A stretch of DNA of 64,000 bases from Hoeflea sp. (lineage in GTDB: Bacteria; Pseudomonadota; Alphaproteobacteria; Rhizobiales; Rhizobiaceae): NCBI GenBank assembly GCA_019084245.1, contig JAHRFE010000013.1:124001-188000 (forward strand), written 5' to 3'. Of the stretch, positions 1 through 64,000 are shown one piece after another. The notes below the pieces were generated by a model. That model searched no databases, was not told where the DNA came from, and saw nothing but the letters and a program-made list of their open reading frames with translations. Made by a program: the position numbers and the translations under genes. The number at the start of each line of letters is the position of its first letter. Within the stretch, counting starts at the first letter, position 1.

Positions 1-785
1 TTGTCGAAGATTCGCGGATGTTCACCTCGGCGCTGAAATACCGGTTCGAAACCGATCTGGGCGTCGATGTCGTCACCTGCAGCTCATTGGCTGAAATGCG
101 GCAGGCTGCCGCCGGCGCCGATCACGGGTTCTTTGTCGCCGTGACCGACCTCAACCTGCCGGATTCGCCCCATTGCGAGGCGCTCGACTATGCGCTTGAA
201 ATCGACCTGCCGACCATTGTGTTCACCGGCAAGTTCGATTTCAACACGCGCAAGAGCATCCTGAAGAAGAACGTGCTCGATTACGTCATCAAGGACAATG
301 ACCGGGCGTTTGACGAGATCGTCATGGCGGTCGGCCGGATCATTTCCAACCGCGATTTCCGCATTCTGGTCGTCGACGACACGAAAACCCAGCGCAGCAT
401 CCTGTCATCGATGCTTACGGCGCAGAAATTCGAGATTGTCGAAGCTGCCTCGGGGCAGGAGGCGCTTGAGGCCATCGAAGCACATCCGGATATCAGCCTG
501 GTGCTGACGGATTACCACATGGGCGACATGGATGGCTATCAGCTGACCCGCAAGCTGCGCCGCAAATATTCCGACGACGTGCTGCGCATCATCGGCATTT
601 CCAATTCGAACGATCCCGAGCTTTCAGCCAGTTTCCTCAAGGCCGGGGCGAGCGATTTTCTCTACCGTCCCTTCGTCCAGGAGGAATTCCAGTGCCGCAT
701 CGCGCAGAACATCGGCATTCTGGTGAAGATGGAAGCCTTGAAAAAGGCAGCCTCGCTGTTGCCGATTGTCGCCGCGTCGGCCTGA
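1..785 (+). CDS. Tandem-receiver response regulator (5' end cut by window edge)
   Basis: The protein consists of two receiver (REC) domains and no output domain, so it probably acts by phosphotransfer or protein contact. The reading frame is open to the window edge: the codons before the first ATG (position 18) read V-E-D-S-R, the acidic N-terminal motif of a REC domain, so the true start lies upstream. Counting from that ATG, REC1 has its phosphoacceptor Asp at residue 44. REC2 (about 113-230) has the D120/D121 pair and phosphoacceptor D165 (LTDYHMGDMDG). In REC2 the usual Lys-Pro near the end is Arg-Pro (LYRPF), which may weaken phosphorylation signalling. No cognate kinase is visible. Confidence 0.85.
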   Translation, partial: VEDSRMFTSALKYRFETDLGVDVVTCSSLAEMRQAAAGADHGFFVAVTDLNLPDSPHCEALDYALEIDLPTIVFTGKFDFNTRKSILKKNVLDYVIKDNDRAFDEIVMAVGRIISNRDFRILVVDDTKTQRSILSSMLTAQKFEIVEAASGQEALEAIEAHPDISLVLTDYHMGDMDGYQLTRKLRRKYSDDVLRIIGISNSNDPELSASFLKAGASDFLYRPFVQEEFQCRIAQNIGILVKMEALKKAASLLPIVAASA

Positions 786-800
786 GCTTGGAATCCCAGT

Positions 801-1802
801 TCAGGCTGCGGCCTGGTACTGCTTGCGCTCGGCGCGCTCCTGTTGCGGCGAGCGGTTGTAAAGCTCGCGGTAGCATTTGGAGAAATGCGAGGCGGAGACA
901 AAGCCGCAGGCGACCGCCACCTCGACCACCGGCATCGGAGACTGGATGAGCAGGTGCCGCGCCCGGTCGAGCCGGATCTCGAGATAGTAGCGCGCCGGCG
1001 AGCGGCCCATTTCCTGGCGGAACAGGCGTTCGATCTGGCGCCGCGACAGGCCGGCGTCGTCGGCGATCTCGATCAGCGACAGCGGTTCGGACAGATTGGC
1101 TTCCATCAGTTCGATGATCGACAGCACCTTGGCATTCTGGACGCCGAGGCGGGCGCGCAGCGGCAGGCGCTGGCGGTCATGGGCGTTGCGGACCCGGTCG
1201 GTCAGCGCCATTTCACAGATGCGGTTGACCAGCGTGTCGTCATGATCCTCGCCGATCAGGCTCAGCATCATGTCGAGTGCTGCAGTGCCGCCGGCACAGG
1301 TGTGGATGTTGCCGTCGATTTCATAGAGATCGGCATAGACATGGGCCTTGGGGAAGGCCTCGGAAAAGCCCGGCAGATTTTCCCAATGGATGGCGCAGCG
1401 CCGGCCCGACAGCAGCCCGGCCTTCGCCAGGATGTGGGCGCCGGTGCACAATCCGCCGATGGCCACGCCGCGATTGTTCTCCTCACGCAGCCAGGCGAGC
1501 ACCGACTTGTTGTCGAAACGCTCGACATTGACGCCGGAACAGACGAACACCATGGTGGGCCGGTTCTCGCCCGACAGGCTGCGGCGTTCGTCGGCGAGCG
1601 AGGTGTTGACCGCCACCACGACCTGGTTCGAGGCGGGCACAGGCGCGCCGTCATGGGACGCCAGACGCCATGTGTAGCACTCGTAGCCCAGCATCCGGTT
1701 GGCCAGGCGCAAGGGCTCGATCGCCATGGAAAATGCGATCATGGAAAATTCCGGAACCATGAAAAAGACGATCGACCGCATATGCTTCGTATGTGAGGGC
1801 AT
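801..1802 (-). CDS. GlxA-family transcriptional regulator (DJ-1/PfpI plus AraC HTH)
   Basis: This is a 333-residue regulator. Residues 1-200 form a DJ-1/PfpI-like glutamine amidotransferase-type sensor domain, with the elbow motif GGLCTGAH around Cys119. Residues about 225-325 form an AraC-type double helix-turn-helix. The architecture is that of GbdR, CdhR and ArgR, which respond to glycine betaine, carnitine or arginine in pseudomonads. Because a betaine-type ABC transporter and a corrinoid methyltransferase system lie in the same region, a role as activator of quaternary-amine catabolism is a reasonable inference, but the inducer is unknown. It is convergent with the response regulator, 15 bases apart. 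Confidence 0.9.
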   Translation of the reverse strand: MPSHTKHMRSIVFFMVPEFSMIAFSMAIEPLRLANRMLGYECYTWRLASHDGAPVPASNQVVVAVNTSLADERRSLSGENRPTMVFVCSGVNVERFDNKSVLAWLREENNRGVAIGGLCTGAHILAKAGLLSGRRCAIHWENLPGFSEAFPKAHVYADLYEIDGNIHTCAGGTAALDMMLSLIGEDHDDTLVNRICEMALTDRVRNAHDRQRLPLRARLGVQNAKVLSIIELMEANLSEPLSLIEIADDAGLSRRQIERLFRQEMGRSPARYYLEIRLDRARHLLIQSPMPVVEVAVACGFVSASHFSKCYRELYNRSPQQERAERKQYQAAA

Positions 1803-1943
1803 TCAAAAATCCCAGTTCGCGCCCCCGCGAGGCCCATGTCGCGATCAGGCCATAAATTTCGCGATTTGTCACTGGGATGACACGCAAATATTTCGGCCTG
1901 CGACATGGTCCGCAGCGGGGACGGGACCGGGAATTGCCGGGCT

Positions 1944-2132
1944 TCACAGCATCGGACGGGCATGGATATCGGCTTGCGCGCTGCTCAGCGATGGCAGATC
2001 CGCAGGGCCGGGCCAGCCGATGTCCTTTTGCAGTTCAAGCGGAAGATCCATCAGGACGCTTTCCATGGCTGCACGCTTCTGATGCGCGCGCCACTGACGC
2101 GCCTTGCGGGTGATGTGAGAGAAACCGAACAT
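1944..2132 (-). CDS. Small DUF1127-type basic protein
   Basis: This 62-residue protein starts at the ATG at 2132, which has a clear AAGGAG ribosome-binding site; an upstream in-frame start is less likely. It has a basic N-terminal half and the motif L-P-L-E-L-Q-K-D-I-G, typical of DUF1127 proteins of rhizobia. Some family members bind RNA and affect RNA turnover or phosphate and carbon metabolism, but the job of this one is unknown. It is divergent from the LysR regulator at 2251 and shares a ~118-bp promoter region with it; some alphaproteobacterial LysR regulators (VtlR/LsrB type) control DUF1127 genes. Confidence 0.75.
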   Translation of the reverse strand: MFGFSHITRKARQWRAHQKRAAMESVLMDLPLELQKDIGWPGPADLPSLSSAQADIHARPML

Positions 2133-2199
2133 CGCTGTGTCTCCTTGATCGGTGTTGACCAGACTGACTGGATTGACAACAGCATCGCGTCGATGCATG

Positions 2200-2220
2200 A
2201 TTCAATCAAACGAAATGAAT
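2200..2220. promoter_or_regulatory. Candidate LysR operator (ATTCA-N11-TGAAT dyad)
   Basis: An inverted repeat with arms ATTCA and TGAAT separated by 11 bases lies between the divergent DUF1127 and LysR genes, about 30 bases upstream of the LysR start. Position and symmetry fit an autoregulatory site for the LysR protein. The arms are short, so chance occurrence in this AT-richer spacer is possible. Confidence 0.35.
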
Positions 2221-2250
2221 TGACCCAAACGATCAACGGAATTGAACACC

Positions 2251-3159
2251 ATGAACGCGCCGCTCAATCATCCGCTCATGATGCTGGACCCCGACGTGTT
2301 GCGCAGCTTCGTCGCCATTGCCGAGACCGGCAGCTTCACGGCGGCAGCGGCGCGGATCTACCGGACGCCGTCGGCGGTCTCGATGCAGATCAAGCGGCTC
2401 GAGGAGCAACTGGGCGTTTCGGTGTTTTTGCGGGACGCGCGCAATGTGTCGCTCACCCATGACGGCGAGGTTCTGCTGGGCTACGCGCGGCGGCTGATCG
2501 CGCTCAACCGCGAAGCGATCTCGCGCTTCGTCACCTCCGATGTCTCGGGCGTGGTGCGGATCGGGTCGCCATCCGACTATGGCGAGGCGGTGCTGCCAAG
2601 CGTGCTAAAGCTGTTTGCCAAGTCGCATCCATCCGTGGTGGTGGATGTGGTGATCGACCAGTCGACCAGCCTGCTGAAGCGCTTTGCCTCGGGCCATATC
2701 GACATCGCCCTGATCAGCTGCATGCGCGACCAGACGCCCGATCCGGGCGAAGTCCTGATGACCGATGACATCGTCTGGGCCGGCGCGAAGGGCGGACAGG
2801 CCTACCTGATGGACCCGCTGCCGGTCTCCATGTGGGACGAGGGCTGCGTCTGGCGCGACAGCGCGCTGGCGGCGCTCGAGAAGGTGGGACGGTCCTACAG
2901 GGTGGCGTTCATGACATCGCATTCGGCCGGGCAGCGGTCGGCGATCCTGGCCGATCTTGCGATCGCGCCGATGGGGCGGAGCTTTCTCGGATCCGACATC
3001 CAGGTGCTTGACGAGGATTGCGGGCTTCCCGCGCCGGGCAAATACCATCTGCTGCTGAAAGTGGCGGCGGACCCGTCGCCGCAGGTGATGGCGCTGAGCG
3101 ATCACTTCCGTGCCCGCTTCCAGCATTTCAGCGAGACCGGGGTGTTCGAAGCCCCTTGA
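2251..3159 (+). CDS. LysR-family transcriptional regulator
   Basis: This 302-residue LysR regulator has an N-terminal winged HTH around residues 12-70 (FVAIAETGSFTAAAAR) and a LysR substrate-binding domain from about residue 95. I prefer the ATG at 2251 over an in-frame TTG at 2242, because the ACGGA element is correctly spaced only for the ATG. The opening (LDPDVLRSFVAIAETGSFTAAA, then SAVSMQIKRLEEQLG) resembles the VtlR/LsrB/LrhA group of alphaproteobacteria, several of which control small DUF1127 genes like its divergent neighbour. The assignment to that subgroup is inference; the LysR call is firm. Confidence 0.9.
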   Translation: MNAPLNHPLMMLDPDVLRSFVAIAETGSFTAAAARIYRTPSAVSMQIKRLEEQLGVSVFLRDARNVSLTHDGEVLLGYARRLIALNREAISRFVTSDVSGVVRIGSPSDYGEAVLPSVLKLFAKSHPSVVVDVVIDQSTSLLKRFASGHIDIALISCMRDQTPDPGEVLMTDDIVWAGAKGGQAYLMDPLPVSMWDEGCVWRDSALAALEKVGRSYRVAFMTSHSAGQRSAILADLAIAPMGRSFLGSDIQVLDEDCGLPAPGKYHLLLKVAADPSPQVMALSDHFRARFQHFSETGVFEAP

Positions 3160-3279
3160 TTGGGATGGCGCGGTGATGAACCCTTTCTGAACGGCGCATT
3201 CAGGACAAATACAGGCGGGTATTTCTAATCTTCTGACATTGGCGCACGCGTGACGGCGCTCACAAAGGGAGACACGATC

Positions 3280-3645
3280 ATGACTTCATCCATCCGCATG
3301 CTTTTGGCCCTTGCGGCCGTGACCACCGCCACCGCCACCGTTCCGGCCATGTCATCGGCATTCACCGCCGGCACCGTGACGGCGATCGCGCCGGATGACG
3401 CGCTCAACATCCGCAAATGGCCAGGCGCAAATTCGAGAATCATCGATGCATACCTGCTCAATGAGCCGATCAGCCTGACCGGCCGCTGCAAGAGCATCGT
3501 CACCAATGTCTCGTTCCGGATCGACGGGAAGGGCAGCTCGGAGTGGAAATATTCCAAGATGAAGCAGGCCAATGTCTGGTGCCAGGTGATGACCGACGAC
3601 GCAGAACTCGGTTGGGCGCGGGGCAAATATATCTGGCCGGAATGA
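3280..3645 (+). CDS. Secreted SH3-like domain protein
   Basis: The product has 121 residues. The ATG at 3280 follows an AAAGGGA ribosome-binding site; an upstream GTG at 3250 lacks one. An N-terminal signal peptide (hydrophobic, A/V/T-rich, cleavage near AMSSA-FT) is followed by a bacterial SH3-like segment (A-L-N-I-R-K-W-P-G, then S-L-T-G-R-C). Such domains usually bind peptidoglycan or other wall material in the periplasm. It is monocistronic as far as seen, with the LysR gene 120 bases upstream. The exact ligand is unknown. Confidence 0.75.
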   Translation: MTSSIRMLLALAAVTTATATVPAMSSAFTAGTVTAIAPDDALNIRKWPGANSRIIDAYLLNEPISLTGRCKSIVTNVSFRIDGKGSSEWKYSKMKQANVWCQVMTDDAELGWARGKYIWPE

Positions 3646-3786
3646 GGCTGGGGTCTGACGCATTGTCGTTCGGCGGATGACAGCCGCTAGGGCGCGCAGG
3701 TCTGGTCCTTCCGGCGTCCGGTAGCCTGTTTAAGTACGCTCCGCCGCTCTCCTCGGACCCCGCCGCCCTCGTCGGCCCTAGCCGGA

Positions 3787-3898
3787 TCGTCCTCCTCGGG
3801 CCTGTCCCGAGGATCTACTGACCCCTCGGCGTTTCCATCGATCCGGTTGTTGCGGGGCGGGCGTCTGCAGACCCTCGCCACAAGGGCGAGGGTGACGG
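3787..3898 (+). repeat. Palindrome-bearing repeat, copy 1
   Basis: The unit begins with a hairpin (CTCGGG / CCCGAG around 3796-3812), continues with GATCTACTG and CCCCTCGGCGTTTCC, and ends with a second hairpin whose arms ACCCTCGCC / GGCGAGGGT lie at 3871-3893. Copy 2 starts 250 bases downstream in the same orientation. Confidence 0.85.
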
Positions 3899-4036
3899 CG
3901 GAGGGGCCGTGCGGAGCCTGTGACGGAGGGCGCAATGGGCGGATTGCGGCGGACAATACGTGCCGAGCAGGAAGGGCAGGGAGATCCATGCATGGCGGAG
4001 TGAGGGACGTTCGAGAGGCTTGCCGACCCCGCCGCA

Positions 4037-4148
4037 TCGTCGTCCTCGGGCCTGTCCCGAGGATCTACTGGCCCCTCGGCGTTTCCCACTGGACCGTTTA
4101 TTGCGGGGCGCCGTCCGTAGACCCTCGCCACAGGGGCGAGGGTGACGG
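4037..4148 (+). repeat. Palindrome-bearing repeat, copy 2
   Basis: This is a second copy of the unit at 3787, with the same two hairpins (CTCGGG / CCCGAG at about 4046-4062; ACCCTCGCC / GGCGAGGGT at 4121-4143) and divergence mainly in the middle. It ends just past the stop codon of the convergent-strand activator gene, so it could also serve as a transcription stop. Confidence 0.85.
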
Positions 4149-4171
4149 GCCTAGAGTTCCAGCCCCGCCGG

Positions 4172-6208
4172 TCAGCCGCGCCTGCGTCCGCCTCGCCGGC
4201 GGCCGGCGCCGGGTTCGATGCCGGCGGCGGCGTCGGTGTCCATCGAGCGTTCGGGCAGCCTGACCACTTCGGTGAGCCTGGGGAAGGCGTCGATCTTGTT
4301 GGGGAAGGCCATGGCGTTGACGAAATGCTCCTGGAACTTCGGCTCCAGCGCGGTTTCGATCTTCTCGATGCGGGTGACCGTGTGTTCGATCTCGCGGCGG
4401 TGGTTGCGGTTCAAGAGCGCCATGCGGGCGCCGGTGCCTGCGGCGTTGCCGACGGCCTTGACCTTCTCGAGATCGCAATCAGGCACGAGACCCAGCACAA
4501 GGGCATATTTCGGATCGATGAAGGAGCCGAAGGCGCCGGCAAGGCCGATGCGGTCGACGCTGGTGATGCCCTGCTTGTCCATCAACAGCTTGACGCCGGC
4601 GTAGAGCGCCGCCTTGGCAAGCTGGATGGCGCGGACGTCGGTCTGGGTCACCATCAGCTTCTGCTCGCCGTCGCGCAGGAGATAGGCGAAGGTGCGTCCG
4701 GTGCTGACGATGCGCTCGCTTTGGGCTGCGAGATCGCCATTGATGACGCCGTCCTCGGTGATGATGCCGGCGAGATACATCTCGGCGATGATCTCGATGA
4801 TGCCCGAGCCGCAGACGCCGGTGACGCCGACGGTCTTGGCCAGTTCGTCGAAGCCCGGTTCATCCGACCAGGGCTCGATGCCGATGACGCGGTAGCGCGG
4901 CTCGAAGGTGACCGGATCGATGCGGATGCGCTCGATGGCGCCGGGGGCCGCGCGCTGGCCGCAGGAGATCTCGGCGCCCTCGAAGGCTGGACCGGTGGGC
5001 GAGGAGGCGGCCACCGTGCGGATGGAATTTCCGAGCACGATCTCGGCATTGGTGCCGACGTCGACGAGCAGCATCATCTCGTCCTGGCGGTGCGGGCCTT
5101 CGGTCAGCGTGGCGGCCGCCGCATCGGCGCCGACATGGCCGGCGATGCAGGGCAGCATGTAGACCCGGGCGCCAGGATTGAGCGGAAGGCCGATCTCTGA
5201 GGATCTGACATTGACCGCGCCGGAAACGGCGAGGGCAAAGGGTGCGCCGCCGAGTTCGGTCGGATCGATGCCCAGGAAAAGATGGTGCATGATCGGATTG
5301 CCGACGAAAACCGCGTCGAGAATGTCGGCGCGGTCGATCTCGCCTTCCTTGCAGACCTTGTCGATCAGCCCGTTGATCGCCTCGCGCACGGCGATGGTCA
5401 TGCCCTCGCGGCCCTCGGGGTTCATCATCACGTAGGAGACGCGGCTCATCAGATCCTCGCCGAAGCGGATCTGCGGATTGGAGGTGCCGGACGAGGCGAG
5501 CGTGCGGCCCGACAGCAGTGAGGACAGATGCATGGCGATGGTGGTGGACCCGATATCGCAGGCGATGCCATAGGCCTCGTTCTTGAGGCCGGGGTAGAGC
5601 GCCACAAGTGTTGCCTGGCCGCCATGGACCGGCTCGTGAACGGCCGCGGTGACGGTCCAGTTGCCCTTGCGCAGGATCTGCTGCACCTGGCCGAGCAGAT
5701 AGGTGTCGATTGCGAGATTCTTGAAGCCCCAGTCGGCCTCGATCGCCAAGAGCAGCCGATCGAGATCGCCCAGCGGCTTGTGCATGTCGGGCTCCTCGAC
5801 CTCGACATAGCACATGTGGATTGCCGGATTGCGCTCGATGACGCGGCCGTCGGAATCCTTGCGCACAACTTGTGCATTGACCACGGCGTCCTGCGGGATG
5901 TCGATGACCAGGTCGCCCAGGATCCTGGCCGAGCAGGACAGCCTGCGGCCGGGCTTCAGGTCGCGCTTCTCTGCGTAGCGAACCTCATTGCCGCCAAAGG
6001 GCGTGATGTGGTCGTTGGACGAGGTGATGCCGTGCTTGGCGAAGACGCCTTCCTGCACGTCGACCTGGCAGCGCCCGCAGATGCCGCGGCCGCCGCAGAC
6101 ACTTTCCACATGCACGCCGAGTTGCCGCGCGGCATCGAGTACGGGGGTGTCGGTCGGAAAGCGCCCGCGCTTTCCCGACGGCATGAACAGGACGAGGTGG
6201 TCGGTCAT
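4172..6208 (-). CDS. Corrinoid-protein reductive activator (2Fe-2S plus ASKHA domain, RACo/RamA type)
   Basis: This 678-residue protein starts at the ATG at 6208 (GGTGA ribosome-binding site); a TTG at 6226 is less likely. The N-terminus is a plant-type 2Fe-2S ferredoxin domain with Cys38, Cys44, Cys47 and Cys92. After a linker, residues about 215-640 are an ASKHA-type ATPase domain (YGIACDIGSTTIA). This is the build of RACo, which uses ATP to return inactive Co(II) corrinoid to Co(I). Here it would reactivate the corrinoid protein at 12507-13208. The C-terminus ends in an Arg/Gly tail (GRRRGGRRRG). The GIY-YIG cassette separates it from the upstream methyltransferase gene on the same strand. 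Confidence 0.88.
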   Translation of the reverse strand: MTDHLVLFMPSGKRGRFPTDTPVLDAARQLGVHVESVCGGRGICGRCQVDVQEGVFAKHGITSSNDHITPFGGNEVRYAEKRDLKPGRRLSCSARILGDLVIDIPQDAVVNAQVVRKDSDGRVIERNPAIHMCYVEVEEPDMHKPLGDLDRLLLAIEADWGFKNLAIDTYLLGQVQQILRKGNWTVTAAVHEPVHGGQATLVALYPGLKNEAYGIACDIGSTTIAMHLSSLLSGRTLASSGTSNPQIRFGEDLMSRVSYVMMNPEGREGMTIAVREAINGLIDKVCKEGEIDRADILDAVFVGNPIMHHLFLGIDPTELGGAPFALAVSGAVNVRSSEIGLPLNPGARVYMLPCIAGHVGADAAAATLTEGPHRQDEMMLLVDVGTNAEIVLGNSIRTVAASSPTGPAFEGAEISCGQRAAPGAIERIRIDPVTFEPRYRVIGIEPWSDEPGFDELAKTVGVTGVCGSGIIEIIAEMYLAGIITEDGVINGDLAAQSERIVSTGRTFAYLLRDGEQKLMVTQTDVRAIQLAKAALYAGVKLLMDKQGITSVDRIGLAGAFGSFIDPKYALVLGLVPDCDLEKVKAVGNAAGTGARMALLNRNHRREIEHTVTRIEKIETALEPKFQEHFVNAMAFPNKIDAFPRLTEVVRLPERSMDTDAAAGIEPGAGRRRGGRRRG

Positions 6209-6249
6209 TGGGTCACCATTTTGCAATTGAGGCGCGATGCTCTATCCTG

Positions 6250-6308
6250 ACCCTCATCCTGAGGTGTGAGCATGAGCAAAGCGAATGCGAGCCTCGAAGG
6301 ACGAGGGG
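6250..6308 (+). repeat. Palindromic repeat flanking GIY-YIG gene (left)
   Basis: This is an imperfect palindrome with outer arms CCCTCATCCTGAGG and CCTCGAAGGACGAGGG. The copy at 6630-6690, on the other side of the GIY-YIG gene, is in inverted orientation. It ends 4 bases before the GIY-YIG start codon and lies in the 5' region of the minus-strand activator gene. Confidence 0.85.
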
Positions 6309-6312
6309 CAGG

Positions 6313-6618
6313 ATGGTCGAGGCAACGGTCTACATTTTGCGTTGTGCGGATGGGAGCTATTACACCGGACTCACCAAGCAGGCGGTTGAGGCTCGTGTAT
6401 GGGAGCATAACAATTTGCCAAGTGAAACCAGTTATACGGCCAAGCGACGGCCGGTTGAGCTGGTGTTTTCCGAGACCTACGATTTGATTACCGACGCGAT
6501 TGCCCGTGAACGCCAAATCAAGGGATGGTCGAGGCGAAAAAAGGAAGCCTTGATCGCCTTGAACTATGAAGGATTGCCAGAACTTTCGCGGCGCGGCCAC
6601 CTTATACCAAAACCATAG
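6313..6618 (+). CDS. GIY-YIG domain endonuclease-like protein
   Basis: The 101-residue product is a single GIY-YIG nuclease domain. It has V-Y-I-L-R-C-A-D-G-S-Y-Y-T-G near the N-terminus, then Arg in EARVWEHN and a Glu in ARERQIKGWSR, as in UPF0213/YhbQ-type proteins. The ATG at 6313 has a GGGGCAGG ribosome-binding site inside the end of the left repeat. The gene is less GC-rich than its neighbours, is on the opposite strand, and splits two minus-strand genes of one pathway. It is enclosed by inverted palindromes, so it looks like an inserted cassette. The substrate is unknown; a role in repeat mobility is only a hypothesis. Confidence 0.85.
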   Translation: MVEATVYILRCADGSYYTGLTKQAVEARVWEHNNLPSETSYTAKRRPVELVFSETYDLITDAIARERQIKGWSRRKKEALIALNYEGLPELSRRGHLIPKP

Positions 6619-6629
6619 CGTCCAGTGGC

Positions 6630-6690
6630 CCACACCCTCGCCCTTCGAGGCTCGCCCCTTCGGAGCTCGCGCCTCAGGATGAGGGTGTGG
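6630..6690 (-). repeat. Palindromic repeat flanking GIY-YIG gene (right, inverted)
   Basis: Outer 10-bp arms CCACACCCTC and GAGGGTGTGG are perfect. The interior (CCCTTCGAGGCTCG, then GCCTCAGGATGAGGG) is the reverse complement of the left copy at 6250-6308. It begins 11 bases after the GIY-YIG stop codon. Confidence 0.85.
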
Positions 6691-6758
6691 GAGCGATCTC
6701 GGTCCAATCGCAAATCTGAAACAATGGTTTGCCAGATTCATAGTCCAGCTATCTTTGC

Positions 6759-7718
6759 TCACGCAGTTCCCGAGCGGCCGGCGCGGCCGCCGCGGCGGCG
6801 GCTGTCGCTGCCCGAGGGCGCCTGGGACTGCGGGGCGGGGGCGGAGCCCGCCACATGTGGCTGGTAGTCCTTGTAGGTCTTGATCCAGTTGGTGCAGTTG
6901 GGATCGGTGCCATTGAGCACATTGGCGGCGCGCACGGCTTCCATTTCCTGCGGACGGCAGGGGTTCATGATCGCGGACGTCATGCCGGCGCCGATCACCA
7001 TCGGGATGAAGCCGGCATTGATGCCGTGGCGGTGGGGCAGGCCGAAGGAAACGTTGGAGAGGCCGCAGGTGGTGTTGACCTTGAGCTCGTTGCGCAGCCG
7101 GTAGAGCAGCGCAAAGACCTGGCGGCCGGCATCGCCCAGCGCGCCGATCGGCATGACCAGCGGGTCGACGACGATGTCATGCGGCTTGATGCCGTAATCC
7201 ATGGCGCGCTCGACGATCTTCTTGGCGACCGCAAAGCGGACATCGGGGTCCATGGAAATGCCGGTCTCGTCGTTTGAGATCGCCACCACCGGCACGTCGT
7301 ATTTCTTGCACAGCGGCAGGATCGCCTCGAGCTTTTCTTCCTCGCCGGTCACGGAGTTGACCAGCGGGCGGCCCTTGGCGACCTTAAGTGCGGCTTCGAT
7401 GGCCGCAGTCACCGAACTGTCGATCGACAGCGGGATGTCGACCAGGCCCTGGACGATTTCCATGGTCTGCACCAAGAGGCCCGGCTCGGTCTCGTTCGGG
7501 TTGACCGAGGTCACGCCCGCATTGACGTCGAGCATGGTGGCGCCGGCGGCGACCTGTTCGAGCGCGTCCTTGATCACGGTCTCGAAATTTCCGGCGATCA
7601 TCTCGGCGGCCAGCTTCTTGCGCCCGGTCGGGTTGATGCGCTCGCCGATCACGCAGAAGGGCTGGTCAAAGCCGATGATGACTTCGCGGGTGGCGGAGGC
7701 GACGATAGTGCGGGTCAT
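6759..7718 (-). CDS. Pterin-binding methyltransferase (methylcorrinoid:tetrahydrofolate methyltransferase type)
   Basis: This 319-residue protein of the pterin-binding (DHPS-like) TIM-barrel family has the motifs GERINPTGRKK (about 25-35), LDVNAG (63-68), a PLVNSVTGE strand and an NTTCGLSNVSFGLP segment. The last motifs are typical of MetH-type and acetogen MeTr/AcsE proteins rather than folate-synthesis DHPS. It should move the methyl group between the corrinoid protein and tetrahydrofolate. The start at 7718 has an AAGGAT ribosome-binding site. The C-terminal ~30 residues are a Pro/Ser linker followed by SRRRGGRAGRSG, a tail also seen in the activator and Bmt proteins. A palindromic site at 7741-7756 lies just upstream. 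Confidence 0.9.
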   Translation of the reverse strand: MTRTIVASATREVIIGFDQPFCVIGERINPTGRKKLAAEMIAGNFETVIKDALEQVAAGATMLDVNAGVTSVNPNETEPGLLVQTMEIVQGLVDIPLSIDSSVTAAIEAALKVAKGRPLVNSVTGEEEKLEAILPLCKKYDVPVVAISNDETGISMDPDVRFAVAKKIVERAMDYGIKPHDIVVDPLVMPIGALGDAGRQVFALLYRLRNELKVNTTCGLSNVSFGLPHRHGINAGFIPMVIGAGMTSAIMNPCRPQEMEAVRAANVLNGTDPNCTNWIKTYKDYQPHVAGSAPAPQSQAPSGSDSRRRGGRAGRSGTA

Positions 7719-7740
7719 GTTCGATCCTTGCAGTGAAGAC

Positions 7741-7756
7741 ATAAAGACTTGTTTAT
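7741..7756 (-). promoter_or_regulatory. Candidate operator (ATAAA-N6-TTTAT) before the pterin methyltransferase
   Basis: ATAAAGACTTGTTTAT forms a dyad and is preceded by GAC. The same GACATAAAGA start followed by a TTATA block occurs in the promoter region of the bmt-like gene at 20573-20588. The shared site before two methyl-transfer genes suggests one regulator, possibly an ArsR-family SAH sensor (SahR type), but the family is inferred. Confidence 0.45.
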
Positions 7757-7799
7757 ATCGTTATAGAATTTTGGGCGGAGATGCAAGCCTTTGGGCCTG

Positions 7800-8897
7800 T
7801 CAGGATGTCTCGGAGTCACCGACCGCACCGGCCATCTCATGCGGGATTTGCCTGGGTTCCTCCAGGATTTCCTCCATGCGGGCGGCCACCAGTTCGTCCA
7901 CCGGATTGGGCTCCTTGCGCCAGGGCCTGCGGCCCTTGAGCACGCCCGATTCGTGCACGATCTCGGCGACGAATTCCTCCTGGCGATAGGCCATGACGTG
8001 GATTCCGGAGACGCCGTCGATCTCCTTGACCTCGTTGATGATGTCGATGCAGAGCTGCTTGCCTTCCTTCTTCTGGTCCTGCGCGCCTTCCAAGCGCCTG
8101 ATGATCTCGTCGGGAATATGCACGCCCGGCACGTTGGCGCGCATCCATTTGGCGGTTCGCGCCGAAGCCAGCGGGCCGACGCCGCACATGATGAAGCACT
8201 CCTTGTCGAGCCCCATCTCGCGCACCTGTTGCATGTAGCGCCTGAACATCGGCACGTCGTAGCAATACTGGCTCTGGACGAACTGGGCGCCGGCGGCGAT
8301 CTTCTTGGCCAGGCGATGCGGCCGGAAATCGTAAGGCGGCGCGAAGGGGTTGATGGCGGCGCCGAGGAACACGGTTGGCGGGCTGGTCAGCTTGCGGCCC
8401 GACAGGAACTTCGAATTGTCGCGCATGATCCGGATGGTTTCCAGGAGCGACATGCAGTCGAGATCGAACACCGGCTTGGCGCCGGGCTGGTCGCCGGCCT
8501 GCACGCCGTCGCCGGTCAGGCACAGAATGTTCTGCACACCCATGGCCGAGGCGCCGAGCACGTCACCCTGGATGGCGATGCGGTTCCTGTCGCGGCAGGA
8601 GATCTGCAGGATCGGCGCATAGCCCATGCGGGTCAGCAGGGCGCAGATGCCGACCGAGGACATGTGGGCGTTGGCGCCCGAGGCGTCGACGGCGTTGATG
8701 CCGTCGACCCAGCCGTCGAAGATCGCGGCGCGTTCATAGACATCGTGCGGATTGGCGCTGTCGGGCGGGTTGAGCTCGGCGGTCACGGCGAATTCGCCGC
8801 GGCGCAGGATGCGTTCGAGGCGTCCGTGGGACGAGTGCCCGGGCAGCGGCTCCAGCGGGGCCGAGGGATCAAGCGGATTGGCGTCGGCCTGGCTCAT
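7800..8897 (-). CDS. metF: Methylenetetrahydrofolate reductase catalytic subunit (MetF type)
   Basis: This 365-residue MTHFR TIM-barrel protein interconverts 5,10-methylene-THF and 5-methyl-THF. Recognisable parts are the N-terminal segment FAVTAELNPP, the strand NILCLTGDG and the segment FVQSQYCYD. The ATG at 8897 overlaps the stop codon of the upstream Cys-rich gene (ATGA), showing translational coupling. In this setting it probably works in the oxidative direction, taking methyl-THF made by the corrinoid system towards methylene-THF. It lacks the longer regulatory region of eukaryotic enzymes. A classical metF for methionine synthesis may exist elsewhere in the genome. Confidence 0.92.
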   Translation of the reverse strand: MSQADANPLDPSAPLEPLPGHSSHGRLERILRRGEFAVTAELNPPDSANPHDVYERAAIFDGWVDGINAVDASGANAHMSSVGICALLTRMGYAPILQISCRDRNRIAIQGDVLGASAMGVQNILCLTGDGVQAGDQPGAKPVFDLDCMSLLETIRIMRDNSKFLSGRKLTSPPTVFLGAAINPFAPPYDFRPHRLAKKIAAGAQFVQSQYCYDVPMFRRYMQQVREMGLDKECFIMCGVGPLASARTAKWMRANVPGVHIPDEIIRRLEGAQDQKKEGKQLCIDIINEVKEIDGVSGIHVMAYRQEEFVAEIVHESGVLKGRRPWRKEPNPVDELVAARMEEILEEPRQIPHEMAGAVGDSETS

Positions 8898-9484
8898 TGA
8901 GCGGCTCCGGGGTTGGCGGCCGCTTCGCGGCTGGCTGCGGCGCTTGCGGTGACCCGGAGCCAGGAGGAGGTTTCGCGCAGCGACTGATCCACCGGCTTCT
9001 GCACATTGAGGATCATGTCGCGGCCGTTCATCTGCTGCGCGCCGGACCAGGCCTGCACCCAGACGCAGGGCATGTCGGGCTCGACCTCGCAATTGCCGTT
9101 GGCGCGGACGCCGCCGCAGGGGCCGTTGCGCAACTGCTTCGGGCAGTTCATCGGGCAGGACATGCCGGTGGACGACAGCACGCACTGGCCGCACATGCGG
9201 CAGTCGAAGAGGAAGCCCTTGACGTGTTTCTCGACAAATTTCACCGGGCCCTCGGCGCGCTGGTAGCCGATTGCCTTCCACATCGGATGCAGCTTCAGGA
9301 ACACATCGGCGAAACGGGCGTAAAACCATTCCAGCGCGCGGGAATGGCGCACCGACCAGAGGCGGATGGCGAAGCTGCGGGCGTTGCGGCCGGTGGCCGA
9401 AACGCCCGACGGCTTGTAGGCCGTCTTCGCCGCGGCCTTCTTGTTGAGGCTCGCCTGCGTGGTCTTGGTCGGTTCGTCAGCCAT
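8894..9484 (-). CDS. MTHFR C-terminal-domain protein, Cys-rich MetV-like partner
   Basis: The 196-residue protein carries the MTHFR_C Cys-rich domain found in MetV of acetogens. Eight Cys (95, 98, 101, 110, 114, 123, 132, 140) lie in FDCRMCGQCVLSSTGMSCPMNC and the following CGG and Cys residues, enough for two [4Fe-4S] clusters. It overlaps metF by ATGA, so the pair is likely made as a complex. It starts at the ATG at 9484, inside the end of the preceding gene (8-base overlap). In MetVF complexes MetV links MetF to an external electron carrier; whether it does so here is inference. Confidence 0.85.
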   Translation of the reverse strand: MADEPTKTTQASLNKKAAAKTAYKPSGVSATGRNARSFAIRLWSVRHSRALEWFYARFADVFLKLHPMWKAIGYQRAEGPVKFVEKHVKGFLFDCRMCGQCVLSSTGMSCPMNCPKQLRNGPCGGVRANGNCEVEPDMPCVWVQAWSGAQQMNGRDMILNVQKPVDQSLRETSSWLRVTASAAASREAAANPGAAQ

Positions 9485-9782
9485 GGCTCTCCCTGCCTCC
9501 GCCCTTGACCAGCGCCACCAGGCGTTCCTTGTCATAGGCTGCTTCAAGCTCGGCCGCGGCCTTCTCGGCCTCGGCTTCCAGATCGTCGGAGACTTCCACC
9601 GGGTCGGCGCGCCGCCATTCGGCGAGGTAGTCATCGGTCTCGGCAGCACCCGTGCGCATGGCGCACATGTCGATCGCCTCGGTGAACCGAAGCGACAGCT
9701 CCCGCTTGGCGGTCGCGCGTCCCTTCTTGATGATCACCTGGGCGGGAATGTCGCGCCAGTAGACGATGATGCAGTTGGCCAT
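9477..9782 (-). CDS. Virulence-factor-domain small protein
   Basis: This 101-residue protein resembles the family annotated as virulence factor (I-I-V-Y-W-R-D-I-P-A-Q-V near the N-terminus, then a Glu/Ala-rich helical C-terminal half). It starts at ATG 9782 with an AAGGAG ribosome-binding site and overlaps the MetV-like gene by 8 bases, so it is the first gene of a three-gene unit with metV-like and metF. The family name comes from annotation, not from a proven role. The operon position points to a function in one-carbon transfer, perhaps in assembly or electron supply. Confidence 0.75.
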   Translation of the reverse strand: MANCIIVYWRDIPAQVIIKKGRATAKRELSLRFTEAIDMCAMRTGAAETDDYLAEWRRADPVEVSDDLEAEAEKAAAELEAAYDKERLVALVKGGGRESHG

Positions 9783-9924
9783 GGGGGTCTCCTTGGAAGT
9801 TACAATGCGCATGGGGATTTCTGGCCGCTTCGCTCACGACGACGCGCGGCGCGTCAAAAACGACCTGAATGCAAACGGAGGTAATCGGCTTGATCGCCGG
9901 GGTCAAATCCGGACCGGAAATCGG

Positions 9925-10695
9925 CTACCAGATGCCCTTGGCGAGACCGGTCGAGAGATAGGTCCAGATTGGCGGATGGAACCGCTGCACGGAGGGCAGG
10001 TCGCTCGATTGCGGCTCGATCGTCCCGTTCAGCACGTCTTCCACGGCCTGGGTGACCATCTCGCGCGAGCCCGCGGCCATGGCCAGCGAATCAGTCATGA
10101 GCGTTTCGCGCGGATGCGGCGTGAGGAAGGCCTGGCGGAGCGTGGCGCCGGTATCGACGCCGGCGTCGACCAGATGCACGGTGGCGCCGTAGTTTTCAAC
10201 GTCGCGGGTGGCGCGCGCCCACCAGCCGCCGGCCAGCCCGCGATATTTGGGATTGATCCCGGAATGATAGTTGATCACCCGGCAGGGGATGGCCGAAAGC
10301 GTCGCCTTCGACAGCATCCGGCATCCTGCGAGGAAGATGAGATCCGGCTTGCGCGCAGCGATCAGGTCCAGGCAATCGGCGCCATTGGCGGAGGAGACGG
10401 GCGTGATGGTGAGCGAAGGCAACGGCTCGGTCTGCAGGCCGTGGGTGGCAATGATCTCGTCGGTCCGCGCACCGGCAAGGCGTTTGCCGAAACGGGAGAC
10501 GGTCATGGTGACAAACTGCCCGCCGGTCTGGAACCAGCCGACCTTGCGGGCGCGGCGCCTGAGAAAAAGGCTCTTCGGCTCGGGCTGCTCCAGGGCCACC
10601 TCGACAGTGCCAAAGCGCGACGCCAGCGCATTGACGATGACCCAGGCATAGGCGCCGCCGGAGGTGATGACGAGGAGTGTCGGTCTCTTGGTCAT
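9925..10695 (-). CDS. Formyltransferase-fold protein
   Basis: This 256-residue protein has the formyl_trans_N fold used by 10-formyl-THF-dependent enzymes (Fmt, PurN, sugar-nucleotide formyltransferases). The catalytic region reads V-I-N-Y-H-S-G-I-N-P-K-Y-R-G, with the Asn-His pair and a downstream Asp in LVDAGVDTGA. The N-terminal ~80 residues are atypical and there is no Fmt C-terminal domain, so the acceptor is unknown. The ATG at 10695 is chosen over an upstream TTG at 10716. Its location beside one-carbon genes may be meaningful, but it is 142 bases upstream of their operon and could be independent. Confidence 0.8.
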   Translation of the reverse strand: MTKRPTLLVITSGGAYAWVIVNALASRFGTVEVALEQPEPKSLFLRRRARKVGWFQTGGQFVTMTVSRFGKRLAGARTDEIIATHGLQTEPLPSLTITPVSSANGADCLDLIAARKPDLIFLAGCRMLSKATLSAIPCRVINYHSGINPKYRGLAGGWWARATRDVENYGATVHLVDAGVDTGATLRQAFLTPHPRETLMTDSLAMAAGSREMVTQAVEDVLNGTIEPQSSDLPSVQRFHPPIWTYLSTGLAKGIW

Positions 10696-10802
10696 GCATT
10701 TTTCCGCTCGTATCAAAGCTCGACGTTAGCATGGCCGAGGTTAAGAACCGGCTACGGCGCGGTCGGAGTGAACCGGCGAAGGTTGCGGCGACCTGAAGCG
10801 GC

Positions 10803-11447
10803 TCAGAACAGACGGATCAGCACGGCTCCGGTGAAGGCCACGACAAGAGTGGCCACCGTGATCGAGACAATGCCGGAAACGACGCCCAAGAGCAGGCAAT
10901 TGCCGTCCCGCTCGGTATGGGCGACGCCGAGAACGGCTACCGCAAAGGCCGGCAGCCAGTTCCCGAAGGGAATCGGCAGCACGCAGGTGATGCCCAGCAG
11001 CAAGGCGAAAATCCCGAACAACCGTTCGCGGATCGGGCCGTCAAGTGGCCAGTTGCGCGGGCGGACCCAGGTTTCGGCGTTGCGCAACCAGGGCGAGACG
11101 CGCGTGACCATGCGCTGGAAGGTGCCCCGGTCGACAGTGTAGTTGGCGAGCGCCCGGGGTAGCCAGACCTTGTGGTAGCCGATCACCATCTGCCAGGCGA
11201 CAAACACCATGGGCAAACCCAGCACCATGGTTGCGCCTGGCGGCAGCGGAATGAGGTTGGGAATGGCGAAGACCAGGAGGAACGCGCCGAACGAGCGGTC
11301 GTCGAGCGCGGTGGCGATCTCGCCCATGCTGATGCGGTCACCCGCGTCGCGAGCCAGGCGGTCGAGCAGCTCGGAGAGTTTTTCGGGGTGTTTGGGGTCG
11401 CTAGGGGCGATGGAAGGCTGGTGAGACAAGGCGGACTGCGGATTCAC
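10803..11447 (-). CDS. ExoD-family membrane protein
   Basis: This 214-residue protein of the ExoD family has several hydrophobic segments (about 52-72, 74-90, 142-160, 162-176, 188-210), with the conserved L-V-F-A-I-P-N-L-I-P-L-P-P-G-A motif. ExoD was named for an exopolysaccharide and alkaline-sensitivity phenotype in Sinorhizobium; its biochemical role is unclear. The start is a GTG at 11447 with only a weak AGGG element upstream, so the exact N-terminus is uncertain. Confidence 0.85.
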   Translation of the reverse strand: MNPQSALSHQPSIAPSDPKHPEKLSELLDRLARDAGDRISMGEIATALDDRSFGAFLLVFAIPNLIPLPPGATMVLGLPMVFVAWQMVIGYHKVWLPRALANYTVDRGTFQRMVTRVSPWLRNAETWVRPRNWPLDGPIRERLFGIFALLLGITCVLPIPFGNWLPAFAVAVLGVAHTERDGNCLLLGVVSGIVSITVATLVVAFTGAVLIRLF

Positions 11448-11557
11448 TGGGGTTACCCTGTATTTCGATCTCCCGATATGTAAGCATGGTTTGCTTAAGA
11501 ATTATGGCTGTCCAAAAATATATTTGGGCGTGTCCAGGAAGCGCCTGTCCGGCAGGC

Positions 11558-12175
11558 TCACAGCCGCGCCAGGGCGTCCGTCAGATCGCCATATCCGGTC
11601 AATCTCCGCTCAAAGCGAAGCCCCAGGCGCTCAGCCGCGGTGCGGGCCTTGTCTTCCAGATCGGGATCGTCGGTCTGGGCCAGATACAGCGCCCGCTCGT
11701 AGTGACCGAAATAGGTGTCGCGCAATTCGGGATAGCGGTCGAGGCCCAGCGGCCGGATCAGGAAGGCGTCGAAGTGGCGCGCGAGGAAATCGGTGATGAA
11801 AAAGGTCGTCATCATGTCGTCGCCCGCAGCCTCGAAGGCGGCATTGCCCATATAGAAGGAGAAACAGTGCGGGCCGGCAATCCTCTCGACGCCATGGGCG
11901 GCGCAGACCTTGTCGAGGTCGCCGCCGGTGCCGCAATCGGCGTAACCGATGAAGATGTGCTCATATCCCTCCTGCCGGGCAGACTCGATGGCGCGCTCCA
12001 CGGCCGGTGCGATCCGATCGGGATGATGGTGAAAATTGGCGTCGATGCATTTGAGATCGATGTGATCGTGTCCGAGCTGCGCATTGACCGCCAGAACCTC
12101 GCGGGCAATCATGCCACAGGCGATGACGCGAACCTTTTCACGGACCTTATCTGTCTGCATTTGCGGCTTGACCAT
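11558..12175 (-). CDS. DUF1638 protein associated with corrinoid methyltransferases
   Basis: This 205-residue DUF1638 protein contains IACGMIAREV near the N-terminus, FHHHPDRI, IFIGYADCGTGG and a CFSFYMGN segment. Conserved His and Cys residues suggest a metal or cofactor site. The family is known mainly from gene clusters of MttB-type methyltransferases and their corrinoid proteins in bacteria and methanogens; its function has not been established. The ATG at 12175 is preferred over an adjacent TTG. It is divergent from a small lipoprotein gene and lies near the corrinoid protein gene on the same strand. Confidence 0.85.
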   Translation of the reverse strand: MVKPQMQTDKVREKVRVIACGMIAREVLAVNAQLGHDHIDLKCIDANFHHHPDRIAPAVERAIESARQEGYEHIFIGYADCGTGGDLDKVCAAHGVERIAGPHCFSFYMGNAAFEAAGDDMMTTFFITDFLARHFDAFLIRPLGLDRYPELRDTYFGHYERALYLAQTDDPDLEDKARTAAERLGLRFERRLTGYGDLTDALARL

Positions 12176-12239
12176 CAAATCGCCTTGTATGCGGTGAACA
12201 TTCTTTTGGCGTCAATTTCAACGCGAAGGATGAAGACCG

Positions 12240-12365
12240 ATGACACTTACCAAGATTTCCACCGTAATGCTCGTTGCATTGATGCTTGCATCCTGCGCCA
12301 ATACCATTCGCGGCGTCGGCCGCGACGTCAACCAGTCTGCGGATGCGGTTCAGGATTCGTTCTGA
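12240..12365 (+). CDS. Entericidin-like small lipoprotein
   Basis: The 41-residue product has a short signal peptide ending in the lipobox L-A-S-C, followed by N-T-I-R-G-V-G-R-D-V-N-Q-S-A-D-A, the hallmark of the entericidin EcnA/EcnB family. Lipidation would be at Cys19. An AAGGA element lies about 10 bases before the ATG. A 12-bp stem-loop follows the stop codon. In enterobacteria entericidins form a toxin/antidote lipoprotein pair; in alphaproteobacteria single copies are common and their role is unclear. It is unrelated in function to its methyltransferase neighbours as far as can be seen. Confidence 0.85.
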   Translation: MTLTKISTVMLVALMLASCANTIRGVGRDVNQSADAVQDSF

Positions 12366-12372
12366 TGCTTTT

Positions 12373-12400
12373 GTCACTCGAATGAGGCCATTTGAGTGAC
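12373..12400 (+). terminator. Stem-loop after the entericidin gene
   Basis: A 12-bp stem (GTCACTCGAATG with CATTTGAGTGAC, one G-U pair, loop AGGC) begins 8 bases after the entericidin stop. There is no clear T-run, so termination may be inefficient or factor-dependent. Confidence 0.55.
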
Positions 12401-12467
12401 GCCGCGCCTGAACCCCAAAATGGCCCTTGCGCATCCGATCGGATGCTCGGCGGCAGATCAGGCTGCA

Positions 12468-12493
12468 CACAGGCGCCGAATTCGGCGCCTGTG
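12468..12493. terminator. Perfect 26-bp palindrome between convergent genes
   Basis: The arms CACAGGCGCCGAA and TTCGGCGCCTGTG are perfect and uninterrupted. The palindrome lies just beyond the corrinoid-protein stop and after the convergent entericidin gene, the position expected of a bidirectional transcription stop. No strong T-run is present. Confidence 0.55.
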
Positions 12494-12506
12494 AATTGCC
12501 GGCCTG

Positions 12507-13208
12507 TTAGGCTCCGGCGGCGAGCCGGTTGTGGCGGCGCTTGATCAGTTCCTTGGCGGTCTCGACGGCCACGGCCGCATCGCGGCAATAGGCGTCGGCG
12601 CCCACGGCCTTGCCGAATTCCTCATTGAGCGGCGCCCCGCCGACCAGCACGATGAAATCGTCGCGGATGCCCTTTTCCTTCATCGTGTCGATAACGACCT
12701 TCATATAGGGCATGGTCGTGGTCAGGAGCGCCGACATGCCGAGGATATCGGGCTGTTCGCGCTCGATCGCCTCGATGTATTTTTCCACCGGGTTGTTGAT
12801 CCCGAGGTCGATCACATCGAAGCCGGCGCCTTCCATCATCATGCCGACGAGGTTCTTGCCGATGTCGTGGATGTCGCCCTTGACGGTGCCGATCACCATC
12901 TTGCCGAGCTTCGGTGCGCCGGTTTCGATCAGCAGCGGGCGCAGGATGAACATCCCGGCCTTCATCGCATTGGCGCTCATCAGCACTTCGGGAACGAACA
13001 GAATGCCGTCGCGGAAATCCTCGCCGACGATTCGCATGCCCTCGACCAGCGCCTCGGTCAGGAGGTCGTAGGGCGTCCAGCCGCGGCTGAGAAGGATGTT
13101 GGTGCCTTCCTCGATCTCTTCCTTGAGCCCGTCATACAGGTCGTCATGCATCTGCTGCACAAGTTCATCATCGGAGAGTTCGGAAAGAATGATTTCATCG
13201 TCAGACAT
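12507..13208 (-). CDS. Methyltransferase cognate corrinoid protein (MtbC/MttC type)
   Basis: This 233-residue B12 carrier has an N-terminal four-helix cap (about 1-95, with EALVEGMRIVGEDFRDGILFVPE split over two helices) followed by a Rossmann-type B12-binding domain. The cobalt-ligating His is His114 in G-D-I-H-D-I-G-K-N, with SALL and LVGGAPL completing the signature. It accepts a methyl group from the MttB-family enzyme encoded divergently at 13460 and hands it to the pterin methyltransferase. Start ATG 13208 has an AGGGAG ribosome-binding site. A perfect palindrome follows the gene. Confidence 0.93.
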   Translation of the reverse strand: MSDDEIILSELSDDELVQQMHDDLYDGLKEEIEEGTNILLSRGWTPYDLLTEALVEGMRIVGEDFRDGILFVPEVLMSANAMKAGMFILRPLLIETGAPKLGKMVIGTVKGDIHDIGKNLVGMMMEGAGFDVIDLGINNPVEKYIEAIEREQPDILGMSALLTTTMPYMKVVIDTMKEKGIRDDFIVLVGGAPLNEEFGKAVGADAYCRDAAVAVETAKELIKRRHNRLAAGA

Positions 13209-13356
13209 CGGTGACTCCCTTGATATTACTTGTCCGGCGTTTCGACGCACCAGATTTACCCTGCATAGCGATATAGGCGATTGTTTGCAAAACGTTCCTT
13301 GAATGCGACGCGCATGTCGGAAAAAGCGACGGCGTGTCTTTTATGCAATATTCCTT

Positions 13357-13377
13357 GAGCGCCAAGGCTTGGCGCTC
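13357..13377. promoter_or_regulatory. Inverted repeat in the corrinoid/MttB divergent promoter region
   Basis: A 9-bp perfect inverted repeat (GAGCGCCAA / TTGGCGCTC, 3-base loop) lies in the 251-bp spacer between the divergent corrinoid-protein and methyltransferase genes, about 80 bases before the latter. It could be an operator or an mRNA leader hairpin. Confidence 0.4.
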
Positions 13378-13459
13378 AGAGGAAGGTGCGGGGAGCGGTT
13401 TTGGCTAGCATGGCGGAATCGGCGCGATGGTGCGCCATTTCAGAATATGCAGGCTCTTC

Positions 13460-15049
13460 ATGGCTCATCCAGACACGCTTTCCCCCCCAGACCTGGCTCA
13501 AGAGGCAGCGCCGGAGGCATCCGCCGGCCGGCGCGGCAAGGGTGCCGCAGGGCGGCGCGCGCTCAGAAGCGGCGGCGGGCCCGGCGTTTCGATGCCGTTC
13601 ATCCTGCGCAAGCTCGGCGTATACGAGGTGCTGGACGAAGAAGGCCTGAGCCTGATCGAGCGCAATGCCGACACGGTGCTTCAGGAAATCGGCATCGAGT
13701 TCCGCGATGACGCCGAAGCGCTTCAGCTGTGGCGCGAAGCCGGCGCCGATGTGACCGGTGAGCGGGTGCGATTCCCTCGCGGGCTGTGCCGCGAACTGCT
13801 GAAGACGGCGCCGGAAGTCTTCACCCAGCATGCCCGCAATCCGGCGCGCTCGGTGCAGATCGGCGGCAAGGCCACCGTGTTCGCGCCGGTCTACGGTCCG
13901 CCCTTCGTCCGCGATCTCGATGGCGAGCGGCGCTATGCGACAATCGAGGATTTCCGCAATTTCGTCAAACTGGCCTACATGGCGCCGGCGATGCACCATT
14001 CCGGCGGCACCGTGTGCGAGCCGGTCGACGTGCCCGTCAACAAGCGGCATTTCGACATGGTCTACAGCCACATGAAATACTCGGACAAGCCGTTCATGGG
14101 CTCGGTGACCGCGCCCGAACGGGCCGAGGACACGATCGAGATGTGCAAGATCCTGTTCGGCGCCGAGTTCGTCGACCAGAATTGCGTCACGCTCAACCTG
14201 ATCAACGCCAATTCGCCGATGGTGTTCGACGAGACCATGCTGGGCGCGCTCAAGGTCTATGCCCGCAACAACCAGGCCTGCGTCGTCTCGCCGTTCATCC
14301 TCGCCGGCGCCATGAGCCCGGTGACGGTCGCCGGCACGCTCACGCAGATTCTCGCCGAAGTGCTGGCGGGTGCGGCCCTGACCCAGCTGATCCGGCCCGG
14401 CGCGCCGGTGCTGTTCGGCACCTTTGCCGCCTCGATCTCGATGCAATCGGGCGCGCCGACCTTCGGCACCCCCGAGCCTTCGCTGGTCTCCTATGGCGCG
14501 GCGCAGTTGGCGCGGCGGCTGAAGATCCCGTTTCGCACCGGCGGTTCGCTCTGCGGCTCCAAGGTTCCCGATGCGCAGGCAGCCCACGAAAGTGCGGCAA
14601 CGCTCAACATGACGCTGCTGGCGGGCACCAACTTCGCCCTGCATTCGGCCGGCTGGCTTGAGGGCGGGCTGGTCAGTTCCTATGAGAAGTTCATGATCGA
14701 CATCGATCAGCTCGGCATGCAGCAGCGCTTCGCCGAGGGGATCGACCTGTCGGAAACCGGCCAGGCGCTCGACGCCATCGCCGAGGTCGGGCCTGGCAGC
14801 CATTATCTCGGCTGCGCTCATACCCAGGCCAATTTCCAGCAGGCGTTCTACCGCTCTGCGCTGGCCGACAACAATTCCTATGAGCAGTGGCTTGCCGAAG
14901 GCGAGAAGCGCATCGAGGAACGTGCCCGCGCCCTTTGCCGGTCGTGGCTCGACAGCTATGTGGCGCCGGACCTCGACCCGGCGATTGACGCCGCTCTGCT
15001 CGCGTTCATCGCCCGGCGCAAGGACGAGATGCCCGACGCCTTCACTTGA
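13460..15049 (+). CDS. MttB-superfamily methyltransferase without pyrrolysine
   Basis: This 529-residue trimethylamine methyltransferase (MttB) family protein has no in-frame amber codon, so it belongs to the non-pyrrolysine branch. Characterised members of that branch (MtgB and relatives) demethylate quaternary amines such as glycine betaine, carnitine or proline betaine. It should methylate the corrinoid protein encoded divergently upstream. Family segments include MPFILRKLGVYEVLDEEG, a GTVCEPVDVP strand, FGTFAASISMQSGAPTFGTP and QANFQQAFY. The ATG at 13460 is chosen because it has an AGG element and because the upstream codons look non-conserved. The substrate cannot be told from sequence; betaine is the best guess from context. 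Confidence 0.9.
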   Translation: MAHPDTLSPPDLAQEAAPEASAGRRGKGAAGRRALRSGGGPGVSMPFILRKLGVYEVLDEEGLSLIERNADTVLQEIGIEFRDDAEALQLWREAGADVTGERVRFPRGLCRELLKTAPEVFTQHARNPARSVQIGGKATVFAPVYGPPFVRDLDGERRYATIEDFRNFVKLAYMAPAMHHSGGTVCEPVDVPVNKRHFDMVYSHMKYSDKPFMGSVTAPERAEDTIEMCKILFGAEFVDQNCVTLNLINANSPMVFDETMLGALKVYARNNQACVVSPFILAGAMSPVTVAGTLTQILAEVLAGAALTQLIRPGAPVLFGTFAASISMQSGAPTFGTPEPSLVSYGAAQLARRLKIPFRTGGSLCGSKVPDAQAAHESAATLNMTLLAGTNFALHSAGWLEGGLVSSYEKFMIDIDQLGMQQRFAEGIDLSETGQALDAIAEVGPGSHYLGCAHTQANFQQAFYRSALADNNSYEQWLAEGEKRIEERARALCRSWLDSYVAPDLDPAIDAALLAFIARRKDEMPDAFT

Positions 15050-15162
15050 ACACAGCCCGATAAAGCCAGGGAGACAGGCGGTCAGGATAAAGTTGCAGGC
15101 CTCATTCACAAGGAGGTCTGGCGCTCTGCGTTCCGCGATGGCGGATCGGGCGGCTGAGGCCG

Positions 15163-15876
15163 ATGGCCGGGGCTGGTGACATCGAAACGCTTGAGGCGGA
15201 ACTCGCCGGGCACGGGCTTTGTCTGCGCGGATGGGTGTTTCCGGACGCGGAGACGGCACCCCGGCTCAGTACTGGCGGGGCCGCCGCTGCGGTCGGGCTC
15301 ATCGGCCATCTTGGCGGCGATTTCTGGCCCATCTTCGAGACCTGGCATCACCAGCATTCCGGCGTCGAAAACCCGTTCGACAGCTGGTCCAAGGCGGTGA
15401 TCACGCCGCTGGCGCTTTCGGCGGGCGGCGAGGCGGTGTTTCCGTCCGACAAGCCGTGGCAACCGTTCCAGCAATGGGCCAGGGCAGCCGAAGGATTAAA
15501 GGGGTCGCCTTTGGGGATGCTCATTCACCCGGTCTACGGCCTCTGGCACGGCTATCGCGGCGCGATCCTGTTTGGGCCGGAGGCGCTGGCGCAACTGGGG
15601 CTTTCGGCCGCAGCGAACGAGGCCGGCTCGGCTGTCGGAGCGACGATTCACCCTTGCGACACCTGCGTCGATAAGCCGTGTCTCTCCGCCTGTCCGGTTG
15701 ACGCGTTCAGCCCGAACGGGTTCGATGTTGCATCCTGCCGCGCATATCTCAAGACTGATCCGGGCCGAAAGGGCTGCATGAGCACAGGATGCCTGGCGCG
15801 CGACGCCTGTCCTGTCGGGCGCGCGCATCGCTATGACGGTGCACAGATCCGGTTCCATATGACGGCTTATTCATAA
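15163..15876 (+). CDS. 2x[4Fe-4S] ferredoxin-like protein
   Basis: This 237-residue protein has a ~160-residue N-terminal region I do not recognise and a C-terminal dicluster region. Eight Cys (165, 168, 173, 177, 192, 205, 210, 216) are arranged as C-D-T-C-V-D-K-P-C-L-S-A-C-P and later GCMSTGCLARDACP, enough for two [4Fe-4S] clusters. It follows the MttB-family gene by 113 bases on the same strand and may be co-transcribed. A role as electron donor to the corrinoid activator or to the MetV-like protein is plausible, but inferred from position only. There is no signal peptide, so it is cytoplasmic. Confidence 0.8.
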   Translation: MAGAGDIETLEAELAGHGLCLRGWVFPDAETAPRLSTGGAAAAVGLIGHLGGDFWPIFETWHHQHSGVENPFDSWSKAVITPLALSAGGEAVFPSDKPWQPFQQWARAAEGLKGSPLGMLIHPVYGLWHGYRGAILFGPEALAQLGLSAAANEAGSAVGATIHPCDTCVDKPCLSACPVDAFSPNGFDVASCRAYLKTDPGRKGCMSTGCLARDACPVGRAHRYDGAQIRFHMTAYS

Positions 15877-15927
15877 ATTTGTGTCACAGAACCCAAGGAT
15901 TGCCGGATCGGTAACGTCAAAGCTTCA

Positions 15928-16518
15928 ATGATGGAGACGCGTGCCTGCATGGAACCGAAGACCCGGAGCGACGAAGAGCCGGCGGATGACACCTTGGCCG
16001 AGCGGGCGTCTGTTGGTGACCGTGAAGCTTTCGCCATGCTTGTCGAGCGCCACTATGCCTTCATTCATCGCGTGGCCTGGAAATGGTGTCGCGACAGGTC
16101 CGCGGCCGAGGACATTGCGCAGAACGTCTGCCTAAGGCTCGGATTTGCGATCCGCAAATGGCGCAACGAGAGTGCGTTCAGGACCTGGCTTTACCGGATC
16201 ACCATCAACGCGGCCCATGATCATGCCAGGTTCATTGCCCGCGAGATGCGCAAGGTGGAGGCGCTTGCGGTCCACGCCACGGCTCTCGGCGAGGATATGG
16301 CGAGCTACAAGCCGAGCCACAGCGATTATGTGTGGGATGCGGTCCGCACCCTGCCGGACAAGCAGCGCGATGCCGTGCTTCTGGTTTACGGCGAGGAATT
16401 GAGCCACGCCGATGCCGCCGCCGTGATGGGCTGCGCCGAATCGACGGTTTCCTACCATCTGCACACCGCGCGGAAGCGGCTGGAAACGCTGCTGCGCGGG
16501 TCTGGAGAAGAGCAATGA
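15928..16518 (+). CDS. ECF-type RNA polymerase sigma factor
   Basis: This 196-residue sigma-70 family factor has region 2 around residues 30-100 (HYAFIHRVAWKWCRDRSAAEDIAQNVCLRL, split by the helix boundary) and region 4 around 130-190 (LPDKQRDAVLLVYGEELSHADAAAVMGCAESTVSYH). Three candidate ATGs (15928, 15931, 15949) exist and none has a strong ribosome-binding site, so the start is uncertain by a few residues. It overlaps the downstream von Willebrand protein by ATGA, the arrangement expected of a sigma/anti-sigma pair. Confidence 0.9.
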   Translation: MMETRACMEPKTRSDEEPADDTLAERASVGDREAFAMLVERHYAFIHRVAWKWCRDRSAAEDIAQNVCLRLGFAIRKWRNESAFRTWLYRITINAAHDHARFIAREMRKVEALAVHATALGEDMASYKPSHSDYVWDAVRTLPDKQRDAVLLVYGEELSHADAAAVMGCAESTVSYHLHTARKRLETLLRGSGEEQ

Positions 16519-18527
16519 TCGACAAGGATCTCAAAAGACTGGCGCGCAACGCGCCGCCCCCGCTTGAGGATGCCAAGCGCCAGGCGCTGGACGCCGCACT
16601 TCAAGCTTTTGACAAGGCGGGGCCGGAAAAAAAACGTCCCGCCCAAGGATCGGCCCCCGTCGGACGTCTTAGCCGTATCGTAACCTCGATACGGAGTGGA
16701 CTGATGAACCAGCGCTATATGGCGGGCACGGCCCTTGCCACCTTGATGATCCTGCCCGCGGCAGCCTACATGACCTGGCAGATAGCCCGGGACCAGCCCG
16801 GCTTTGAGCCGGAACTGCTGGCGCCGCTGGAAACCGGCAGATCCGCCGGCCCGGACATGGCGATGGAGACACCATTGCCGCCTGCGCCACAACAGGAAGA
16901 GATGGAGCGGGCGGATGCAGCGCCGCCGCCGATGGCGGCTGCGCCCCGGCCGGCACAACGGGCGCTCAACCCAGTCGGAGCGCTGCAACAGGGCATGCAG
17001 CGCAACAGCATCACCCTCCAACCCGGAAGTGAATACGGGCAGGCCAATGCGCAGCGGCATCAGGACGGCATGGTGCGGTCTCCCGATTACCCGGTCCCTC
17101 AGATCGAGGTCGGTCGCGACAGGGTGGAGGCGGTCGCGAGCCATGGCGTCAAGTCAGTCCTTGAGGAGCCGGTCTCGACCTTCTCGGCGGATGTCGACAC
17201 CTCGTCCTATGCCATGGTGCGCCGGGCGCTGAAGCAGGGCGTCGTGCCCGCGCCGGAGACGGTGCGTGTGGAGGAGCTGATCAATTACTTCCCTTATGAC
17301 TATCCCGGTCCCGACACAGCCAGCATGCCATTCCGCGCCACCGTGACGGTGACTCCGACGCCGTGGAATGCGAACACGAAGCTTCTGCATATCGGCGTGA
17401 AGGGCTACGAGATCACGCCAAGCGAGCGGCCGGCCGCCAATCTGGTGTTCCTCCTCGACGTGTCGGGATCGATGAACGAGGCCGACAAGCTGCCACTGCT
17501 GAAATCGGCCTTCCGGCTACTCGTCAACACGCTCGATCCGGACGACACGGTGTCGATCGTCACCTATGCGGGCGAGGCGGGCACGGTGCTGGAGCCGACG
17601 CCGGTTTCCGACAAGCGCACGATTCTCGACGCCATGGACACATTGCGGCCCGGCGGCTCGACGGCCGGCGCCGCAGGACTTTCAGAAGCCTACCGCCTCG
17701 CCGAGAAAGGCTTCAAAGAGGGCGGGGTCAACCGGGTGATGCTTGCCACCGACGGCGACTTCAATGTCGGCCAGAGCGACGATCAATCGCTCACCGCCTT
17801 GATCGAAGACAAGCGCGAGAGCGGGGTGTTCCTGTCGGTCTTCGGCTTCGGCCAGGGCAATTACAATGACCAGCTGATGCAGGCGATCGCCCAGAACGGC
17901 AATGGCATCGCCGCCTATATCGACACCCTGGCGGAGGCCGAAAAGACGCTGGTGCAGGAAGCTTCGGCGTCGCTGTTCCCGATCGCGTCGGATGTGAAAT
18001 TCCAGATCGAGTTCAATCCGGCCGTGGTGGCCGAGTATCGCCAGATCGGGTTCGAGACCCGGGCATTGAACCGTGAGGATTTCAACAATGACCTTGTGGA
18101 TGCGGGCGAGATCGGCTCGGGCCACACCGTGACCGCGATCTACGAGATCACGCCGGTTGGAAGCCCGGCGATCCTCACCAGCGATCTGCGCTATGGCGAG
18201 GAAAGACCCGCAACGACCGAACTGGGCGATGAACTGGCGTTCCTCAAGATCCGGGCCAAGACGCCGGGTGAGGCGGAGAGCCAGCTCACGGAAATTCCGG
18301 TGATGCCGGAGGCGGAGGCTGAGAGTTTTGCGTCAGCGGCCGACGACGTCCGGTTTTCCATTGCCGTCGCCGCCTTCGGGCAGAAACTGCGCAATACCGG
18401 TCAGGTCGCTGCCTTCGGCTATGACGAGATCGAGCGGATCGCCCGCGAGTCGCGCGGCGATGATCCGTTCGGCTACCGGTCGGAGTTTTTGCAACTGGTG
18501 CGGCTTGCCGAGGGGCTGGACCGGTAA
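16515..18527 (+). CDS. von Willebrand factor A domain membrane protein (YfbK-like)
   Basis: This 670-residue protein has a cytoplasmic N-terminal stretch (1-65), one membrane segment about 69-87, a Pro/Ala-rich linker, the YfbK-type N-terminal region (FSADVDTSSYAMVRR) and a VWA domain with the MIDAS motif D-V-S-G-S at about 315-319. A C-terminal DUF3520-type region follows. The single-span layout, with a short inner segment directly coupled to an ECF sigma gene by ATGA overlap, suggests it doubles as the anti-sigma factor. That role is inference; the VWA/YfbK call is firm. Confidence 0.88.
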   Translation: MIDKDLKRLARNAPPPLEDAKRQALDAALQAFDKAGPEKKRPAQGSAPVGRLSRIVTSIRSGLMNQRYMAGTALATLMILPAAAYMTWQIARDQPGFEPELLAPLETGRSAGPDMAMETPLPPAPQQEEMERADAAPPPMAAAPRPAQRALNPVGALQQGMQRNSITLQPGSEYGQANAQRHQDGMVRSPDYPVPQIEVGRDRVEAVASHGVKSVLEEPVSTFSADVDTSSYAMVRRALKQGVVPAPETVRVEELINYFPYDYPGPDTASMPFRATVTVTPTPWNANTKLLHIGVKGYEITPSERPAANLVFLLDVSGSMNEADKLPLLKSAFRLLVNTLDPDDTVSIVTYAGEAGTVLEPTPVSDKRTILDAMDTLRPGGSTAGAAGLSEAYRLAEKGFKEGGVNRVMLATDGDFNVGQSDDQSLTALIEDKRESGVFLSVFGFGQGNYNDQLMQAIAQNGNGIAAYIDTLAEAEKTLVQEASASLFPIASDVKFQIEFNPAVVAEYRQIGFETRALNREDFNNDLVDAGEIGSGHTVTAIYEITPVGSPAILTSDLRYGEERPATTELGDELAFLKIRAKTPGEAESQLTEIPVMPEAEAESFASAADDVRFSIAVAAFGQKLRNTGQVAAFGYDEIERIARESRGDDPFGYRSEFLQLVRLAEGLDR

Positions 18528-18745
18528 GGTCCGCTGGGCTCGTGAAAAAACCATGGGATCGGACTGGATGCTCGCTGGGCCGTCCATCCGCTTCCCGTTG
18601 GGGCATAATGACCTGATCCACGGATCCGTAATGCCCAAAGTAAGAGATCTGGCAACGTTCGGACAAGCTATCTTTCGAGAAATATCAGCGTGAAATCAAT
18701 GGTATGCGAATATTCCTATCGGTCGCATCCGTGATGGCTCTTGCA

Positions 18746-18759
18746 AAAGATATATCTTT
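18746..18759. promoter_or_regulatory. Candidate PadR operator
   Basis: AAAGATATATCTTT is a perfect 14-bp palindrome in an AT-rich stretch 53 bases upstream of the PadR start. It is a likely autoregulatory site for that protein. Confidence 0.5.
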
Positions 18760-18811
18760 ACATAGATAATGCGTTATAAAGTGCTATCGAAGTTTAGAAA
18801 GGAAATCCAAC

Positions 18812-19450
18812 ATGTTTGGAATGCACAGACACAGATGCCATGGCGAAGGCCGCCATTTTGCCGGGACTGAAGGATCAGGCGGACGCGGGCAAGGTGGCGG
18901 AGGCGGGCGTGGCGGTGAACATGGCGGTGGACGCGGCGGGCCGTTCGGGCGCCATCGCGGCGGGCCGTTCGGCGGCGGCGGCAAGCGCATGTTCGACGCC
19001 GGCGCACTGAGGCTGGTGGTTCTCGGCCTGATCGCCGAGCAGCCGCGCCACGGCTATGACATCATCAAGGCGCTCGAAGCCCGTTTCCAGGGCGCCTACA
19101 GCCCGAGCCCCGGCGCGATCTATCCGATGCTGCAGATGCTGGAGGAGGCCGATCTGGTTTCTTCCCAGATGCAGGGCGCCAAGAAGCTGTTCGCGATCAC
19201 CGCGGAAGGCCAGGCCTATCTTGAGGAAAATCGCGTCGATCTCGACCGGATCAACGCGCAGATCGACGAGGCGTCGGAGGAAATCCAGGGCGTGTCGCTG
19301 GGCGCGGAATTCCGCGCATTGCGGCGGACGCTGTTCCAGCAGCTGCGGCGCGGCGAGTTGTCTGCACCCCAGGCGCAGCAGGCGCTCGAGATCCTGAAAA
19401 AGGCGCGCGAGGACATTGAACGTCTGCAGGCCGGATCAGACAAGGACTGA
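18812..19450 (+). CDS. PadR-family regulator with Gly/His/Arg-rich N-terminal extension (YqjI-like)
   Basis: This 212-residue protein has a PadR winged-helix at about 65-145 (L-R-L-V-V-L-G-L-I-A-E-Q-P-R-H-G-Y, then SPSPGAIYPMLQMLEEADLV) and a C-terminal coiled-coil dimerisation part. The first ~60 residues are a low-complexity Gly/Arg/His extension with one Cys (HRHRCHGEGRH). E. coli YqjI, a nickel/iron-responsive PadR protein, has a comparable His-rich extension, so metal sensing is likely by analogy. Start ATG 18812 has an AAAGGA ribosome-binding site. The usual YqjH-type partner is not next to it. Confidence 0.88.
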   Translation: MFGMHRHRCHGEGRHFAGTEGSGGRGQGGGGGRGGEHGGGRGGPFGRHRGGPFGGGGKRMFDAGALRLVVLGLIAEQPRHGYDIIKALEARFQGAYSPSPGAIYPMLQMLEEADLVSSQMQGAKKLFAITAEGQAYLEENRVDLDRINAQIDEASEEIQGVSLGAEFRALRRTLFQQLRRGELSAPQAQQALEILKKAREDIERLQAGSDKD

Positions 19451-19482
19451 TCGCAACAGCCTGTTGGTCCTGACGAATCAAG

Positions 19483-19508
19483 AGAGGCCGGCGCTTGCGC
19501 CGGCCTCT
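19483..19508. terminator. Bidirectional terminator between padR-like and bmt-like genes
   Basis: A 12-bp perfect stem (AGAGGCCGGCGC / GCGCCGGCCTCT, TT loop) lies between two convergent genes, 32 and 25 bases from their stops. Confidence 0.75.
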
Positions 19509-19533
19509 GTGTGTTCAACCGTGTCGGGCAGCA

Positions 19534-20544
19534 TCAGCCCCGGCGGCCGCGGCGTTCGCGGGTGGGGGCGGGGTTGTCGGTGGCGACCGTGTTGCGCATC
19601 GGGCCGATGCGTTCGACGATCGTCTCCACCGTCGGGCGCTGCGCCTTGATGTGGCTGTCCACGGCCTCGCGCATGGCGGCCAGATGGTCGCAGGAGGTGC
19701 CGCAGCAGCCGCCGATGATGCGGGCGCCGGCGTCGATGGCGAGGCGGGCGTAATCGGCCATCAGCGGCGGCGTGCCGGAATAATGGATTTCGGTGCCGCG
19801 GAATTCCGGGATGCCGCAATTGCCCTTGACCACCACGATGGCGTTCGGATCAGCTTCGGTCATGTCGAGCAGCGAGGACAGGATGTCCGACGCGCCGACG
19901 CCGCAATTGGCGCCCACGGCCAGCGGACCGTCGCCGATGTCCTTGGCCAGCGAATGGATGTCGCGCGGGTGCACGCCCATCATGGTCTTGCCGGCGGTGT
20001 CGAAGGAGCCGGTGTAGACATAAGGCAGGCCGGCATCGGTGGCGGCCTGGGCTGCAGCGCGGATTTCGTCGGTGGCCGACATGGTTTCGATCCAGACGAC
20101 GTCGATGCCGCCAGCCTTGAGGCCTGCGATCTGTTCGGCGAAGGATTCGACCGCCGAGTCGTAGGTCATGGCGCCGAGCGGCACCAGCAGGTCGCCGGTG
20201 GGGCCGACGGAGCCGGCGACGATCACCTTGCGCGGCGCCTTGTCGGCGACGGCGCGGGCAATCTCGGCGGCCTTCTTGTTGAGCGCGAACACCCGGTCAT
20301 CGGCCTGGTGCAGTTTCAGCCGGTTGCGGGTGCCGCCAAAGCTGTTGGTCAGGATGATGTCGGACCCCGCATCGACGAAATCCTGGTGCAGCTTGGTGAT
20401 CTTCTCCGGCGCCGTCTCCAGCCACATCTCGGGCGCTTCGCCCGATTCCAGACCCATCGCGAACAGATTGGTGCCCGTGGCGCCGTCGGCAAGAAGAATG
20501 CCCTTTTCTGACAAGAGGTCGGCGAGCGGATTGGGTGCGGACAT
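19534..20544 (-). CDS. bmt: Betaine-homocysteine S-methyltransferase-like protein
   Basis: This 336-residue homocysteine S-methyltransferase family protein has an N-terminal GATGTNLFAMG loop, VGANCGVG with the first zinc Cys, and the C-terminal GGCCGT pair of zinc ligands. It resembles the rhizobial glycine betaine-homocysteine methyltransferase, which makes methionine and dimethylglycine. With a betaine transporter divergently spaced upstream this is the likely role, although a methyl-accepting role in the corrinoid system cannot be excluded. The C-terminus ends in an Arg/Gly tail (RERRGRRG) like two other methyl-transfer proteins in the window. A palindromic site lies 29 bases upstream. Confidence 0.82.
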   Translation of the reverse strand: MSAPNPLADLLSEKGILLADGATGTNLFAMGLESGEAPEMWLETAPEKITKLHQDFVDAGSDIILTNSFGGTRNRLKLHQADDRVFALNKKAAEIARAVADKAPRKVIVAGSVGPTGDLLVPLGAMTYDSAVESFAEQIAGLKAGGIDVVWIETMSATDEIRAAAQAATDAGLPYVYTGSFDTAGKTMMGVHPRDIHSLAKDIGDGPLAVGANCGVGASDILSSLLDMTEADPNAIVVVKGNCGIPEFRGTEIHYSGTPPLMADYARLAIDAGARIIGGCCGTSCDHLAAMREAVDSHIKAQRPTVETIVERIGPMRNTVATDNPAPTRERRGRRG

Positions 20545-20572
20545 GGACGTCTCCTTATGTGTGCAGTATCGT

Positions 20573-20588
20573 ATAAGGATATCTTTAT
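20573..20588 (-). promoter_or_regulatory. Candidate operator before bmt (ATAAGGATATCTTTAT)
   Basis: This near-perfect palindrome, centred on GATATC, lies directly upstream of the bmt-like gene. On the minus strand it reads GACATAAAGATATCCTTAT, closely matching the site at 7741 before the pterin methyltransferase. An SAH- or SAM-responsive regulator is a possible partner. Confidence 0.5.
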
Positions 20589-20621
20589 GTCATTGCAACA
20601 GCGATCGCCGCCCGGCCAAGC

Positions 20622-20658
20622 AAAAACCCCGCCGGCGATGGCGCGCCGGCGGGGTTTT
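20622..20658 (-). terminator. Terminator of the betaine-type ABC transporter operon
   Basis: A 15-bp perfect stem (AAAACCCCGCCGGCG / CGCCGGCGGGGTTTT) is followed on the minus strand by a T-run. It lies 61 bases past the stop of the ATPase gene and is a strong intrinsic terminator. Confidence 0.9.
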
Positions 20659-20719
20659 CAGGACTTGAGCCGGCCTTTGGCGCCCAAGCCAATGGCCCCG
20701 ATGTGAGGTCAGCCAGGGA

Positions 20720-21775
20720 TCAGGCCGCGGCCGAATCATGGTCGACCGGGGTCACCATGGCCGAGATCACCTCGTTGATTGCCAGCTTTCCGAGCACAGC
20801 GCCGGATGCATCCGTCACATGGGCCTCGGGCACGTTGCTGTCGGTCATCTTCTTGGCGGCAACCTCGAGCACCGTCCCCGATTTGATCGGCATGCCCTTC
20901 GGTTCGCCCGTCAGCGGGGCCATGACCATGTCGACCGAAATCACGCGGCCGCGATTGACCTCGCGCACGAAGCTCGAAATGTATTCGTCGGCAGGACGCA
21001 GCACGATTTCCTGCTTGGTGCCCTGTTGCACCACTTCGCCATCGCGCAGGATGGCAATGCGGTCGCCCAGGCGCAGCGCCTCGTCGAGGTCGTGGGTGAT
21101 GAAGACCACGGTCTTGCGGATTTCCTTCTGCAGATCCAGAAGCACCGTCTGCATGTCCATGCGGATCAGCGGATCGAGCGCGGAGAAGGCTTCGTCCATC
21201 AGCAGGATCGGAGCGTCATTGGTGAGCGCCCGGGCGAGGCCCACGCGCTGCTGCATGCCGCCCGAGAGCTGGTTGGGATAGTTGTCCTCGAAGCCGTCGA
21301 GGCCGACGCGGGTAATCCACCGGCGGGCCTGCTTTTCCTGTTCTTCGCGCGGCAGCCCCTGGATCTCAAGGCCGTAGACCGTGTTTTCCAGCACAGTGCG
21401 ATGCGGCAGCAGCGCGAATTTCTGAAACACCATCGCGGTCTTGTGGCGGCGGAACTCGCGCAGCTCCGTCTCGTTCATCTTGACCACATCCTCGTCGCCA
21501 ACGATGACCTCGCCGGCGGTGGGGTCGATCAGCCGGTTGATGTGGCGGATCAGGGTGGACTTGCCCGAGCCCGAAAGCCCCATGACCACCTGGATGCCGC
21601 CGCCGGGCATGTCGATGTTGATGTCCTTGAGACCGAGCACGTGATTGTGCTTTTCGTTGAGCTCGGTCTTGCTCATGCCGCCCTTGACGGCGTCGATGTA
21701 GGATTCCGGATTGGATCCGAAGATCTTGTAGAGGTTCCGGATCTGGATCCCGATTCCGGTCACTTGCTCAGCCAT
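20720..21775 (-). CDS. Glycine betaine/proline-type ABC transporter ATPase
   Basis: This 351-residue ATPase of the ProV/OpuAA/ChoV (QAT) family has Walker A GLSGSGKST, signature LSGGMQQRVGLARAL, Walker B ILLMDEAFSALD and the H-loop THD. A C-terminal CBS-like part (from about 280) is expected for osmotic or ligand control. The ATG at 21775 overlaps the permease stop by 8 bases. It is the third gene of a binding protein-permease-ATPase operon. The solute is probably glycine betaine, proline betaine or choline; sequence alone does not decide. Confidence 0.92.
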   Translation of the reverse strand: MAEQVTGIGIQIRNLYKIFGSNPESYIDAVKGGMSKTELNEKHNHVLGLKDINIDMPGGGIQVVMGLSGSGKSTLIRHINRLIDPTAGEVIVGDEDVVKMNETELREFRRHKTAMVFQKFALLPHRTVLENTVYGLEIQGLPREEQEKQARRWITRVGLDGFEDNYPNQLSGGMQQRVGLARALTNDAPILLMDEAFSALDPLIRMDMQTVLLDLQKEIRKTVVFITHDLDEALRLGDRIAILRDGEVVQQGTKQEIVLRPADEYISSFVREVNRGRVISVDMVMAPLTGEPKGMPIKSGTVLEVAAKKMTDSNVPEAHVTDASGAVLGKLAINEVISAMVTPVDHDSAAA

Positions 21776-22655
21776 GAACCACCTCCAGGTGCTTCTGCAG
21801 CCGCTTGCCATAGGCCTGGCTGGTGCGGTCAAAGATGATGGCGATGCCGACAATGGCGAGGCCGTTGAAGATGCCAAGCGTGAAATACTGGTTGGCGATG
21901 GCCTTGAGCACCGGCAGTCCGAGACCCTGGACACCGATCATCGAGGCGACCACGACCATGGCAAGCGCCATCATGATGGTCTGGTTGACCCCTGCCATGA
22001 TGGTCGGCAGCGCGAGCGGCATCTGCACGTTCTTGAGCCGCTGCCAGTTGGACGAACCAAAGGCGTCCGCCGCCTCAAGCACATCCTTGTCGACCAGCCT
22101 GATGCCGAGATTGGTGAGCCTGATGATCGGCGGAATGGCGTAGACCATCACCGCGATGAGCCCCGGGACGCGGCCGATTCCGAGCAGCATGACCACGGGA
22201 ATGAGGTACACGAAGCTCGGCATGGTCTGCATCACGTCGAGGATCGGATTGAGCACGGCCTGGACCCGGTTGGACCGGCCCATGAGAATGCCGATCGGAA
22301 TGCCCAGGATGATGGCCATGATCGTGGCCACAACTGTCATTGCGACGGTCTTCATCGTGTCTTGCCACATGTCGAAATAGCCGATCAGCAGCAGCGTGAT
22401 GACGACGCCAATGGTAATCTTCCAGCTCCGGCTTGCCAGCCACGCGATCACAGCGAATGCCAGGATCACCAGCGGCCAGGGCGAGGTGGTGAGCAGCTGT
22501 TCGACACGGAACATGAACCATTGCACCGGATAGAGGATGGTTTCAAACACGTCCCCATAGGCACGTGTGAAATCGCGAAAACCAAGATCGATCGCCTTTT
22601 TCAATGCGGTCAGTCTGTCGGTGTCCATCGCGGGAAATTTTGTGAACCAGTCCAT
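21768..22655 (-). CDS. Glycine betaine/proline-type ABC transporter permease
   Basis: This 295-residue inner-membrane permease of the ProW/OpuAB family has about six membrane segments, a soluble N-terminal stretch of ~45 residues and the EAA-type loop V-L-E-A-A-D-A-F-G-S-S. The ATG at 22655 has a GGAG element 7 bases upstream, better spaced than for a GTG at 22661. It lies 201 bases after the binding-protein gene, with a stem-loop between, and overlaps the ATPase gene. Confidence 0.92.
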   Translation of the reverse strand: MDWFTKFPAMDTDRLTALKKAIDLGFRDFTRAYGDVFETILYPVQWFMFRVEQLLTTSPWPLVILAFAVIAWLASRSWKITIGVVITLLLIGYFDMWQDTMKTVAMTVVATIMAIILGIPIGILMGRSNRVQAVLNPILDVMQTMPSFVYLIPVVMLLGIGRVPGLIAVMVYAIPPIIRLTNLGIRLVDKDVLEAADAFGSSNWQRLKNVQMPLALPTIMAGVNQTIMMALAMVVVASMIGVQGLGLPVLKAIANQYFTLGIFNGLAIVGIAIIFDRTSQAYGKRLQKHLEVVHG

Positions 22656-22811
22656 ATTCACGCTCCAAATACGGAAATTAGTTTTGGCCGATCGTCAGGC
22701 GATCAGCGATTCATCGCTGCCTTTGGCCAGATGAATGCACCTTTGCTGGTGCGTGCCCCCGGTCGCAGCCCAGACCGCTGCGGCTTTGTTTCCCCTGCCG
22801 CAGATCACTGG

Positions 22812-22843
22812 ATAAAAGTGTGGCGGACCGAGGCCCGCCACAC
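22812..22843 (-). terminator. Stem-loop between binding-protein and permease genes
   Basis: A perfect 9-bp stem (GTGTGGCGG / CCGCCACAC) sits 13 bases after the binding-protein stop and is followed on the minus strand by TTTTAT. It probably acts as a leaky terminator or mRNA stabiliser, giving more binding protein than membrane subunits. Confidence 0.7.
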
Positions 22844-22855
22844 ATAAGCGATGGA

Positions 22856-23869
22856 TTACATCACTGCAGCTTTGACTTTTTCGGCCGCCTCGGGCGACAC
22901 CCACTGGGTCCAGATGTCCTCATTTTCCTTGAGGAAGTGGCGGGCGCCTGCTTCACCGGTGGCCTGGTTGTCGGCCATCCATGCCAGCAAGCCGTTCACC
23001 GTGGAGTTCGGCCAGCTGCGGGTGGCAAGGTAGTCATAGGCCGGGCCTGCGCGGTTCTTGAAGTCGTCTGTCACGACCGTGTAGACTTCCGACTTGGACC
23101 AGGCGTTCTTGACGGGATCCGGGCAATCGGTGATCGACGTGCAACGGTCCCATTCTTCCTTGTTGTGCTCCACGCCATGGTCGAGCTTGACCATTTCGTA
23201 CTTGCCGAGAATGGCGGTCGGAGCCCAGTAATAGCCGAGCCATGGCTCTTCACGCTCGTAAGCCTTGGCGATGGAGCCATCAAGGCCTGCGGCGGAGCCG
23301 GTTTCGACTGTCACCCAGCCCTTTTCTTCAGCGCCATAGGCCTTGAAGAGATTGGTGGTGATGATGCGGCAGCCCCAGCCTTCAGGGCAGTTGTAAACGC
23401 CGCCCTTGCCGGCATTTTCCATGCCGGGTGCAGGGAACAGTTCCGGGTGAGCCAGGGCATCGTCGATCGACTTGATCTCGGGATGGGCTTCAGCGAAGTA
23501 TTTGGGGATCCACCAGCCTTCGACGCCGCCATCGCTGAGCGATTCAGATGCGTAGTGCAGCTTGCCTTCCGCGACAGCTGCATCAAGCAGCGTGCGCAGC
23601 GAGTTGATCCAGGCTTCCGGCGCGACGTCCGGCTCCTGCTTTTCAACCATGGAGGTGAGCGTCGGCGTGGTGTCGCCGGCAACCAGTTCGGCCTGGCATC
23701 CATATCCTGCGGACAAGATGATCTGATCGATGTTTGCGAGAACTTCAGCTGAAGCCCAGTTCATATTGGCTATGGTAACGCGTCCGCAGTCTTGATCTTG
23801 AGCGGATGCAGCGCCGGCAAAGCCCATAAGGCCAACGGCGAGAACGGTGGAAGCGAGAAGCTTCTTCAT
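22856..23869 (-). CDS. Glycine betaine/proline-type ABC transporter substrate-binding protein
   Basis: This 337-residue periplasmic protein of the OpuAC/ProX family has a signal peptide about 1-23 (cleaved after ASA) and a mature domain rich in Trp and Tyr (EAWINSL, EGWWIPKY, WLGYYWAP), the kind of aromatic cage used to hold quaternary ammonium groups. Start ATG 23869 has a GGGAGG ribosome-binding site. It is the first gene of the transporter operon. The ligand is most likely a betaine. Confidence 0.92.
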   Translation of the reverse strand: MKKLLASTVLAVGLMGFAGAASAQDQDCGRVTIANMNWASAEVLANIDQIILSAGYGCQAELVAGDTTPTLTSMVEKQEPDVAPEAWINSLRTLLDAAVAEGKLHYASESLSDGGVEGWWIPKYFAEAHPEIKSIDDALAHPELFPAPGMENAGKGGVYNCPEGWGCRIITTNLFKAYGAEEKGWVTVETGSAAGLDGSIAKAYEREEPWLGYYWAPTAILGKYEMVKLDHGVEHNKEEWDRCTSITDCPDPVKNAWSKSEVYTVVTDDFKNRAGPAYDYLATRSWPNSTVNGLLAWMADNQATGEAGARHFLKENEDIWTQWVSPEAAEKVKAAVM

Positions 23870-24515
23870 ATTTAAGACCTCCCAGTCTTATTTGAGCAGT
23901 GGTTTGTTCCGTTGTTCGGCAGACCCGGTCACTGCGTATACCGGGGCCGATGGAATTGAAGGCACTTCGCCTCGTGGTCATTGAAAACCAATTTGCGCCC
24001 CGGATAGGACGCAAAGACGACATCAACTAGCGCAGCTGCGTCTTGCGGAACTCTGTCACAAGCCGGACAGCCATTGAAGTGCCAAGCGCTAGGGTAAGGA
24101 CTTGGCGCAAGAAATCAACCGCGCCATCGGGAATTCGTAAAACTGACGGCCGCTCAGCATTGCTGCCGTTACGTCAGCCTGCGCCGCTCAAATTAATCGC
24201 ACAATTCATGAATGCTTAGGGTTTCAATAACTCTCCGGTAACGATGTCCGGGTTACACCTTTCTCACGGCGGGGGACAACCGCCGACCCATCCCGGATCA
24301 GGTATTGCGTACCGGGGTGTCCGCGACCCTCGTGCGTATTTGCGGGGACGCCAGGCGTATCTTTGGCAGGCCGTTCGAACCGCGAGGTCCGAACGGCCTT
24401 CGCATTTCAGTCGTCACGCCTGATATCTGCCGGAGCAATGAAAAAGACCGGGCGTTCTTCACGCCCGGCCGGTTCGTCTTCGCGTTTGTTTCTTGCAGCG
24501 GCGCTTAAGCTCGCC
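23870..24515. other. Structured non-coding spacer upstream of the transporter
   Basis: I see no protein gene in these ~650 bases. Around 24246-24296 there are nested inverted repeats (TCCGGG / CCCGGA enclosing CGGCGG / CCGCCG), and at 24369-24398 a 9-bp stem (GGCCGTTCG / CGAACGGCC). The terminator of the small minus-strand gene lies at 24440-24468. A small RNA in this spacer is possible, but no known family is recognised. Confidence 0.4.
24440..24468 (-). terminator. Intrinsic terminator of the small gene at 24516-24647
   Basis: An 8-bp stem (CCGGGCGT / ACGCCCGG, 5-base loop) is followed on the minus strand by TCTTTTT. It lies 48 bases after a small reading frame, supporting transcription of that frame. 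Confidence 0.8.
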
Positions 24516-24647
24516 TCAGCCTGCGGACAGGGTGCGGATCACGCTGTTCATGATGCCCGTACGGGGCTTCTGGTTGGCCTTCTGGGCCGGAAGAACGCCA
24601 TTCCATGCGATCTGAACGCGATTGGCGGAATTGAATACATACAGCAT
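24516..24647 (-). CDS. Small protein of unknown function (43 aa)
   Basis: The frame begins with ATG at 24647, preceded by an AGAAGGA ribosome-binding site 6 bases upstream, and ends at 24516; a strong intrinsic terminator follows. The product starts MLYVFNSANRVQIAWNG and ends with MNSVIRTLSAG; it has no signal peptide or membrane segment. I do not recognise it. Support comes from the good ribosome site and terminator rather than from homology. Confidence 0.5.
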   Translation of the reverse strand: MLYVFNSANRVQIAWNGVLPAQKANQKPRTGIMNSVIRTLSAG

Positions 24648-24889
24648 GGCTATGTCCTTCTGGTCCGGGGTCGATCGCCATCTGAGCGGCAATCATGATC
24701 TGCCGCTGATCTAGGCTCATCACCGGTGTCAAGCTGCATCAATCCCGCCTCGCCATGTCGCAATTCAGATGTCGCAAAAAGAAATGTCGGCTGGGGCGAA
24801 AACACGGTTAGCGAAGGGTTAATCCCACTATTGGCCGGTGCGCTGAAACCCCCTTTTGATCGGCGCGTGGCGGTGCTATCGACAGGTCC

Positions 24890-26359
24890 ATGACACGAGC
24901 ATTGATGTTTCAGGGAACCGGATCGGATGTGGGCAAGACCGTGCTGGTTGCGGGCTTCTGCCGGCTGGCGGCCAATCACGGTCTGAAGGTTCGTCCATTC
25001 AAGCCGCAGAACATGTCCAACAACGCCGCGGTCGCCGATGATGGCGGCGAAATCGGCCGGGCGCAATGGCTGCAGGCGCTGGCCTGCCGGGTGCCGGCCA
25101 GCGTGCACATGAACCCGGTGCTGCTCAAGCCGCAGTCGGAGACCGGCTCCCAGGTGGTGGTGCAGGGCAGGGTGGTCGGCCATGCGCGAGGGAGGGATTA
25201 CCAGAAGCTAAAACCCGAGCTGATGGCGGCGGTGATGGACAGTTTCGCCCGGATCAGTGACGGCGCAGACCTGGTTCTGGTCGAGGGCGCGGGCTCGCCG
25301 GCGGAAATCAATTTGAGGGCCGGCGACATCGCCAATATGGGATTTGCGACGAAGGCACAGGTTCCGGTCGTGCTCGTCGGCGACATCGACCGCGGCGGGG
25401 TGATCGCCTCGGTGGTCGGCACCCACACGATCCTGCCCGACGGAGACCGGGCGATGATCGCAGGCTATCTCATCAACAAGTTCCGCGGCGATGTCAGCCT
25501 GTTCGACGACGGCATTTACGCGATCGAAACATTCACCGGATGGCCGTGTCTGGGAGTGGTTCCCTGGCTCAAGGCCGCGGCGCGGCTGCCGGCCGAGGAT
25601 TCCGTGGCGCTCGAGCGGCTGACGCGGGGAGAGGCGCGGGCGCTCAGGATTGCGGTGCCGGTGCTGTCGCGGATTGCCAATTTCGACGATTTCGATCCGC
25701 TCAAGACCGAGCCCGAAGTCGAGCTTGTGTTCGTCAGGCCCGGCGAGCGACTGCCCTCCGATGCAGGGTTGGTGATCCTGCCGGGATCGAAATCCACCAT
25801 TGCCGACCTCGCCGATTTCCGCCGTCAGGGCTGGGACAAGGATCTTGAGGCGCATCGCCGCCGCGGCGGGATGATCATCGGCATTTGCGGCGGGTTCCAG
25901 ATGCTGGGGCAAAACGTGCGCGACCCGCAGGGGCTCGAGGGCGGCGAGACCGAGGCCGAGGGGCTGGGATTCCTCGACATCGACACCGAGATGGCGCCGG
26001 AAAAGACCGTGCGCAACACCACGGCCCGCTCGGCGGTGCATGATGTCGATCTGTCGGGCTACGAGATCCATCTCGGCGTGAGCCGCGGAGCCGACAGCGT
26101 CCGGCCGATGACCATTCTCGATGGCCGCCCGGATGGCGCGGTTTCGGTCGACGGCAAGGTGTCGGGAACTTATCTGCACGGGCTGTTTGCATCTGACGCC
26201 TACCGCGCCCGCCTGCTGGCGGAGTTCGGCCTCCGCGGCGGCGAAACCAATTTCCGCGCCGACGTGGACACGGCGCTCGACGAGATTGCCGCGGATCTCG
26301 ACCGCCTGGTGGGTTTCGAGCGTATCATGGCCGCATCGGGATCGATCGGGCGCGGATAG
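24890..26359 (+). CDS. cobQ: Cobyric acid synthase
   Basis: This 489-residue CobQ amidates four side chains of adenosylcobyrinic acid a,c-diamide. The N-terminal half is the P-loop-like synthetase domain (GTGSDVGKT, then KPQNMSNN). The C-terminal half is a class I glutamine amidotransferase with Cys in ICGGFQMLG and the catalytic His in GTYLHGLF. ATG 24890 follows an AGG element. It is the first cobalamin gene on the left and is separated from the cbtB operon by the riboswitch region. Confidence 0.96.
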   Translation: MTRALMFQGTGSDVGKTVLVAGFCRLAANHGLKVRPFKPQNMSNNAAVADDGGEIGRAQWLQALACRVPASVHMNPVLLKPQSETGSQVVVQGRVVGHARGRDYQKLKPELMAAVMDSFARISDGADLVLVEGAGSPAEINLRAGDIANMGFATKAQVPVVLVGDIDRGGVIASVVGTHTILPDGDRAMIAGYLINKFRGDVSLFDDGIYAIETFTGWPCLGVVPWLKAAARLPAEDSVALERLTRGEARALRIAVPVLSRIANFDDFDPLKTEPEVELVFVRPGERLPSDAGLVILPGSKSTIADLADFRRQGWDKDLEAHRRRGGMIIGICGGFQMLGQNVRDPQGLEGGETEAEGLGFLDIDTEMAPEKTVRNTTARSAVHDVDLSGYEIHLGVSRGADSVRPMTILDGRPDGAVSVDGKVSGTYLHGLFASDAYRARLLAEFGLRGGETNFRADVDTALDEIAADLDRLVGFERIMAASGSIGRG

Positions 26360-26419
26360 GCCGAACGATGGCGCTGTCGCGATTGACAGCGCGGGCGCAC
26401 GTCCCTATCACTTGGGTCT

Positions 26420-26768
26420 CGAATGGTTCCAGAAAGCCGGTATGGCTTTCAGGATCAAAAGGGAATGCGACGGGATGGACCCAATCAGGGCATTCTTATC
26501 GCAGCCGACCCCGCGACTGTAGAGCGGCGAGGTAAATGTCACCGGCCCCGGGAGGCTGGACTTGCGGGGCGGCAATGGTGCCCAGCCGCGGTGCTCGAAC
26601 CCGGACCGGACAAGCCACTGACGTGGCGGCATGATCAACAGGCGCGGACGCCTCCTTATCTACGAATCGTCCCGTTTTCATGACCGCCGATCACGTTGGG
26701 AAGGCCGGCATTTGCCGATGTGCGACGGAAATGTCGCCGCGACCCGTGAGCCAGGAGACCTGCCATTC
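26420..26768 (+). promoter_or_regulatory. Cobalamin riboswitch
   Basis: Conserved elements appear in order: GGTTCC at 26425, AAAAGGGAA ending at 26465, GACCCCGCGACTGTAG around 26507-26522, GCCACTG at 26614-26620, GGGAAGGC at 26697-26704, and the B12 box GAGCCAGGAGACCTGCC at 26747-26763. The distance between the central and 3' elements is long, so the aptamer has extended peripheral arms. It precedes cbtB by ~65 bases and should repress the cbtB-cbtA-cobU-cobW-cobN-cobO unit when cobalamin is plentiful. Confidence 0.87.
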
Positions 26769-26831
26769 GCACCGGTTGAGAGCCGGACCTTTGGGAGAGG
26801 TTTTCTCCCGAAGCCATTCACGGAGGTTGTC

Positions 26832-27011
26832 ATGGCTGCCAAGACACACACACTTTCCCTCACCGATCGCATCAGTGCGCGCACTGTTGCCGGGCTGATG
26901 GCGCTGGTCATCGGCTCGATCCTGGTGTTCGGGGTTGGCCTTTTCAATTCCCAGGCGCTGCACGATGCGGCGCATGACACACGGCATTCCTACGGCTTTC
27001 CCTGCCACTAG
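26832..27011 (+). CDS. cbtB: Cobalt transporter subunit CbtB
   Basis: This 59-residue protein has one membrane segment (about 17-40) and a C-terminal His motif (H-D-A-A-H-D-T-R-H ending in CH), typical of CbtB. Together with CbtA it forms a proposed cobalt uptake system controlled by cobalamin riboswitches. ATG 26832 follows GGAGG. It is the first gene after the riboswitch, 12 bases before cbtA. Confidence 0.92.
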   Translation: MAAKTHTLSLTDRISARTVAGLMALVIGSILVFGVGLFNSQALHDAAHDTRHSYGFPCH

Positions 27012-27023
27012 GGGATTGATGCC

Positions 27024-27788
27024 ATGATTGTCAGGTTGCTCCTGGCGGCTCTCGCCGCCGGGCTCATTGCCGGTATGGCGATGACGCCCGCCCAGTATGT
27101 CAAGACCATTCCGCTGATCATGCAGGCCGAAGCCTATGAAGGCGGCGGCCATGATCATGGCGTGGTTGAAACGACTCCTTCCTCGACTGATGCCGAATCG
27201 GATGTTGCACAAGGCGCCGATGCTCCGGCCGCGCATGATCATGACGCCCATGACCACGGCGACGAGTCCATGTTCGGCCTCGGCCGGCTAGGGGACACTG
27301 TTGTTGCCAATCTGGTCGCCGGTGCGGGCTTTGCCTTGATGCTGGCCGCCGTGGCGTTGATTGCCGGCATCGAGTTTCCCTCCGGACGCGACGGGCTGAT
27401 GCGCGGCCTGTTGCTGGGCGCCGGGGCATGGTTCTGCGTCCAGCTTGCGCCTTCGTTCGGCCTGCCGCCGGCGGTGCCCGGCTTTCCCCATGCCGATCTC
27501 GGCGACCGGCAGGGCTGGTGGATGATCACGGTCGCCTTGTCCGCCCTGGGACTGTGGTTGCTGGCGCTCAGGCCGGAATGGATCGCCAGGGCGCTCGGCA
27601 TCGCGTTGATCGCGGCGCCGCATGTCTGGGGTGCGCCAGTGCCCGAAGATCTTACCAGCGACGTTCCCGCCTATCTCGCCTCCGCCTATGCCGCCGCATC
27701 GTTGGCAACGACGTTGTTTTTCTGGCTCCTGCTCGGCGGTCTGCTTGGTCATATCCTGTCTCGCGTGCCCGAGGAGCAGCGGGCGTGA
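27024..27788 (+). CDS. cbtA: Cobalt transporter subunit CbtA
   Basis: This 254-residue membrane protein has about five hydrophobic segments (about 3-20, 90-112, 124-140, 155-175, 220-245). A His/Asp-rich loop (GGGHDHG, later [11 protein letters not shown]) between the first two segments probably gathers cobalt. Such CbtA proteins occur with CbtB next to cobalamin genes. Its stop codon overlaps the GTG start of cobU. Confidence 0.92.
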
Positions 27789-28306
27789 GCCAACTCAGGC
27801 AGATCACGCTGGTGCTCGGCGGCGCACGGTCGGGTAAATCGGCCTTTGCCGAAAGACTGGTCGAGCAGGCCTCGCCAACCCGGCTCTATGTCGCCACCGG
27901 CCAAGCCTGGGACGACGAGATGCGCGAGCGGATCGCGTCGCACCAGAGCCGTCGCGGCGAGGGCTGGGAAACCGTCGAGGCGCCGCTGGATCTGAGCCAG
28001 GCGCTTTCAGTCCATGCGCGGCCCGACCGGCCGATCCTGGTCGATTGCCTGACCCTCTGGGTCACAAATCTGATGCTGGGCGAGCGCGACATCGCCCAGG
28101 CGTTCGACGGGCTCTCCGCAACGCTTCCCGGCCTCAAGGGGGCGGTTGTTTTTGTTTCCAACGAGGTCGGCTTGGGCATCGTCCCCGACAACGCCATGGC
28201 GCGGGCTTTTCGCGATCATGCCGGCCGCCTCCACCAGTCCATCGCAGGCCTTGCCGACGAAGTTCATTTCGTCGCCGCCGGCCTGCCGCTCAAGATGAAG
28301 GGTTAA
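27785..28306 (+). CDS. cobU: Adenosylcobinamide kinase / guanylyltransferase
   Basis: This 173-residue bifunctional CobU (CobP in Pseudomonas denitrificans naming) phosphorylates adenosylcobinamide and adds GMP. It has the P-loop G-G-A-R-S-G-K-S, the [17 protein letters not shown] segment containing the guanylated His, and [12 protein letters not shown]. It begins with a GTG whose bases overlap the cbtA stop (GTGA). Confidence 0.95.
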
Positions 28307-28310
28307 CCCG

Positions 28311-29363
28311 ATGAATGGCTCGAAAATCCCCGCAACCGTGATCACCGGCTTTCTCGGCGCTGGCAAGACCACGCTGATCCGGCACATGCTGGCAAACGCC
28401 AAGGGCAAGCGGATCGCGCTGATCATCAACGAGTTCGGCGATCTCGGCGTCGACGGCGACGTGCTCAAGGGCTGCGGCGACGAGGTCTGCAGCGAGGACG
28501 ATATCGTCGAACTGACCAATGGCTGCATCTGTTGTACCGTGGCCGACGACTTCATCCCGACCATGGAAAAGCTTCTGGCGCGCGCCAACCGCCCCGACCA
28601 TATCGTTATCGAGACCTCCGGCCTGGCGCTGCCGCAGCCGCTCGTCGCCGCCTTCAACTGGCCGGGCATCAAGACGCAGGTCACCGTCGACGGCGTCATC
28701 ACCGTGGTCGACAGCGCGGCTGTCGCCGCCGGCCGCTTCGCCGATGATCACGACAAGCTCGACGCCCAGCGACTGGCCGACGAGGGGCTCGATCACGAAA
28801 GCCCGCTCGAGGAATTGTTCGAGGACCAGCTGACCGCCGCCGACCTGATCGTGCTCAACAAGACCGACCTGATCAGCGCGGGAGAACTGACCGGCGTCCG
28901 CGACGGCATCCTGGCGCATCTCACCCGCAAGCCGGTGTTCATCGAAGCCCGCCAGGGCGAGGTGGCGCCGGAGGTGCTGCTGGGCCTGGGCGTCGGCACC
29001 GAGGACGATATCGTCAACCGCAAGTCGCACCACGAGTTGCACCATGCCGATGGCCACGAGCATGATCATGACGAGTTCGAGAGCTTCGTCGTTGATCTTG
29101 GCCCGGTCAGTGACGTGGCCGCCTTCACCGAAGGTCTCAAGAGCCTGATCGTCAGCCACGACATCCTGCGGCTCAAGGGTTTTGCGGATATGGCGGGAAA
29201 GCCGATGCGGATGGTGGTGCAGGCGGTGGGCGCGCGCATCGACACGCATTTCGACCGGCCCTGGGGGCATGGCGAGGCGCGGGCGACCCGGCTGGTGGTG
29301 ATCGGCCTGCACGACATCGACGAGGCGGCAATCCGCGAAAGCCTCGCGGGACTGGCAGGCTGA
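28311..29363 (+). CDS. cobW: Cobalamin biosynthesis GTPase/metallochaperone CobW
   Basis: This 350-residue COG0523 GTPase has Walker A GFLGAGKTT, the metal-binding C-I-C-C motif in NGCICCTV, GTPase motif NKTD and a His-rich stretch (HHELHHADGHEHDHD) near residue 245. It probably delivers cobalt to the CobNST chelatase, consistent with its place directly before cobN. The start at 28311 follows cobU by 4 bases. Confidence 0.95.
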   Translation: MNGSKIPATVITGFLGAGKTTLIRHMLANAKGKRIALIINEFGDLGVDGDVLKGCGDEVCSEDDIVELTNGCICCTVADDFIPTMEKLLARANRPDHIVIETSGLALPQPLVAAFNWPGIKTQVTVDGVITVVDSAAVAAGRFADDHDKLDAQRLADEGLDHESPLEELFEDQLTAADLIVLNKTDLISAGELTGVRDGILAHLTRKPVFIEARQGEVAPEVLLGLGVGTEDDIVNRKSHHELHHADGHEHDHDEFESFVVDLGPVSDVAAFTEGLKSLIVSHDILRLKGFADMAGKPMRMVVQAVGARIDTHFDRPWGHGEARATRLVVIGLHDIDEAAIRESLAGLAG

Positions 29364-29367
29364 CGCC

Positions 29368-32300
29368 ATGCATCTGCTCGTCGCCCAGAAGGGAAGCCTG
29401 AGCGATGGCGACGAGGCCGTCGACCTTGGCCAGACCCCCGGCGACATCCTGTTCCTGAGCGCCGCCGACACCGAGCTTGCGAGCATTGCCGCCGCCCGGC
29501 AGACCGCAGGGCGTATGGCCTGGCGGCTCGCGAGCCTTTCCGATCTCAAGCACCCGATGTCGGTCGACACCTTTGTGGTGCAGATGGCGCCGAAGGCCAG
29601 GCTGGTGATCGTGCGGGCATTGGGCGGCGCCAGCTACTTTTCCTATGCGCTGGAAAGCCTCTACGCGGCCTCTGTCACCCATGGCTTCAAGATTGCGGCG
29701 CTTCCCGGCGACGACCGACCAGATCCGGGCCTTGATACGCTGTCGACGCTGGATAAGGCGTCGCGGGAGCAAATCTGGGCCTATCTGATCGAGGGCGGGG
29801 CTGAGAATGCCCGTGCGCTCATCGACTATGCCGAGGCGCTGATGACCGGCGAAGAACAACCGGGACCGGCGGCGCCACTGCTCAAGGCGGGGCTCTGGCA
29901 TCCGGGGACGAGCAACCCGGCGCTCACTGACCTGCGTAAGGACTGGATCGCGGAAGCGCCGGTGGCGGCGGTCTGCTTTTACCGGGCACTGGTTCAGAGC
30001 GGCCAGACCGCGCCGGTGGCAGCACTCTGCGACGCCTTGAGAGAGCAGGGTGTCAATGCGCTGCCGGTGTTCGTCTCCAGCCTCAAGGACCCGGTTTCCA
30101 TAGGCACCATCGAGGCGATCTTCACTGACGCGGCGCCCGATGTGGTGATCAACGCCACCGGTTTCGCGGTCTCCTCGCCCGGAGGACGGATCAGGGGCAC
30201 GGTGCTCGAATCGACCGGCGCGCCGGTGTTGCAGGCGGTCTTCGCCGGCGGCGGGCGAGATGCCTGGGCGGCGTCGCACCAGGGGCTGACGTCGCGCGAT
30301 CTCGCCATGCATGTGGCATTGCCCGAGGTCGACGGAAGGGTGCTGTCGCGCGCCGTCTCGTTCAAGAGCGCGGCGCGGTTTGACGTGACGGTCCAGGCCA
30401 ACATCGTCACCCATGCGCCCGAGCCCGACCGGGTCGCCTTCGTCGCCGAGCTTGCCGCCCGCTGGGCGCGGCTACGGCGGACGGCGCCCAACGACCGGCG
30501 GGTGGCGATCATTCTCGCCAACTACCCCAATCGCGACGGCCGCATCGCCAATGGCGTGGGGCTCGACACGCCCGCCGGCACGGTGGAAGTGCTGCGTGCG
30601 ATGCAGGCCGCCGGATACGAAACCGGCGCGCTTCCCGCCGACGGCGACGCGTTGGTGACCGCCCTGAAGGCCGGGCCGACCAATGCACGCAAACCGGACA
30701 GGGCCGGCGGCGTGCTGCTGCCGATGGACGACTACATCAGCTTTTTCGAGAGCCTCGATCCGTCCATTCAAGACGCCGTCACCGCGCGCTGGGGCGCGCC
30801 GGAAGCCGACCCGTTCCATCGCGACGGCGCGTTTCACCTGGCGCTGCTGCGTTACGGCAATGTCGTCGCGGGCATCCAGCCGGCGCGCGGCTACAACATC
30901 GACCCGAAGGCGAGCTACCACGCGCCGGACCTGGTGCCGCCGCATGGCTATTTCGCCTTCTACGCCTGGCTGCGCGGCGGCTTCGACGCCCACGCCATTG
31001 TGCACATGGGCAAGCACGGCAATCTCGAATGGCTGCCGGGGAAAGCACTCGCACTCTCCCGCGCGTGCTATCCCGAAGCGGTGCTCGGGGCTATCCCGCA
31101 TGTCTATCCCTTCATCGTCAATGATCCGGGCGAGGGGACGCAGGCCAAGCGCCGAACCTCGGCAGTGATCATCGACCACCTGACGCCGCCGCTCACGCGC
31201 GCCGAAAGCTACGGCCCGCTCAAGCATCTCGAGGCGCTGGTCGACGAATATTACGAGGCCTCGGGGCACGATCCGCGGCGCTTGAAGCTGCTCAAGGGCC
31301 AGATCCTCGATCTGGTGCGTGACATCGGGCTCGACCAGGACGCGGGCATTGCGCCGGGCGACGAAGACGACCTGGCGCTGGAAAAGCTCGACGCCTGGCT
31401 GTGTGACTTGAAAGAAATGCAGATCCGCGACGGGCTGCACATTTTCGGGAAGTCGCCCGAGGGCGGGTTGCTCACCGATCTCGTGGTGGCGCTGGCGCGG
31501 ATCAAGCGCGGCGAGGGGGCGGGCGAGGACAGCCTGCATCGAGCGATTGCGCGGGATGCTGGGGTATCCAAGAAAGACCCCTCCCCAACCCCTCCCCACA
31601 AGGGGGAGGGGCTCGGCTCAGCGGGTGTCGCGCCTTCAGAAAAATCTATCGACAACGTCAAGAGTGGATCTCCTGCCGAAAGGGTGCGGCCGGGTAGCCC
31701 CTCCCCCTTGTGGGGAGGGGTTGGGGAGGGGTCTTTGCCAGCCAAAGACGAGCCATCCGTATTCGATCCCCTCGACTGCGCCATGGCAGACCCGTGGGCC
31801 GGCTCCAAACCCCCGGAGCTTCAGCACGTTTCCACCGACCCCTGGCGCACCAACGGCGACACGGTCGAACGCATCGAACTCCTCGCCATCGAACTCGTCT
31901 CCGGCCGCACCCCCGTGCCCGACAACTGGGTTGATACCCGCGCCGTGATGGAGGACATCGACCTCCGCCTCAAGCCCTCGGTCCAGGACTGCGGCGCGGC
32001 GGAACTGGCGGGCCTGCTGACCGCGCTCGACGGCCGGTTCGTCGCGCCTGGGCCGTCGGGCGCGCCGACGCGGGGGCGGCCGGACGTGCTGCCGACGGGG
32101 CGGAATTTCTATTCGGTCGACAGCCGCGCGGTGCCCACGCCTGCGGCCTGGGAACTGGGGCAGAAATCGGCGGAGCTGCTGGTCACCCGCCATATTCAGG
32201 ATCACGGCGAATGGCCGACCTCGATGGCGCTCACCGCCTGGGGCACATCCAACATGCGCACCGGCGGCGACGACATCGCCCAGGCCTTGGCGCTGATTGG

Positions 32301-33303
32301 GGCGAAACCGGTGTGGGATCCGGCCTCGCGGCGGGTCACCGGCTACGAGATCATCCCGATGGCCAAGATGAAGCGGCCGCGGGTCGACGTGACGCTCAGG
32401 ATCTCCGGCTTCTTCCGCGATGCCTTCCCCGACCAGATCGCGCTGTTTGACCGCGCCGCGCGCGCGGTGGCGGCGCTGGACGAGGACGAGGGCGACAATC
32501 CGCTGGCGGCGCGGGCGCGGACCGAGACCGCCGGGCTGATCGCCAGCGGGTCCTCTCCCGAAGAGGCCGCGCGGCAGGCGTCGTTCCGGGTGTTCGGCTC
32601 CAAGCCCGGGGCTTATGGCGCAGGCCTGCAGGCGCTGATGGACGAGGGTGGATGGACAGACCGTGGCGACCTGGCGGAGGCCTTTGTCGTCTGGGGCGGC
32701 TATGCCTATGGTGCGGGCGAGGAGGGGCAGGCGGCGCACGCGCTGTTCGAGCAGCGGCTCTCGACAGTGGAAGCCGTGGTGCAGAACCAGGACAACCGCG
32801 AACATGATTTGCTCGATTCGGACGACTATTACCAGTTCGAGGGCGGCATGACGGCGGCGGTGGAAGCCGCGCGCGGCACGCGTCCGGCGGTCTATCACAA
32901 TGACCATTCGCGGCCCGAGCGCCCGGTGATCCGCTCGCTGGAAGAAGAGATCGCCCGCGTCGTGCGCGGCCGCGCCGTCAATCCGAAATGGATCGACGGC
33001 GTCAAGCGCCACGGCTACAAGGGCGCCTTCGAAATGGCGGCGACAGTGGACTATCTGTTTGCCTTTGCTGCGACCACGGGGGCGGTACGCGACGCCCATT
33101 TCGAGGCAGTCTACCAGGCTTACCTCCAGGACGAGGACACGCTCGCCTTCCTGCGCGAGAAAAACCCGGATGCGCTTCAGGAGATGGCGGAGAAATTCGA
33201 CGAAGCAATCGAGCGCGGACTGTGGACGCCGAAATCGAATTCGGCCAAATACGCACTGGCCAGACTGGCCGGCGGCTTGCCGGACCCAAAGGAAACAACA
33301 TGA
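29368..33303 (+). CDS. cobN: Cobaltochelatase large subunit CobN, carrying an in-frame palindromic insertion
   Basis: This 1311-residue CobN inserts cobalt into hydrogenobyrinic acid a,c-diamide together with CobS and CobT (not in this window). Conserved blocks include IVHMGKHGNLEWLPGKA, the PFIVNDPGEGTQAKRR segment and TSMALTAWGTSNMRTGGDD. Residues about 736-790 are encoded by a 164-bp palindromic element (31573-31736) that keeps the frame open; the resulting Pro/Gly/Ser-rich loop (SPTPPHKGEG, later SPSPLWGGVGEG) is foreign to the family and accounts for much of the excess length. The stop overlaps the next ATG (ATGA). Confidence 0.95.
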   Translation: MHLLVAQKGSLSDGDEAVDLGQTPGDILFLSAADTELASIAAARQTAGRMAWRLASLSDLKHPMSVDTFVVQMAPKARLVIVRALGGASYFSYALESLYAASVTHGFKIAALPGDDRPDPGLDTLSTLDKASREQIWAYLIEGGAENARALIDYAEALMTGEEQPGPAAPLLKAGLWHPGTSNPALTDLRKDWIAEAPVAAVCFYRALVQSGQTAPVAALCDALREQGVNALPVFVSSLKDPVSIGTIEAIFTDAAPDVVINATGFAVSSPGGRIRGTVLESTGAPVLQAVFAGGGRDAWAASHQGLTSRDLAMHVALPEVDGRVLSRAVSFKSAARFDVTVQANIVTHAPEPDRVAFVAELAARWARLRRTAPNDRRVAIILANYPNRDGRIANGVGLDTPAGTVEVLRAMQAAGYETGALPADGDALVTALKAGPTNARKPDRAGGVLLPMDDYISFFESLDPSIQDAVTARWGAPEADPFHRDGAFHLALLRYGNVVAGIQPARGYNIDPKASYHAPDLVPPHGYFAFYAWLRGGFDAHAIVHMGKHGNLEWLPGKALALSRACYPEAVLGAIPHVYPFIVNDPGEGTQAKRRTSAVIIDHLTPPLTRAESYGPLKHLEALVDEYYEASGHDPRRLKLLKGQILDLVRDIGLDQDAGIAPGDEDDLALEKLDAWLCDLKEMQIRDGLHIFGKSPEGGLLTDLVVALARIKRGEGAGEDSLHRAIARDAGVSKKDPSPTPPHKGEGLGSAGVAPSEKSIDNVKSGSPAERVRPGSPSPLWGGVGEGSLPAKDEPSVFDPLDCAMADPWAGSKPPELQHVSTDPWRTNGDTVERIELLAIELVSGRTPVPDNWVDTRAVMEDIDLRLKPSVQDCGAAELAGLLTALDGRFVAPGPSGAPTRGRPDVLPTGRNFYSVDSRAVPTPAAWELGQKSAELLVTRHIQDHGEWPTSMALTAWGTSNMRTGGDDIAQALALIGAKPVWDPASRRVTGYEIIPMAKMKRPRVDVTLRISGFFRDAFPDQIALFDRAARAVAALDEDEGDNPLAARARTETAGLIASGSSPEEAARQASFRVFGSKPGAYGAGLQALMDEGGWTDRGDLAEAFVVWGGYAYGAGEEGQAAHALFEQRLSTVEAVVQNQDNREHDLLDSDDYYQFEGGMTAAVEAARGTRPAVYHNDHSRPERPVIRSLEEEIARVVRGRAVNPKWIDGVKRHGYKGAFEMAATVDYLFAFAATTGAVRDAHFEAVYQAYLQDEDTLAFLREKNPDALQEMAEKFDEAIERGLWTPKSNSAKYALARLAGGLPDPKETT
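31573..31736. repeat. C/G-rich palindromic element inserted within cobN
   Basis: Two arms of 41 bases (31573-31613 and 31696-31736) are perfect inverted copies, each itself containing CCCCTCCCC and GGGGGAGGGG blocks. The 82-bp core is unique within the window. A related element lies at 40957-41078. Confidence 0.95.
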
Positions 33304-33734
33304 CAATCAAGATTATAGATGTTGACGGCAGCGACGGCATTTTCGCCAACATTGTTGAAACCCTCATCGACGCGACCGCCGCCAAGCTGGGCTATCCGTT
33401 CGATCCGGTTCCGTTTCAGATCAAGGCAGTCAATGCCGATGGCAGCCTCGCAGGCGGGCTGGTGGCCTATACAGTGCAGAAATGGCTGTTCATCAAGCTC
33501 TTGGGCGTGACTGAGGCCGCGCGCGGTGGCGGCATTGGCCGTGCCCTTCTCGCGCGCGCCGAAGCCCATGCACGGCAGGCAGGGCTGGTCGGCGTCTATC
33601 TCGACACGTTCGAGTTCCAGGCGCCGCGCTTTTACCAGGAATTGGGCTATACTGAATGCGGGCGGTTGCCGGCCATTGGCGGCGCGCCGCAGCGGATCTG
33701 GTTCGCCAAGACCCTTGACGCGCCGGAGCAGTGA
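33300..33734 (+). CDS. GNAT-family N-acetyltransferase
   Basis: The 144-residue protein has a GNAT fold, with the acetyl-CoA loop A-R-G-G-G-I-G-R-A-L-L (motif A) and the C-terminal FYQELGYTECGRLP. The ATG overlaps the cobN stop. Its substrate is unknown; GNAT genes at this place in cob operons are not known pathway enzymes, so it may simply be co-transcribed under cobalamin control. Confidence 0.88.
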   Translation: MTIKIIDVDGSDGIFANIVETLIDATAAKLGYPFDPVPFQIKAVNADGSLAGGLVAYTVQKWLFIKLLGVTEAARGGGIGRALLARAEAHARQAGLVGVYLDTFEFQAPRFYQELGYTECGRLPAIGGAPQRIWFAKTLDAPEQ

Positions 33735-33756
33735 CAGGCCCAGGCGAGGGGCATGA

Positions 33757-34440
33757 ATGCAGGTCAGGATGGATGATCAACAGGATGGACAGGCAATGAG
33801 CGAACGCGGAAAAATCACCGACGGCATGAGCGAGGAAGATCTCAACGCCCGCCATGCCGACAAGATGGCGAAGAAGAAGGCGGCGCGCGAGAAGATCATG
33901 GCCACCAAGACCGGCGAGAAGGGTCTGGTGATCGTCCACACCGGCAAGGGCAAGGGCAAGTCATCGGCCGCCTTCGGCATGATCTTCCGCCACATCGCCC
34001 ACGGCAAGCCGTGTGCCGTCGTGCAGTTCATCAAGGGCGCGATGTCGACGGGCGAACGCGACCTGATCCTCAAGCATTTTTCCGATATCTGCCAGTTCCA
34101 CACCATGGGCGAGGGCTTCACCTGGGAGACCCAGGACAAGGCCCGCGACATCGAGATGGCGCAGGCCGCCTGGGAGAAGGCCAAGGAGATGATCCGCGAC
34201 GAGCGCAACTCGATGGTGCTTTTGGACGAGATCAACATCGCCATCCGCTACGACTATCTCGACGTGAACGACGTCATCGCCTTCCTTGAGGCCGAAAAGC
34301 CCGCCATGACCCATGTCGTGCTCACCGGCCGCAACGCCAAGGACGAGCTGATCGAGTTCGCCGACCTTGTCACCGAGATGGAAATGATCAAGCATCCGTT
34401 CCGGTCAGGCGTCAAGGCGCAGATCGGGGTGGAATTTTAA
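33757..34440 (+). CDS. cobO: Cob(I)yrinic acid a,c-diamide adenosyltransferase
   Basis: CobO/BtuR type, 227 residues if started at ATG 33757 (GAGGG ribosome site 6 bases upstream); ATG 33796 would give the more usual N-terminus MSERGKITDG. The P-loop is V-H-T-G-K-G-K-G-K-S-S, with VLLDEINIAIRYDYL as the Walker B-like strand and VVLTGRNAKDELIE near the end. It attaches the adenosyl group to Co(I) corrinoids. It lies within the riboswitch-led operon. Confidence 0.94.
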   Translation: MQVRMDDQQDGQAMSERGKITDGMSEEDLNARHADKMAKKKAAREKIMATKTGEKGLVIVHTGKGKGKSSAAFGMIFRHIAHGKPCAVVQFIKGAMSTGERDLILKHFSDICQFHTMGEGFTWETQDKARDIEMAQAAWEKAKEMIRDERNSMVLLDEINIAIRYDYLDVNDVIAFLEAEKPAMTHVVLTGRNAKDELIEFADLVTEMEMIKHPFRSGVKAQIGVEF

Positions 34441-34455
34441 GAGCGGGAGCAGGCG

Positions 34456-34887
34456 ATGAGCCTTTCGGCAAGCTGGCAGTTCTGGGCACTGGTGGCGGCG
34501 GTGTTTGCGGCATTGACCGCGATCTTCGCCAAGATCGGCGTCAATGACATCGACAGCGATCTCGCCACCTTCATCCGCACCTGCGTGATCATGCTGGTGC
34601 TCGGCGCGATCCTGACCGCGATGGGCAAGTGGCGGCAGCCGCAGACGATCCCGCTCAAGACCTGGGTCTTCCTCGGCCTGTCAGGGCTCGCCACCGGCGC
34701 CTCGTGGCTCGCCTATTTCCGGGCATTGAAGCTCGGCGATGCGGCGCGGGTGGCGCCGCTCGACAAATTGTCGATCGTGCTGGTGGCGATCTTCGGCGTG
34801 CTGTTTCTGGGCGAACACCTCTCCGCGCTCAACTGGCTCGGCGTGGCGCTGATCGGCGCCGGCGCGATCCTGCTCGCGGTGTTCTAG
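34456..34887 (+). CDS. EamA-type single-domain membrane transporter
   Basis: This 143-residue protein has about five hydrophobic helices and one EamA repeat (FAALTAIFAKIG at the start, VAPLDKLSIVLVAIFGVLFLGE near the end), the length of half-size DMT transporters that work as dimers. It follows cobO by 15 bases and may end the riboswitch operon. Its substrate is unknown; an export or corrinoid-precursor role is speculation. Confidence 0.85.
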   Translation: MSLSASWQFWALVAAVFAALTAIFAKIGVNDIDSDLATFIRTCVIMLVLGAILTAMGKWRQPQTIPLKTWVFLGLSGLATGASWLAYFRALKLGDAARVAPLDKLSIVLVAIFGVLFLGEHLSALNWLGVALIGAGAILLAVF

Positions 34888-34947
34888 GGCCAGGCGCGTT
34901 TAATCGGCCTGTTGCAGGCTTACACGGAATGCGACTTCCGTGCGAGG

Positions 34948-34985
34948 CATGTCACGCTCAATCGATTTCATTTGAGCGTGACATG
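34948..34985. repeat. Long perfect inverted repeat (14-bp arms)
   Basis: The arms CATGTCACGCTCAA and TTGAGCGTGACATG are separated by 10 bases. The repeat lies 60 bases after the EamA-type gene and before the convergent DUF4189 gene. It may stop transcription from either side, although no T-run follows, or it may be a dispersed rhizobial palindrome. Confidence 0.7.
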
Positions 34986-35067
34986 GGTTGTTTCAAAGCA
35001 GTGCGCAGTGCACCCGGCAGAATTTTTTGCGCCGTATCGGGTTCACAGGCCGAGGGGCTGGCGAGAC

Positions 35068-35307
35068 TCAGGAGTCCTCGTCGCATTCGACGATGACGCA
35101 GACGTCGTCGCTGGAGGTGCGTTCCGCGCATTCGTTGAGCGCACGTTCGGCTGCGTCTTCCTGATACTCGAAATTATAGCTGTAGCCGTAGCTGTCGTCT
35201 TCTTCGGCCAGTGCTATGCATCCCCAGGCCATCGCAGGGCTCGCCGAAGCGGCAGCGATGGCTGCAGCGAAGAGGACGGCCAGCATATTCTTTTCATATT
35301 TTTTCAT
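35068..35307 (-). CDS. Secreted DUF4189-like small protein
   Basis: The 79-residue product has a signal peptide about 1-27 (cleaved after AMA). The mature part has WGCIA, a Tyr-rich YGYSYNF stretch, then ERALNEC and CVIVEC, the Cys pattern of DUF4189 proteins. ATG 35307 follows GGAGG; a TTG two codons earlier is discarded. It is highly acidic. The function is not known. Confidence 0.75.
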   Translation of the reverse strand: MKKYEKNMLAVLFAAAIAAASASPAMAWGCIALAEEDDSYGYSYNFEYQEDAAERALNECAERTSSDDVCVIVECDEDS

Positions 35308-35388
35308 GATCAATCCTCCAAGGATGTTTCCAACCGGAGGAAGCTATTCTTTTCCTTGGACAAAACAACGAGAATCTTTGTCGCCGCG

Positions 35389-36174
35389 TCACAGGCCGAA
35401 CCAGACCCGCACCGGATTGGCCGGATCGGAAATCAGCTTCGCCGCCAGCGCCACGCAGGTGATCACCAGCAACGGCTTGATGATCTTCGCGCCGTTCTTC
35501 ATGGCGAGCCGCGATCCGGCCTGGGCGCCCGCGAATTGCGCCACGCCCATCATCAGCCCGATCTTCCAGGAGATGACGCCGACGACCGTGAAGATGGCGA
35601 AGGCGCCGAGATTGGAGGCGAAGTTCAGGAGCTTCGTGTGCGCCGTGGCCTTGAGCAGGCCGTAGCCGCCAAGCGCGACGAAGGCCAGCATGAAGAACGA
35701 GCCCGCACCGGGGCCGAAGACGCCGTCGTAGAAGCCGATCAGCGGTACGATCATCAGTCCGAACAGAAACGGTGACAGCCGCCGGGCGCGGTCGATGTCG
35801 CCCATATTGGGCTTGAGCGCGAAATAGAGCGCGATGGCGACCAGCAGGAACGGCAGGACCGCGCGGAAGACATCGCCGGGGATGACGGTCGCAAGCAGGG
35901 CGCCAAGGGCCGCGCCCGCGGCCGAGAGCACGGCGGATGGCAATTGCGCCTTGAGGTCGACATGGCCCTTGCGCGCATAGGCGAATGTGGCCGACGCCGA
36001 GCCGAACAGGCCCTGCAGCTTGTTGGTGCCGAGCGCCTCGACCGGGGAGAAGCCCGCCAGCAGCAGTGCCGGCACGGCAATCAGCCCGCCGCCACCGGCG
36101 ATCGAATCGACAAACCCCGCCAGGAAGGCCGCCGCAAGCAGCAGCAGGGTGAGCGTCAGTGTCAGGTCTTCCAT
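35389..36174 (-). CDS. TauE/SafE (TSUP) family membrane permease
   Basis: This 261-residue protein has about eight hydrophobic helices and the two TSUP repeats (G-F-V-D-S-I-A-G-G-G-G-L-I near residue 22 and FYDGVFGPGAGSFF near 146). Family members move sulfite, sulfoacetate and other organosulfur anions across the inner membrane. The ligand here is unknown, and it stands alone on its strand. Confidence 0.92.
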   Translation of the reverse strand: MEDLTLTLTLLLLAAAFLAGFVDSIAGGGGLIAVPALLLAGFSPVEALGTNKLQGLFGSASATFAYARKGHVDLKAQLPSAVLSAAGAALGALLATVIPGDVFRAVLPFLLVAIALYFALKPNMGDIDRARRLSPFLFGLMIVPLIGFYDGVFGPGAGSFFMLAFVALGGYGLLKATAHTKLLNFASNLGAFAIFTVVGVISWKIGLMMGVAQFAGAQAGSRLAMKNGAKIIKPLLVITCVALAAKLISDPANPVRVWFGL

Positions 36175-36303
36175 GGATCAGCCTGTAGCGGGGAGGGAAG
36201 GGCGGGACCGTGGCGGGTGCTATGGCATGCGGCGGCGCTCTGGACAATCGTCGGTTGGGGATTACATTCCGTAGGGTCGGGACTGTCCCGACTCGGAGAT
36301 GTG

Positions 36304-37203
36304 ATGCACCGGATCTTTGCGTCGATTGCGCAGATGTTTGAGCGGAACCCGCGTATTTCGGGTGCGCTTGCCGACATTTCCGAAGATCCGGTCGCCCTGG
36401 CCGAGATCCTGGTGCTGTTCCGGATGGTGTTGGCCGATGGCATCGTGCAGCCGTCTCAGCTCCGCGCCTTCGAGCGCATCTGCAACGAACATTTCGGCAT
36501 CGACCCGGCGGACATGCCGGAGCTGCACGCGCTTCTCGATTCGCCAAAGGCGCGGGCCTGCGAGGCCGAGGCCTTCATCCTGCTCAGGCAGCTTGACACG
36601 GAGGCCCGAACCACCCTTCTTGACGGCATGATGCGGATTGCAAACGCCAACGGCACGCGCGATGCGCTCGACGAGCGGCTGATCCGCAGGACGGCGAGCC
36701 TGCTCGGGCTGGACATCGCACACGCGAACCTGCACGGACCGGGCTCCGCAAACCAGAATGTGCAGGAAGAGGACCATCTCATGACCGACGAACCCAAGGC
36801 TTCCCTTTCGCTGACCGACCGGGTGCGGGGCTTTCTCGACCAGCATGCCTCGCTGAACAAGGTGGCGCACGATCCCATGCTCACGGCGGAACTGCTGCTG
36901 CTGGTCCGGATGTCGTTTGCCGACAAGACCGTCGCGCCGGCGGAAGCCGATGCCTTTGCCGCGATCTGCACCCGGCTCCTTGGGCTGAATGGCGATGAAC
37001 TCACCGACATTCTGAAATACCTCAATGATTTCAGCTATGAGACCACGGATGCGCAGGCAGCCCAAATGCTGGCCGGGCTCGGGGAGGACCGCAAGCGCGA
37101 AATCCTCGATCACCTCGCCACTGTGGCGCGGGCCGACGGCGAGGTCACCGACCGCGAGCGGCGGCTGCTTGAGGCCACGGCGCGCCGGTTCGGCTTCGCC
37201 TGA
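36304..37203 (+). CDS. Tandem TerB-like protein
   Basis: The 299-residue protein has two TerB-type helical domains: about 25-145 (LFRMVLADGIVQPSQLRAFERI) and about 180-295 (LLVRMSFADKTVAPAEADAFAAI, ending LATVARADGEVTDRERRLL). Acidic ADG motifs repeat, as in tellurite-resistance TerB, which binds metal. ATG 36304 has GGAG upstream. A second ATG at 36781, at the domain boundary, also has a GA-rich ribosome-like site, so a short form with only the second domain is possible. Confidence 0.8.
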   Translation: MHRIFASIAQMFERNPRISGALADISEDPVALAEILVLFRMVLADGIVQPSQLRAFERICNEHFGIDPADMPELHALLDSPKARACEAEAFILLRQLDTEARTTLLDGMMRIANANGTRDALDERLIRRTASLLGLDIAHANLHGPGSANQNVQEEDHLMTDEPKASLSLTDRVRGFLDQHASLNKVAHDPMLTAELLLLVRMSFADKTVAPAEADAFAAICTRLLGLNGDELTDILKYLNDFSYETTDAQAAQMLAGLGEDRKREILDHLATVARADGEVTDRERRLLEATARRFGFA

Positions 37204-37473
37204 GGCGGGTTGAAGCCCCGCGATATCAGGCTTGACGCAGATCGGCGCGGCAGTGGCGCAATCGGCGTTTGACCTTAAAAAGCCGAACGCCTAAGACAGG
37301 CGCAAGTGCGACGGCGCCTGATGACAGGCTGAGAGATATTCCGGTGCGGCCGACTTATTTCAAGGGCCAAATCCGGAGCTGTCCAGTTCGGTAAGACGGA
37401 TGCTGCCTTCAGGCGGTGCTCCGGTCATCCGGCGTATCGTGCTGTTGTTGTCACGTTGTCCGGAGGTTCCCCG

Positions 37474-37713
37474 ATGCGCACACTAGTCCTTTCTCTCCTT
37501 GCCGTGGTTTCGGGGGCGCAGAGCGCTTTTGCCCATGCTGGCCATGTCGGCGATCTGGCGGGGCATTCCCATTGGCTGGGCTGGGCCGCAGCTGCCGCCG
37601 CCGGCGCGATTGCCGCCTGGGCGATCAAGCGCAGGACCAAGGCCAAGGACACAGGCAATTCCAAGCCTGAAGCGGCCGGCGCGGAAGCCCGTCCTGAAGC
37701 CGCGGAGGCCTGA
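37474..37713 (+). CDS. Small His-rich membrane protein (DUF6732-like)
   Basis: The 79-residue product has a signal peptide about 1-20 (ending AFA), followed by H-A-G-H-V-G-D-L-A-G-H-S-H-W, one membrane helix (WAAAAAAGAIAAW) and a charged tail. ATG 37474 follows GGAGG. Three bases separate it from cbiX, and the His-rich stretch outside the membrane suggests a metal (cobalt) role, inferred from position. Confidence 0.75.
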   Translation: MRTLVLSLLAVVSGAQSAFAHAGHVGDLAGHSHWLGWAAAAAAGAIAAWAIKRRTKAKDTGNSKPEAAGAEARPEAAEA

Positions 37714-37716
37714 GCA

Positions 37717-38997
37717 ATGAGCACGTCCGGAATCCCCGCCAACACCGGCATCATGGTCTGCGGCCATGGCAGCCGCAACCAGAACGCAGCGAAGGAATTC
37801 GCCACCGTGGCCGAGGGGCTGAAGGCCCGCTATCCCGACATCCCGGTGGAATACGGCTATCTCGAATTCTGCAACCCGGTGATCTCCGAAGGGCTCGATA
37901 GGCTGCGCGCCAAGGGCGTCACGCGGGTGCTGGCGGTGCCGGGCATGCTGTTTGCCGCGGGCCACGCCAAGAACGACATTCCCTCGGTGCTCAACACCTA
38001 CCAGGCCCAGAACCCCGGCACCGTGATCAATTACGGCCGCGAACTCGGCATCGATCTGAAGATGATCCGGGCGGCGGGCGCGCGCATCCAGGCATCGATT
38101 GACGCGGCCAATGCCGCCCGAGGCGAGGTGGCACTGCACGACACGCTGCTGATGGTGGTGGGCCGCGGCTCGTCCGATCCCGACGCCAATTCCAATGTGT
38201 CGAAAGTCATGCGGATGCTGTGGGAGGGGTTTGGCTTCGGCTGGGCCGAGACCTGCTATTCGGGCGTTACCTTCCCGCTGGTCGGCCCGGGGCTCAGCCA
38301 CGCGGCGAAGCTCGGCTACAAGCGCATCATCGTGTTTCCCTATTTCCTGTTCACCGGCGTGCTGGTCAAGAGGATCTATTCCGAGACCGATGCGGTGGCG
38401 GCCGATCATCCGGAGATCCAGTTCGTCAAGGCATCCTATCTCAGCGACCATCCGCTGGTGCTCGACACCTTCCAGGACCGGGTGCAGGAGATTGTCGACG
38501 GCCAGGCGCTGATGAACTGCCAGATGTGCAAATACCGCGAGCAGGTGCTGGGCTTCGAGGCCGAGGTCGGGCTGCCGCAGGCAAGCCATCACCACCATGT
38601 CGAGGGCATCGGCGGCGGCCTTGAGAACTGCCCCTGCAAGGGCGATTGCGACGCCTCCTGCCGGGACGAGGATTTTTGCAAGCAGCACGGTCTGCCCTGG
38701 ACGCCGGTGCACAGCCACGCAAGTCCCGCGCAGCTCGAGCCGGTGCATGATCATTCCCATGGTCACGACCACCCTCACGATGGTGACCATTCCCATGACG
38801 GGCACAGCCATGGTCACGATCACGGTCATGGGCACGATCATGGGCACGACCATAATCATGATGGGCACGCGCACAGCCATGATCACCCGCACGATCACAG
38901 TCATGACCATGGCCATTCCCATGATCATCACCATCATCCCTATCCGCACGCCGACCATCCTCATGGTCCGCGGTCGATGGACAAGAAGAAGGGCTGA
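37717..38997 (+). CDS. cbiX: CbiX-type sirohydrochlorin cobaltochelatase with His-rich tail
   Basis: This 426-residue protein has two CbiX domains (about 10-120 with M-V-C-G-H-G-S-R, and about 135-250 with VVGRGSSDPD). These are followed by a Cys motif M-N-C-Q-M-C (266-271), as in the long CbiX of Bacillus megaterium that carries a [4Fe-4S] cluster, further Cys (ENCPCKGDC), and a ~85-residue tail of repeated His-Asp and His-Gly-His. It inserts cobalt early in the pathway, which is unexpected beside CobN. Alternatively it stores or delivers cobalt. Confidence 0.92.
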   Translation: MSTSGIPANTGIMVCGHGSRNQNAAKEFATVAEGLKARYPDIPVEYGYLEFCNPVISEGLDRLRAKGVTRVLAVPGMLFAAGHAKNDIPSVLNTYQAQNPGTVINYGRELGIDLKMIRAAGARIQASIDAANAARGEVALHDTLLMVVGRGSSDPDANSNVSKVMRMLWEGFGFGWAETCYSGVTFPLVGPGLSHAAKLGYKRIIVFPYFLFTGVLVKRIYSETDAVAADHPEIQFVKASYLSDHPLVLDTFQDRVQEIVDGQALMNCQMCKYREQVLGFEAEVGLPQASHHHHVEGIGGGLENCPCKGDCDASCRDEDFCKQHGLPWTPVHSHASPAQLEPVHDHSHGHDHPHDGDHSHDGHSHGHDHGHGHDHGHDHNHDGHAHSHDHPHDHSHDHGHSHDHHHHPYPHADHPHGPRSMDKKKG

Positions 38998-39000
38998 GGC

Positions 39001-39642
39001 ATGACGGCCTCCGCCCCCATCCGCGATCCGGCCGAGATCTATCGGCGCTCCTTCGCCATCATCCGCGCCGAGGCCGATCTCGCGCGCTTCGATGCAGCGT
39101 CTGAAGAGGTGGTGGTGCGGATGATCCATGCCTGCGGCATGGTGGACCTGGCGGGTGACATCGTCGTCTCGGATCACTTCGCTGAGGCTGCACGCGCTGC
39201 GCTCATGGCCGGCGCGCCGGTGCTCTGCGACGCGGAGATGGTCCGCCACGGAATCATCGCGCGGCTGATGCCAAAGGCCAACGATGTGTTGTGCCTGCTC
39301 AATGAGCCGGAAGTCCGCGAGATCGCCGCGCGCGATGCGACGACGCGGTCGGCGGCCCAGGTCGATCTCTGGGCAGATCGCATGGATGGCGCTGTGATCG
39401 CCATCGGCAATGCGCCCACCGCACTCTACCGGCTGCTTGAGTTGATCGACGCCGGCGCGCCGCGGCCCGCCGCCATCATCGGCGTGCCGGTCGGGTTTGT
39501 CGGCGCCGAGGAAAGCAAGGATGCACTGATCGCCGATTCCCGGGGCGTCGCATTCCTGGCCGTCCGCGGCCGGCGCGGCGGCAGCGCGCTCGCAAGTTCC
39601 GCCGTCAATGCGCTTGCCGGGGGGCTCGAAGGCCATGGCTGA
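39001..39642 (+). CDS. cobH: Precorrin-8X methylmutase
   Basis: This 213-residue CobH moves the C11 methyl to C12 to give hydrogenobyrinic acid. The catalytic His lies in V-R-M-I-H-A-C-G-M near residue 43, and [13 protein letters not shown] is a family block. It starts 3 bases after cbiX and overlaps the cobL start by 8 bases. Confidence 0.95.
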
Positions 39643-40861
39643 CACTGCCTGGCTCACCATCCTCGGCATCGGCGACAACGGGCTCGACAGCCTGACCCCG
39701 CCGGCCCGCGCGCTGTTCGAGGCGTCCGAGACGATCATTGCGCCCGAGCGGGTGCTGGCGCGGATCGATTGCGGAGGGCGCGAGACCATCCCCTGGACCT
39801 TCGGCATCAAGGAAACCATCGCTTATCTGATGGCGCGGCGCGGCCGGCCCACGACCATTCTCGCCACCGGCGACCCGATGTTCTATGGCGTCGGGGCGAC
39901 GCTGATGCGCTCTCTCGACACCGCCGAGATGCGGGTGATCCCGTCACCCTCGGCGTTCTCGCTCGCCGCCGCCCGGCTCGGCTGGGCGCTGCAGGATGTG
40001 GCGATGATCTCGCTGCATGGCCGCTCGGTGCATGGGCTGGCGTCGCATGTGCAGCCGGGCGCGCGCATCATCGCGCTGACGTCGACCGGCCGCACCGTGA
40101 TCGAGGCGGCACAGATCCTGAGCGCGCGCGGCTACGGCCGGTCCGAGATGCAGGTGCTCGAACATATCGGCGGGCCCGCAGAACGCATCAAGGTGCTGCG
40201 GGCCGACCGGATCGCCGCCGACAAGCCAAGCTTTGCCGATTTCAACACGCTGGCGATTGAGTGCGTGGCGGAGCCGGGCGCGGTGCTGTTGCCGGCCGTG
40301 CCCGGATTGCAGGACGAAGCCTTCGAGCATGACGGGCAACTGACCAAGCGCGAGGTGCGGGCGGTGACGCTCGCCCGGCTCGGTCCGGTGCCGGGCGGGC
40401 TGTTGTGGGATGTCGGCGCAGGCTGCGGCTCGATCGGCATCGAATGGATGCGCGCAGCCCGCGGCGCCCGCGCCATCGCCATTGAATCGAGCGAGAGCCG
40501 CCGGACCATGACGGCGCACAACGCCATCGTGCTCGGCGCGCCTGGCCTCGATATCGTCGCTGGCGCGGCGCCCGCAGCCCTTGCCGACCTCGCCATGCCT
40601 GACGCGGTGTTCATCGGCGGCGGCATTTCCCATGATGGCGTCTTCGAAGCTGCCTGGGAAGCGCTCAGGCCCTCGGGCCGGCTTGTCGCCAATGCCGTGA
40701 CCGTGGAGGGCGAGGCCCGGCTGTTCGCCCTGCAATCGGTCCACGGCGGCGAATTGATCCGCCTGCAGGTCAACCGCGCCGAACCCGTCGGCCGCTACCT
40801 CGGCTGGAAGCCGCTGATGCCGGTGACGATCTGGTCGGTGACGAAGGACGGATCCTTATGA
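39635..40861 (+). CDS. cobL: Precorrin-6Y C5,15-methyltransferase (CbiE-CbiT fusion)
   Basis: This 408-residue CobL has an N-terminal CbiE methyltransferase (about 1-205; [11 protein letters not shown]) and a C-terminal CbiT decarboxylating methyltransferase (about 235-400; [13 protein letters not shown]). ATG 39635 overlaps the cobH end. It carries out the two methylations at C5 and C15 and loss of the acetate carboxyl at C12. A palindromic element follows before cobI. Confidence 0.95.
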
Positions 40862-40956
40862 TCTCTTGCTTCAATGACTTCGCAGTTCTGTGCCCGTGGC
40901 CTACCCGCGCCCCAACCCAGCCGGGGCGAGCCACGGGTCTCGCCCGTCCTTCGGAC

Positions 40957-41078
40957 CCCCTCAAGGGGGAGGGGCTCAGACGCCGCACCCACTTTTTCCA
41001 GCTTCAAGCTCCCGGCTCACAGAGCACCGATGTTGGAAAACAGGGGCTCCGCAAGTTAAGCCCCTCCCCCTTGAGGGG
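40957..41078. repeat. C/G-rich palindromic element between cobL and cobI
   Basis: Perfect 20-bp inner arms (CCCCTCAAGGGGGAGGGGCT and its reverse complement at 41059-41078) enclose 82 bases. The right side continues with GGGGTTGGGGTGGGGG, and the left has a related CCCCAACCC block at about 40910. It is of the same family as the element within cobN. Confidence 0.85.
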
Positions 41079-41141
41079 AGGGGTTGGGGTGGGGGTAAGA
41101 CCCAACTACGAAATCCAAGGTTTGGGCAAAGGACCGAGTTC

Positions 41142-41870
41142 ATGACCGGCAAACTCTACGGCCTTGGCCTCGGCCCGGGCGACCCGGATCTGATCACGCT
41201 TAAGGCCCACCGCATCCTGCAAAGTGTCCCGGTGATCGCCTGGCCCGCGCCCGACACCGGACCAAGTTTTGCCCGCGCGATCGCCGCACCGCATCTTCCC
41301 GGCGCGCAGGTGGAAATCCCGATCGTGGTGCCGATGCGCACCGAGCGGTTTCCGGCGAAGGACGTCTACGACAAGGCCGCAGGCGAAATTGCCGCGCATC
41401 TGGATGCGGGCCGCGACGTCGCCGTGCTGTGCGAGGGCGACCCGTTTTTCTATGGCTCGTTCATGTATGTGTTCGAGCGGCTGGCGGCCTCGTATGAGAC
41501 CGAAGTGGTGCCGGGCGTCTCCTCGATGATGGCTGCGGCGAGTGCCGCGGGGCGTCCGCTGGCGGCGCGCAACGATGTGCTGACCGTCGTGCCCGGGCCG
41601 CTCGACGATGCGGAGCTCACAAATCGAATCAACGCGGCGGATGCATTAGCGATCATTAAGATAGGCAGGCATTTCAAGCGCTTGAGGGCGCTGATTGAAA
41701 GATTGAATCTGCTACCTCATGCAATTTATGCGGAACGCGTTTCGCTTGGCGCGGAACGGCTGATGCCACTTGCAGAGGTGCCGGAGGACACGGCGCCCTA
41801 TTTTTCGATGATCCTCATCTACAAGGGCGGCGAGGACTGGATCCACGCGCTGCCCGGGAGCAAAGCATGA
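41142..41870 (+). CDS. cobI: Precorrin-2 C20-methyltransferase
   Basis: This 242-residue SAM-dependent methyltransferase of the CobI/CbiL family has the N-terminal LYGLGLGPGDPDL and the glycine-rich CEGDPFFYGSF. ATG 41142 has an AAGGA site 9 bases upstream; a longer open frame upstream crosses the palindromic element and is not coding. Between 41620 and 41740 codon use changes to AT-rich codons unlike the rest. The stop overlaps the cobJ start by 4 bases. Confidence 0.94.
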   Translation: MTGKLYGLGLGPGDPDLITLKAHRILQSVPVIAWPAPDTGPSFARAIAAPHLPGAQVEIPIVVPMRTERFPAKDVYDKAAGEIAAHLDAGRDVAVLCEGDPFFYGSFMYVFERLAASYETEVVPGVSSMMAAASAAGRPLAARNDVLTVVPGPLDDAELTNRINAADALAIIKIGRHFKRLRALIERLNLLPHAIYAERVSLGAERLMPLAEVPEDTAPYFSMILIYKGGEDWIHALPGSKA

Positions 41871-43717
41871 CCAAGACGCCGGCGATCATCATTCTTTCCG
41901 AAGCCGCCTTGCCGATGGCCAGGCGTATTGCCGAGGCTACGGGCGGGGAGGTTCACGGACTTGACCGACGTATATCCGAAAGGGTTGACGTAACCTTTAC
42001 GGACACAGGGTCACATTTGGCCTGTCTGTTTTCACAGGGTCGACCGGTCATCGGTTTGATGGCGGCGGGCGCGATGATCCGGCTGCTGGCGCCGCACCTT
42101 GCCGACAAGATGACCGAGCCGCCGGTGCTTGCGGTCAGCGAGGACGGTTCCGCCGTCGTTCCGCTGCTCGGCGGCCATCACGGCGCCAATAATCTGGCCC
42201 GCGAGATCGCCGCGCTCGTCGACGGTTTCGCGGCGATCACCACTGCCGGCGATCTCAAATTCGGCGTGGCGCTCGATGCGCCGCCGGAGGGGTATGTGCT
42301 CGCCAATCCGCATTCAGCCAAGCAGGCGATGGCCGATCTGGTAGCGGGCGGCAGCGTGCGACTCGAGGGCCATGCGCCGTGGCTCGCCCACAGCGGGCTG
42401 CCATTGTCATCGGACGGCCGGATTGTGCTCGCAGTCTCGGATGCGGCCGTGGCGCCGCCTGAAAACGGCCTGCTGTATCATCCCAGGACCCTCGTGCTGG
42501 GCATCGGCTGCGAGCGCGGTGCGGATGGCGACGAGGCGCTGACACTGGCGCTCGAAAGTCTCGCCGAGGTTGGCCTTGCGCCCCAGTCGGTCGGGCTGGT
42601 GGCGTCCATCGACGTGAAGGCCGACGAGGCGGCGGTGCATCATGTGGCCAGGCATTTCGGCTGCCCGGTGCGGTTCTTCGATGCGGCGACGCTGGAATCG
42701 GAAACGCCGCGGCTGAAGAATCCCTCCAACATCGTCTTCGCCGAGGTCGGCTGCCACGGCGTGGCCGAGGGCGCGGCGCTGGCAGCGGTCGGGTCATCGG
42801 GCGGTCTGGTGGCGGAAAAGCGCAAGAGCCGGCGGGCCACCTGCGCCATCGGCCGGGCGCCCGCGCCTTTCGTGCAAGCCAACCTGCCGGGCAGGGCGCG
42901 CGGCAAGCTGATGGTCGTTGGAATCGGGCCGGGCTCGGACGGTTGGCGCTCGCCGGAAGTCTCGGCAATGGTGGCGGCCTCGACGGATCTTGTCGGCTAC
43001 TCGCTCTATCTCGACCTGCTCGGGCCGCTGGCGGACGGCAAGGCGCGGCATGATTTCGATCTCGGCAAGGAAGAGGCGCGGGTGCGCCATGCCATGGAGC
43101 TTGCGGGCGAAGGCCGTGCGGTGGCGCTGGTCTGTTCGGGCGACGCCGGGATCTACGCCATGGCGACGCTGGTGTTCGAATTGCTGGACAAGTCGGACGG
43201 CGCCGAAGGCCTGACCGATGCGGCGCGGCGGATCGAGATCGCGGTCTCGCCTGGGATCTCGGCGCTGCAGGCGGCGGCTGCGCGCGCGGGCGCGCCTCTG
43301 GGGCATGATTTCTGCACCATCTCGCTGTCGGATCTCTTGACGCCCTGGGAGGACATCAAGCGCCGGGTGACGGCCGCGGGCGAGGGTGATTTCGTCATCG
43401 CCTTCTACAATCCGGTCTCGAAGAAACGCCGCACGCAACTGGCCTGGGCGCGCGACAAGCTGCTGGAACATCGCCCGGCCACCACCCCGGTGATCCTCGC
43501 CACCAATCTCGGCCGTGACGGTGAGTTGATTCGCATCGTTGAGCTCGGGTCGCTCGATGTCGATGATGTCGACATGCTGACCGTCGTCGTGGTGGGTTCG
43601 TCCAATTCCTCGACGGTGACCACCGGCGACGGCCGGACCTGGGTCTACACGCCGCGCGGCTACGCCCGCAAGCAAGGCAGCGCCATGACACACATTCCCA
43701 CTGGAGACGCGGCATGA
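41867..43717 (+). CDS. cobJ: CbiG-CobJ fusion (precorrin-3B C17-methyltransferase with CbiG domain)
   Basis: This 616-residue fusion has a CbiG part at about 1-340 (GLMAAGAMIRLLAPHL, ending near ATCAIGRAPAPF) and a CobJ/CbiH methyltransferase at about 345-610 (VVGIGPGSDGW, CSGDAGIYAMATL, FYNPVSKKRR). CobJ performs ring contraction with C17 methylation. CbiG opens the lactone in the anaerobic route, and CobE-like CbiG C-termini occur in aerobic ones. It overlaps cobI and cobM by ATGA. Confidence 0.93.
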   Translation: MTKTPAIIILSEAALPMARRIAEATGGEVHGLDRRISERVDVTFTDTGSHLACLFSQGRPVIGLMAAGAMIRLLAPHLADKMTEPPVLAVSEDGSAVVPLLGGHHGANNLAREIAALVDGFAAITTAGDLKFGVALDAPPEGYVLANPHSAKQAMADLVAGGSVRLEGHAPWLAHSGLPLSSDGRIVLAVSDAAVAPPENGLLYHPRTLVLGIGCERGADGDEALTLALESLAEVGLAPQSVGLVASIDVKADEAAVHHVARHFGCPVRFFDAATLESETPRLKNPSNIVFAEVGCHGVAEGAALAAVGSSGGLVAEKRKSRRATCAIGRAPAPFVQANLPGRARGKLMVVGIGPGSDGWRSPEVSAMVAASTDLVGYSLYLDLLGPLADGKARHDFDLGKEEARVRHAMELAGEGRAVALVCSGDAGIYAMATLVFELLDKSDGAEGLTDAARRIEIAVSPGISALQAAAARAGAPLGHDFCTISLSDLLTPWEDIKRRVTAAGEGDFVIAFYNPVSKKRRTQLAWARDKLLEHRPATTPVILATNLGRDGELIRIVELGSLDVDDVDMLTVVVVGSSNSSTVTTGDGRTWVYTPRGYARKQGSAMTHIPTGDAA

Positions 43718-44499
43718 CCGTCTATTTCATCGGCGCCGGACCCGGCGCGCCAGACCTCATCACCGTGCGCGGACTGAAGCTCATCGAGCGCTGCCCGGTG
43801 TGCCTCTATGCCGGCTCTCTGGTGCCCGAGGAAATCGTCAAGGCGGCACCCGAAGGTGCGCTGGTCCGGGACACGGCGCCGATGCATCTCGACGAGATCA
43901 TCGCCGAGATGAAGACGGCGCATGAAGCAGGCCAGGACGTGGCCCGGGTGCATTCGGGCGATCCGGCGATCTATGGCGCGGTGGCCGAGCAGATGCGCCG
44001 GCTCGATGCACTCGGGATCGATTACGAGGTGGTGCCGGGCGTGCCGGCCTTTGCCGGAGCGGCGGCGCGGCTCGCCACCGAACTGACGCTGCCCGAGATC
44101 GCCCAGACCGTGATCATCACCCGCACCGGCATGAAGGCCTCGTCGATGCCGGAATTCGAGCAGCTGGAGATCCTCGGCCAGTCGCGCGCGACCCTTGCCA
44201 TCCATTTGTCGATCCGCAATCTCGACTATGTGCGCCGGGCGCTGGAGCCGTTCTACGGCGCCGACTGTCCGGTGGTGATCGCCTACCGCGCCACCTGGCC
44301 GGACGAGCTTTACATCCGCACCACGCTCGAAGGCATGAAGGAAGAAGTCCGCGCCCACAAGATCACCCGCACCGCGCTCATTCTGGTGGGCAAGGTGTTC
44401 GGCGAGGTGAGTTTCCGCGACAGCGACCTCTACAATGCGGACTATTCGCATGTGCTGAGGAATGTGGGGAAGAAGAAAGCGAAGGCGAAGGCCGTCTGA
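43714..44499 (+). CDS. cobM: Precorrin-4 C11-methyltransferase
   Basis: This 261-residue CobM/CbiF has N-terminal Y-F-I-G-A-G-P-G-A-P-D, HSGDPAIYGAVAEQ and PGVPAFAGAAA. It is the last gene of the plus-strand cbiX-cobM run and ends 3 bases before the convergent YjbR-like gene. The C-terminus is Lys/Ala-rich (KKKAKAKAV). Confidence 0.95.
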   Translation: MTVYFIGAGPGAPDLITVRGLKLIERCPVCLYAGSLVPEEIVKAAPEGALVRDTAPMHLDEIIAEMKTAHEAGQDVARVHSGDPAIYGAVAEQMRRLDALGIDYEVVPGVPAFAGAAARLATELTLPEIAQTVIITRTGMKASSMPEFEQLEILGQSRATLAIHLSIRNLDYVRRALEPFYGADCPVVIAYRATWPDELYIRTTLEGMKEEVRAHKITRTALILVGKVFGEVSFRDSDLYNADYSHVLRNVGKKKAKAKAV

Positions 44500-44502
44500 T
44501 TC

Positions 44503-44853
44503 TTAGTTTTCGGGCGCTTCCGGCAGTTCTGCCTGGCGCTTCTTCGGCAGGTTCGCGCGGACCAGGCGGTAGGACTGAAGGATGCGGCCGCGCAATTCTC
44601 CCGGCTCCATGCCCCAGTCGAGCAGCACCCATGAGGCATGAAAATAGGGCGCCTTGGTTCCGGCGCCCATCTCGATGAGCATCGCGGCTGTCTCGACGCT
44701 GTCGGTCTTGACCGCCACGCCCGGCGTCACCGCGCCGATCGAGGCAAACATCTTGCCGCCGACCTTCCAGGCGTCGTGCCCGCCGCCCCAGGGATCGGAC
44801 ACCTCGGCGCCCGGCAAGGTCGCGCAGATGGAATTGACGATGTCGCGGCTCAT
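44503..44853 (-). CDS. MmcQ/YjbR-family protein
   Basis: This 116-residue protein of the MmcQ/YjbR family (CyaY-like fold) has DPWGGGHDAWKVGGKMFA near the N-terminus and SYRLVRANLPKK at the end. Family members are suspected to bind nucleic acid, but no precise role is established. It lies on the opposite strand inside the cobalamin cluster and is probably not part of the pathway. Confidence 0.85.
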   Translation of the reverse strand: MSRDIVNSICATLPGAEVSDPWGGGHDAWKVGGKMFASIGAVTPGVAVKTDSVETAAMLIEMGAGTKAPYFHASWVLLDWGMEPGELRGRILQSYRLVRANLPKKRQAELPEAPEN

Positions 44854-44936
44854 TGGCGTTTTCCTGCAATTCGGTTCCGTTGCTGCCAGTATCTATGCGG
44901 CCGCCGTACATGCAATCCCGGCGCACTCCAAAGGGT

Positions 44937-45629
44937 TTACTTCAGTCTCGACACCATGATCACCGGCAACCCCAGTTGCCTTGCCGCCTCGATCTTGGCG
45001 TAGGCCGCCGGGCCGCCGGAATTTCGGCAGACAATATGGGTGATGGAATGGGCCACCAGCAGCATCGCTTCCACCGCCGCCGTGTCGCCGGGCCGTCCCA
45101 GCACCAGCGCATGGTCGTGGAGGTCGAGCGGGGTTTCCGGCCGGTCGATCATCCTCACCACGAAATGCACGTCTTCGCGCGAGGCAAACACGCCGATATG
45201 CTGGGAGCCGAGCGCCAGCAGTACGCGGGCGCGGGGCGGGATGGCGTCGCGAGCGGCTTCCAGCGTCTCCACCTCGATCCAGTCGTCGCCCGGCTCTCTC
45301 GCCCAGGGGTTTCGCGTGCGGATGTCGAGGGCCACGCCAGTGATCCGGGCGGCTTCAACCGCGTTCAGGCTGATCTGGCGGGCGAAGGGGTGCGTGGCGT
45401 CGATCAGTCTGGTCACGCCGTTGGCTCGGATGTAGTCGGCCAGTCCCTCCGCACCGCCGAAGCCGCCGGTGCGGACTTCTCCCGCTAGCGGCGCGGGCTC
45501 CTTGGTGCGACCGGCGAGCGAGGTGATGATGCGCGCCCCGGGGTTTGCCGAGACGAGGTCCCGGGCAAGCTCCGTCGCTTCCCGCGTGCCGCCGAGGATG
45601 AGGATGGTTTCGTTGGTCTTATCGGGCAT
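44937..45629 (-). CDS. cobK: Precorrin-6A reductase
   Basis: This 230-residue NADPH-dependent CobK has N-terminal ILILGGTREATELA, LIDATHPFA and IVCRNSGG near the C-terminus. The start at ATG 45629 lies within the end of cbiD (11-base overlap), so the two are translated together. It reduces the macrocycle before CobL acts. Confidence 0.94.
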   Translation of the reverse strand: MPDKTNETILILGGTREATELARDLVSANPGARIITSLAGRTKEPAPLAGEVRTGGFGGAEGLADYIRANGVTRLIDATHPFARQISLNAVEAARITGVALDIRTRNPWAREPGDDWIEVETLEAARDAIPPRARVLLALGSQHIGVFASREDVHFVVRMIDRPETPLDLHDHALVLGRPGDTAAVEAMLLVAHSITHIVCRNSGGPAAYAKIEAARQLGLPVIMVSRLK

Positions 45630-46728
45630 GGGCCAGCAGCTTTCCGCTCCGGTCGGTAACCATGACATCGACTGTGACCGGCGCGCCGCGCAAGGTGTCA
45701 AGCGCCACGGTGCGGGCTTTGGCAGCGATCAGGGCCGGCAGGTCGAGCCCTGCCGCGTGAGTCAATTCAAGCGCTTCGAGTGCGGTGTTGGCAGTCAGAA
45801 TCCGATGCATTAACTCGGCGTCCGCGCCAAGACTTTCCGCCTGGTCCGAGAGCCAGGCCATGTCGACCTGGCTGCGGCCCGAATGCAGGTCGAGCGCGCC
45901 CTGCGCGAGCTTGGTCAGCTTGGCGAAACCGCCGGCGATGGTCAGGCGCTCCACCGGATGAACCCGCAGGTATTTGAGCAACCCGCCGGCGAAATCGCCC
46001 ATGTCGAGACAGGCGATATCCGGCAGCTCATGAAAGGCTTGCGCGGTCTTCTCGGAGGTCGAGCCGGTGGCGCCCAGCACATGGGGAAGCCGCTCGGCGC
46101 GGGCGACGTCGATGCCGCGGTGGATCGAGTGGATCCAGGCCGAGCAGGAAAACGGGTGGACGATGCCGGTGGTGCCCAGCACCGACAGCCCGCCGAGAAT
46201 GCCGAGCCGCGGGTTCCAGGTCTGAAGCGCGAGCTCCGCGCCGTTCTCGATTGAGATCTCGATCTCGATGTCGGCCGCTATGCCGTGTTCCGCGCAGAGA
46301 GCGGTCACAACCGCAGTCATCATCTGACGGGGTACGGGGTTGATCGCCGGTTCACCTGCCGGAATGGGCAGCCCCGCCTTCGTCACCATGCCGACGCCGG
46401 CGCCTGCCTTGAAGACAATGCCCGCACCTTCGGGCAGGCGGCGCACGCGCGCCATCACCAGCGCGCCATGTGTGACGTCCGGGTCATCGCCCGCATCCTT
46501 GATGATGCCGGCCATGGCATGGGTTTCGCCGAGCGACTCGCGCGCCAGCGCAAAGGCCGGCCGCTCGCCCTTGGGCAGGGTGATCTCGACAGGGTCCGGG
46601 AACGCGCCGGTGATGAGCGCGGTCAGTGCCGCCCTGGTCGCAGCCGTTGCGCACGCGCCGGTGGTCCAGCCGCGGCGCAATGCCGTGGCGGGCTTTTCCA
46701 CCCGGATTTCGTTTTCGCCGGCGTCCAT
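45619..46728 (-). CDS. cbiD: CbiD-type precorrin-5B C1-methyltransferase
   Basis: This 369-residue CbiD has RRGWTTGACATAAT, then PKGERPAFAL, TGIVHPFS and VERLTIAGGFAKLTKLA. CbiD belongs to the anaerobic cobalamin route and here probably replaces CobF, which is not in the window. ATG 46728 begins MDAGENEIRVEK. The gene is divergent from cobA, sharing a 109-bp spacer, and overlaps cobK. Confidence 0.93.
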   Translation of the reverse strand: MDAGENEIRVEKPATALRRGWTTGACATAATRAALTALITGAFPDPVEITLPKGERPAFALARESLGETHAMAGIIKDAGDDPDVTHGALVMARVRRLPEGAGIVFKAGAGVGMVTKAGLPIPAGEPAINPVPRQMMTAVVTALCAEHGIAADIEIEISIENGAELALQTWNPRLGILGGLSVLGTTGIVHPFSCSAWIHSIHRGIDVARAERLPHVLGATGSTSEKTAQAFHELPDIACLDMGDFAGGLLKYLRVHPVERLTIAGGFAKLTKLAQGALDLHSGRSQVDMAWLSDQAESLGADAELMHRILTANTALEALELTHAAGLDLPALIAAKARTVALDTLRGAPVTVDVMVTDRSGKLLAHAR

Positions 46729-46837
46729 GTCGCAGTTCCCGGTCGTGTCTTGCCTGTTGCCGTTATAGAGTGCGATTGATACGGGTGTAACCCATGGTGT
46801 TTGGCAGGAATTGCCGCATGAGGATGAAGCGAAAAGC

Positions 46838-47683
46838 ATGAGCGACTGGCAAGCAAATCTGCCGCAGATGAAGCCGGGCGAAGTCTGGCTGGTGGGCGCC
46901 GGTCCGGGCGACCCCGGCCTGTTGACGCTGCATGCCGCCAATGCGCTCGCCCAGGCCGATGTGATCGTCCATGACGCGCTGGTCAATGCCGATTGCCTCA
47001 AGCTTGCGCGCCCCGGCGCCCTAGTGGAATATGCGGGAAAACGCGGCGGCAAGCCGTCGGCCAAGCAGCGCGACATTTCACTGCGGCTGGTCGAACTGGC
47101 CCGCGCGGGGCACCGCGTGCTCAGGCTCAAGGGCGGCGATCCCTTCGTCTTCGGCCGCGGTGGCGAGGAAGCGCTGACGCTGGTCGAGCATCATGTTCCG
47201 TTCCGCATCGTGCCGGGAATCACCGCGGGCATCGGCGGGCTGGCCTACGCCGGCATTCCGGTGACGCATCGCGACACCAATCACACCGTGACCTTCCTCA
47301 CCGGCCATGATTCCTCGGGCCTGGTGCCGGACCGAGTCGACTGGGACGGCGTGGCGCGCGGCAGCCAGGTGATCGTCATGTACATGGCGATGAAACACAT
47401 CTCCACCATCGCCGCCCGGCTGATAGGAGCGGGACGCAGCTCCGACGAGCCGGTGGCCTTCGTTACCGACGCGTCGACCGCAACCCAGAACGTGCTTGAA
47501 ACCACGTTGGCCCGGGCCGCAGACGATGTCACAGCCTCCGGGTTGCAGCCGCCGGCGATCGTCGTGGTCGGCCAGGTGGTGCGGCTGCGCTCGGCGCTCG
47601 ACTGGCTGGGTGCCGCCCAGGGCAGGGTGCTGACACCCGATCCGCTTGGCAATCGCGCTGACGCGCAGAAGGACAGTGCATGA
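46838..47683 (+). CDS. cobA: Uroporphyrinogen-III C-methyltransferase
   Basis: This 281-residue SUMT makes precorrin-2 from uroporphyrinogen III. Signatures are VGAGPGDPGLLTL, RLKGGDPFVFGRGGEE and GIPVTHRD. ATG 46838 is chosen over a TTG at 46811. There is no CysG-type siroheme domain. It overlaps the start of cobB by 4 bases. Confidence 0.95.
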   Translation: MSDWQANLPQMKPGEVWLVGAGPGDPGLLTLHAANALAQADVIVHDALVNADCLKLARPGALVEYAGKRGGKPSAKQRDISLRLVELARAGHRVLRLKGGDPFVFGRGGEEALTLVEHHVPFRIVPGITAGIGGLAYAGIPVTHRDTNHTVTFLTGHDSSGLVPDRVDWDGVARGSQVIVMYMAMKHISTIAARLIGAGRSSDEPVAFVTDASTATQNVLETTLARAADDVTASGLQPPAIVVVGQVVRLRSALDWLGAAQGRVLTPDPLGNRADAQKDSA

Positions 47684-48978
47684 CCGGTTTGATGATTGCC
47701 GCGCCGCAATCGGGTTCCGGCAAGACCACGGTGACGCTCGGGCTTCTCAGGGCCTTGAAGCGGCGCGGCGTGCCGCTGGCGCCCGGCAAGGCGGGTCCGG
47801 ACTATATCGATCCGGCGTTTCATTCCGCGGCGAGCGGCGAGACCTGTCTTAATTATGATCCCTGGGCGATGCGCAGCGATCTGCTGCTCGCCAATGCGTC
47901 GCTGCAGAGCCAAGGTGGGCGCATGCTGGTGGTAGAGGCGATGATGGGGCTGTTCGACGGGGCGGCGGACGGGTCGGGGTCGGCCGCCGATCTCGCCGGT
48001 CTGCTCGGCCTGCCGGTCATTCTGGTGATCGATTGCTCCAGCATGTCCCATTCGGTGGCGGCGCTGGCGCAGGGTTTTGCCAATTTTCATCCCGATGTGC
48101 TGATGCCCGGCGTCATCCTCAACCGGGTGGCAAGCCCGCGGCATGAAGGCATGCTGCGCCAGGCGCTCGAGAAGGCGCGGGTGGATGTGCTTGGCGCATT
48201 GCCCAATGACAACAAGCTGGTGATGCCGCAGCGGCATCTGGGACTTGTGCAGGCGGGCGAAAACGCCATGCTCGAAACCCTGATCGACGATGCCGCCCAG
48301 CTGATGGAAAGCCGCATCGATCTCGACAAGCTTTTGAAGCTTGCACGGCGCGCCCACGCCAATCCGGCGCCTGCCAATATTCGCCGTCTGCCCCCGCCCG
48401 GCCAGAAGATTGCGGTGGCGCGCGACGTGGCCTTTGCCTTTGCCTATGAGCACATGCTCATGGGCTGGCAGCGGCGCGGCGCGGAGATCTCGTTTTTCTC
48501 GCCGCTCGCCGATGAAGCCCCGGCGGCTGACTGCGATGCCGTCATCCTGCCCGGGGGCTACCCGGAACTCCATGCCGGCACGATTGCCGCGGCTGCGAGG
48601 TTTAGATCCGGCATGAGCGCCGCCATCGCCCGCGGCGTTCCGGTCTATGGCGAATGCGGCGGCTACATGGTGCTGGGCGACGGGCTGATCGACGCGGACG
48701 GGACACGCCACGAAATGCTCGGCGCCCTGCCGCTGGTGACGAGTTTTGCCGAGCCGAAGCGGCATCTGGGCTACCGGCGGCTGACGCCGGTGACGGAGTT
48801 TTTCTGGGCCATGGATCTCGCGGCGCATGAATTTCACTACGCCGCCACCGTGTCGGAAGGCAAAGCCGACCGGCTGTTCCAGGCGCGCGATGCGCTCGGC
48901 GCGGACCTTGGCAGGGTCGGGCTCAAGCGCGGCAATGTCGCGGGATCCTTCATGCATGTCATCGACCGGAATGATTAG
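47680..48978 (+). CDS. cobB: Hydrogenobyrinic acid a,c-diamide synthase
   Basis: This 432-residue CobB has the N-terminal P-loop (A-P-Q-S-G-S-G-K-T), KAGPDYIDPAFH and a C-terminal glutamine amidotransferase domain with Cys in YGECGGYMVLG. It amidates the a and c side chains, giving the substrate of CobN. It follows cobA with ATGA overlap and precedes cobC by 3 bases. Confidence 0.95.
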   Translation: MTGLMIAAPQSGSGKTTVTLGLLRALKRRGVPLAPGKAGPDYIDPAFHSAASGETCLNYDPWAMRSDLLLANASLQSQGGRMLVVEAMMGLFDGAADGSGSAADLAGLLGLPVILVIDCSSMSHSVAALAQGFANFHPDVLMPGVILNRVASPRHEGMLRQALEKARVDVLGALPNDNKLVMPQRHLGLVQAGENAMLETLIDDAAQLMESRIDLDKLLKLARRAHANPAPANIRRLPPPGQKIAVARDVAFAFAYEHMLMGWQRRGAEISFFSPLADEAPAADCDAVILPGGYPELHAGTIAAAARFRSGMSAAIARGVPVYGECGGYMVLGDGLIDADGTRHEMLGALPLVTSFAEPKRHLGYRRLTPVTEFFWAMDLAAHEFHYAATVSEGKADRLFQARDALGADLGRVGLKRGNVAGSFMHVIDRND

Positions 48979-48981
48979 ACA

Positions 48982-49995
48982 ATGACCCCTGACCCCATTG
49001 CCCATGGCGGCGCGCTTGCTGACGCGATGGCGCGCCATGGCGGCGCGCCGTCCGAATGGCTTGACCTCTCGACTGGGATCAGCCCCTTCAGCCTGCCGCT
49101 GCTCGAGTTGCCGGCCGACGTCTGGCGCCGCCTGCCGGAGCCTGCCGAAATGCGCCGGGTGTGCGAGTTGGCGCAGCGGCATTATGGCGGCTCGGTGCTG
49201 CCGGTCGCGGTTCCGGGCACGCAGGCCGCCATCCAGCTGCTTCCGTGGCTCACGCCGCATGCCAGCCAGGTGGCGATCCTTTCGCCGACCTACGGCGAGT
49301 ATGAACGGTCCTACCGGCGCATGGATATTGCCGTTGAACCGGTGAAGACACTGGAGGCGTCGGCTGCGACCCAGACGCTGGCGGTAATCCTCGCCAATCC
49401 CAACAATCCCGACGGGCGGGAGACCATGCGCGACGATGTCTTCGGCTTCGCCCGGGCGCACCGACACCGGCTGGTGATCATCGACGAGGCCTTCGCCGAC
49501 ATGCGTCAGGATCTGTCGATGACGGGGGCTGCGGGCATGGAGCCCAATCTCGTCGTGATGCGCTCCTTCGGCAAATTCTTTGGCCTTGCAGGCGTACGGC
49601 TCGGATTTGTGTTCGCAGAACCGCGCCTGGCGTCAATTCTGACGGAACGGATGGGGCCGTGGGCCGTCTCCGGCCCGGCTTTGGCGATCGCTGCGCATGC
49701 TTTTTCGCGCATCGATCTGATTGCGGAGTTGCGCCGGAAGATCGAAGCCGCGCATGCGATGACACGCTCGGCGCTCAACAAGGCTCTCGTGACCATTGTC
49801 GGCGAGACGGCGCTGTTCTTCTATTGTGAAGTCGGCGATGGCGCTGCGGTGCGCGAGGCGCTCGCCAGCCACAAGGTGCTGGTCAGGGCGTTTGATCACA
49901 GCCCCACAAGGATCCGCATCGGCCTGGCGCCGGATGAACTCGCAGCCGTCAGGCTTCGCGAAACCCTGCGGCTCGCGGGTGCGCGAGCTTCGTGA
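48982..49995 (+). CDS. cobC: L-threonine-O-3-phosphate decarboxylase (CobC/CobD family)
   Basis: This 337-residue PLP enzyme of aminotransferase class I/II fold has VILANPNNPDGR, the motif V-I-I-D-E-A-F-A-D and the PLP Lys in SFGKFFGLAGVRLGF. It provides the (R)-1-amino-2-propanol phosphate arm of cobalamin. The stop overlaps the cobD start. The name follows the Pseudomonas denitrificans scheme; the Salmonella name is CobD. Confidence 0.93.
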   Translation: MTPDPIAHGGALADAMARHGGAPSEWLDLSTGISPFSLPLLELPADVWRRLPEPAEMRRVCELAQRHYGGSVLPVAVPGTQAAIQLLPWLTPHASQVAILSPTYGEYERSYRRMDIAVEPVKTLEASAATQTLAVILANPNNPDGRETMRDDVFGFARAHRHRLVIIDEAFADMRQDLSMTGAAGMEPNLVVMRSFGKFFGLAGVRLGFVFAEPRLASILTERMGPWAVSGPALAIAAHAFSRIDLIAELRRKIEAAHAMTRSALNKALVTIVGETALFFYCEVGDGAAVREALASHKVLVRAFDHSPTRIRIGLAPDELAAVRLRETLRLAGARAS

Positions 49996-50966
49996 TGGGC
50001 CATTTGCCGGTTCTATTCGCAGCACTGGTGCTCGACCGTCTTGTGGGCGATCCCGATTGGCTGTGGCGGCGGATCAGCCATCCGGTCGTGCTGTTTGGCG
50101 CGGCCATCGGCTTTGCCGACCGGCGGTACAATCATGTTGACGACAGCCCGGAATTGCGCCGGCGCAAGGGACGCAGTGCGATCATCGTCCTGCTGGCGCT
50201 CGCGGCCCTCGGTGGCGGGGTTTTGGCCCATCTGTTCGACCGGCTGGGCGGCGTCGGTGTGATCCTCGAAATTCTCGTGGTAAGCGTCTTTCTGGCCCAG
50301 AAGAGCCTTGCCGATCACGTGGCTGCAGTAGCCGACGGGCTTTACCGGGATGGCCTTGCTGGTGGTCGCAAGGCGGTGTCGATGATTGTCGGGCGTGATC
50401 CGGACGCGCTCGATGAGGCGGGCGTTTCGCGCGCGGCCATCGAAAGCCTCTCCGAGAATTTCTCCGACGGCATCGTTGCGCCTGCGCTGTGGTTCGCGTT
50501 TTTCGGGCTGCCCGGGCTGATGGCCTACAAGATGCTCAACACCGCCGATTCGATGATCGGTCACCTCAATGACCGACATCGGGATTTCGGTCGGGCGGCG
50601 GCGAAGCTCGACGATCTTGCCAACTGGCCGGCGTCTCGGCTGTCGGCGCTGCTGGTTGCCGCCGGCGCGGGACTCGTCAGGGGATGGAGCGCGATGAAAC
50701 GGGCGGCAACCTCGGCCCTGACCGATCAGGGACTGCACCGCTCGCCCAATGCCGGATGGCCGGAAGCGGCGATGGCGGGCGGACTGGATCTGATGCTGGG
50801 CGGCCCGCGCCGCTATGGCGGCGAGCTGGTGATGGAGGCCGGCCTGCACGCCTCAGGCCGCCAGAATGCGGGTGCGCGTGACATTGTTGAAGCGCTCGAA
50901 ATCTTCCGCCGCGCCTGCGACTGCCTCGCCCTGATCGTTCTGGCGGCCGTTGCTGTATCATATTAA
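49995..50966 (+). CDS. cobD: Adenosylcobinamide-phosphate synthase (CobD/CbiB)
   Basis: This 323-residue membrane enzyme joins the aminopropanol arm to cobyric acid. It has about four to five hydrophobic helices, an N-terminal LVLDRLVGDPDWLW and the block AAIESLSENFSDGIVAPALWF. ATG 49995 overlaps the cobC stop (TGATG); a GTG one codon upstream is possible. It is the last gene of the cobalamin region. Confidence 0.94.
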   Translation: MGHLPVLFAALVLDRLVGDPDWLWRRISHPVVLFGAAIGFADRRYNHVDDSPELRRRKGRSAIIVLLALAALGGGVLAHLFDRLGGVGVILEILVVSVFLAQKSLADHVAAVADGLYRDGLAGGRKAVSMIVGRDPDALDEAGVSRAAIESLSENFSDGIVAPALWFAFFGLPGLMAYKMLNTADSMIGHLNDRHRDFGRAAAKLDDLANWPASRLSALLVAAGAGLVRGWSAMKRAATSALTDQGLHRSPNAGWPEAAMAGGLDLMLGGPRRYGGELVMEAGLHASGRQNAGARDIVEALEIFRRACDCLALIVLAAVAVSY

Positions 50967-50984
50967 TTCAGTGAAATCAATGCA

Positions 50985-51026
50985 TTAGAGTGATGCGTAG
51001 AATGCAATCATGCATTTTAACTCTAA
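50985..51026. promoter_or_regulatory. Nested inverted repeats before the L,D-transpeptidase
   Basis: Outer arms TTAGAGT / ACTCTAA enclose inner arms AATGCA / TGCATT (loop ATCA at 51007-51010) in the AT-rich spacer 70-110 bases upstream of the start. This may be an operator or promoter-associated structure. Confidence 0.35.
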
Positions 51027-51098
51027 CTCATAAATTCCTCTGTTTAGATTGATCCTGGGTGAGTATAAATCTTGATCAGGGTAACTGGGGAAACACAC

Positions 51099-51530
51099 AT
51101 GCGTAATCTGTTCTTCGTTGGGCTTCTTGCCCTCGCACTTATGCCGTTCTCGTCAGCCTCGGCGCTTGCCGCCAAGCTTGTGGCGAAAGTCGACATTTCA
51201 ACGCAAACCATGGTTGTCACCCACAACGGCAAGGTGAAGTACAAGTGGCGGGTGTCGACCGGCCGCAAGGGATATTCCACGCCGACCGGCACCTATTCAG
51301 CCAAATGGCTGTCGCGGCATCACCGGTCTCGCAAGTACAACAATGCGCCGATGCCTTACGCGGTGTTCTACCACGGCGGCTATGCCGTGCATGGCACCTA
51401 CGAGACCAACCGACTCGGCCGCCCGGCCTCGCGTGGCTGCGTGCGTCTGGCGCCGGAGCATGCGGCGAAGTTCTTCTCGCTGGTGCAACAGACCGGCAAC
51501 AGCAACACCCGCATCGTCATCACGCGCTGA
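51099..51530 (+). CDS. L,D-transpeptidase (YkuD domain)
   Basis: The 143-residue product has a signal peptide about 1-25 (cleaved near ALA-AK) and one YkuD domain. The active site is visible as His98 in V-H-G-T and Cys114 in S-R-G-C-V-R-L. It cross-links peptidoglycan or anchors proteins in the periplasm. ATG 51099 is used because the signal peptide starts there. It is short for the family, without binding modules. Confidence 0.92.
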   Translation: MRNLFFVGLLALALMPFSSASALAAKLVAKVDISTQTMVVTHNGKVKYKWRVSTGRKGYSTPTGTYSAKWLSRHHRSRKYNNAPMPYAVFYHGGYAVHGTYETNRLGRPASRGCVRLAPEHAAKFFSLVQQTGNSNTRIVITR

Positions 51531-51568
51531 CACGTCCGGTGTAGCTCGCGCGGCCTGCAAGGGCCTTT

Positions 51569-51588
51569 GGCCCGGTAATCGCCGGGCC
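51569..51588. terminator. Stem-loop between convergent transpeptidase and lpxXL genes
   Basis: A 7-bp G/C stem (GGCCCGG / CCGGGCC, 6-base loop) is followed by ATATTCATTT. Its place between convergent stops fits a terminator. Confidence 0.6.
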
Positions 51589-51592
51589 ATAT

Positions 51593-52537
51593 TCATTTCA
51601 GCAAATGCTTGATCTCCCAGCGGTCATGGAACCATTGCCATTGACCGGGGTATTCGCGCACCCAATCCTCCACCTTGTCGTTGAGCACCTGGGCGGTGGC
51701 GGCGACATCGACGCTGCCATCGGGGCGGCGCGGGATGGCGATGGGCGGTTCGACCACCAGCCGGTGGCGGCCGCCGGGAAGCCGGATGGCGCGCGCCGGA
51801 TAGACGTCGCATTCATATTGCCGCACCAGCTTGGCGAGCAGCGGATTGGTGTGGGCTTCAAGCCCGAAGAAAATGGTCTTTGCGCCCTTGTGGAATTTCT
51901 GGTCGACCAGCATTCCCACGCCGCCGCCGCTTTCCAGCCGACGGGCCAGTGTGAAGGCAGCGCCTGCGCGCGAGGGCACCAGATGCCCCATCGAGGTGCG
52001 GCGTGCGGCCAGCACCCTTTTGGCGATGTAGGGATTGTTGGGCGGGCGGAACAAGGCCATCACATCCAGCCCGTAGGCGGCCGCGGCAATTGGCAACAGC
52101 TCAAAATTGCCGGTATGGGCGGTGAAGACGATGAACGGCTTGTTGGCGTCGCGGAGCCTGATGAAATGCTCGACACCGCCGATCTCAATGCGTCCGGGTT
52201 CAGTGGCCTCGGGATCAAAATCGAACAGCTGGTCGAGAAACACATATTCCGCCGCGAGCCGGGCCATGTTGCCCCACATGTCCAGCGCGATCTCGCGCCG
52301 CTCGGCCTCGGATTTCTCCGGATAGGCGCGCGCGAGGTTTTCCATCGCCAGCTTGTGGCGCGGCGTCAGCGGGCCGATCCTTCGGGCCACGGAATCGACG
52401 AAGGAAATCGCCCTGGTCGCGGGCAACAGCGAGATCAGCCGTAACAGACTGAAGATTGTTGTCGCAATCAGCCAGTCCCGGGCGCGCCTGAGAGCAATGA
52501 CGAGGCGCGTCAGCGCCATGCGGAGAGGGCTAGCCAT
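51593..52537 (-). CDS. lpxXL: Lipid A very-long-chain acyltransferase LpxXL
   Basis: This 314-residue LpxL/HtrB-fold acyltransferase is anchored by an N-terminal hydrophobic segment (about 22-42). Its motifs are F-T-A-H-T-G-N-F-E (catalytic His/Glu) and MLVDQKFHKGAKTIFFG. As the last gene of the acpXL operon it should add the long 27-hydroxy acyl chain to lipid A, as in rhizobia. It follows the dehydrogenase gene by 17 bases. Confidence 0.92.
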   Translation of the reverse strand: MASPLRMALTRLVIALRRARDWLIATTIFSLLRLISLLPATRAISFVDSVARRIGPLTPRHKLAMENLARAYPEKSEAERREIALDMWGNMARLAAEYVFLDQLFDFDPEATEPGRIEIGGVEHFIRLRDANKPFIVFTAHTGNFELLPIAAAAYGLDVMALFRPPNNPYIAKRVLAARRTSMGHLVPSRAGAAFTLARRLESGGGVGMLVDQKFHKGAKTIFFGLEAHTNPLLAKLVRQYECDVYPARAIRLPGGRHRLVVEPPIAIPRRPDGSVDVAATAQVLNDKVEDWVREYPGQWQWFHDRWEIKHLLK

Positions 52538-52554
52538 GGGCAGGTTTGTTGACC

Positions 52555-53583
52555 TTAATCCATCTTCAGGATGATCTTGCCGAAGACATCGCGGCCTTCC
52601 ATGCGGGCAAGCGCCACGGAGATGTCCTCAAAACCCACTTCCGTGTCGATGACCGGGTGGACGAGGCCCGCGGCCATCTTCTGCATGGCGTTGGCCATGT
52701 TTTCCATGCGGCAGCCGAAGGAGCCGATCAGCCTGAGCTGCTGCTGGAACAGCATCATCAGGTTCATCTGGGTGGACACGCCGGAGGTCGAGCCGCAGGT
52801 GACCAGCCGTCCGCCACGCTTGAGAGACAGCATCGAGCCCGCCCAGGTGTCGGCGCCGACATGCTCGAACACCACATCGACACCGCGCTTCTTGGTGAGC
52901 TTGCGCACCACGCCCTCGAAGCGGTCCTCGCGGTAGTTGATCACGTGATCGGCGCCGAGCGCCTTTGCCGGTTCGATCTTGGCGTCAGAGCCCACCGTGG
53001 TGATGACGGTGCAGCCGATCTTCTTGGCGAGCTGGATGGCGGCACTGCCGATGCCCGATCCGCCGGCATGAATGAGGATGGTTTCGCCCGGTTCGAGCTT
53101 CGCGTTGTCGAACAGCATGTGCTCGACGGTGCCGAAGGTGACCGGAGCCACGGCAGCGCCGATGGCGGTCACGCCGGGAGGGGCGGGGACCAGGAGACGT
53201 GCCGGCAGGTTGACCTTCTCCTGGGCGAAGCCATCGAGATGGAAGCCATGGACGCCGCCCACATGTTCGCACAGATTGTCGCGGCCTTCGCGGCAGGGAC
53301 GGCACAGGCCGCAGGTGCGCGCGCCATAGATCGAGACCAGTTGTCCGGGCAGCAGGTTTGAGACGCCATGGCCGACCGCGTCGATCACCCCCGAAGCTTC
53401 CGCGCCAATGACCAGCGGCATCTTGCGCTTGGCGAAGGCCATGCCGCGCCATCCCCAGACATCGATGTGGTTGAGCGCGACCGCCTTGATCGAGACGGTC
53501 ACTTCGCCGATGCCGGGCGGCGGGGGCGGGGCCACCTCGACGGTTTCAAGCTTGCGATCTTCAATGAGCTGCAATGCCCGCAT
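52555..53583 (-). CDS. adhXL: Zinc-type alcohol dehydrogenase/oxidoreductase of the acpXL cluster
   Basis: This 342-residue MDR-family protein has GAEASGVIDAVG, a Cys set for structural zinc (C-G-L-C-R-P-C-R-E-G-R-D-N-L-C) and an NAD(P)-binding GGSGIGSAAIQLA. It corresponds to the dehydrogenase found in rhizobial acpXL clusters, thought to act as an enoyl or oxo reductase in making the very-long-chain acyl group. It lies 159 bases after fabF1XL, the widest gap in the operon. Confidence 0.88.
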   Translation of the reverse strand: MRALQLIEDRKLETVEVAPPPPPGIGEVTVSIKAVALNHIDVWGWRGMAFAKRKMPLVIGAEASGVIDAVGHGVSNLLPGQLVSIYGARTCGLCRPCREGRDNLCEHVGGVHGFHLDGFAQEKVNLPARLLVPAPPGVTAIGAAVAPVTFGTVEHMLFDNAKLEPGETILIHAGGSGIGSAAIQLAKKIGCTVITTVGSDAKIEPAKALGADHVINYREDRFEGVVRKLTKKRGVDVVFEHVGADTWAGSMLSLKRGGRLVTCGSTSGVSTQMNLMMLFQQQLRLIGSFGCRMENMANAMQKMAAGLVHPVIDTEVGFEDISVALARMEGRDVFGKIILKMD

Positions 53584-53742
53584 GAATAATGTCCTTCGCC
53601 GCGCGGCGGCGCCAAGAAGGCCGCCCTTGTACAGATGGCGCCCCGAATGCCGGGGCCCGGGCGGGCGTCACGGTTGTTCGCTCACGCCTGATATGGATGT
53701 GTGTCCGGCAATCCCCAAAGGAGCGCCAGAGTGCGACATGCC

Positions 53743-55029
<1,287 letters not shown>

Positions 55030-55042
55030 GATGCTCTCCGTC

Positions 55043-56248
55043 TCATGGCATTCTCGACAGGCGGGCAATGCCTTCGCCGCGGATATGGCCGATGGTGGTG
55101 ACGATGGCCGACTGGGCAGCACCCGTCGCAGCAGCATCTTCGCCGGCGGCAAACGGGCTGATCGCCGCATCGGCGTCGAGCGCCAGGCAGGCAAGCGCCA
55201 GTCCGGTCGGGAACTGGGCTTCGAGCGAATGGCCGAACAGGGCGCCGATTGTGCGCACGGGGGCGTCGGGGAACCGGGCCTTGAGGAACGACCGCTCGCG
55301 CGCGCTCAGTTCCGGAAACCCGGAGGCACCGCAGAACACAACCGAATCAGCCCCGGTGCCAGTTGCGCCGGCATCCTCGCTCAGGCGGATCAGCCGCTGT
55401 TCCAGCCGTTCCCCGTCACGCAGCCCGCGATCGGCGGCCACCGCATCAAGCCGGGCATAGACATGGGCGCCGCGCGCTGTCGCATGCTCAAGTGATTCGA
55501 GCACCAGAAACGCGCCGGATGTGCCGAAATTCATGCCGTTTGCGGTACCGTCAGCGTTCCAGAACGGCCGGTCCGGGGTCTTGCCCAGACCCTGGACGGC
55601 TTCCAGCACCATCATCATGTCGAGGCGTTCGGCGATATAGGCGCCGCCCACGAGGCTGTGCGTCGACTGTCCGGCGGCAATCCGGGCATGGGCGATCTCG
55701 ATCGCCGAAATACCTGCGCCTTCCTCGCCCATCACGGTCCGGGAGGACCCGGTGACCTTGTGGACGATGGAAATATTGCCCGCCAGCAGATTGGACAATT
55801 GCGCCAGGAACAATGTCGGACGCAGTTCGGTGGTCAGTTTTTCGTTGAGCAACTGCTCCCGGTCGTTGCGCTTGCGGCCTTCCTCGACGATCAGCGTGTC
55901 GACGGTGGTGTCGCGTTCGCCGCCGCCGGCCGCCACGATCATGTCCATCGAACTGCAGGCCTCCAGATCGTCCTTGAAGCCTGCATCATCCAGCGCCAGA
56001 CCCGCGGCATAGACGCCAAGCCTCTGCCAGTTTTCCATCTGGCGCTGATCGCCGCGGCGCGGAATCTGCGCCGACCAGTCGATCTCGGGGAGGGGATGAA
56101 CAGTGTAGGGCGCAAACCGCTCGCTGTCGGCATTGGCTACGGGGGCAGTGCCACCCATAAGCGCGTCGTGATGGGCCTGGCGTCCGACCCCGAGAGACGT
56201 CACCAGGCCGATGCCGGTCACCACCACCTCATGGCGTTTGTCTGTCAT
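55043..56248 (-). CDS. fabF2XL: FabF2XL, ketosynthase-like protein lacking the catalytic Cys
   Basis: This 401-residue ketosynthase fold protein starts M-T-D-K-R-H-E-V-V-V-T-G-I-G-L-V. Where FabF1 has Cys, it reads M-G-E-E-G-A-G (Glu175/176), and the first active-site His is Cys306 (VFCGASG); the second, His340 in LFGHSLEA, remains. This looks like a chain-length-factor partner of FabF1XL rather than an independent enzyme. It overlaps fabZXL by ATGA. Confidence 0.9.
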   Translation of the reverse strand: MTDKRHEVVVTGIGLVTSLGVGRQAHHDALMGGTAPVANADSERFAPYTVHPLPEIDWSAQIPRRGDQRQMENWQRLGVYAAGLALDDAGFKDDLEACSSMDMIVAAGGGERDTTVDTLIVEEGRKRNDREQLLNEKLTTELRPTLFLAQLSNLLAGNISIVHKVTGSSRTVMGEEGAGISAIEIAHARIAAGQSTHSLVGGAYIAERLDMMMVLEAVQGLGKTPDRPFWNADGTANGMNFGTSGAFLVLESLEHATARGAHVYARLDAVAADRGLRDGERLEQRLIRLSEDAGATGTGADSVVFCGASGFPELSARERSFLKARFPDAPVRTIGALFGHSLEAQFPTGLALACLALDADAAISPFAAGEDAAATGAAQSAIVTTIGHIRGEGIARLSRMP

Positions 56249-56730
56249 TGCCGGTCTCCTGCGGCTTGCGCCATGGTGGTCATGAGGCCCACTTCCGCGG
56301 CCCGGTTGCGCACGATGCCGGCAAGCGGCACCTGGTCGAACGGAATGGTGCGGAGCTTGAGCTGGCAGTCGGCCACCTTCTTGCCGCCGCTGGTGATTTT
56401 CGCCTTGGTCACCGCGTAGCCGGAGCCCTCATGTTCCAGCGTGGCGGTGATCTCGAGTGCCGCACCGGGTGTAACGAAGTCGCGCATCTTGGCCCCATCC
56501 ACCGTCATCAGAAACGGCATCGCGGCAAAATCGGTCATGGCGAGGACCAGAAAGCCGCTGGCCTGGGCCATGGTCTCGATCAGCAGGACGCCAGGAACCA
56601 ACGGCATCCCGGGAAAATGGCCTTCGAACACGGGGCTTTCGGCGGGGACCGTCGCACTTGCGACCAGAATGGAGCGCTCGAGATCAAGCGATTCGATGCG
56701 GTCGATCATCTGGAAGTATTCAAGCTGCAT
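56245..56730 (-). CDS. fabZXL: Hydroxyacyl-ACP dehydratase FabZXL
   Basis: This 161-residue hotdog-fold dehydratase has the FabZ motif G-H-F-P-G-M-P-L-V-P-G-V (catalytic His) and LLIETMAQASG (catalytic Glu). It removes water from 3-hydroxyacyl-AcpXL. It follows acpXL by 24 bases and overlaps fabF2XL. Confidence 0.93.
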   Translation of the reverse strand: MQLEYFQMIDRIESLDLERSILVASATVPAESPVFEGHFPGMPLVPGVLLIETMAQASGFLVLAMTDFAAMPFLMTVDGAKMRDFVTPGAALEITATLEHEGSGYAVTKAKITSGGKKVADCQLKLRTIPFDQVPLAGIVRNRAAEVGLMTTMAQAAGDRQ

Positions 56731-56754
56731 GGAAAAGCCCCGCCGCGCCGGGCA

Positions 56755-57039
56755 TCAGCCCTTTGCGGCTCTCAGCTCGTCGATCTTGGCGCAGAGGTTG
56801 CCGAGAACAAAATACTCCTCGGTCGAAGCCTTGCCGTCATTGACCTCCTGGGTCCACTTTTCAAGCGGGATCTTGATCCCGAATTCCTTGTCGACGGCAA
56901 AAACGATATCGAGGAAATCAAGGCTGTCGATGCCCAAATCATCAATCGTGTGGCTTTCAGGGGTAATGGAATCGCGGTCAATCTCGCTCGTCTCGGCGAT
57001 GATGTCGGCGACCTTGTCAAATGTTGCGGTCACGCTCAT
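56755..57039 (-). CDS. acpXL: Acyl carrier protein AcpXL
   Basis: This 94-residue acyl carrier protein has the phosphopantetheine Ser39 in L-G-I-D-S-L-D-F. It is longer than ordinary AcpP and carries the C-terminal [16 protein letters not shown] typical of rhizobial AcpXL, which builds the 27-hydroxyoctacosanoyl group of lipid A. ATG 57039 matches the known N-terminus style; an upstream in-frame start is discarded. First gene of the operon. Confidence 0.95.
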
Positions 57040-57160
57040 GTCCTCATTGGATAATCGATTGGGCGAACCTATAGAAAAATCCGGCGCAAAAGCCAATGGC
57101 TTGTTTGCCCCGCCGCAGGTTGGCCACCCCAGGTGAACTCATCCAATAAAGCCGTCGCGA

Positions 57161-58510
57161 TCAGACTGCAAGGGAATGACGGGCGGCGCCGGTGCCGAAA
57201 TAACCGTCAAAGGCCGAGGCCACGGAGCGCACGAAGGGTCTGCCCTTCTGTGTGATCTGGAACAGACCGCCGCTGAATTCGATCATGCCCTCGGTGTCGC
57301 AGCCCGCCAGATACTCGGCTTCGTCGAGGATGCTCTCCGCGGCTCCGCCGAATTCATGTCTTATGGTGGCAAAGGAAAAGGCGAAGTCGCACATCAACAG
57401 CTCGATGATGCGGGCGCGGATGCGGTCCTCGGTCGACAGCTCGAAGCCGCGTACGACCGGAAGCCGGCCGGCATTGACCTGGCGCTGGTATTCGCCGGTC
57501 GATGGCTGATTCTGGATGTAGCCCTGCGGCAACTGGCCGATGGAGGAAGCCCCCATGCCGATCAGCGCATCGGCGGTGTCGCTGGTGTAGCCCTGAAAAT
57601 TGCGGCGCATGGAGCCCGAGGCGGCGGCGATCGCCAGGCTGTCGGCGGGCAGGGCGAAATGATCGATGCCGATGGCGGTGTAGCCCGCCATGGTCAGCGT
57701 CGACGCGGCGCGATTCATCTGCGCGAATCGCTCGGTGACATCGGGCAGCGCCGACTCGTCGATCATTTTCTGGTGTGTCTTCATCCATGGAACATGGGCA
57801 TAGCCAAACAGCGCGATCCGGTCCGGGCGAAGCGTGAGAACCTGCTCGATGGTGCGGTCGACGGATTTGCGGGTCTGGTGCGGCAAGCCATAAAGAACAT
57901 CGCAATTGACCGAACGGACGCCGCGGGCGCGGACCTGTTCGACAACTTCCCGGGTCTGCTCGAAGGTCTGCTCGCGGTTGATCGCCTTCTGCACCTTCTC
58001 GTCGAAATCCTGAACGCCGATGGAGGCGCGCGTCATGCCGATGGCGGCAAGTGCGTCATATCTGTCGGCGGTGAGATCGTTGGGGTCCATCTCGACGCTG
58101 ATCTCCGCATCGGGATCAAAATGAAACCTGCTGCGCAACGCCTTGTCGAGGGCGATCATGTCTTCGGGGCGCAGCATCGTCGGCGACCCGCCGCCCAGGT
58201 GCAGCGCGGTGACGCGGCAGCCGGGATCAATCAGGCCTGCAAGCGTCTCCATCTCGTGTTCAAGCGCTGCGATATAGGTTTTCAGCGGGTCATACTTCAG
58301 GGTCTGCTTGGTGTTGCAGCCGCAGAACCAGCAAAGCCGGTCGCAATAGGGGATATGGACATAGAGCGAAAGGGTCTGCCCCGGCTTGAGGTCGCGCAGC
58401 CAGCGGGCGTAGACATCGCCGTCAATGCCCGCATGGAAATGCGGGGCTGTCGGATAGCTGGTGTAGCGCGGCGCCGGTCCGCCGTGTTTGCGGAGAAACT
58501 CTTTCTGCAT
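57161..58510 (-). CDS. hemN: Oxygen-independent coproporphyrinogen III oxidase
   Basis: This 449-residue radical SAM enzyme has the cluster motif C56-x3-C60-x2-C63 plus Cys65 (P-Y-C-D-R-L-C-W-F-C-G-C), ending with the HemN C-terminal domain. It makes protoporphyrinogen without oxygen. ATG 58510 starts MQKEFLRKHG. An FNR/FixK box lies 55 bases upstream, shared with the divergent fnrN, so it is most likely induced at low oxygen. Confidence 0.95.
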   Translation of the reverse strand: MQKEFLRKHGGPAPRYTSYPTAPHFHAGIDGDVYARWLRDLKPGQTLSLYVHIPYCDRLCWFCGCNTKQTLKYDPLKTYIAALEHEMETLAGLIDPGCRVTALHLGGGSPTMLRPEDMIALDKALRSRFHFDPDAEISVEMDPNDLTADRYDALAAIGMTRASIGVQDFDEKVQKAINREQTFEQTREVVEQVRARGVRSVNCDVLYGLPHQTRKSVDRTIEQVLTLRPDRIALFGYAHVPWMKTHQKMIDESALPDVTERFAQMNRAASTLTMAGYTAIGIDHFALPADSLAIAAASGSMRRNFQGYTSDTADALIGMGASSIGQLPQGYIQNQPSTGEYQRQVNAGRLPVVRGFELSTEDRIRARIIELLMCDFAFSFATIRHEFGGAAESILDEAEYLAGCDTEGMIEFSGGLFQITQKGRPFVRSVASAFDGYFGTGAARHSLAV

Positions 58511-58564
58511 ATACCAAACTCCCGTGTTCGAGACTGCACATTGCCCGGACGGAGCGCTTGCGCC

Positions 58565-58578
58565 TTGACTTTGATCAA
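58565..58578. promoter_or_regulatory. FNR/FixK box (anaerobox)
   Basis: TTGAC-TTTG-ATCAA matches the TTGAT-N4-ATCAA consensus with one change. It sits between the divergent hemN and fnrN genes, about 55 bases from the hemN start and 100 from the fnrN start, the usual arrangement for control and autoregulation by FnrN. Confidence 0.9.
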
Positions 58579-58677
58579 ACCCCGCTGTTCTTTGTCGCCA
58601 AACACCGATGCGCACGCAGACAGCGGCTATGCGTTGAGGGCGCAGCCGGGTTTTGCCCCTGCGGGATCGAGGGGCTG

Positions 58678-59403
58678 ATGGACACGCACCGCAAAGACAT
58701 CCACAGTTCTGACCTTCCCATACTGTGCCGAGCCTGCGAAGCGCGTCACCGGGGTGTGTGTGGCGCATTGTCCGCCAGCCAGTTGATCAGTCTCAACAAG
58801 CAATCGACCCGCAAGCATGTCGAAGCGGGGTCGGAACTGATCGGCGAAAGCCAGGAATCAAACAGCTACGCCAACATCATTGCCGGTGTGGTGAAACTCA
58901 CGAAAATGATGGCGGATGGGCGCCAGCAGATCGTGGGACTGCAATTCGCGCCTGACTTTCTCGGCCGCCCGTTTCGCGCCGACAGCAGCATCACGGCCGA
59001 TGCGGCGACCGACGTCAATGTCTGCAGCTTCCCCAAGACCGTGATCGACAGGATGATCAAGGAGACGCCGGAACTTGAGCACAAGCTGCTGGAGCAGACG
59101 CTCAAGGAACTGGACGAGGCGCGCGACTGGATGCTGACGCTGGGGCGCAAGACGGCATCCGAGAAGGTGGCGAGTTTTCTGTACCTGATCGCTACCCACA
59201 TCAATCCGGAATCGGACGCTGATTCGGCCAGTTTCGAATTGCCGCTGACACGATCCGACATCGCCGATTTCCTCGGTCTGACCATCGAGACGGTGAGCCG
59301 GCAGATGACCAAGCTGCGCAAGGACGGGGTCATCCTGATCCGCAACAACCGTCACGTGGAAGTGCCCGATCTGGCCAAGCTGGCGGAACGGGCGTCGCAC
59401 TGA
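58678..59403 (+). CDS. fnrN: FNR-type oxygen-sensing regulator FnrN
   Basis: This 241-residue Crp/FNR regulator has the four cluster Cys expected for an oxygen-sensing [4Fe-4S] form: C17, C20, C28 and C116. The DNA-binding helix reads L-T-I-E-T-V-S-R-Q-M-T-K-L with the Glu/Ser/Arg set that recognises TTGAT-N4-ATCAA. ATG 58678 is chosen over longer frames. A matching box lies upstream. Confidence 0.94.
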   Translation: MDTHRKDIHSSDLPILCRACEARHRGVCGALSASQLISLNKQSTRKHVEAGSELIGESQESNSYANIIAGVVKLTKMMADGRQQIVGLQFAPDFLGRPFRADSSITADAATDVNVCSFPKTVIDRMIKETPELEHKLLEQTLKELDEARDWMLTLGRKTASEKVASFLYLIATHINPESDADSASFELPLTRSDIADFLGLTIETVSRQMTKLRKDGVILIRNNRHVEVPDLAKLAERASH

Positions 59404-59743
59404 AAACGGCTCGCTTGACGCCCCCGGACCTTGCATTCCCGGACGCCTTTGATTGGAGACAAGTGATGGCGCTCGATCGCGCCGGTACCTGTTGATTCCA
59501 ATAGCCTGTTGATCCTATTACCTACGTGTTTGTTGAAAGAACGGTTCGATTTGGATACAATTCATGCGTATCAAATTGGTCTTCCGGCATTCATATTTTC
59601 ACGCCGATTTGCGTTTCTCATTAAATATGAAACAATATGGCATCAGGCTGGTTCAGGAAAGCTTGGCTGTTTGCCGGCCGTTTGGATCTCTTTGTGAAGA
59701 GCCACTCCCGACCGGGAATTGGAACGAGAGGGTTGGAGTTTAG
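59404..59743. other. Spacer between fnrN and the PAS-domain gene
   Basis: This is a 340-base AT-richer stretch with short repeated CCTGTTGAT at about 59489 and 59507. A 62-codon open frame crosses it but has no ribosome-binding site and no recognisable features. I see no gene here. Confidence 0.5.
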
Positions 59744-60442
59744 ATGCTGTCTGGACTTATCCAGCAATTTGAACGCCTTGCGAACGAACTCGTGGCAGCG
59801 GCCTATCACGAGGATGAAGCCAGGGTTGACCGGATCGATGCCCGGATCCAGGAGTTGATTGACCGGCTGTTCCGGATGCGTGTTCACAGCCGCAATGATA
59901 TTTCTGCGCAGATCGGCTTTTTCAAGAGACTTGCCGAGCGGAACTGCGAGGATGGCAGCAGTGTCCGGCGCTATACGGATGCGATGACGGCGTTGTTTGA
60001 GCGCTACATGGATTTGAACGCAGGCTTGGTCCCGCGCGATGACGGGCTGATGGTGCTCCCCCTGCAGGAAGGGTATGACCCGTCCGTGCAGGAAATGGCG
60101 CTGGATTGCCTGCAGGAACGTGTGGCGATCATCGGGCTCGACTATCGCTACATCTATTGCAACAAGCGCAATGCCGATTTTCACGAGAAGCGGCCGTCCG
60201 ATTTCATCGGCAGGCATCTGTCTGAAATGATCGATATGAAACGCTTTCAGACGCGGGCCAAGCCGCGCCTCGATCAGTGTTTTGACGGCGCCTGCATCTC
60301 CTATGATTATGAAATCGCCGATGCCGGCGGACAGATGTTTGACGTCAACTGCCGGATGACGCCCTTTCCCGGCGCGGATGGAACCATCATCGGCGCCGTA
60401 CTGATCCTGTCCATGCAATCGATGTTCGCCCGCGTCAGCTGA
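59744..60442 (+). CDS. PAS-domain signalling protein
   Basis: The 232-residue protein has an N-terminal helical part (about 1-115) and a C-terminal PAS domain (LQERVAIIGLDYRYIYCNKRNADFH, then FIGRHLSEMIDMKRF and the closing strand IIGAVLILSMQ). No kinase, cyclase or HTH output is present, so it may act by binding a partner. No cofactor-binding residue pattern is clear. It stands alone. Confidence 0.8.
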   Translation: MLSGLIQQFERLANELVAAAYHEDEARVDRIDARIQELIDRLFRMRVHSRNDISAQIGFFKRLAERNCEDGSSVRRYTDAMTALFERYMDLNAGLVPRDDGLMVLPLQEGYDPSVQEMALDCLQERVAIIGLDYRYIYCNKRNADFHEKRPSDFIGRHLSEMIDMKRFQTRAKPRLDQCFDGACISYDYEIADAGGQMFDVNCRMTPFPGADGTIIGAVLILSMQSMFARVS

Positions 60443-60878
60443 GACGGTCTCCGCTTCCGGGCGGAATCGTATCGCCCGAAGCAGCGCGGATCCTTGACTG
60501 CCTGCCACCGGTGAAGCCCGCACCGAAAGTCTCCGGTGTTCCTTTCAATTGTTTGCTGTTTCGGCCCGCGTCCGATGCCGGCATCACCACTTCCGAGCCC
60601 GCAACGCTCTCCGCCAGAAAGGCTTTCGCGAACCAAGTCATTGACGTTTACGTGAACGTCAATATTTGATAGACAGCAAAACAGAACCTGTCGCATTCCG
60701 GCTCGACTTCGCTCGTGTCATTTGCCATGACAGGAGGAACCGGCCGCAAGGCCAATTGGTGCGCCTGGACCCTGAAACGGAGGTCCTGGCTATGTGGGAG
60801 CATCAATGTCCGGTGGTGGAGCGGTCTGGCGCGCCAGGCTTGACCAGTGCCGGTCTGATCAGGAGATGAGGATGACCG
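60443..60878. other. Regulatory spacer upstream of ETF-QO
   Basis: A 436-base non-coding stretch. Apart from the palindrome at 60641-60662, a 67-codon frame beginning with TTG at 60666 is visible but unsupported. It should contain the promoter and leader of the ETF-QO gene. Confidence 0.5.
60641..60662. promoter_or_regulatory. Palindromic operator upstream of ETF-QO
   Basis: Perfect 8-bp arms TTGACGTT and AACGTCAA surround TACGTG. The shape resembles operators of MerR-type LiuR or TetR-type regulators of branched-chain amino acid and fatty acid breakdown, pathways that feed electrons to ETF-QO. It lies ~217 bases upstream of the start; regulator identity is inferred. Confidence 0.5.
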
Positions 60879-62543
60879 ATGACTGAAGTTGCTGAGATTG
60901 CCGAACGCGAAAGCATGGAATTTGACGTGGTGATCGTCGGCGCCGGACCGGCAGGCCTGTCTTCGGCCATAAGGCTCAAGCAGATCAACCCGGATCTGAC
61001 GGTCGTCGTGCTGGAAAAGGGCGGCGAAGTCGGCGCCCATATTCTCTCCGGCGCCGTGGTCGATCCGATCGGCATCGACAAGCTCATCCCCGACTGGCGC
61101 GACGATCCCGACCATCCGTTCAAGACGCCGGTCACCGCCGACCACTTCCTGGTGCTGGGGCCGGCCGGCTCGGTGCGGCTTCCCAATTTCATGATGCCGC
61201 CCTTGATGGGCAATCACGGCAATTTCATTGTTTCGCTGTCCAACGTCACCAAGTGGCTTGCCGGCCGCGCCGAGGCGCTGGGCGTGGAGATCTATCCCGG
61301 CTTTGCCGCCACCGAAGTGCTGACCGATGACGAGGGCGCGGTGATCGGTGTGGCCACCGGCGACATGGGCATCGAGCGCAATGGCGAACCCGGCCCCGGC
61401 TACGCCCGCGGCATGGCGCTGCTCGGCAAATATGTGCTGATCGGCGAGGGCGTGCGCGGTTCGCTCGCCAAGCAGCTGATTTCCCGCTTCAAGCTCGACG
61501 CGGACAGCGAACCGCAGAAATACGGCATCGGGCTGAAGGAATTGTGGGAGGTCAAGCCCGAGCACCATCGCCCCGGCCTGGTGCAGCATTCGTTCGGCTG
61601 GCCGCTCGATCTCAAGACAGGCGGCGGCTCGTTCCTCTATCATCTCGAGGACAACAAGGTGGCGGTCGGCTTCGTCGTTCACTTGAACTACAAGAACCCC
61701 TATGTCTCGCCGTTCGAGGAGTTCCAGCGCTTCAAGACCCATCCGTCGATTGCCCCGGTCTTCGAGGGCGGCAAGCGGATCGGCTATGGCGCGCGGGCCA
61801 TTTCCGAGGGCGGCTGGCAGTCGGTCCCCAGGCTCGCCTTCCCCGGCGGCGCGCTGATCGGCTGCTCGGCCGGCTTCGTCAATGTCGCCCGCATCAAGGG
61901 CTCGCACAATGCCATGCTGTCGGGGATCCTGGCTGCCGAGCACGCGGCCGAAGCCATCGCAGCAGGCCGGGCGCAGGACACGCTCGAGAGCTATGACGCC
62001 GCCTGGCGCACATCCGAGATCGGCGCGGACCTGAAGAAGGTGCGCAACGTCAAGCCGCTGTGGTCGAAACTCGGCACCATCGGCGGCGTGGCGCTGGGCG
62101 GGCTCGACATGTGGCTCAACACCCTGTTCGGGGTCTCGCCGTTCGGCACGATGAAGCACGGCAAGACCGATTACGCCTCGCTGGAGCCCGCATCGCAGCA
62201 CAAGAAGATCGACTACCCCAGGCCCGACGGCGTGCTCGCCTTCGACCGGCTCTCCTCGGTGTTCCTGTCCAACACCAACCACGAGGAAGACCAGCCGGTG
62301 CACCTGCAGGTCAAGGACCTCGCGCTGCAGAAGAACTCCGAGCTCGACGTCTATGCCGGCCCGTCGACCCGCTATTGCCCGGCGGGCGTCTATGAGTGGG
62401 TCGAAACCGATGGCCAGCCCACCTTCGTCATCAACGCCCAGAACTGCGTCCACTGCAAGACCTGCGACATCAAGGACCCCAACCAGAACATCAACTGGGT
62501 CCCGCCCCAGGGCGGCGAAGGGCCGGTGTATACGAATATGTGA
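60879..62543 (+). CDS. Electron transfer flavoprotein-ubiquinone oxidoreductase
   Basis: This 554-residue ETF-QO passes electrons from ETF to ubiquinone at the inner membrane. It has the N-terminal FAD motif V-I-V-G-A-G-P-A-G-L, and the C-terminal [4Fe-4S] region with C-P-A-G-V-Y-E-W and CVHCKTCDIKDP. Start ATG 60879 follows AGGAG/GAGGA elements. It would serve dehydrogenases such as dimethylglycine/sarcosine-type or acyl-CoA enzymes. Confidence 0.95.
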   Translation: MTEVAEIAERESMEFDVVIVGAGPAGLSSAIRLKQINPDLTVVVLEKGGEVGAHILSGAVVDPIGIDKLIPDWRDDPDHPFKTPVTADHFLVLGPAGSVRLPNFMMPPLMGNHGNFIVSLSNVTKWLAGRAEALGVEIYPGFAATEVLTDDEGAVIGVATGDMGIERNGEPGPGYARGMALLGKYVLIGEGVRGSLAKQLISRFKLDADSEPQKYGIGLKELWEVKPEHHRPGLVQHSFGWPLDLKTGGGSFLYHLEDNKVAVGFVVHLNYKNPYVSPFEEFQRFKTHPSIAPVFEGGKRIGYGARAISEGGWQSVPRLAFPGGALIGCSAGFVNVARIKGSHNAMLSGILAAEHAAEAIAAGRAQDTLESYDAAWRTSEIGADLKKVRNVKPLWSKLGTIGGVALGGLDMWLNTLFGVSPFGTMKHGKTDYASLEPASQHKKIDYPRPDGVLAFDRLSSVFLSNTNHEEDQPVHLQVKDLALQKNSELDVYAGPSTRYCPAGVYEWVETDGQPTFVINAQNCVHCKTCDIKDPNQNINWVPPQGGEGPVYTNM

Positions 62544-62549
62544 GGGTGG

Positions 62550-62575
62550 GGCAGGGCGCGGGGATGCGCCCTGCC
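62550..62575 (+). terminator. Stem-loop after ETF-QO
   Basis: A 10-bp perfect stem (GGCAGGGCGC / GCGCCCTGCC, 6-base loop) lies 7 bases past the stop codon. The T-run is missing, so efficiency is uncertain. Confidence 0.65.
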
Positions 62576-62811
62576 TGAAACCGCACCTTGTGGTGCCGGA
62601 TTTGAGAGAGCGCAAGGAGCGATGGGGCGCTTAGCGCCCTCGCGGGATCTCCTGCCTTTATGGCCGACTGTCACTCGCGCCCGAAGCGACTGTTTGCGTG
62701 GGCTCTGCCGCTGCGGCGCAGCTTCTTGAATGCGGGCAGTGGGTAGCCACATCCGATCATGATGGGTGCAACCGAGCCACTTGAGCCCCTTTTGCGCCGG
62801 AAACACGTGCG

Positions 62812-63357
62812 TTATGCGGCACTCTTCCATTTTTGCGGGGTGACGTAAACGATGCTGTCGCCGACACTGACCATCACGTCGCCATCCTGAATATTGACCT
62901 GAAGCTTCATCACCCGGCTTGCCAGTTTTGCCATCTCCCGCGTGTCTTTCTCGGAAAAACTGGTCACTTGAAGATTGTCAAAACGGGAGATGCTGCTTTT
63001 CGTCTTGTCCCACCACATCTCGGCCGTCCGGCCGCCGTAAGGATAGACGATCACCTTTTTGGCTTTGCCGCAGGATTGCCGCATCAGTTTTTCGCTGGGA
63101 CACCCAAGCGCCACCCACACATCAAGTTCGCCGGTCAGGCTCTTCTGCCAGATGTCCGGCTCGTCGTCGGTCGAAAGGCCCTTGGTCATTTCGAGATGCT
63201 CATGGGCATTGAGCGCAAAGGCCAAAATGCGCACCATCAGCCGTTCATCTGTCTCTGAGGGATGTTTTGCAACGGTCAATTTATGGGTGTCGTAATAGTG
63301 ACGATCCATGTCTGAGACTGAAAGTTCGACCTTATAGATAGTGGCATTTTGCGCCAT
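62812..63357 (-). CDS. yaeQ: YaeQ-family protein
   Basis: The 181-residue protein has the length of E. coli YaeQ, with a PD-(D/E)xK-like fold. It contains A-T-I-Y-K-V-E-L-S-V-S-D-M-D-R at the start, then HPSETDERLMVRILAFAL and DVWVALGCPS. ATG 63357 is used over a longer in-frame extension. YaeQ was linked to RfaH bypass and transcription effects, but its action is unsettled. Confidence 0.93.
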   Translation of the reverse strand: MAQNATIYKVELSVSDMDRHYYDTHKLTVAKHPSETDERLMVRILAFALNAHEHLEMTKGLSTDDEPDIWQKSLTGELDVWVALGCPSEKLMRQSCGKAKKVIVYPYGGRTAEMWWDKTKSSISRFDNLQVTSFSEKDTREMAKLASRVMKLQVNIQDGDVMVSVGDSIVYVTPQKWKSAA

Positions 63358-64000
63358 GAGATGTCCCGGAAATTCAAAGATCAGGATGCTTACTGCGTCT
63401 GATGCGATTGTGAAAGCAGATAAAAAGGGCACAGATCAACGGGGCGAGCGGGTGTTGCCAAGCTGTGTGAGCTGACTTCGCATGATGCGTGGCCGGTAGC
63501 AGGCGAACGCCTTCGAGCCGGGGTCTGAGCCGCATTAAAACATTGCGTAGGGCATCTCCCCTGGCGTTACGCGGTTTCCGCGACTGGCAAAGCCTTCACC
63601 TAGGCAGGGCGGGCTTCCCGGTCGGTCATAGTCGAAGCGGCAAAGGCGTGGAGAAAAGGGGCGTTTCATCGACCCGAGCGGGTATGATGCGGGACAAAGA
63701 TCAGGGCCAGAAAACGGGCTAAAGCGGACGTTGACTCCACGCCCAAAGTTCTGCGGAGTCATTCGTAATAGGAGCTACTCGCGTGACATTTGTTTTGTAT
63801 AATGAATTAATGCAGATGATGATTGCTGGGGGCTGGTAAATCACGTTGCGCCAATATATTCGTATTGAATTACTATTTAACTCCAAGGTAGATTTGGAAA
63901 TGACGAAATTTAACAGAATTACTATGGACTCGGTGTAAAAATATGAATGAGACGACATCGGACGCAAGCTACAGGTATGATGAATCTGTTGTTCGGCAGC
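63358..64000. other. Right-edge region without a supported gene
   Basis: Up to about 63720 the sequence is GC-rich, with short frames on both strands that look like shadows. From about 63770 to 63960 it is markedly AT-rich with many stops. Nothing recognisable is encoded; it may hold a promoter for a gene beyond the window. Confidence 0.5.

What the first reader, a model, noticed from the sequence alone, without database searches (positions are those of the whole stretch)
4172..15876. Corrinoid methyl-transfer system built from acetogen-type parts in an apparent aerobe
Seen: MttB-family methyltransferase, corrinoid protein (His114 ligand), pterin methyltransferase, RACo-like activator, MetV-like and MetF proteins, DUF1638 and a 2x[4Fe-4S] protein within 12 kb. 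Known: this set demethylates quaternary amines and feeds methyl-THF in anaerobes. Inference: here it gives an oxygen-tolerant route for betaine methyl groups, supported by the adjacent betaine-type transporter, a Bmt-like gene, a GbdR-like regulator and a full B12 cluster. How the Co(I) state is protected under oxygen is an open question.
Basis: partly seen in the sequence, partly recalled or inferred. Interest (0 to 1): 0.75.

Follow-up and report, generated by a model that had tools for sequence, protein, structure and literature searches.

The report
Modular B12 methyl-transfer system, extra reductase
A Hoeflea-like bacterium carries a known B12-based machine that strips methyl groups from betaine and probably also makes methionine, plus one unnamed partner protein that looks like a miniature B12-handling reductase and may help the machine work in air.

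The parts
4172..6208 (-). RACo/RamA-like reductive activator (2Fe-2S + ASKHA)
   Evidence: Pfam RACo_C_ter, middle and linker regions, Fer2; only PF14574 match in the genome
6759..7718 (-). MtgD, methyl-THF:corrinoid methyltransferase (pterin-binding)
   Evidence: PRK07535 392.6 bits over cut-off 259, Pterin_bind (searched from 7712)
7800..8897 (-). MetF2, methylene-THF reductase paralogue
   Evidence: PF02219 122 bits
8894..9484 (-). MetV-like Fe-S subunit, 8 Cys between residues 95 and 140
   Evidence: PF12225; cysteine count
9477..9782 (-). small PF13769 ('Virulence_fact') protein, function unknown
   Evidence: Pfam; matched in 71 of 80 named loci
11558..12178 (-). DUF1638, activation-linked protein of unknown mechanism
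   Evidence: PF07796 98.1 bits; only match in the genome; fitness role in P. inhibens is from PMC5764234
12507..13205 (-). MtgC, corrinoid protein, DIHDIG with His113
   Evidence: PF02607, PF02310; motif
13460..15049 (+). MttB-family (MtgB-type) methyltransferase, non-pyrrolysine
   Evidence: PF06253 772 bits; closest PDB chain 4yyc, then 2qne and 9yce, the last named glycine betaine methyltransferase
15163..15876 (+). CblC-fold + 2x[4Fe-4S] protein ('Fdx2'), candidate corrinoid reductase or processing partner
19534..20544 (-). MtgE / Bmt, homocysteine methyltransferase module
   Evidence: NF005718 560.9 bits over 338; MetH-type chain 1q7m E 5e-40 against E 1.6e-12 for the best BHMT chain; Cys214, Cys280, Cys281
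20720..23869 (-). betaine/choline-type ABC transporter (ATPase, permease, binding protein)
801..1802 (-). GbdR-like AraC regulator
   Evidence: NF052371 367 bits, below cut-off 480
26407..26781 (+). cobalamin riboswitch
   Evidence: RF00174 62.1 bits

Best explanation
The cluster encodes a modular B12 methyl-transfer hub. One corrinoid protein (MtgC) takes a methyl group from a quaternary amine through MttB and passes it through MtgD to tetrahydrofolate, where MetF2/MetV oxidises methyl-THF. In the other direction MtgD loads MtgC from methyl-THF, and MtgE moves the methyl group to homocysteine, giving methionine. RACo and DUF1638 re-reduce MtgC when its cobalt oxidises. Shown here: the parts, their recurring order, and the absence of matches to the MetH activation domain and MetE in this genome. 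Shown in relatives by others: both activities. Inferred: that the window's own proteins do the same, and that the unnamed protein behind mttB, with a CblC-like B12 fold joined to two [4Fe-4S] clusters, supplies low-potential electrons to the corrinoid or processes and loads it, so helping the system survive oxygen.
For: Family assignments. No PF02965, no MetE PF01717; one strong corrinoid-cap protein (a second match elsewhere is only just over the cut-off, 23.1 vs 23 bits) in a 99.99% complete genome. MtgE is nearer to MetH than to BHMT among solved chains. In 199 genomes of the order, DUF1638 tracks the lack of the MetH activation domain: 40 of 71 with it lack PF02965 against 10 of 128 without; and 5 of 5 genomes with DUF1638 but no MttB lack PF02965. 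Published function: PMC12478193, PMC5764234. Fdx2: fold, 8 cysteines kept, MttB upstream on the same strand in 80 of 80 closest named loci, 77 of them within 300 nt, median 127.5 nt between aligned ends, co-occurrence with MttB: 46 of 59 Fdx2 genomes among 289 (Fisher p 7e-28).
Against: No expression or growth data for this strain; substrate of the window MttB not tested. P. inhibens Bmt made methionine directly from betaine in vitro without B12 (PMC12366255), so MtgE may also act alone. A second homocysteine methyltransferase lies on C15, so the split enzyme may not be the only route to methionine. Fdx2: sequence link to CblC/QueG is weak (E 0.03 to 1.1) and Foldseek TM-scores are modest (0.35 to 0.51 in the first 19 rows); 13 of 59 Fdx2 genomes have no MttB and 16 of 62 MttB genomes have no Fdx2; in five genomes of another family of the class the homologues lie by none of the MttB/MtgC/MtgD/MtgE/RACo/DUF1638 genes; it is the least conserved of ten cluster proteins compared (median 51% identity to the window, against 85-90% for MttB and MtgC and 59% for DUF1638). 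The 80 loci are the best-scoring and closely related; Fisher tests ignore kinship.
Confidence: 0.78

Rival explanations
1. The cluster only demethylates betaine; methionine is made elsewhere, for example by Bmt acting directly on betaine or by the second homocysteine methyltransferase on C15.
For: P. inhibens Bmt turned betaine or DMSP plus homocysteine into methionine in vitro (PMC12366255, abstract and passages). A second PF02574 protein lies on C15 beside MttB paralogue 4 and two dimethylglycine-dehydrogenase-like genes.
Against: No PF02965 or MetE match, so growth without betaine would need this cluster or the C15 enzyme; mtgC and mtgD mutants of R. pomeroyi are methionine auxotrophs (PMC12478193); the published in vitro assay used 200 uM enzyme with 200 uM donor.
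Confidence: 0.12
2. On the Fdx2 sub-question: Fdx2 is a general B12-processing protein (a bacterial CblC counterpart that strips or reduces incoming corrinoids), not a dedicated activator of the methyltransferase.
For: Fold closest to CblC; family members without MttB lie beside an IcmF-like mutase (L161), beside a methylmalonyl-CoA mutase with an MtgC-like/UroD-type/DUF1638 set (L155), and near Peripla_BP_2 proteins (L154, L161); RACo already exists as activator.
Against: The two [4Fe-4S] clusters, absent from CblC, point to electron delivery as in QueG/RdhA; the tie to mttB in 80 of 80 closest named loci is operon-like; 13 of 16 MttB-less loci looked at showed no B12-related neighbour.
Confidence: 0.4
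3. On the Fdx2 sub-question: Fdx2 is an electron carrier for MetVF, passing electrons from methyl-THF oxidation to respiration, and binds no corrinoid.
For: Purified MetVF-type enzymes use ferredoxin rather than NAD(P)H (PMC8760232, passages); both genes are in one cluster here.
Against: Fdx2 is present in 27 of 80 named loci with no MetF2/MetV match in the stretch held, some of them cut short; the B12-type fold would be unexplained.
Confidence: 0.12

Closest known systems
MtgBCDE of Ruegeria pomeroyi, dual glycine betaine demethylase / methionine synthase (PMC12478193)
   Same: Same modules (PF06253, PF02310, PF00809, PF02574), RamA-like activator, DUF1638 and MetF2. The paper reports the S. 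meliloti genes co-localised with the cobalamin operon, as here.
   Different: The paper's main text has no mention of MetV, ferredoxin or 4Fe-4S (word search); here MetV, PF13769 and Fdx2 are built into the cluster, and one hub may serve four MttB genes.
Split methionine synthase of Phaeobacter inhibens (PMC5764234)
   Same: Three-part MetH with RamA-like protein and DUF1638.
   Different: In the passages read no MttB was assigned and the genes have scattered locus numbers; here the parts lie in about 16 kb with mttB among them.
QueG / reductive dehalogenases (class III B12 + [4Fe-4S] enzymes) and CblC/MMACHC
   Same: Fdx2 model: CblC-type fold followed by a two-[4Fe-4S] module with 8 kept cysteines.
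   Different: 237 residues, too short for the C-terminal helical domain of QueG or the extra parts of RdhA; CblC lacks the ferredoxin module.
MetVF-type methylene-THF reductase of acetogens (PMC8760232)
   Same: MetF plus MetV with 8 cysteines, adjacent genes.
   Different: Presumed to run in the oxidative direction in an aerobe; none of the ten cluster proteins scanned is RnfC- or Hdr-like.
CmuA/CmuB chloromethane system of Methylobacterium (PMC3621897, abstract start and passages)
   Same: Corrinoid and THF dependent methyl transfer in an aerobe, so aerobic use of such systems is not new.
   Different: Different substrate, plasmid-borne.

Membership tests
MtgBCDE split methionine synthase / betaine demethylase | Separate MttB, corrinoid, pterin and homocysteine modules plus RamA-like protein, DUF1638 and MetF2 | tested here: met
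MtgBCDE split methionine synthase / betaine demethylase | Missing classical MetH (PF02965) and MetE, a usual but not universal companion trait | tested here: met
   no match in the window's genome
MtgBCDE split methionine synthase / betaine demethylase | Methionine auxotrophy and loss of betaine growth on mtgC/mtgD deletion | not testable with these tools
   shown for R. pomeroyi (PMC12478193)
NCBIfam MtgC (NF047996, NF047995) | Score over the curated cut-off | tested here: not met
   218.3 vs 370 and 174.6 vs 310
RACo / AcsV (NF040756) and RamA (TIGR04270) | Score over the curated cut-off | tested here: not met
   378 vs 800 and 108.7 vs 500; Pfam RACo domains are met
NCBIfam betaine-homocysteine methyltransferase (NF005718) | Score over the curated cut-off | tested here: met
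   560.9 vs 338; betaine-binding residues of human BHMT not tested here, reported missing in S. meliloti (PMC12478193)
Class III B12/[4Fe-4S] enzymes (QueG, RdhA) | CblC/nitroreductase-type cobalamin fold followed by a two-[4Fe-4S] module | tested here: met
Class III B12/[4Fe-4S] enzymes (QueG, RdhA) | Bound base-off cobalamin and two clusters | not testable with these tools
   needs purified protein
QueG proper | DYH motif and C-terminal helical-repeat domain (PMC4646009, passages) | tested here: not met
   no DYH in the sequence; 237 residues against 367-384 for the QueG chains; no QueG family match
MetVF-type methylene-THF reductase | MetF adjacent to a MetV subunit with cysteines for two [4Fe-4S] | tested here: met
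   PF02219 and PF12225 with overlapping ends; 8 Cys

The most novel reading that the evidence does not exclude
The protein at 15163-15876 founds a third family of B12 plus [4Fe-4S] enzymes beside QueG and the reductive dehalogenases: a minimal, soluble, CblC-fold ferredoxin protein, widespread in Alphaproteobacteria, that re-reduces or reloads the corrinoid of methyltransferases, so that an anaerobe-type methyl-transfer system can run in air.
Probability: 0.4. Interest if true: 0.78.

Novelty: new variant of a known kind. Interest (0 to 1): 0.52.

Why it matters
Corrinoid methyltransferases need Co(I), which oxygen destroys, and how aerobes keep them active is poorly understood. RACo/RamA and DUF1638 are the proposed helpers, but Price et al. 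had no proposal for what DUF1638 does (PMC5764234), and no electron donor is known for the activator in this cluster. A B12-fold iron-sulfur protein in the same operon makes that question directly testable. The structural paper on QueG (PMC4646009, passages) foresaw further unknown families of this class with C-terminal ferredoxin modules; this looks like one. It also bears on CblC, called eukaryote-only in a recent paper (PMC13376404, passages).

Tried and rejected
Rejected: that the Bmt-like gene is simply a BHMT-type betaine-homocysteine methyltransferase (nearer to MetH; the published in vitro activity is told as a rival). Rejected: that the iron-sulfur protein is a plain ferredoxin (fold) or QueG (no DYH motif, too short).

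Of 16 Fdx2 loci without MttB that I looked at (L122-L124, 3 of 5 of the order sample; L149-L161, 13 of 13 of the class sample), two (L155, L161) lie beside clear corrinoid enzymes and one (L154) near a Peripla_BP_2 gene; in the other 13 I saw nothing B12-related. Ten genes were scanned and ten near L122 and L124; the rest were judged by eye from the first residues of chosen frames. Of the five f74 loci and three loci from outside the class read, none held a match to MttB, MtgC, MtgD, MtgE, RACo or DUF1638.

Rows dropped before alignments: A1 took the window plus 25 of the 29 other order-sample loci held (of 57 genomes with a match); A2 the window plus 55 of 80 named loci; A3 the window plus 47 of 74 DUF1638 frames. 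The distances use one MttB per genome from a capped list, so '27 of 57' is a lower bound. MtgD was searched from 7712, two codons inside its ATG at 7718.

Full report
Observation. Profile searches give a RACo/RamA-type activator at 4172-6208 (-), a pterin methyltransferase at 6759-7718 (-), MetF at 7800-8897 (-), a MetV-like protein at 8894-9484 (-), DUF1638 at 11558-12178 (-), a corrinoid protein at 12507-13205 (-) and MttB at 13460-15049 (+); the eighth is a frame with cysteines for two [4Fe-4S] clusters at 15163-15876 (+). The MttB frame has no internal stop, so it is the non-pyrrolysine type. A small PF13769 protein (9477-9782), a formyltransferase-like gene and an ExoD gene lie among them. 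The cobalt-ligand motif of the corrinoid protein is DIHDIG at 111, so the ligand is His113. Betaine-type transporter genes, a GbdR-like regulator below its equivalog cut-off, cob genes and a cobalamin riboswitch lie around it.

Host. The nearest named record is Hoeflea alexandrii (L031; 84-86% DNA identity in four shared stretches, 80% in a fifth); Hoeflea belongs to Rhizobiaceae, Alphaproteobacteria. The window lies in a 4.8 Mb genome, 99.99% complete. CobN, of the aerobic B12 route (pathway recalled), is present.

What it is. Price and co-workers (PMC5764234, passages) found a three-part methionine synthase in Phaeobacter inhibens, with a RamA-like protein and DUF1638 needed for it. Mausz and co-workers (PMC12478193; parts 1-3 of 6 and passages) showed in Ruegeria pomeroyi that the corrinoid protein MtgC and the pterin protein MtgD serve both methionine synthesis and betaine demethylation, with MttB-family MtgB as betaine head and MtgE as homocysteine head. 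They state that in S. meliloti these genes, the two reductive modules and the cobalamin operon are co-localised. The window is that arrangement. In the 80 named loci, which are the best 80 of 549 found by their Fdx2 gene, most of them by title from rhizobia and kin, MttB is matched in 80, MtgC in 77, DUF1638 in 76, MtgE in 73, PF13769 in 71, MtgD in 68, RACo in 59, MetV in 53 and MetF2 in 52; some of these loci are cut short.

Methionine synthase role. In the window's genome the MetH activation domain PF02965 has no match, MetE PF01717 has none, and PF02607 matches MtgC plus one place just over the cut-off. PF02574 matches MtgE and one protein on C15. Across 199 genomes of the order, PF02965 is missing in 40 of 71 with DUF1638 and in 10 of 128 without (Fisher p 9e-14, kinship ignored). 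Five genomes have DUF1638 but no MttB; all five lack PF02965 and have RACo. Eleven have MttB but no DUF1638; nine of these have PF02965, and the other two are 61% and 67% complete. This fits a hub whose basic duty is methionine. Yet 31 of 71 DUF1638 genomes also have PF02965, so DUF1638 is not only a stand-in for MetH. MtgE passes NCBI's betaine-homocysteine methyltransferase cut-off but is nearer to MetH chains than to BHMT chains. Against a pure module reading, P. inhibens Bmt alone made methionine from betaine in vitro (PMC12366255, abstract and passages).

Several substrate heads. The genome has four MttB proteins: window, C21 (55% identical to it), C27 (43-45%), C15 (28%), but one RACo match and one DUF1638 match; sharing is inferred. 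For the window, C21 and C27 proteins the nearest solved chain is 4yyc, then 2qne and 9yce (named glycine betaine methyltransferase); for C15 it is 9yce and 2qne. The C15 copy lies beside two FAD/GcvT proteins of the dimethylglycine-dehydrogenase kind and a homocysteine methyltransferase. Substrates are not known.

Mechanism. Shown: parts, order, distribution, predicted fold. Known in relatives: dual methyl transfer. Inferred: MttB to MtgC to MtgD to THF to MetF2/MetV, with MetV pointing to a ferredoxin-like rather than NAD(P)H partner (PMC8760232, passages); RACo and DUF1638 reactivate MtgC; Fdx2, by analogy with QueG and CblC, either feeds electrons to the corrinoid or processes it for loading. 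I cannot tell these two apart; the loci without MttB favour processing, the operon position favours the MttB system.

Novelty. The system is already published. New, within the searches, is the recognition of Fdx2 as a CblC-fold [4Fe-4S] protein tied to the aerobic corrinoid hub. The QueG structure paper (PMC4646009, passages) anticipated such families.

Noticed in passing
L120:9292-16830 (genome C15): A fourth, distant MttB lies beside two dimethylglycine-dehydrogenase-like FAD/GcvT proteins, a homocysteine methyltransferase and an aldehyde dehydrogenase: a possible second N-methyl catabolic island.
   Followed up: partly
window 9477-9782: The PF13769 ('Virulence factor') protein is matched in 18 of the 27 named loci that show no MetF2/MetV match, e.g. 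L045, L065, L073; its name is likely misleading and its function unknown.
   Followed up: partly
L155:2225-7875: An Fdx2 relative stands between a methylmalonyl-CoA mutase and an MtgC-like/UroD-type/DUF1638 set: an apparently different corrinoid methyltransferase system.
   Followed up: partly
L161:1317-5290: An Fdx2 relative lies about 20 nt downstream of an IcmF-like fused mutase (B12-binding, MeaB and mutase domains), with a Peripla_BP_2 gene nearby.
   Followed up: partly
genomes G006, G013, G057, G094, G098, G129, G157, G181: These eight have MttB, RACo, Fdx2 and the MetH activation domain but no DUF1638 match, hinting that DUF1638 serves the methionine branch; they fall in only two families, so perhaps two losses.
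   Followed up: partly
window 6240-6740: A short GIY-YIG-like frame on the + strand lies between RACo and MtgD, flanked by inverted matching sequence like an intergenic repeat; judged by eye only.
   Followed up: no
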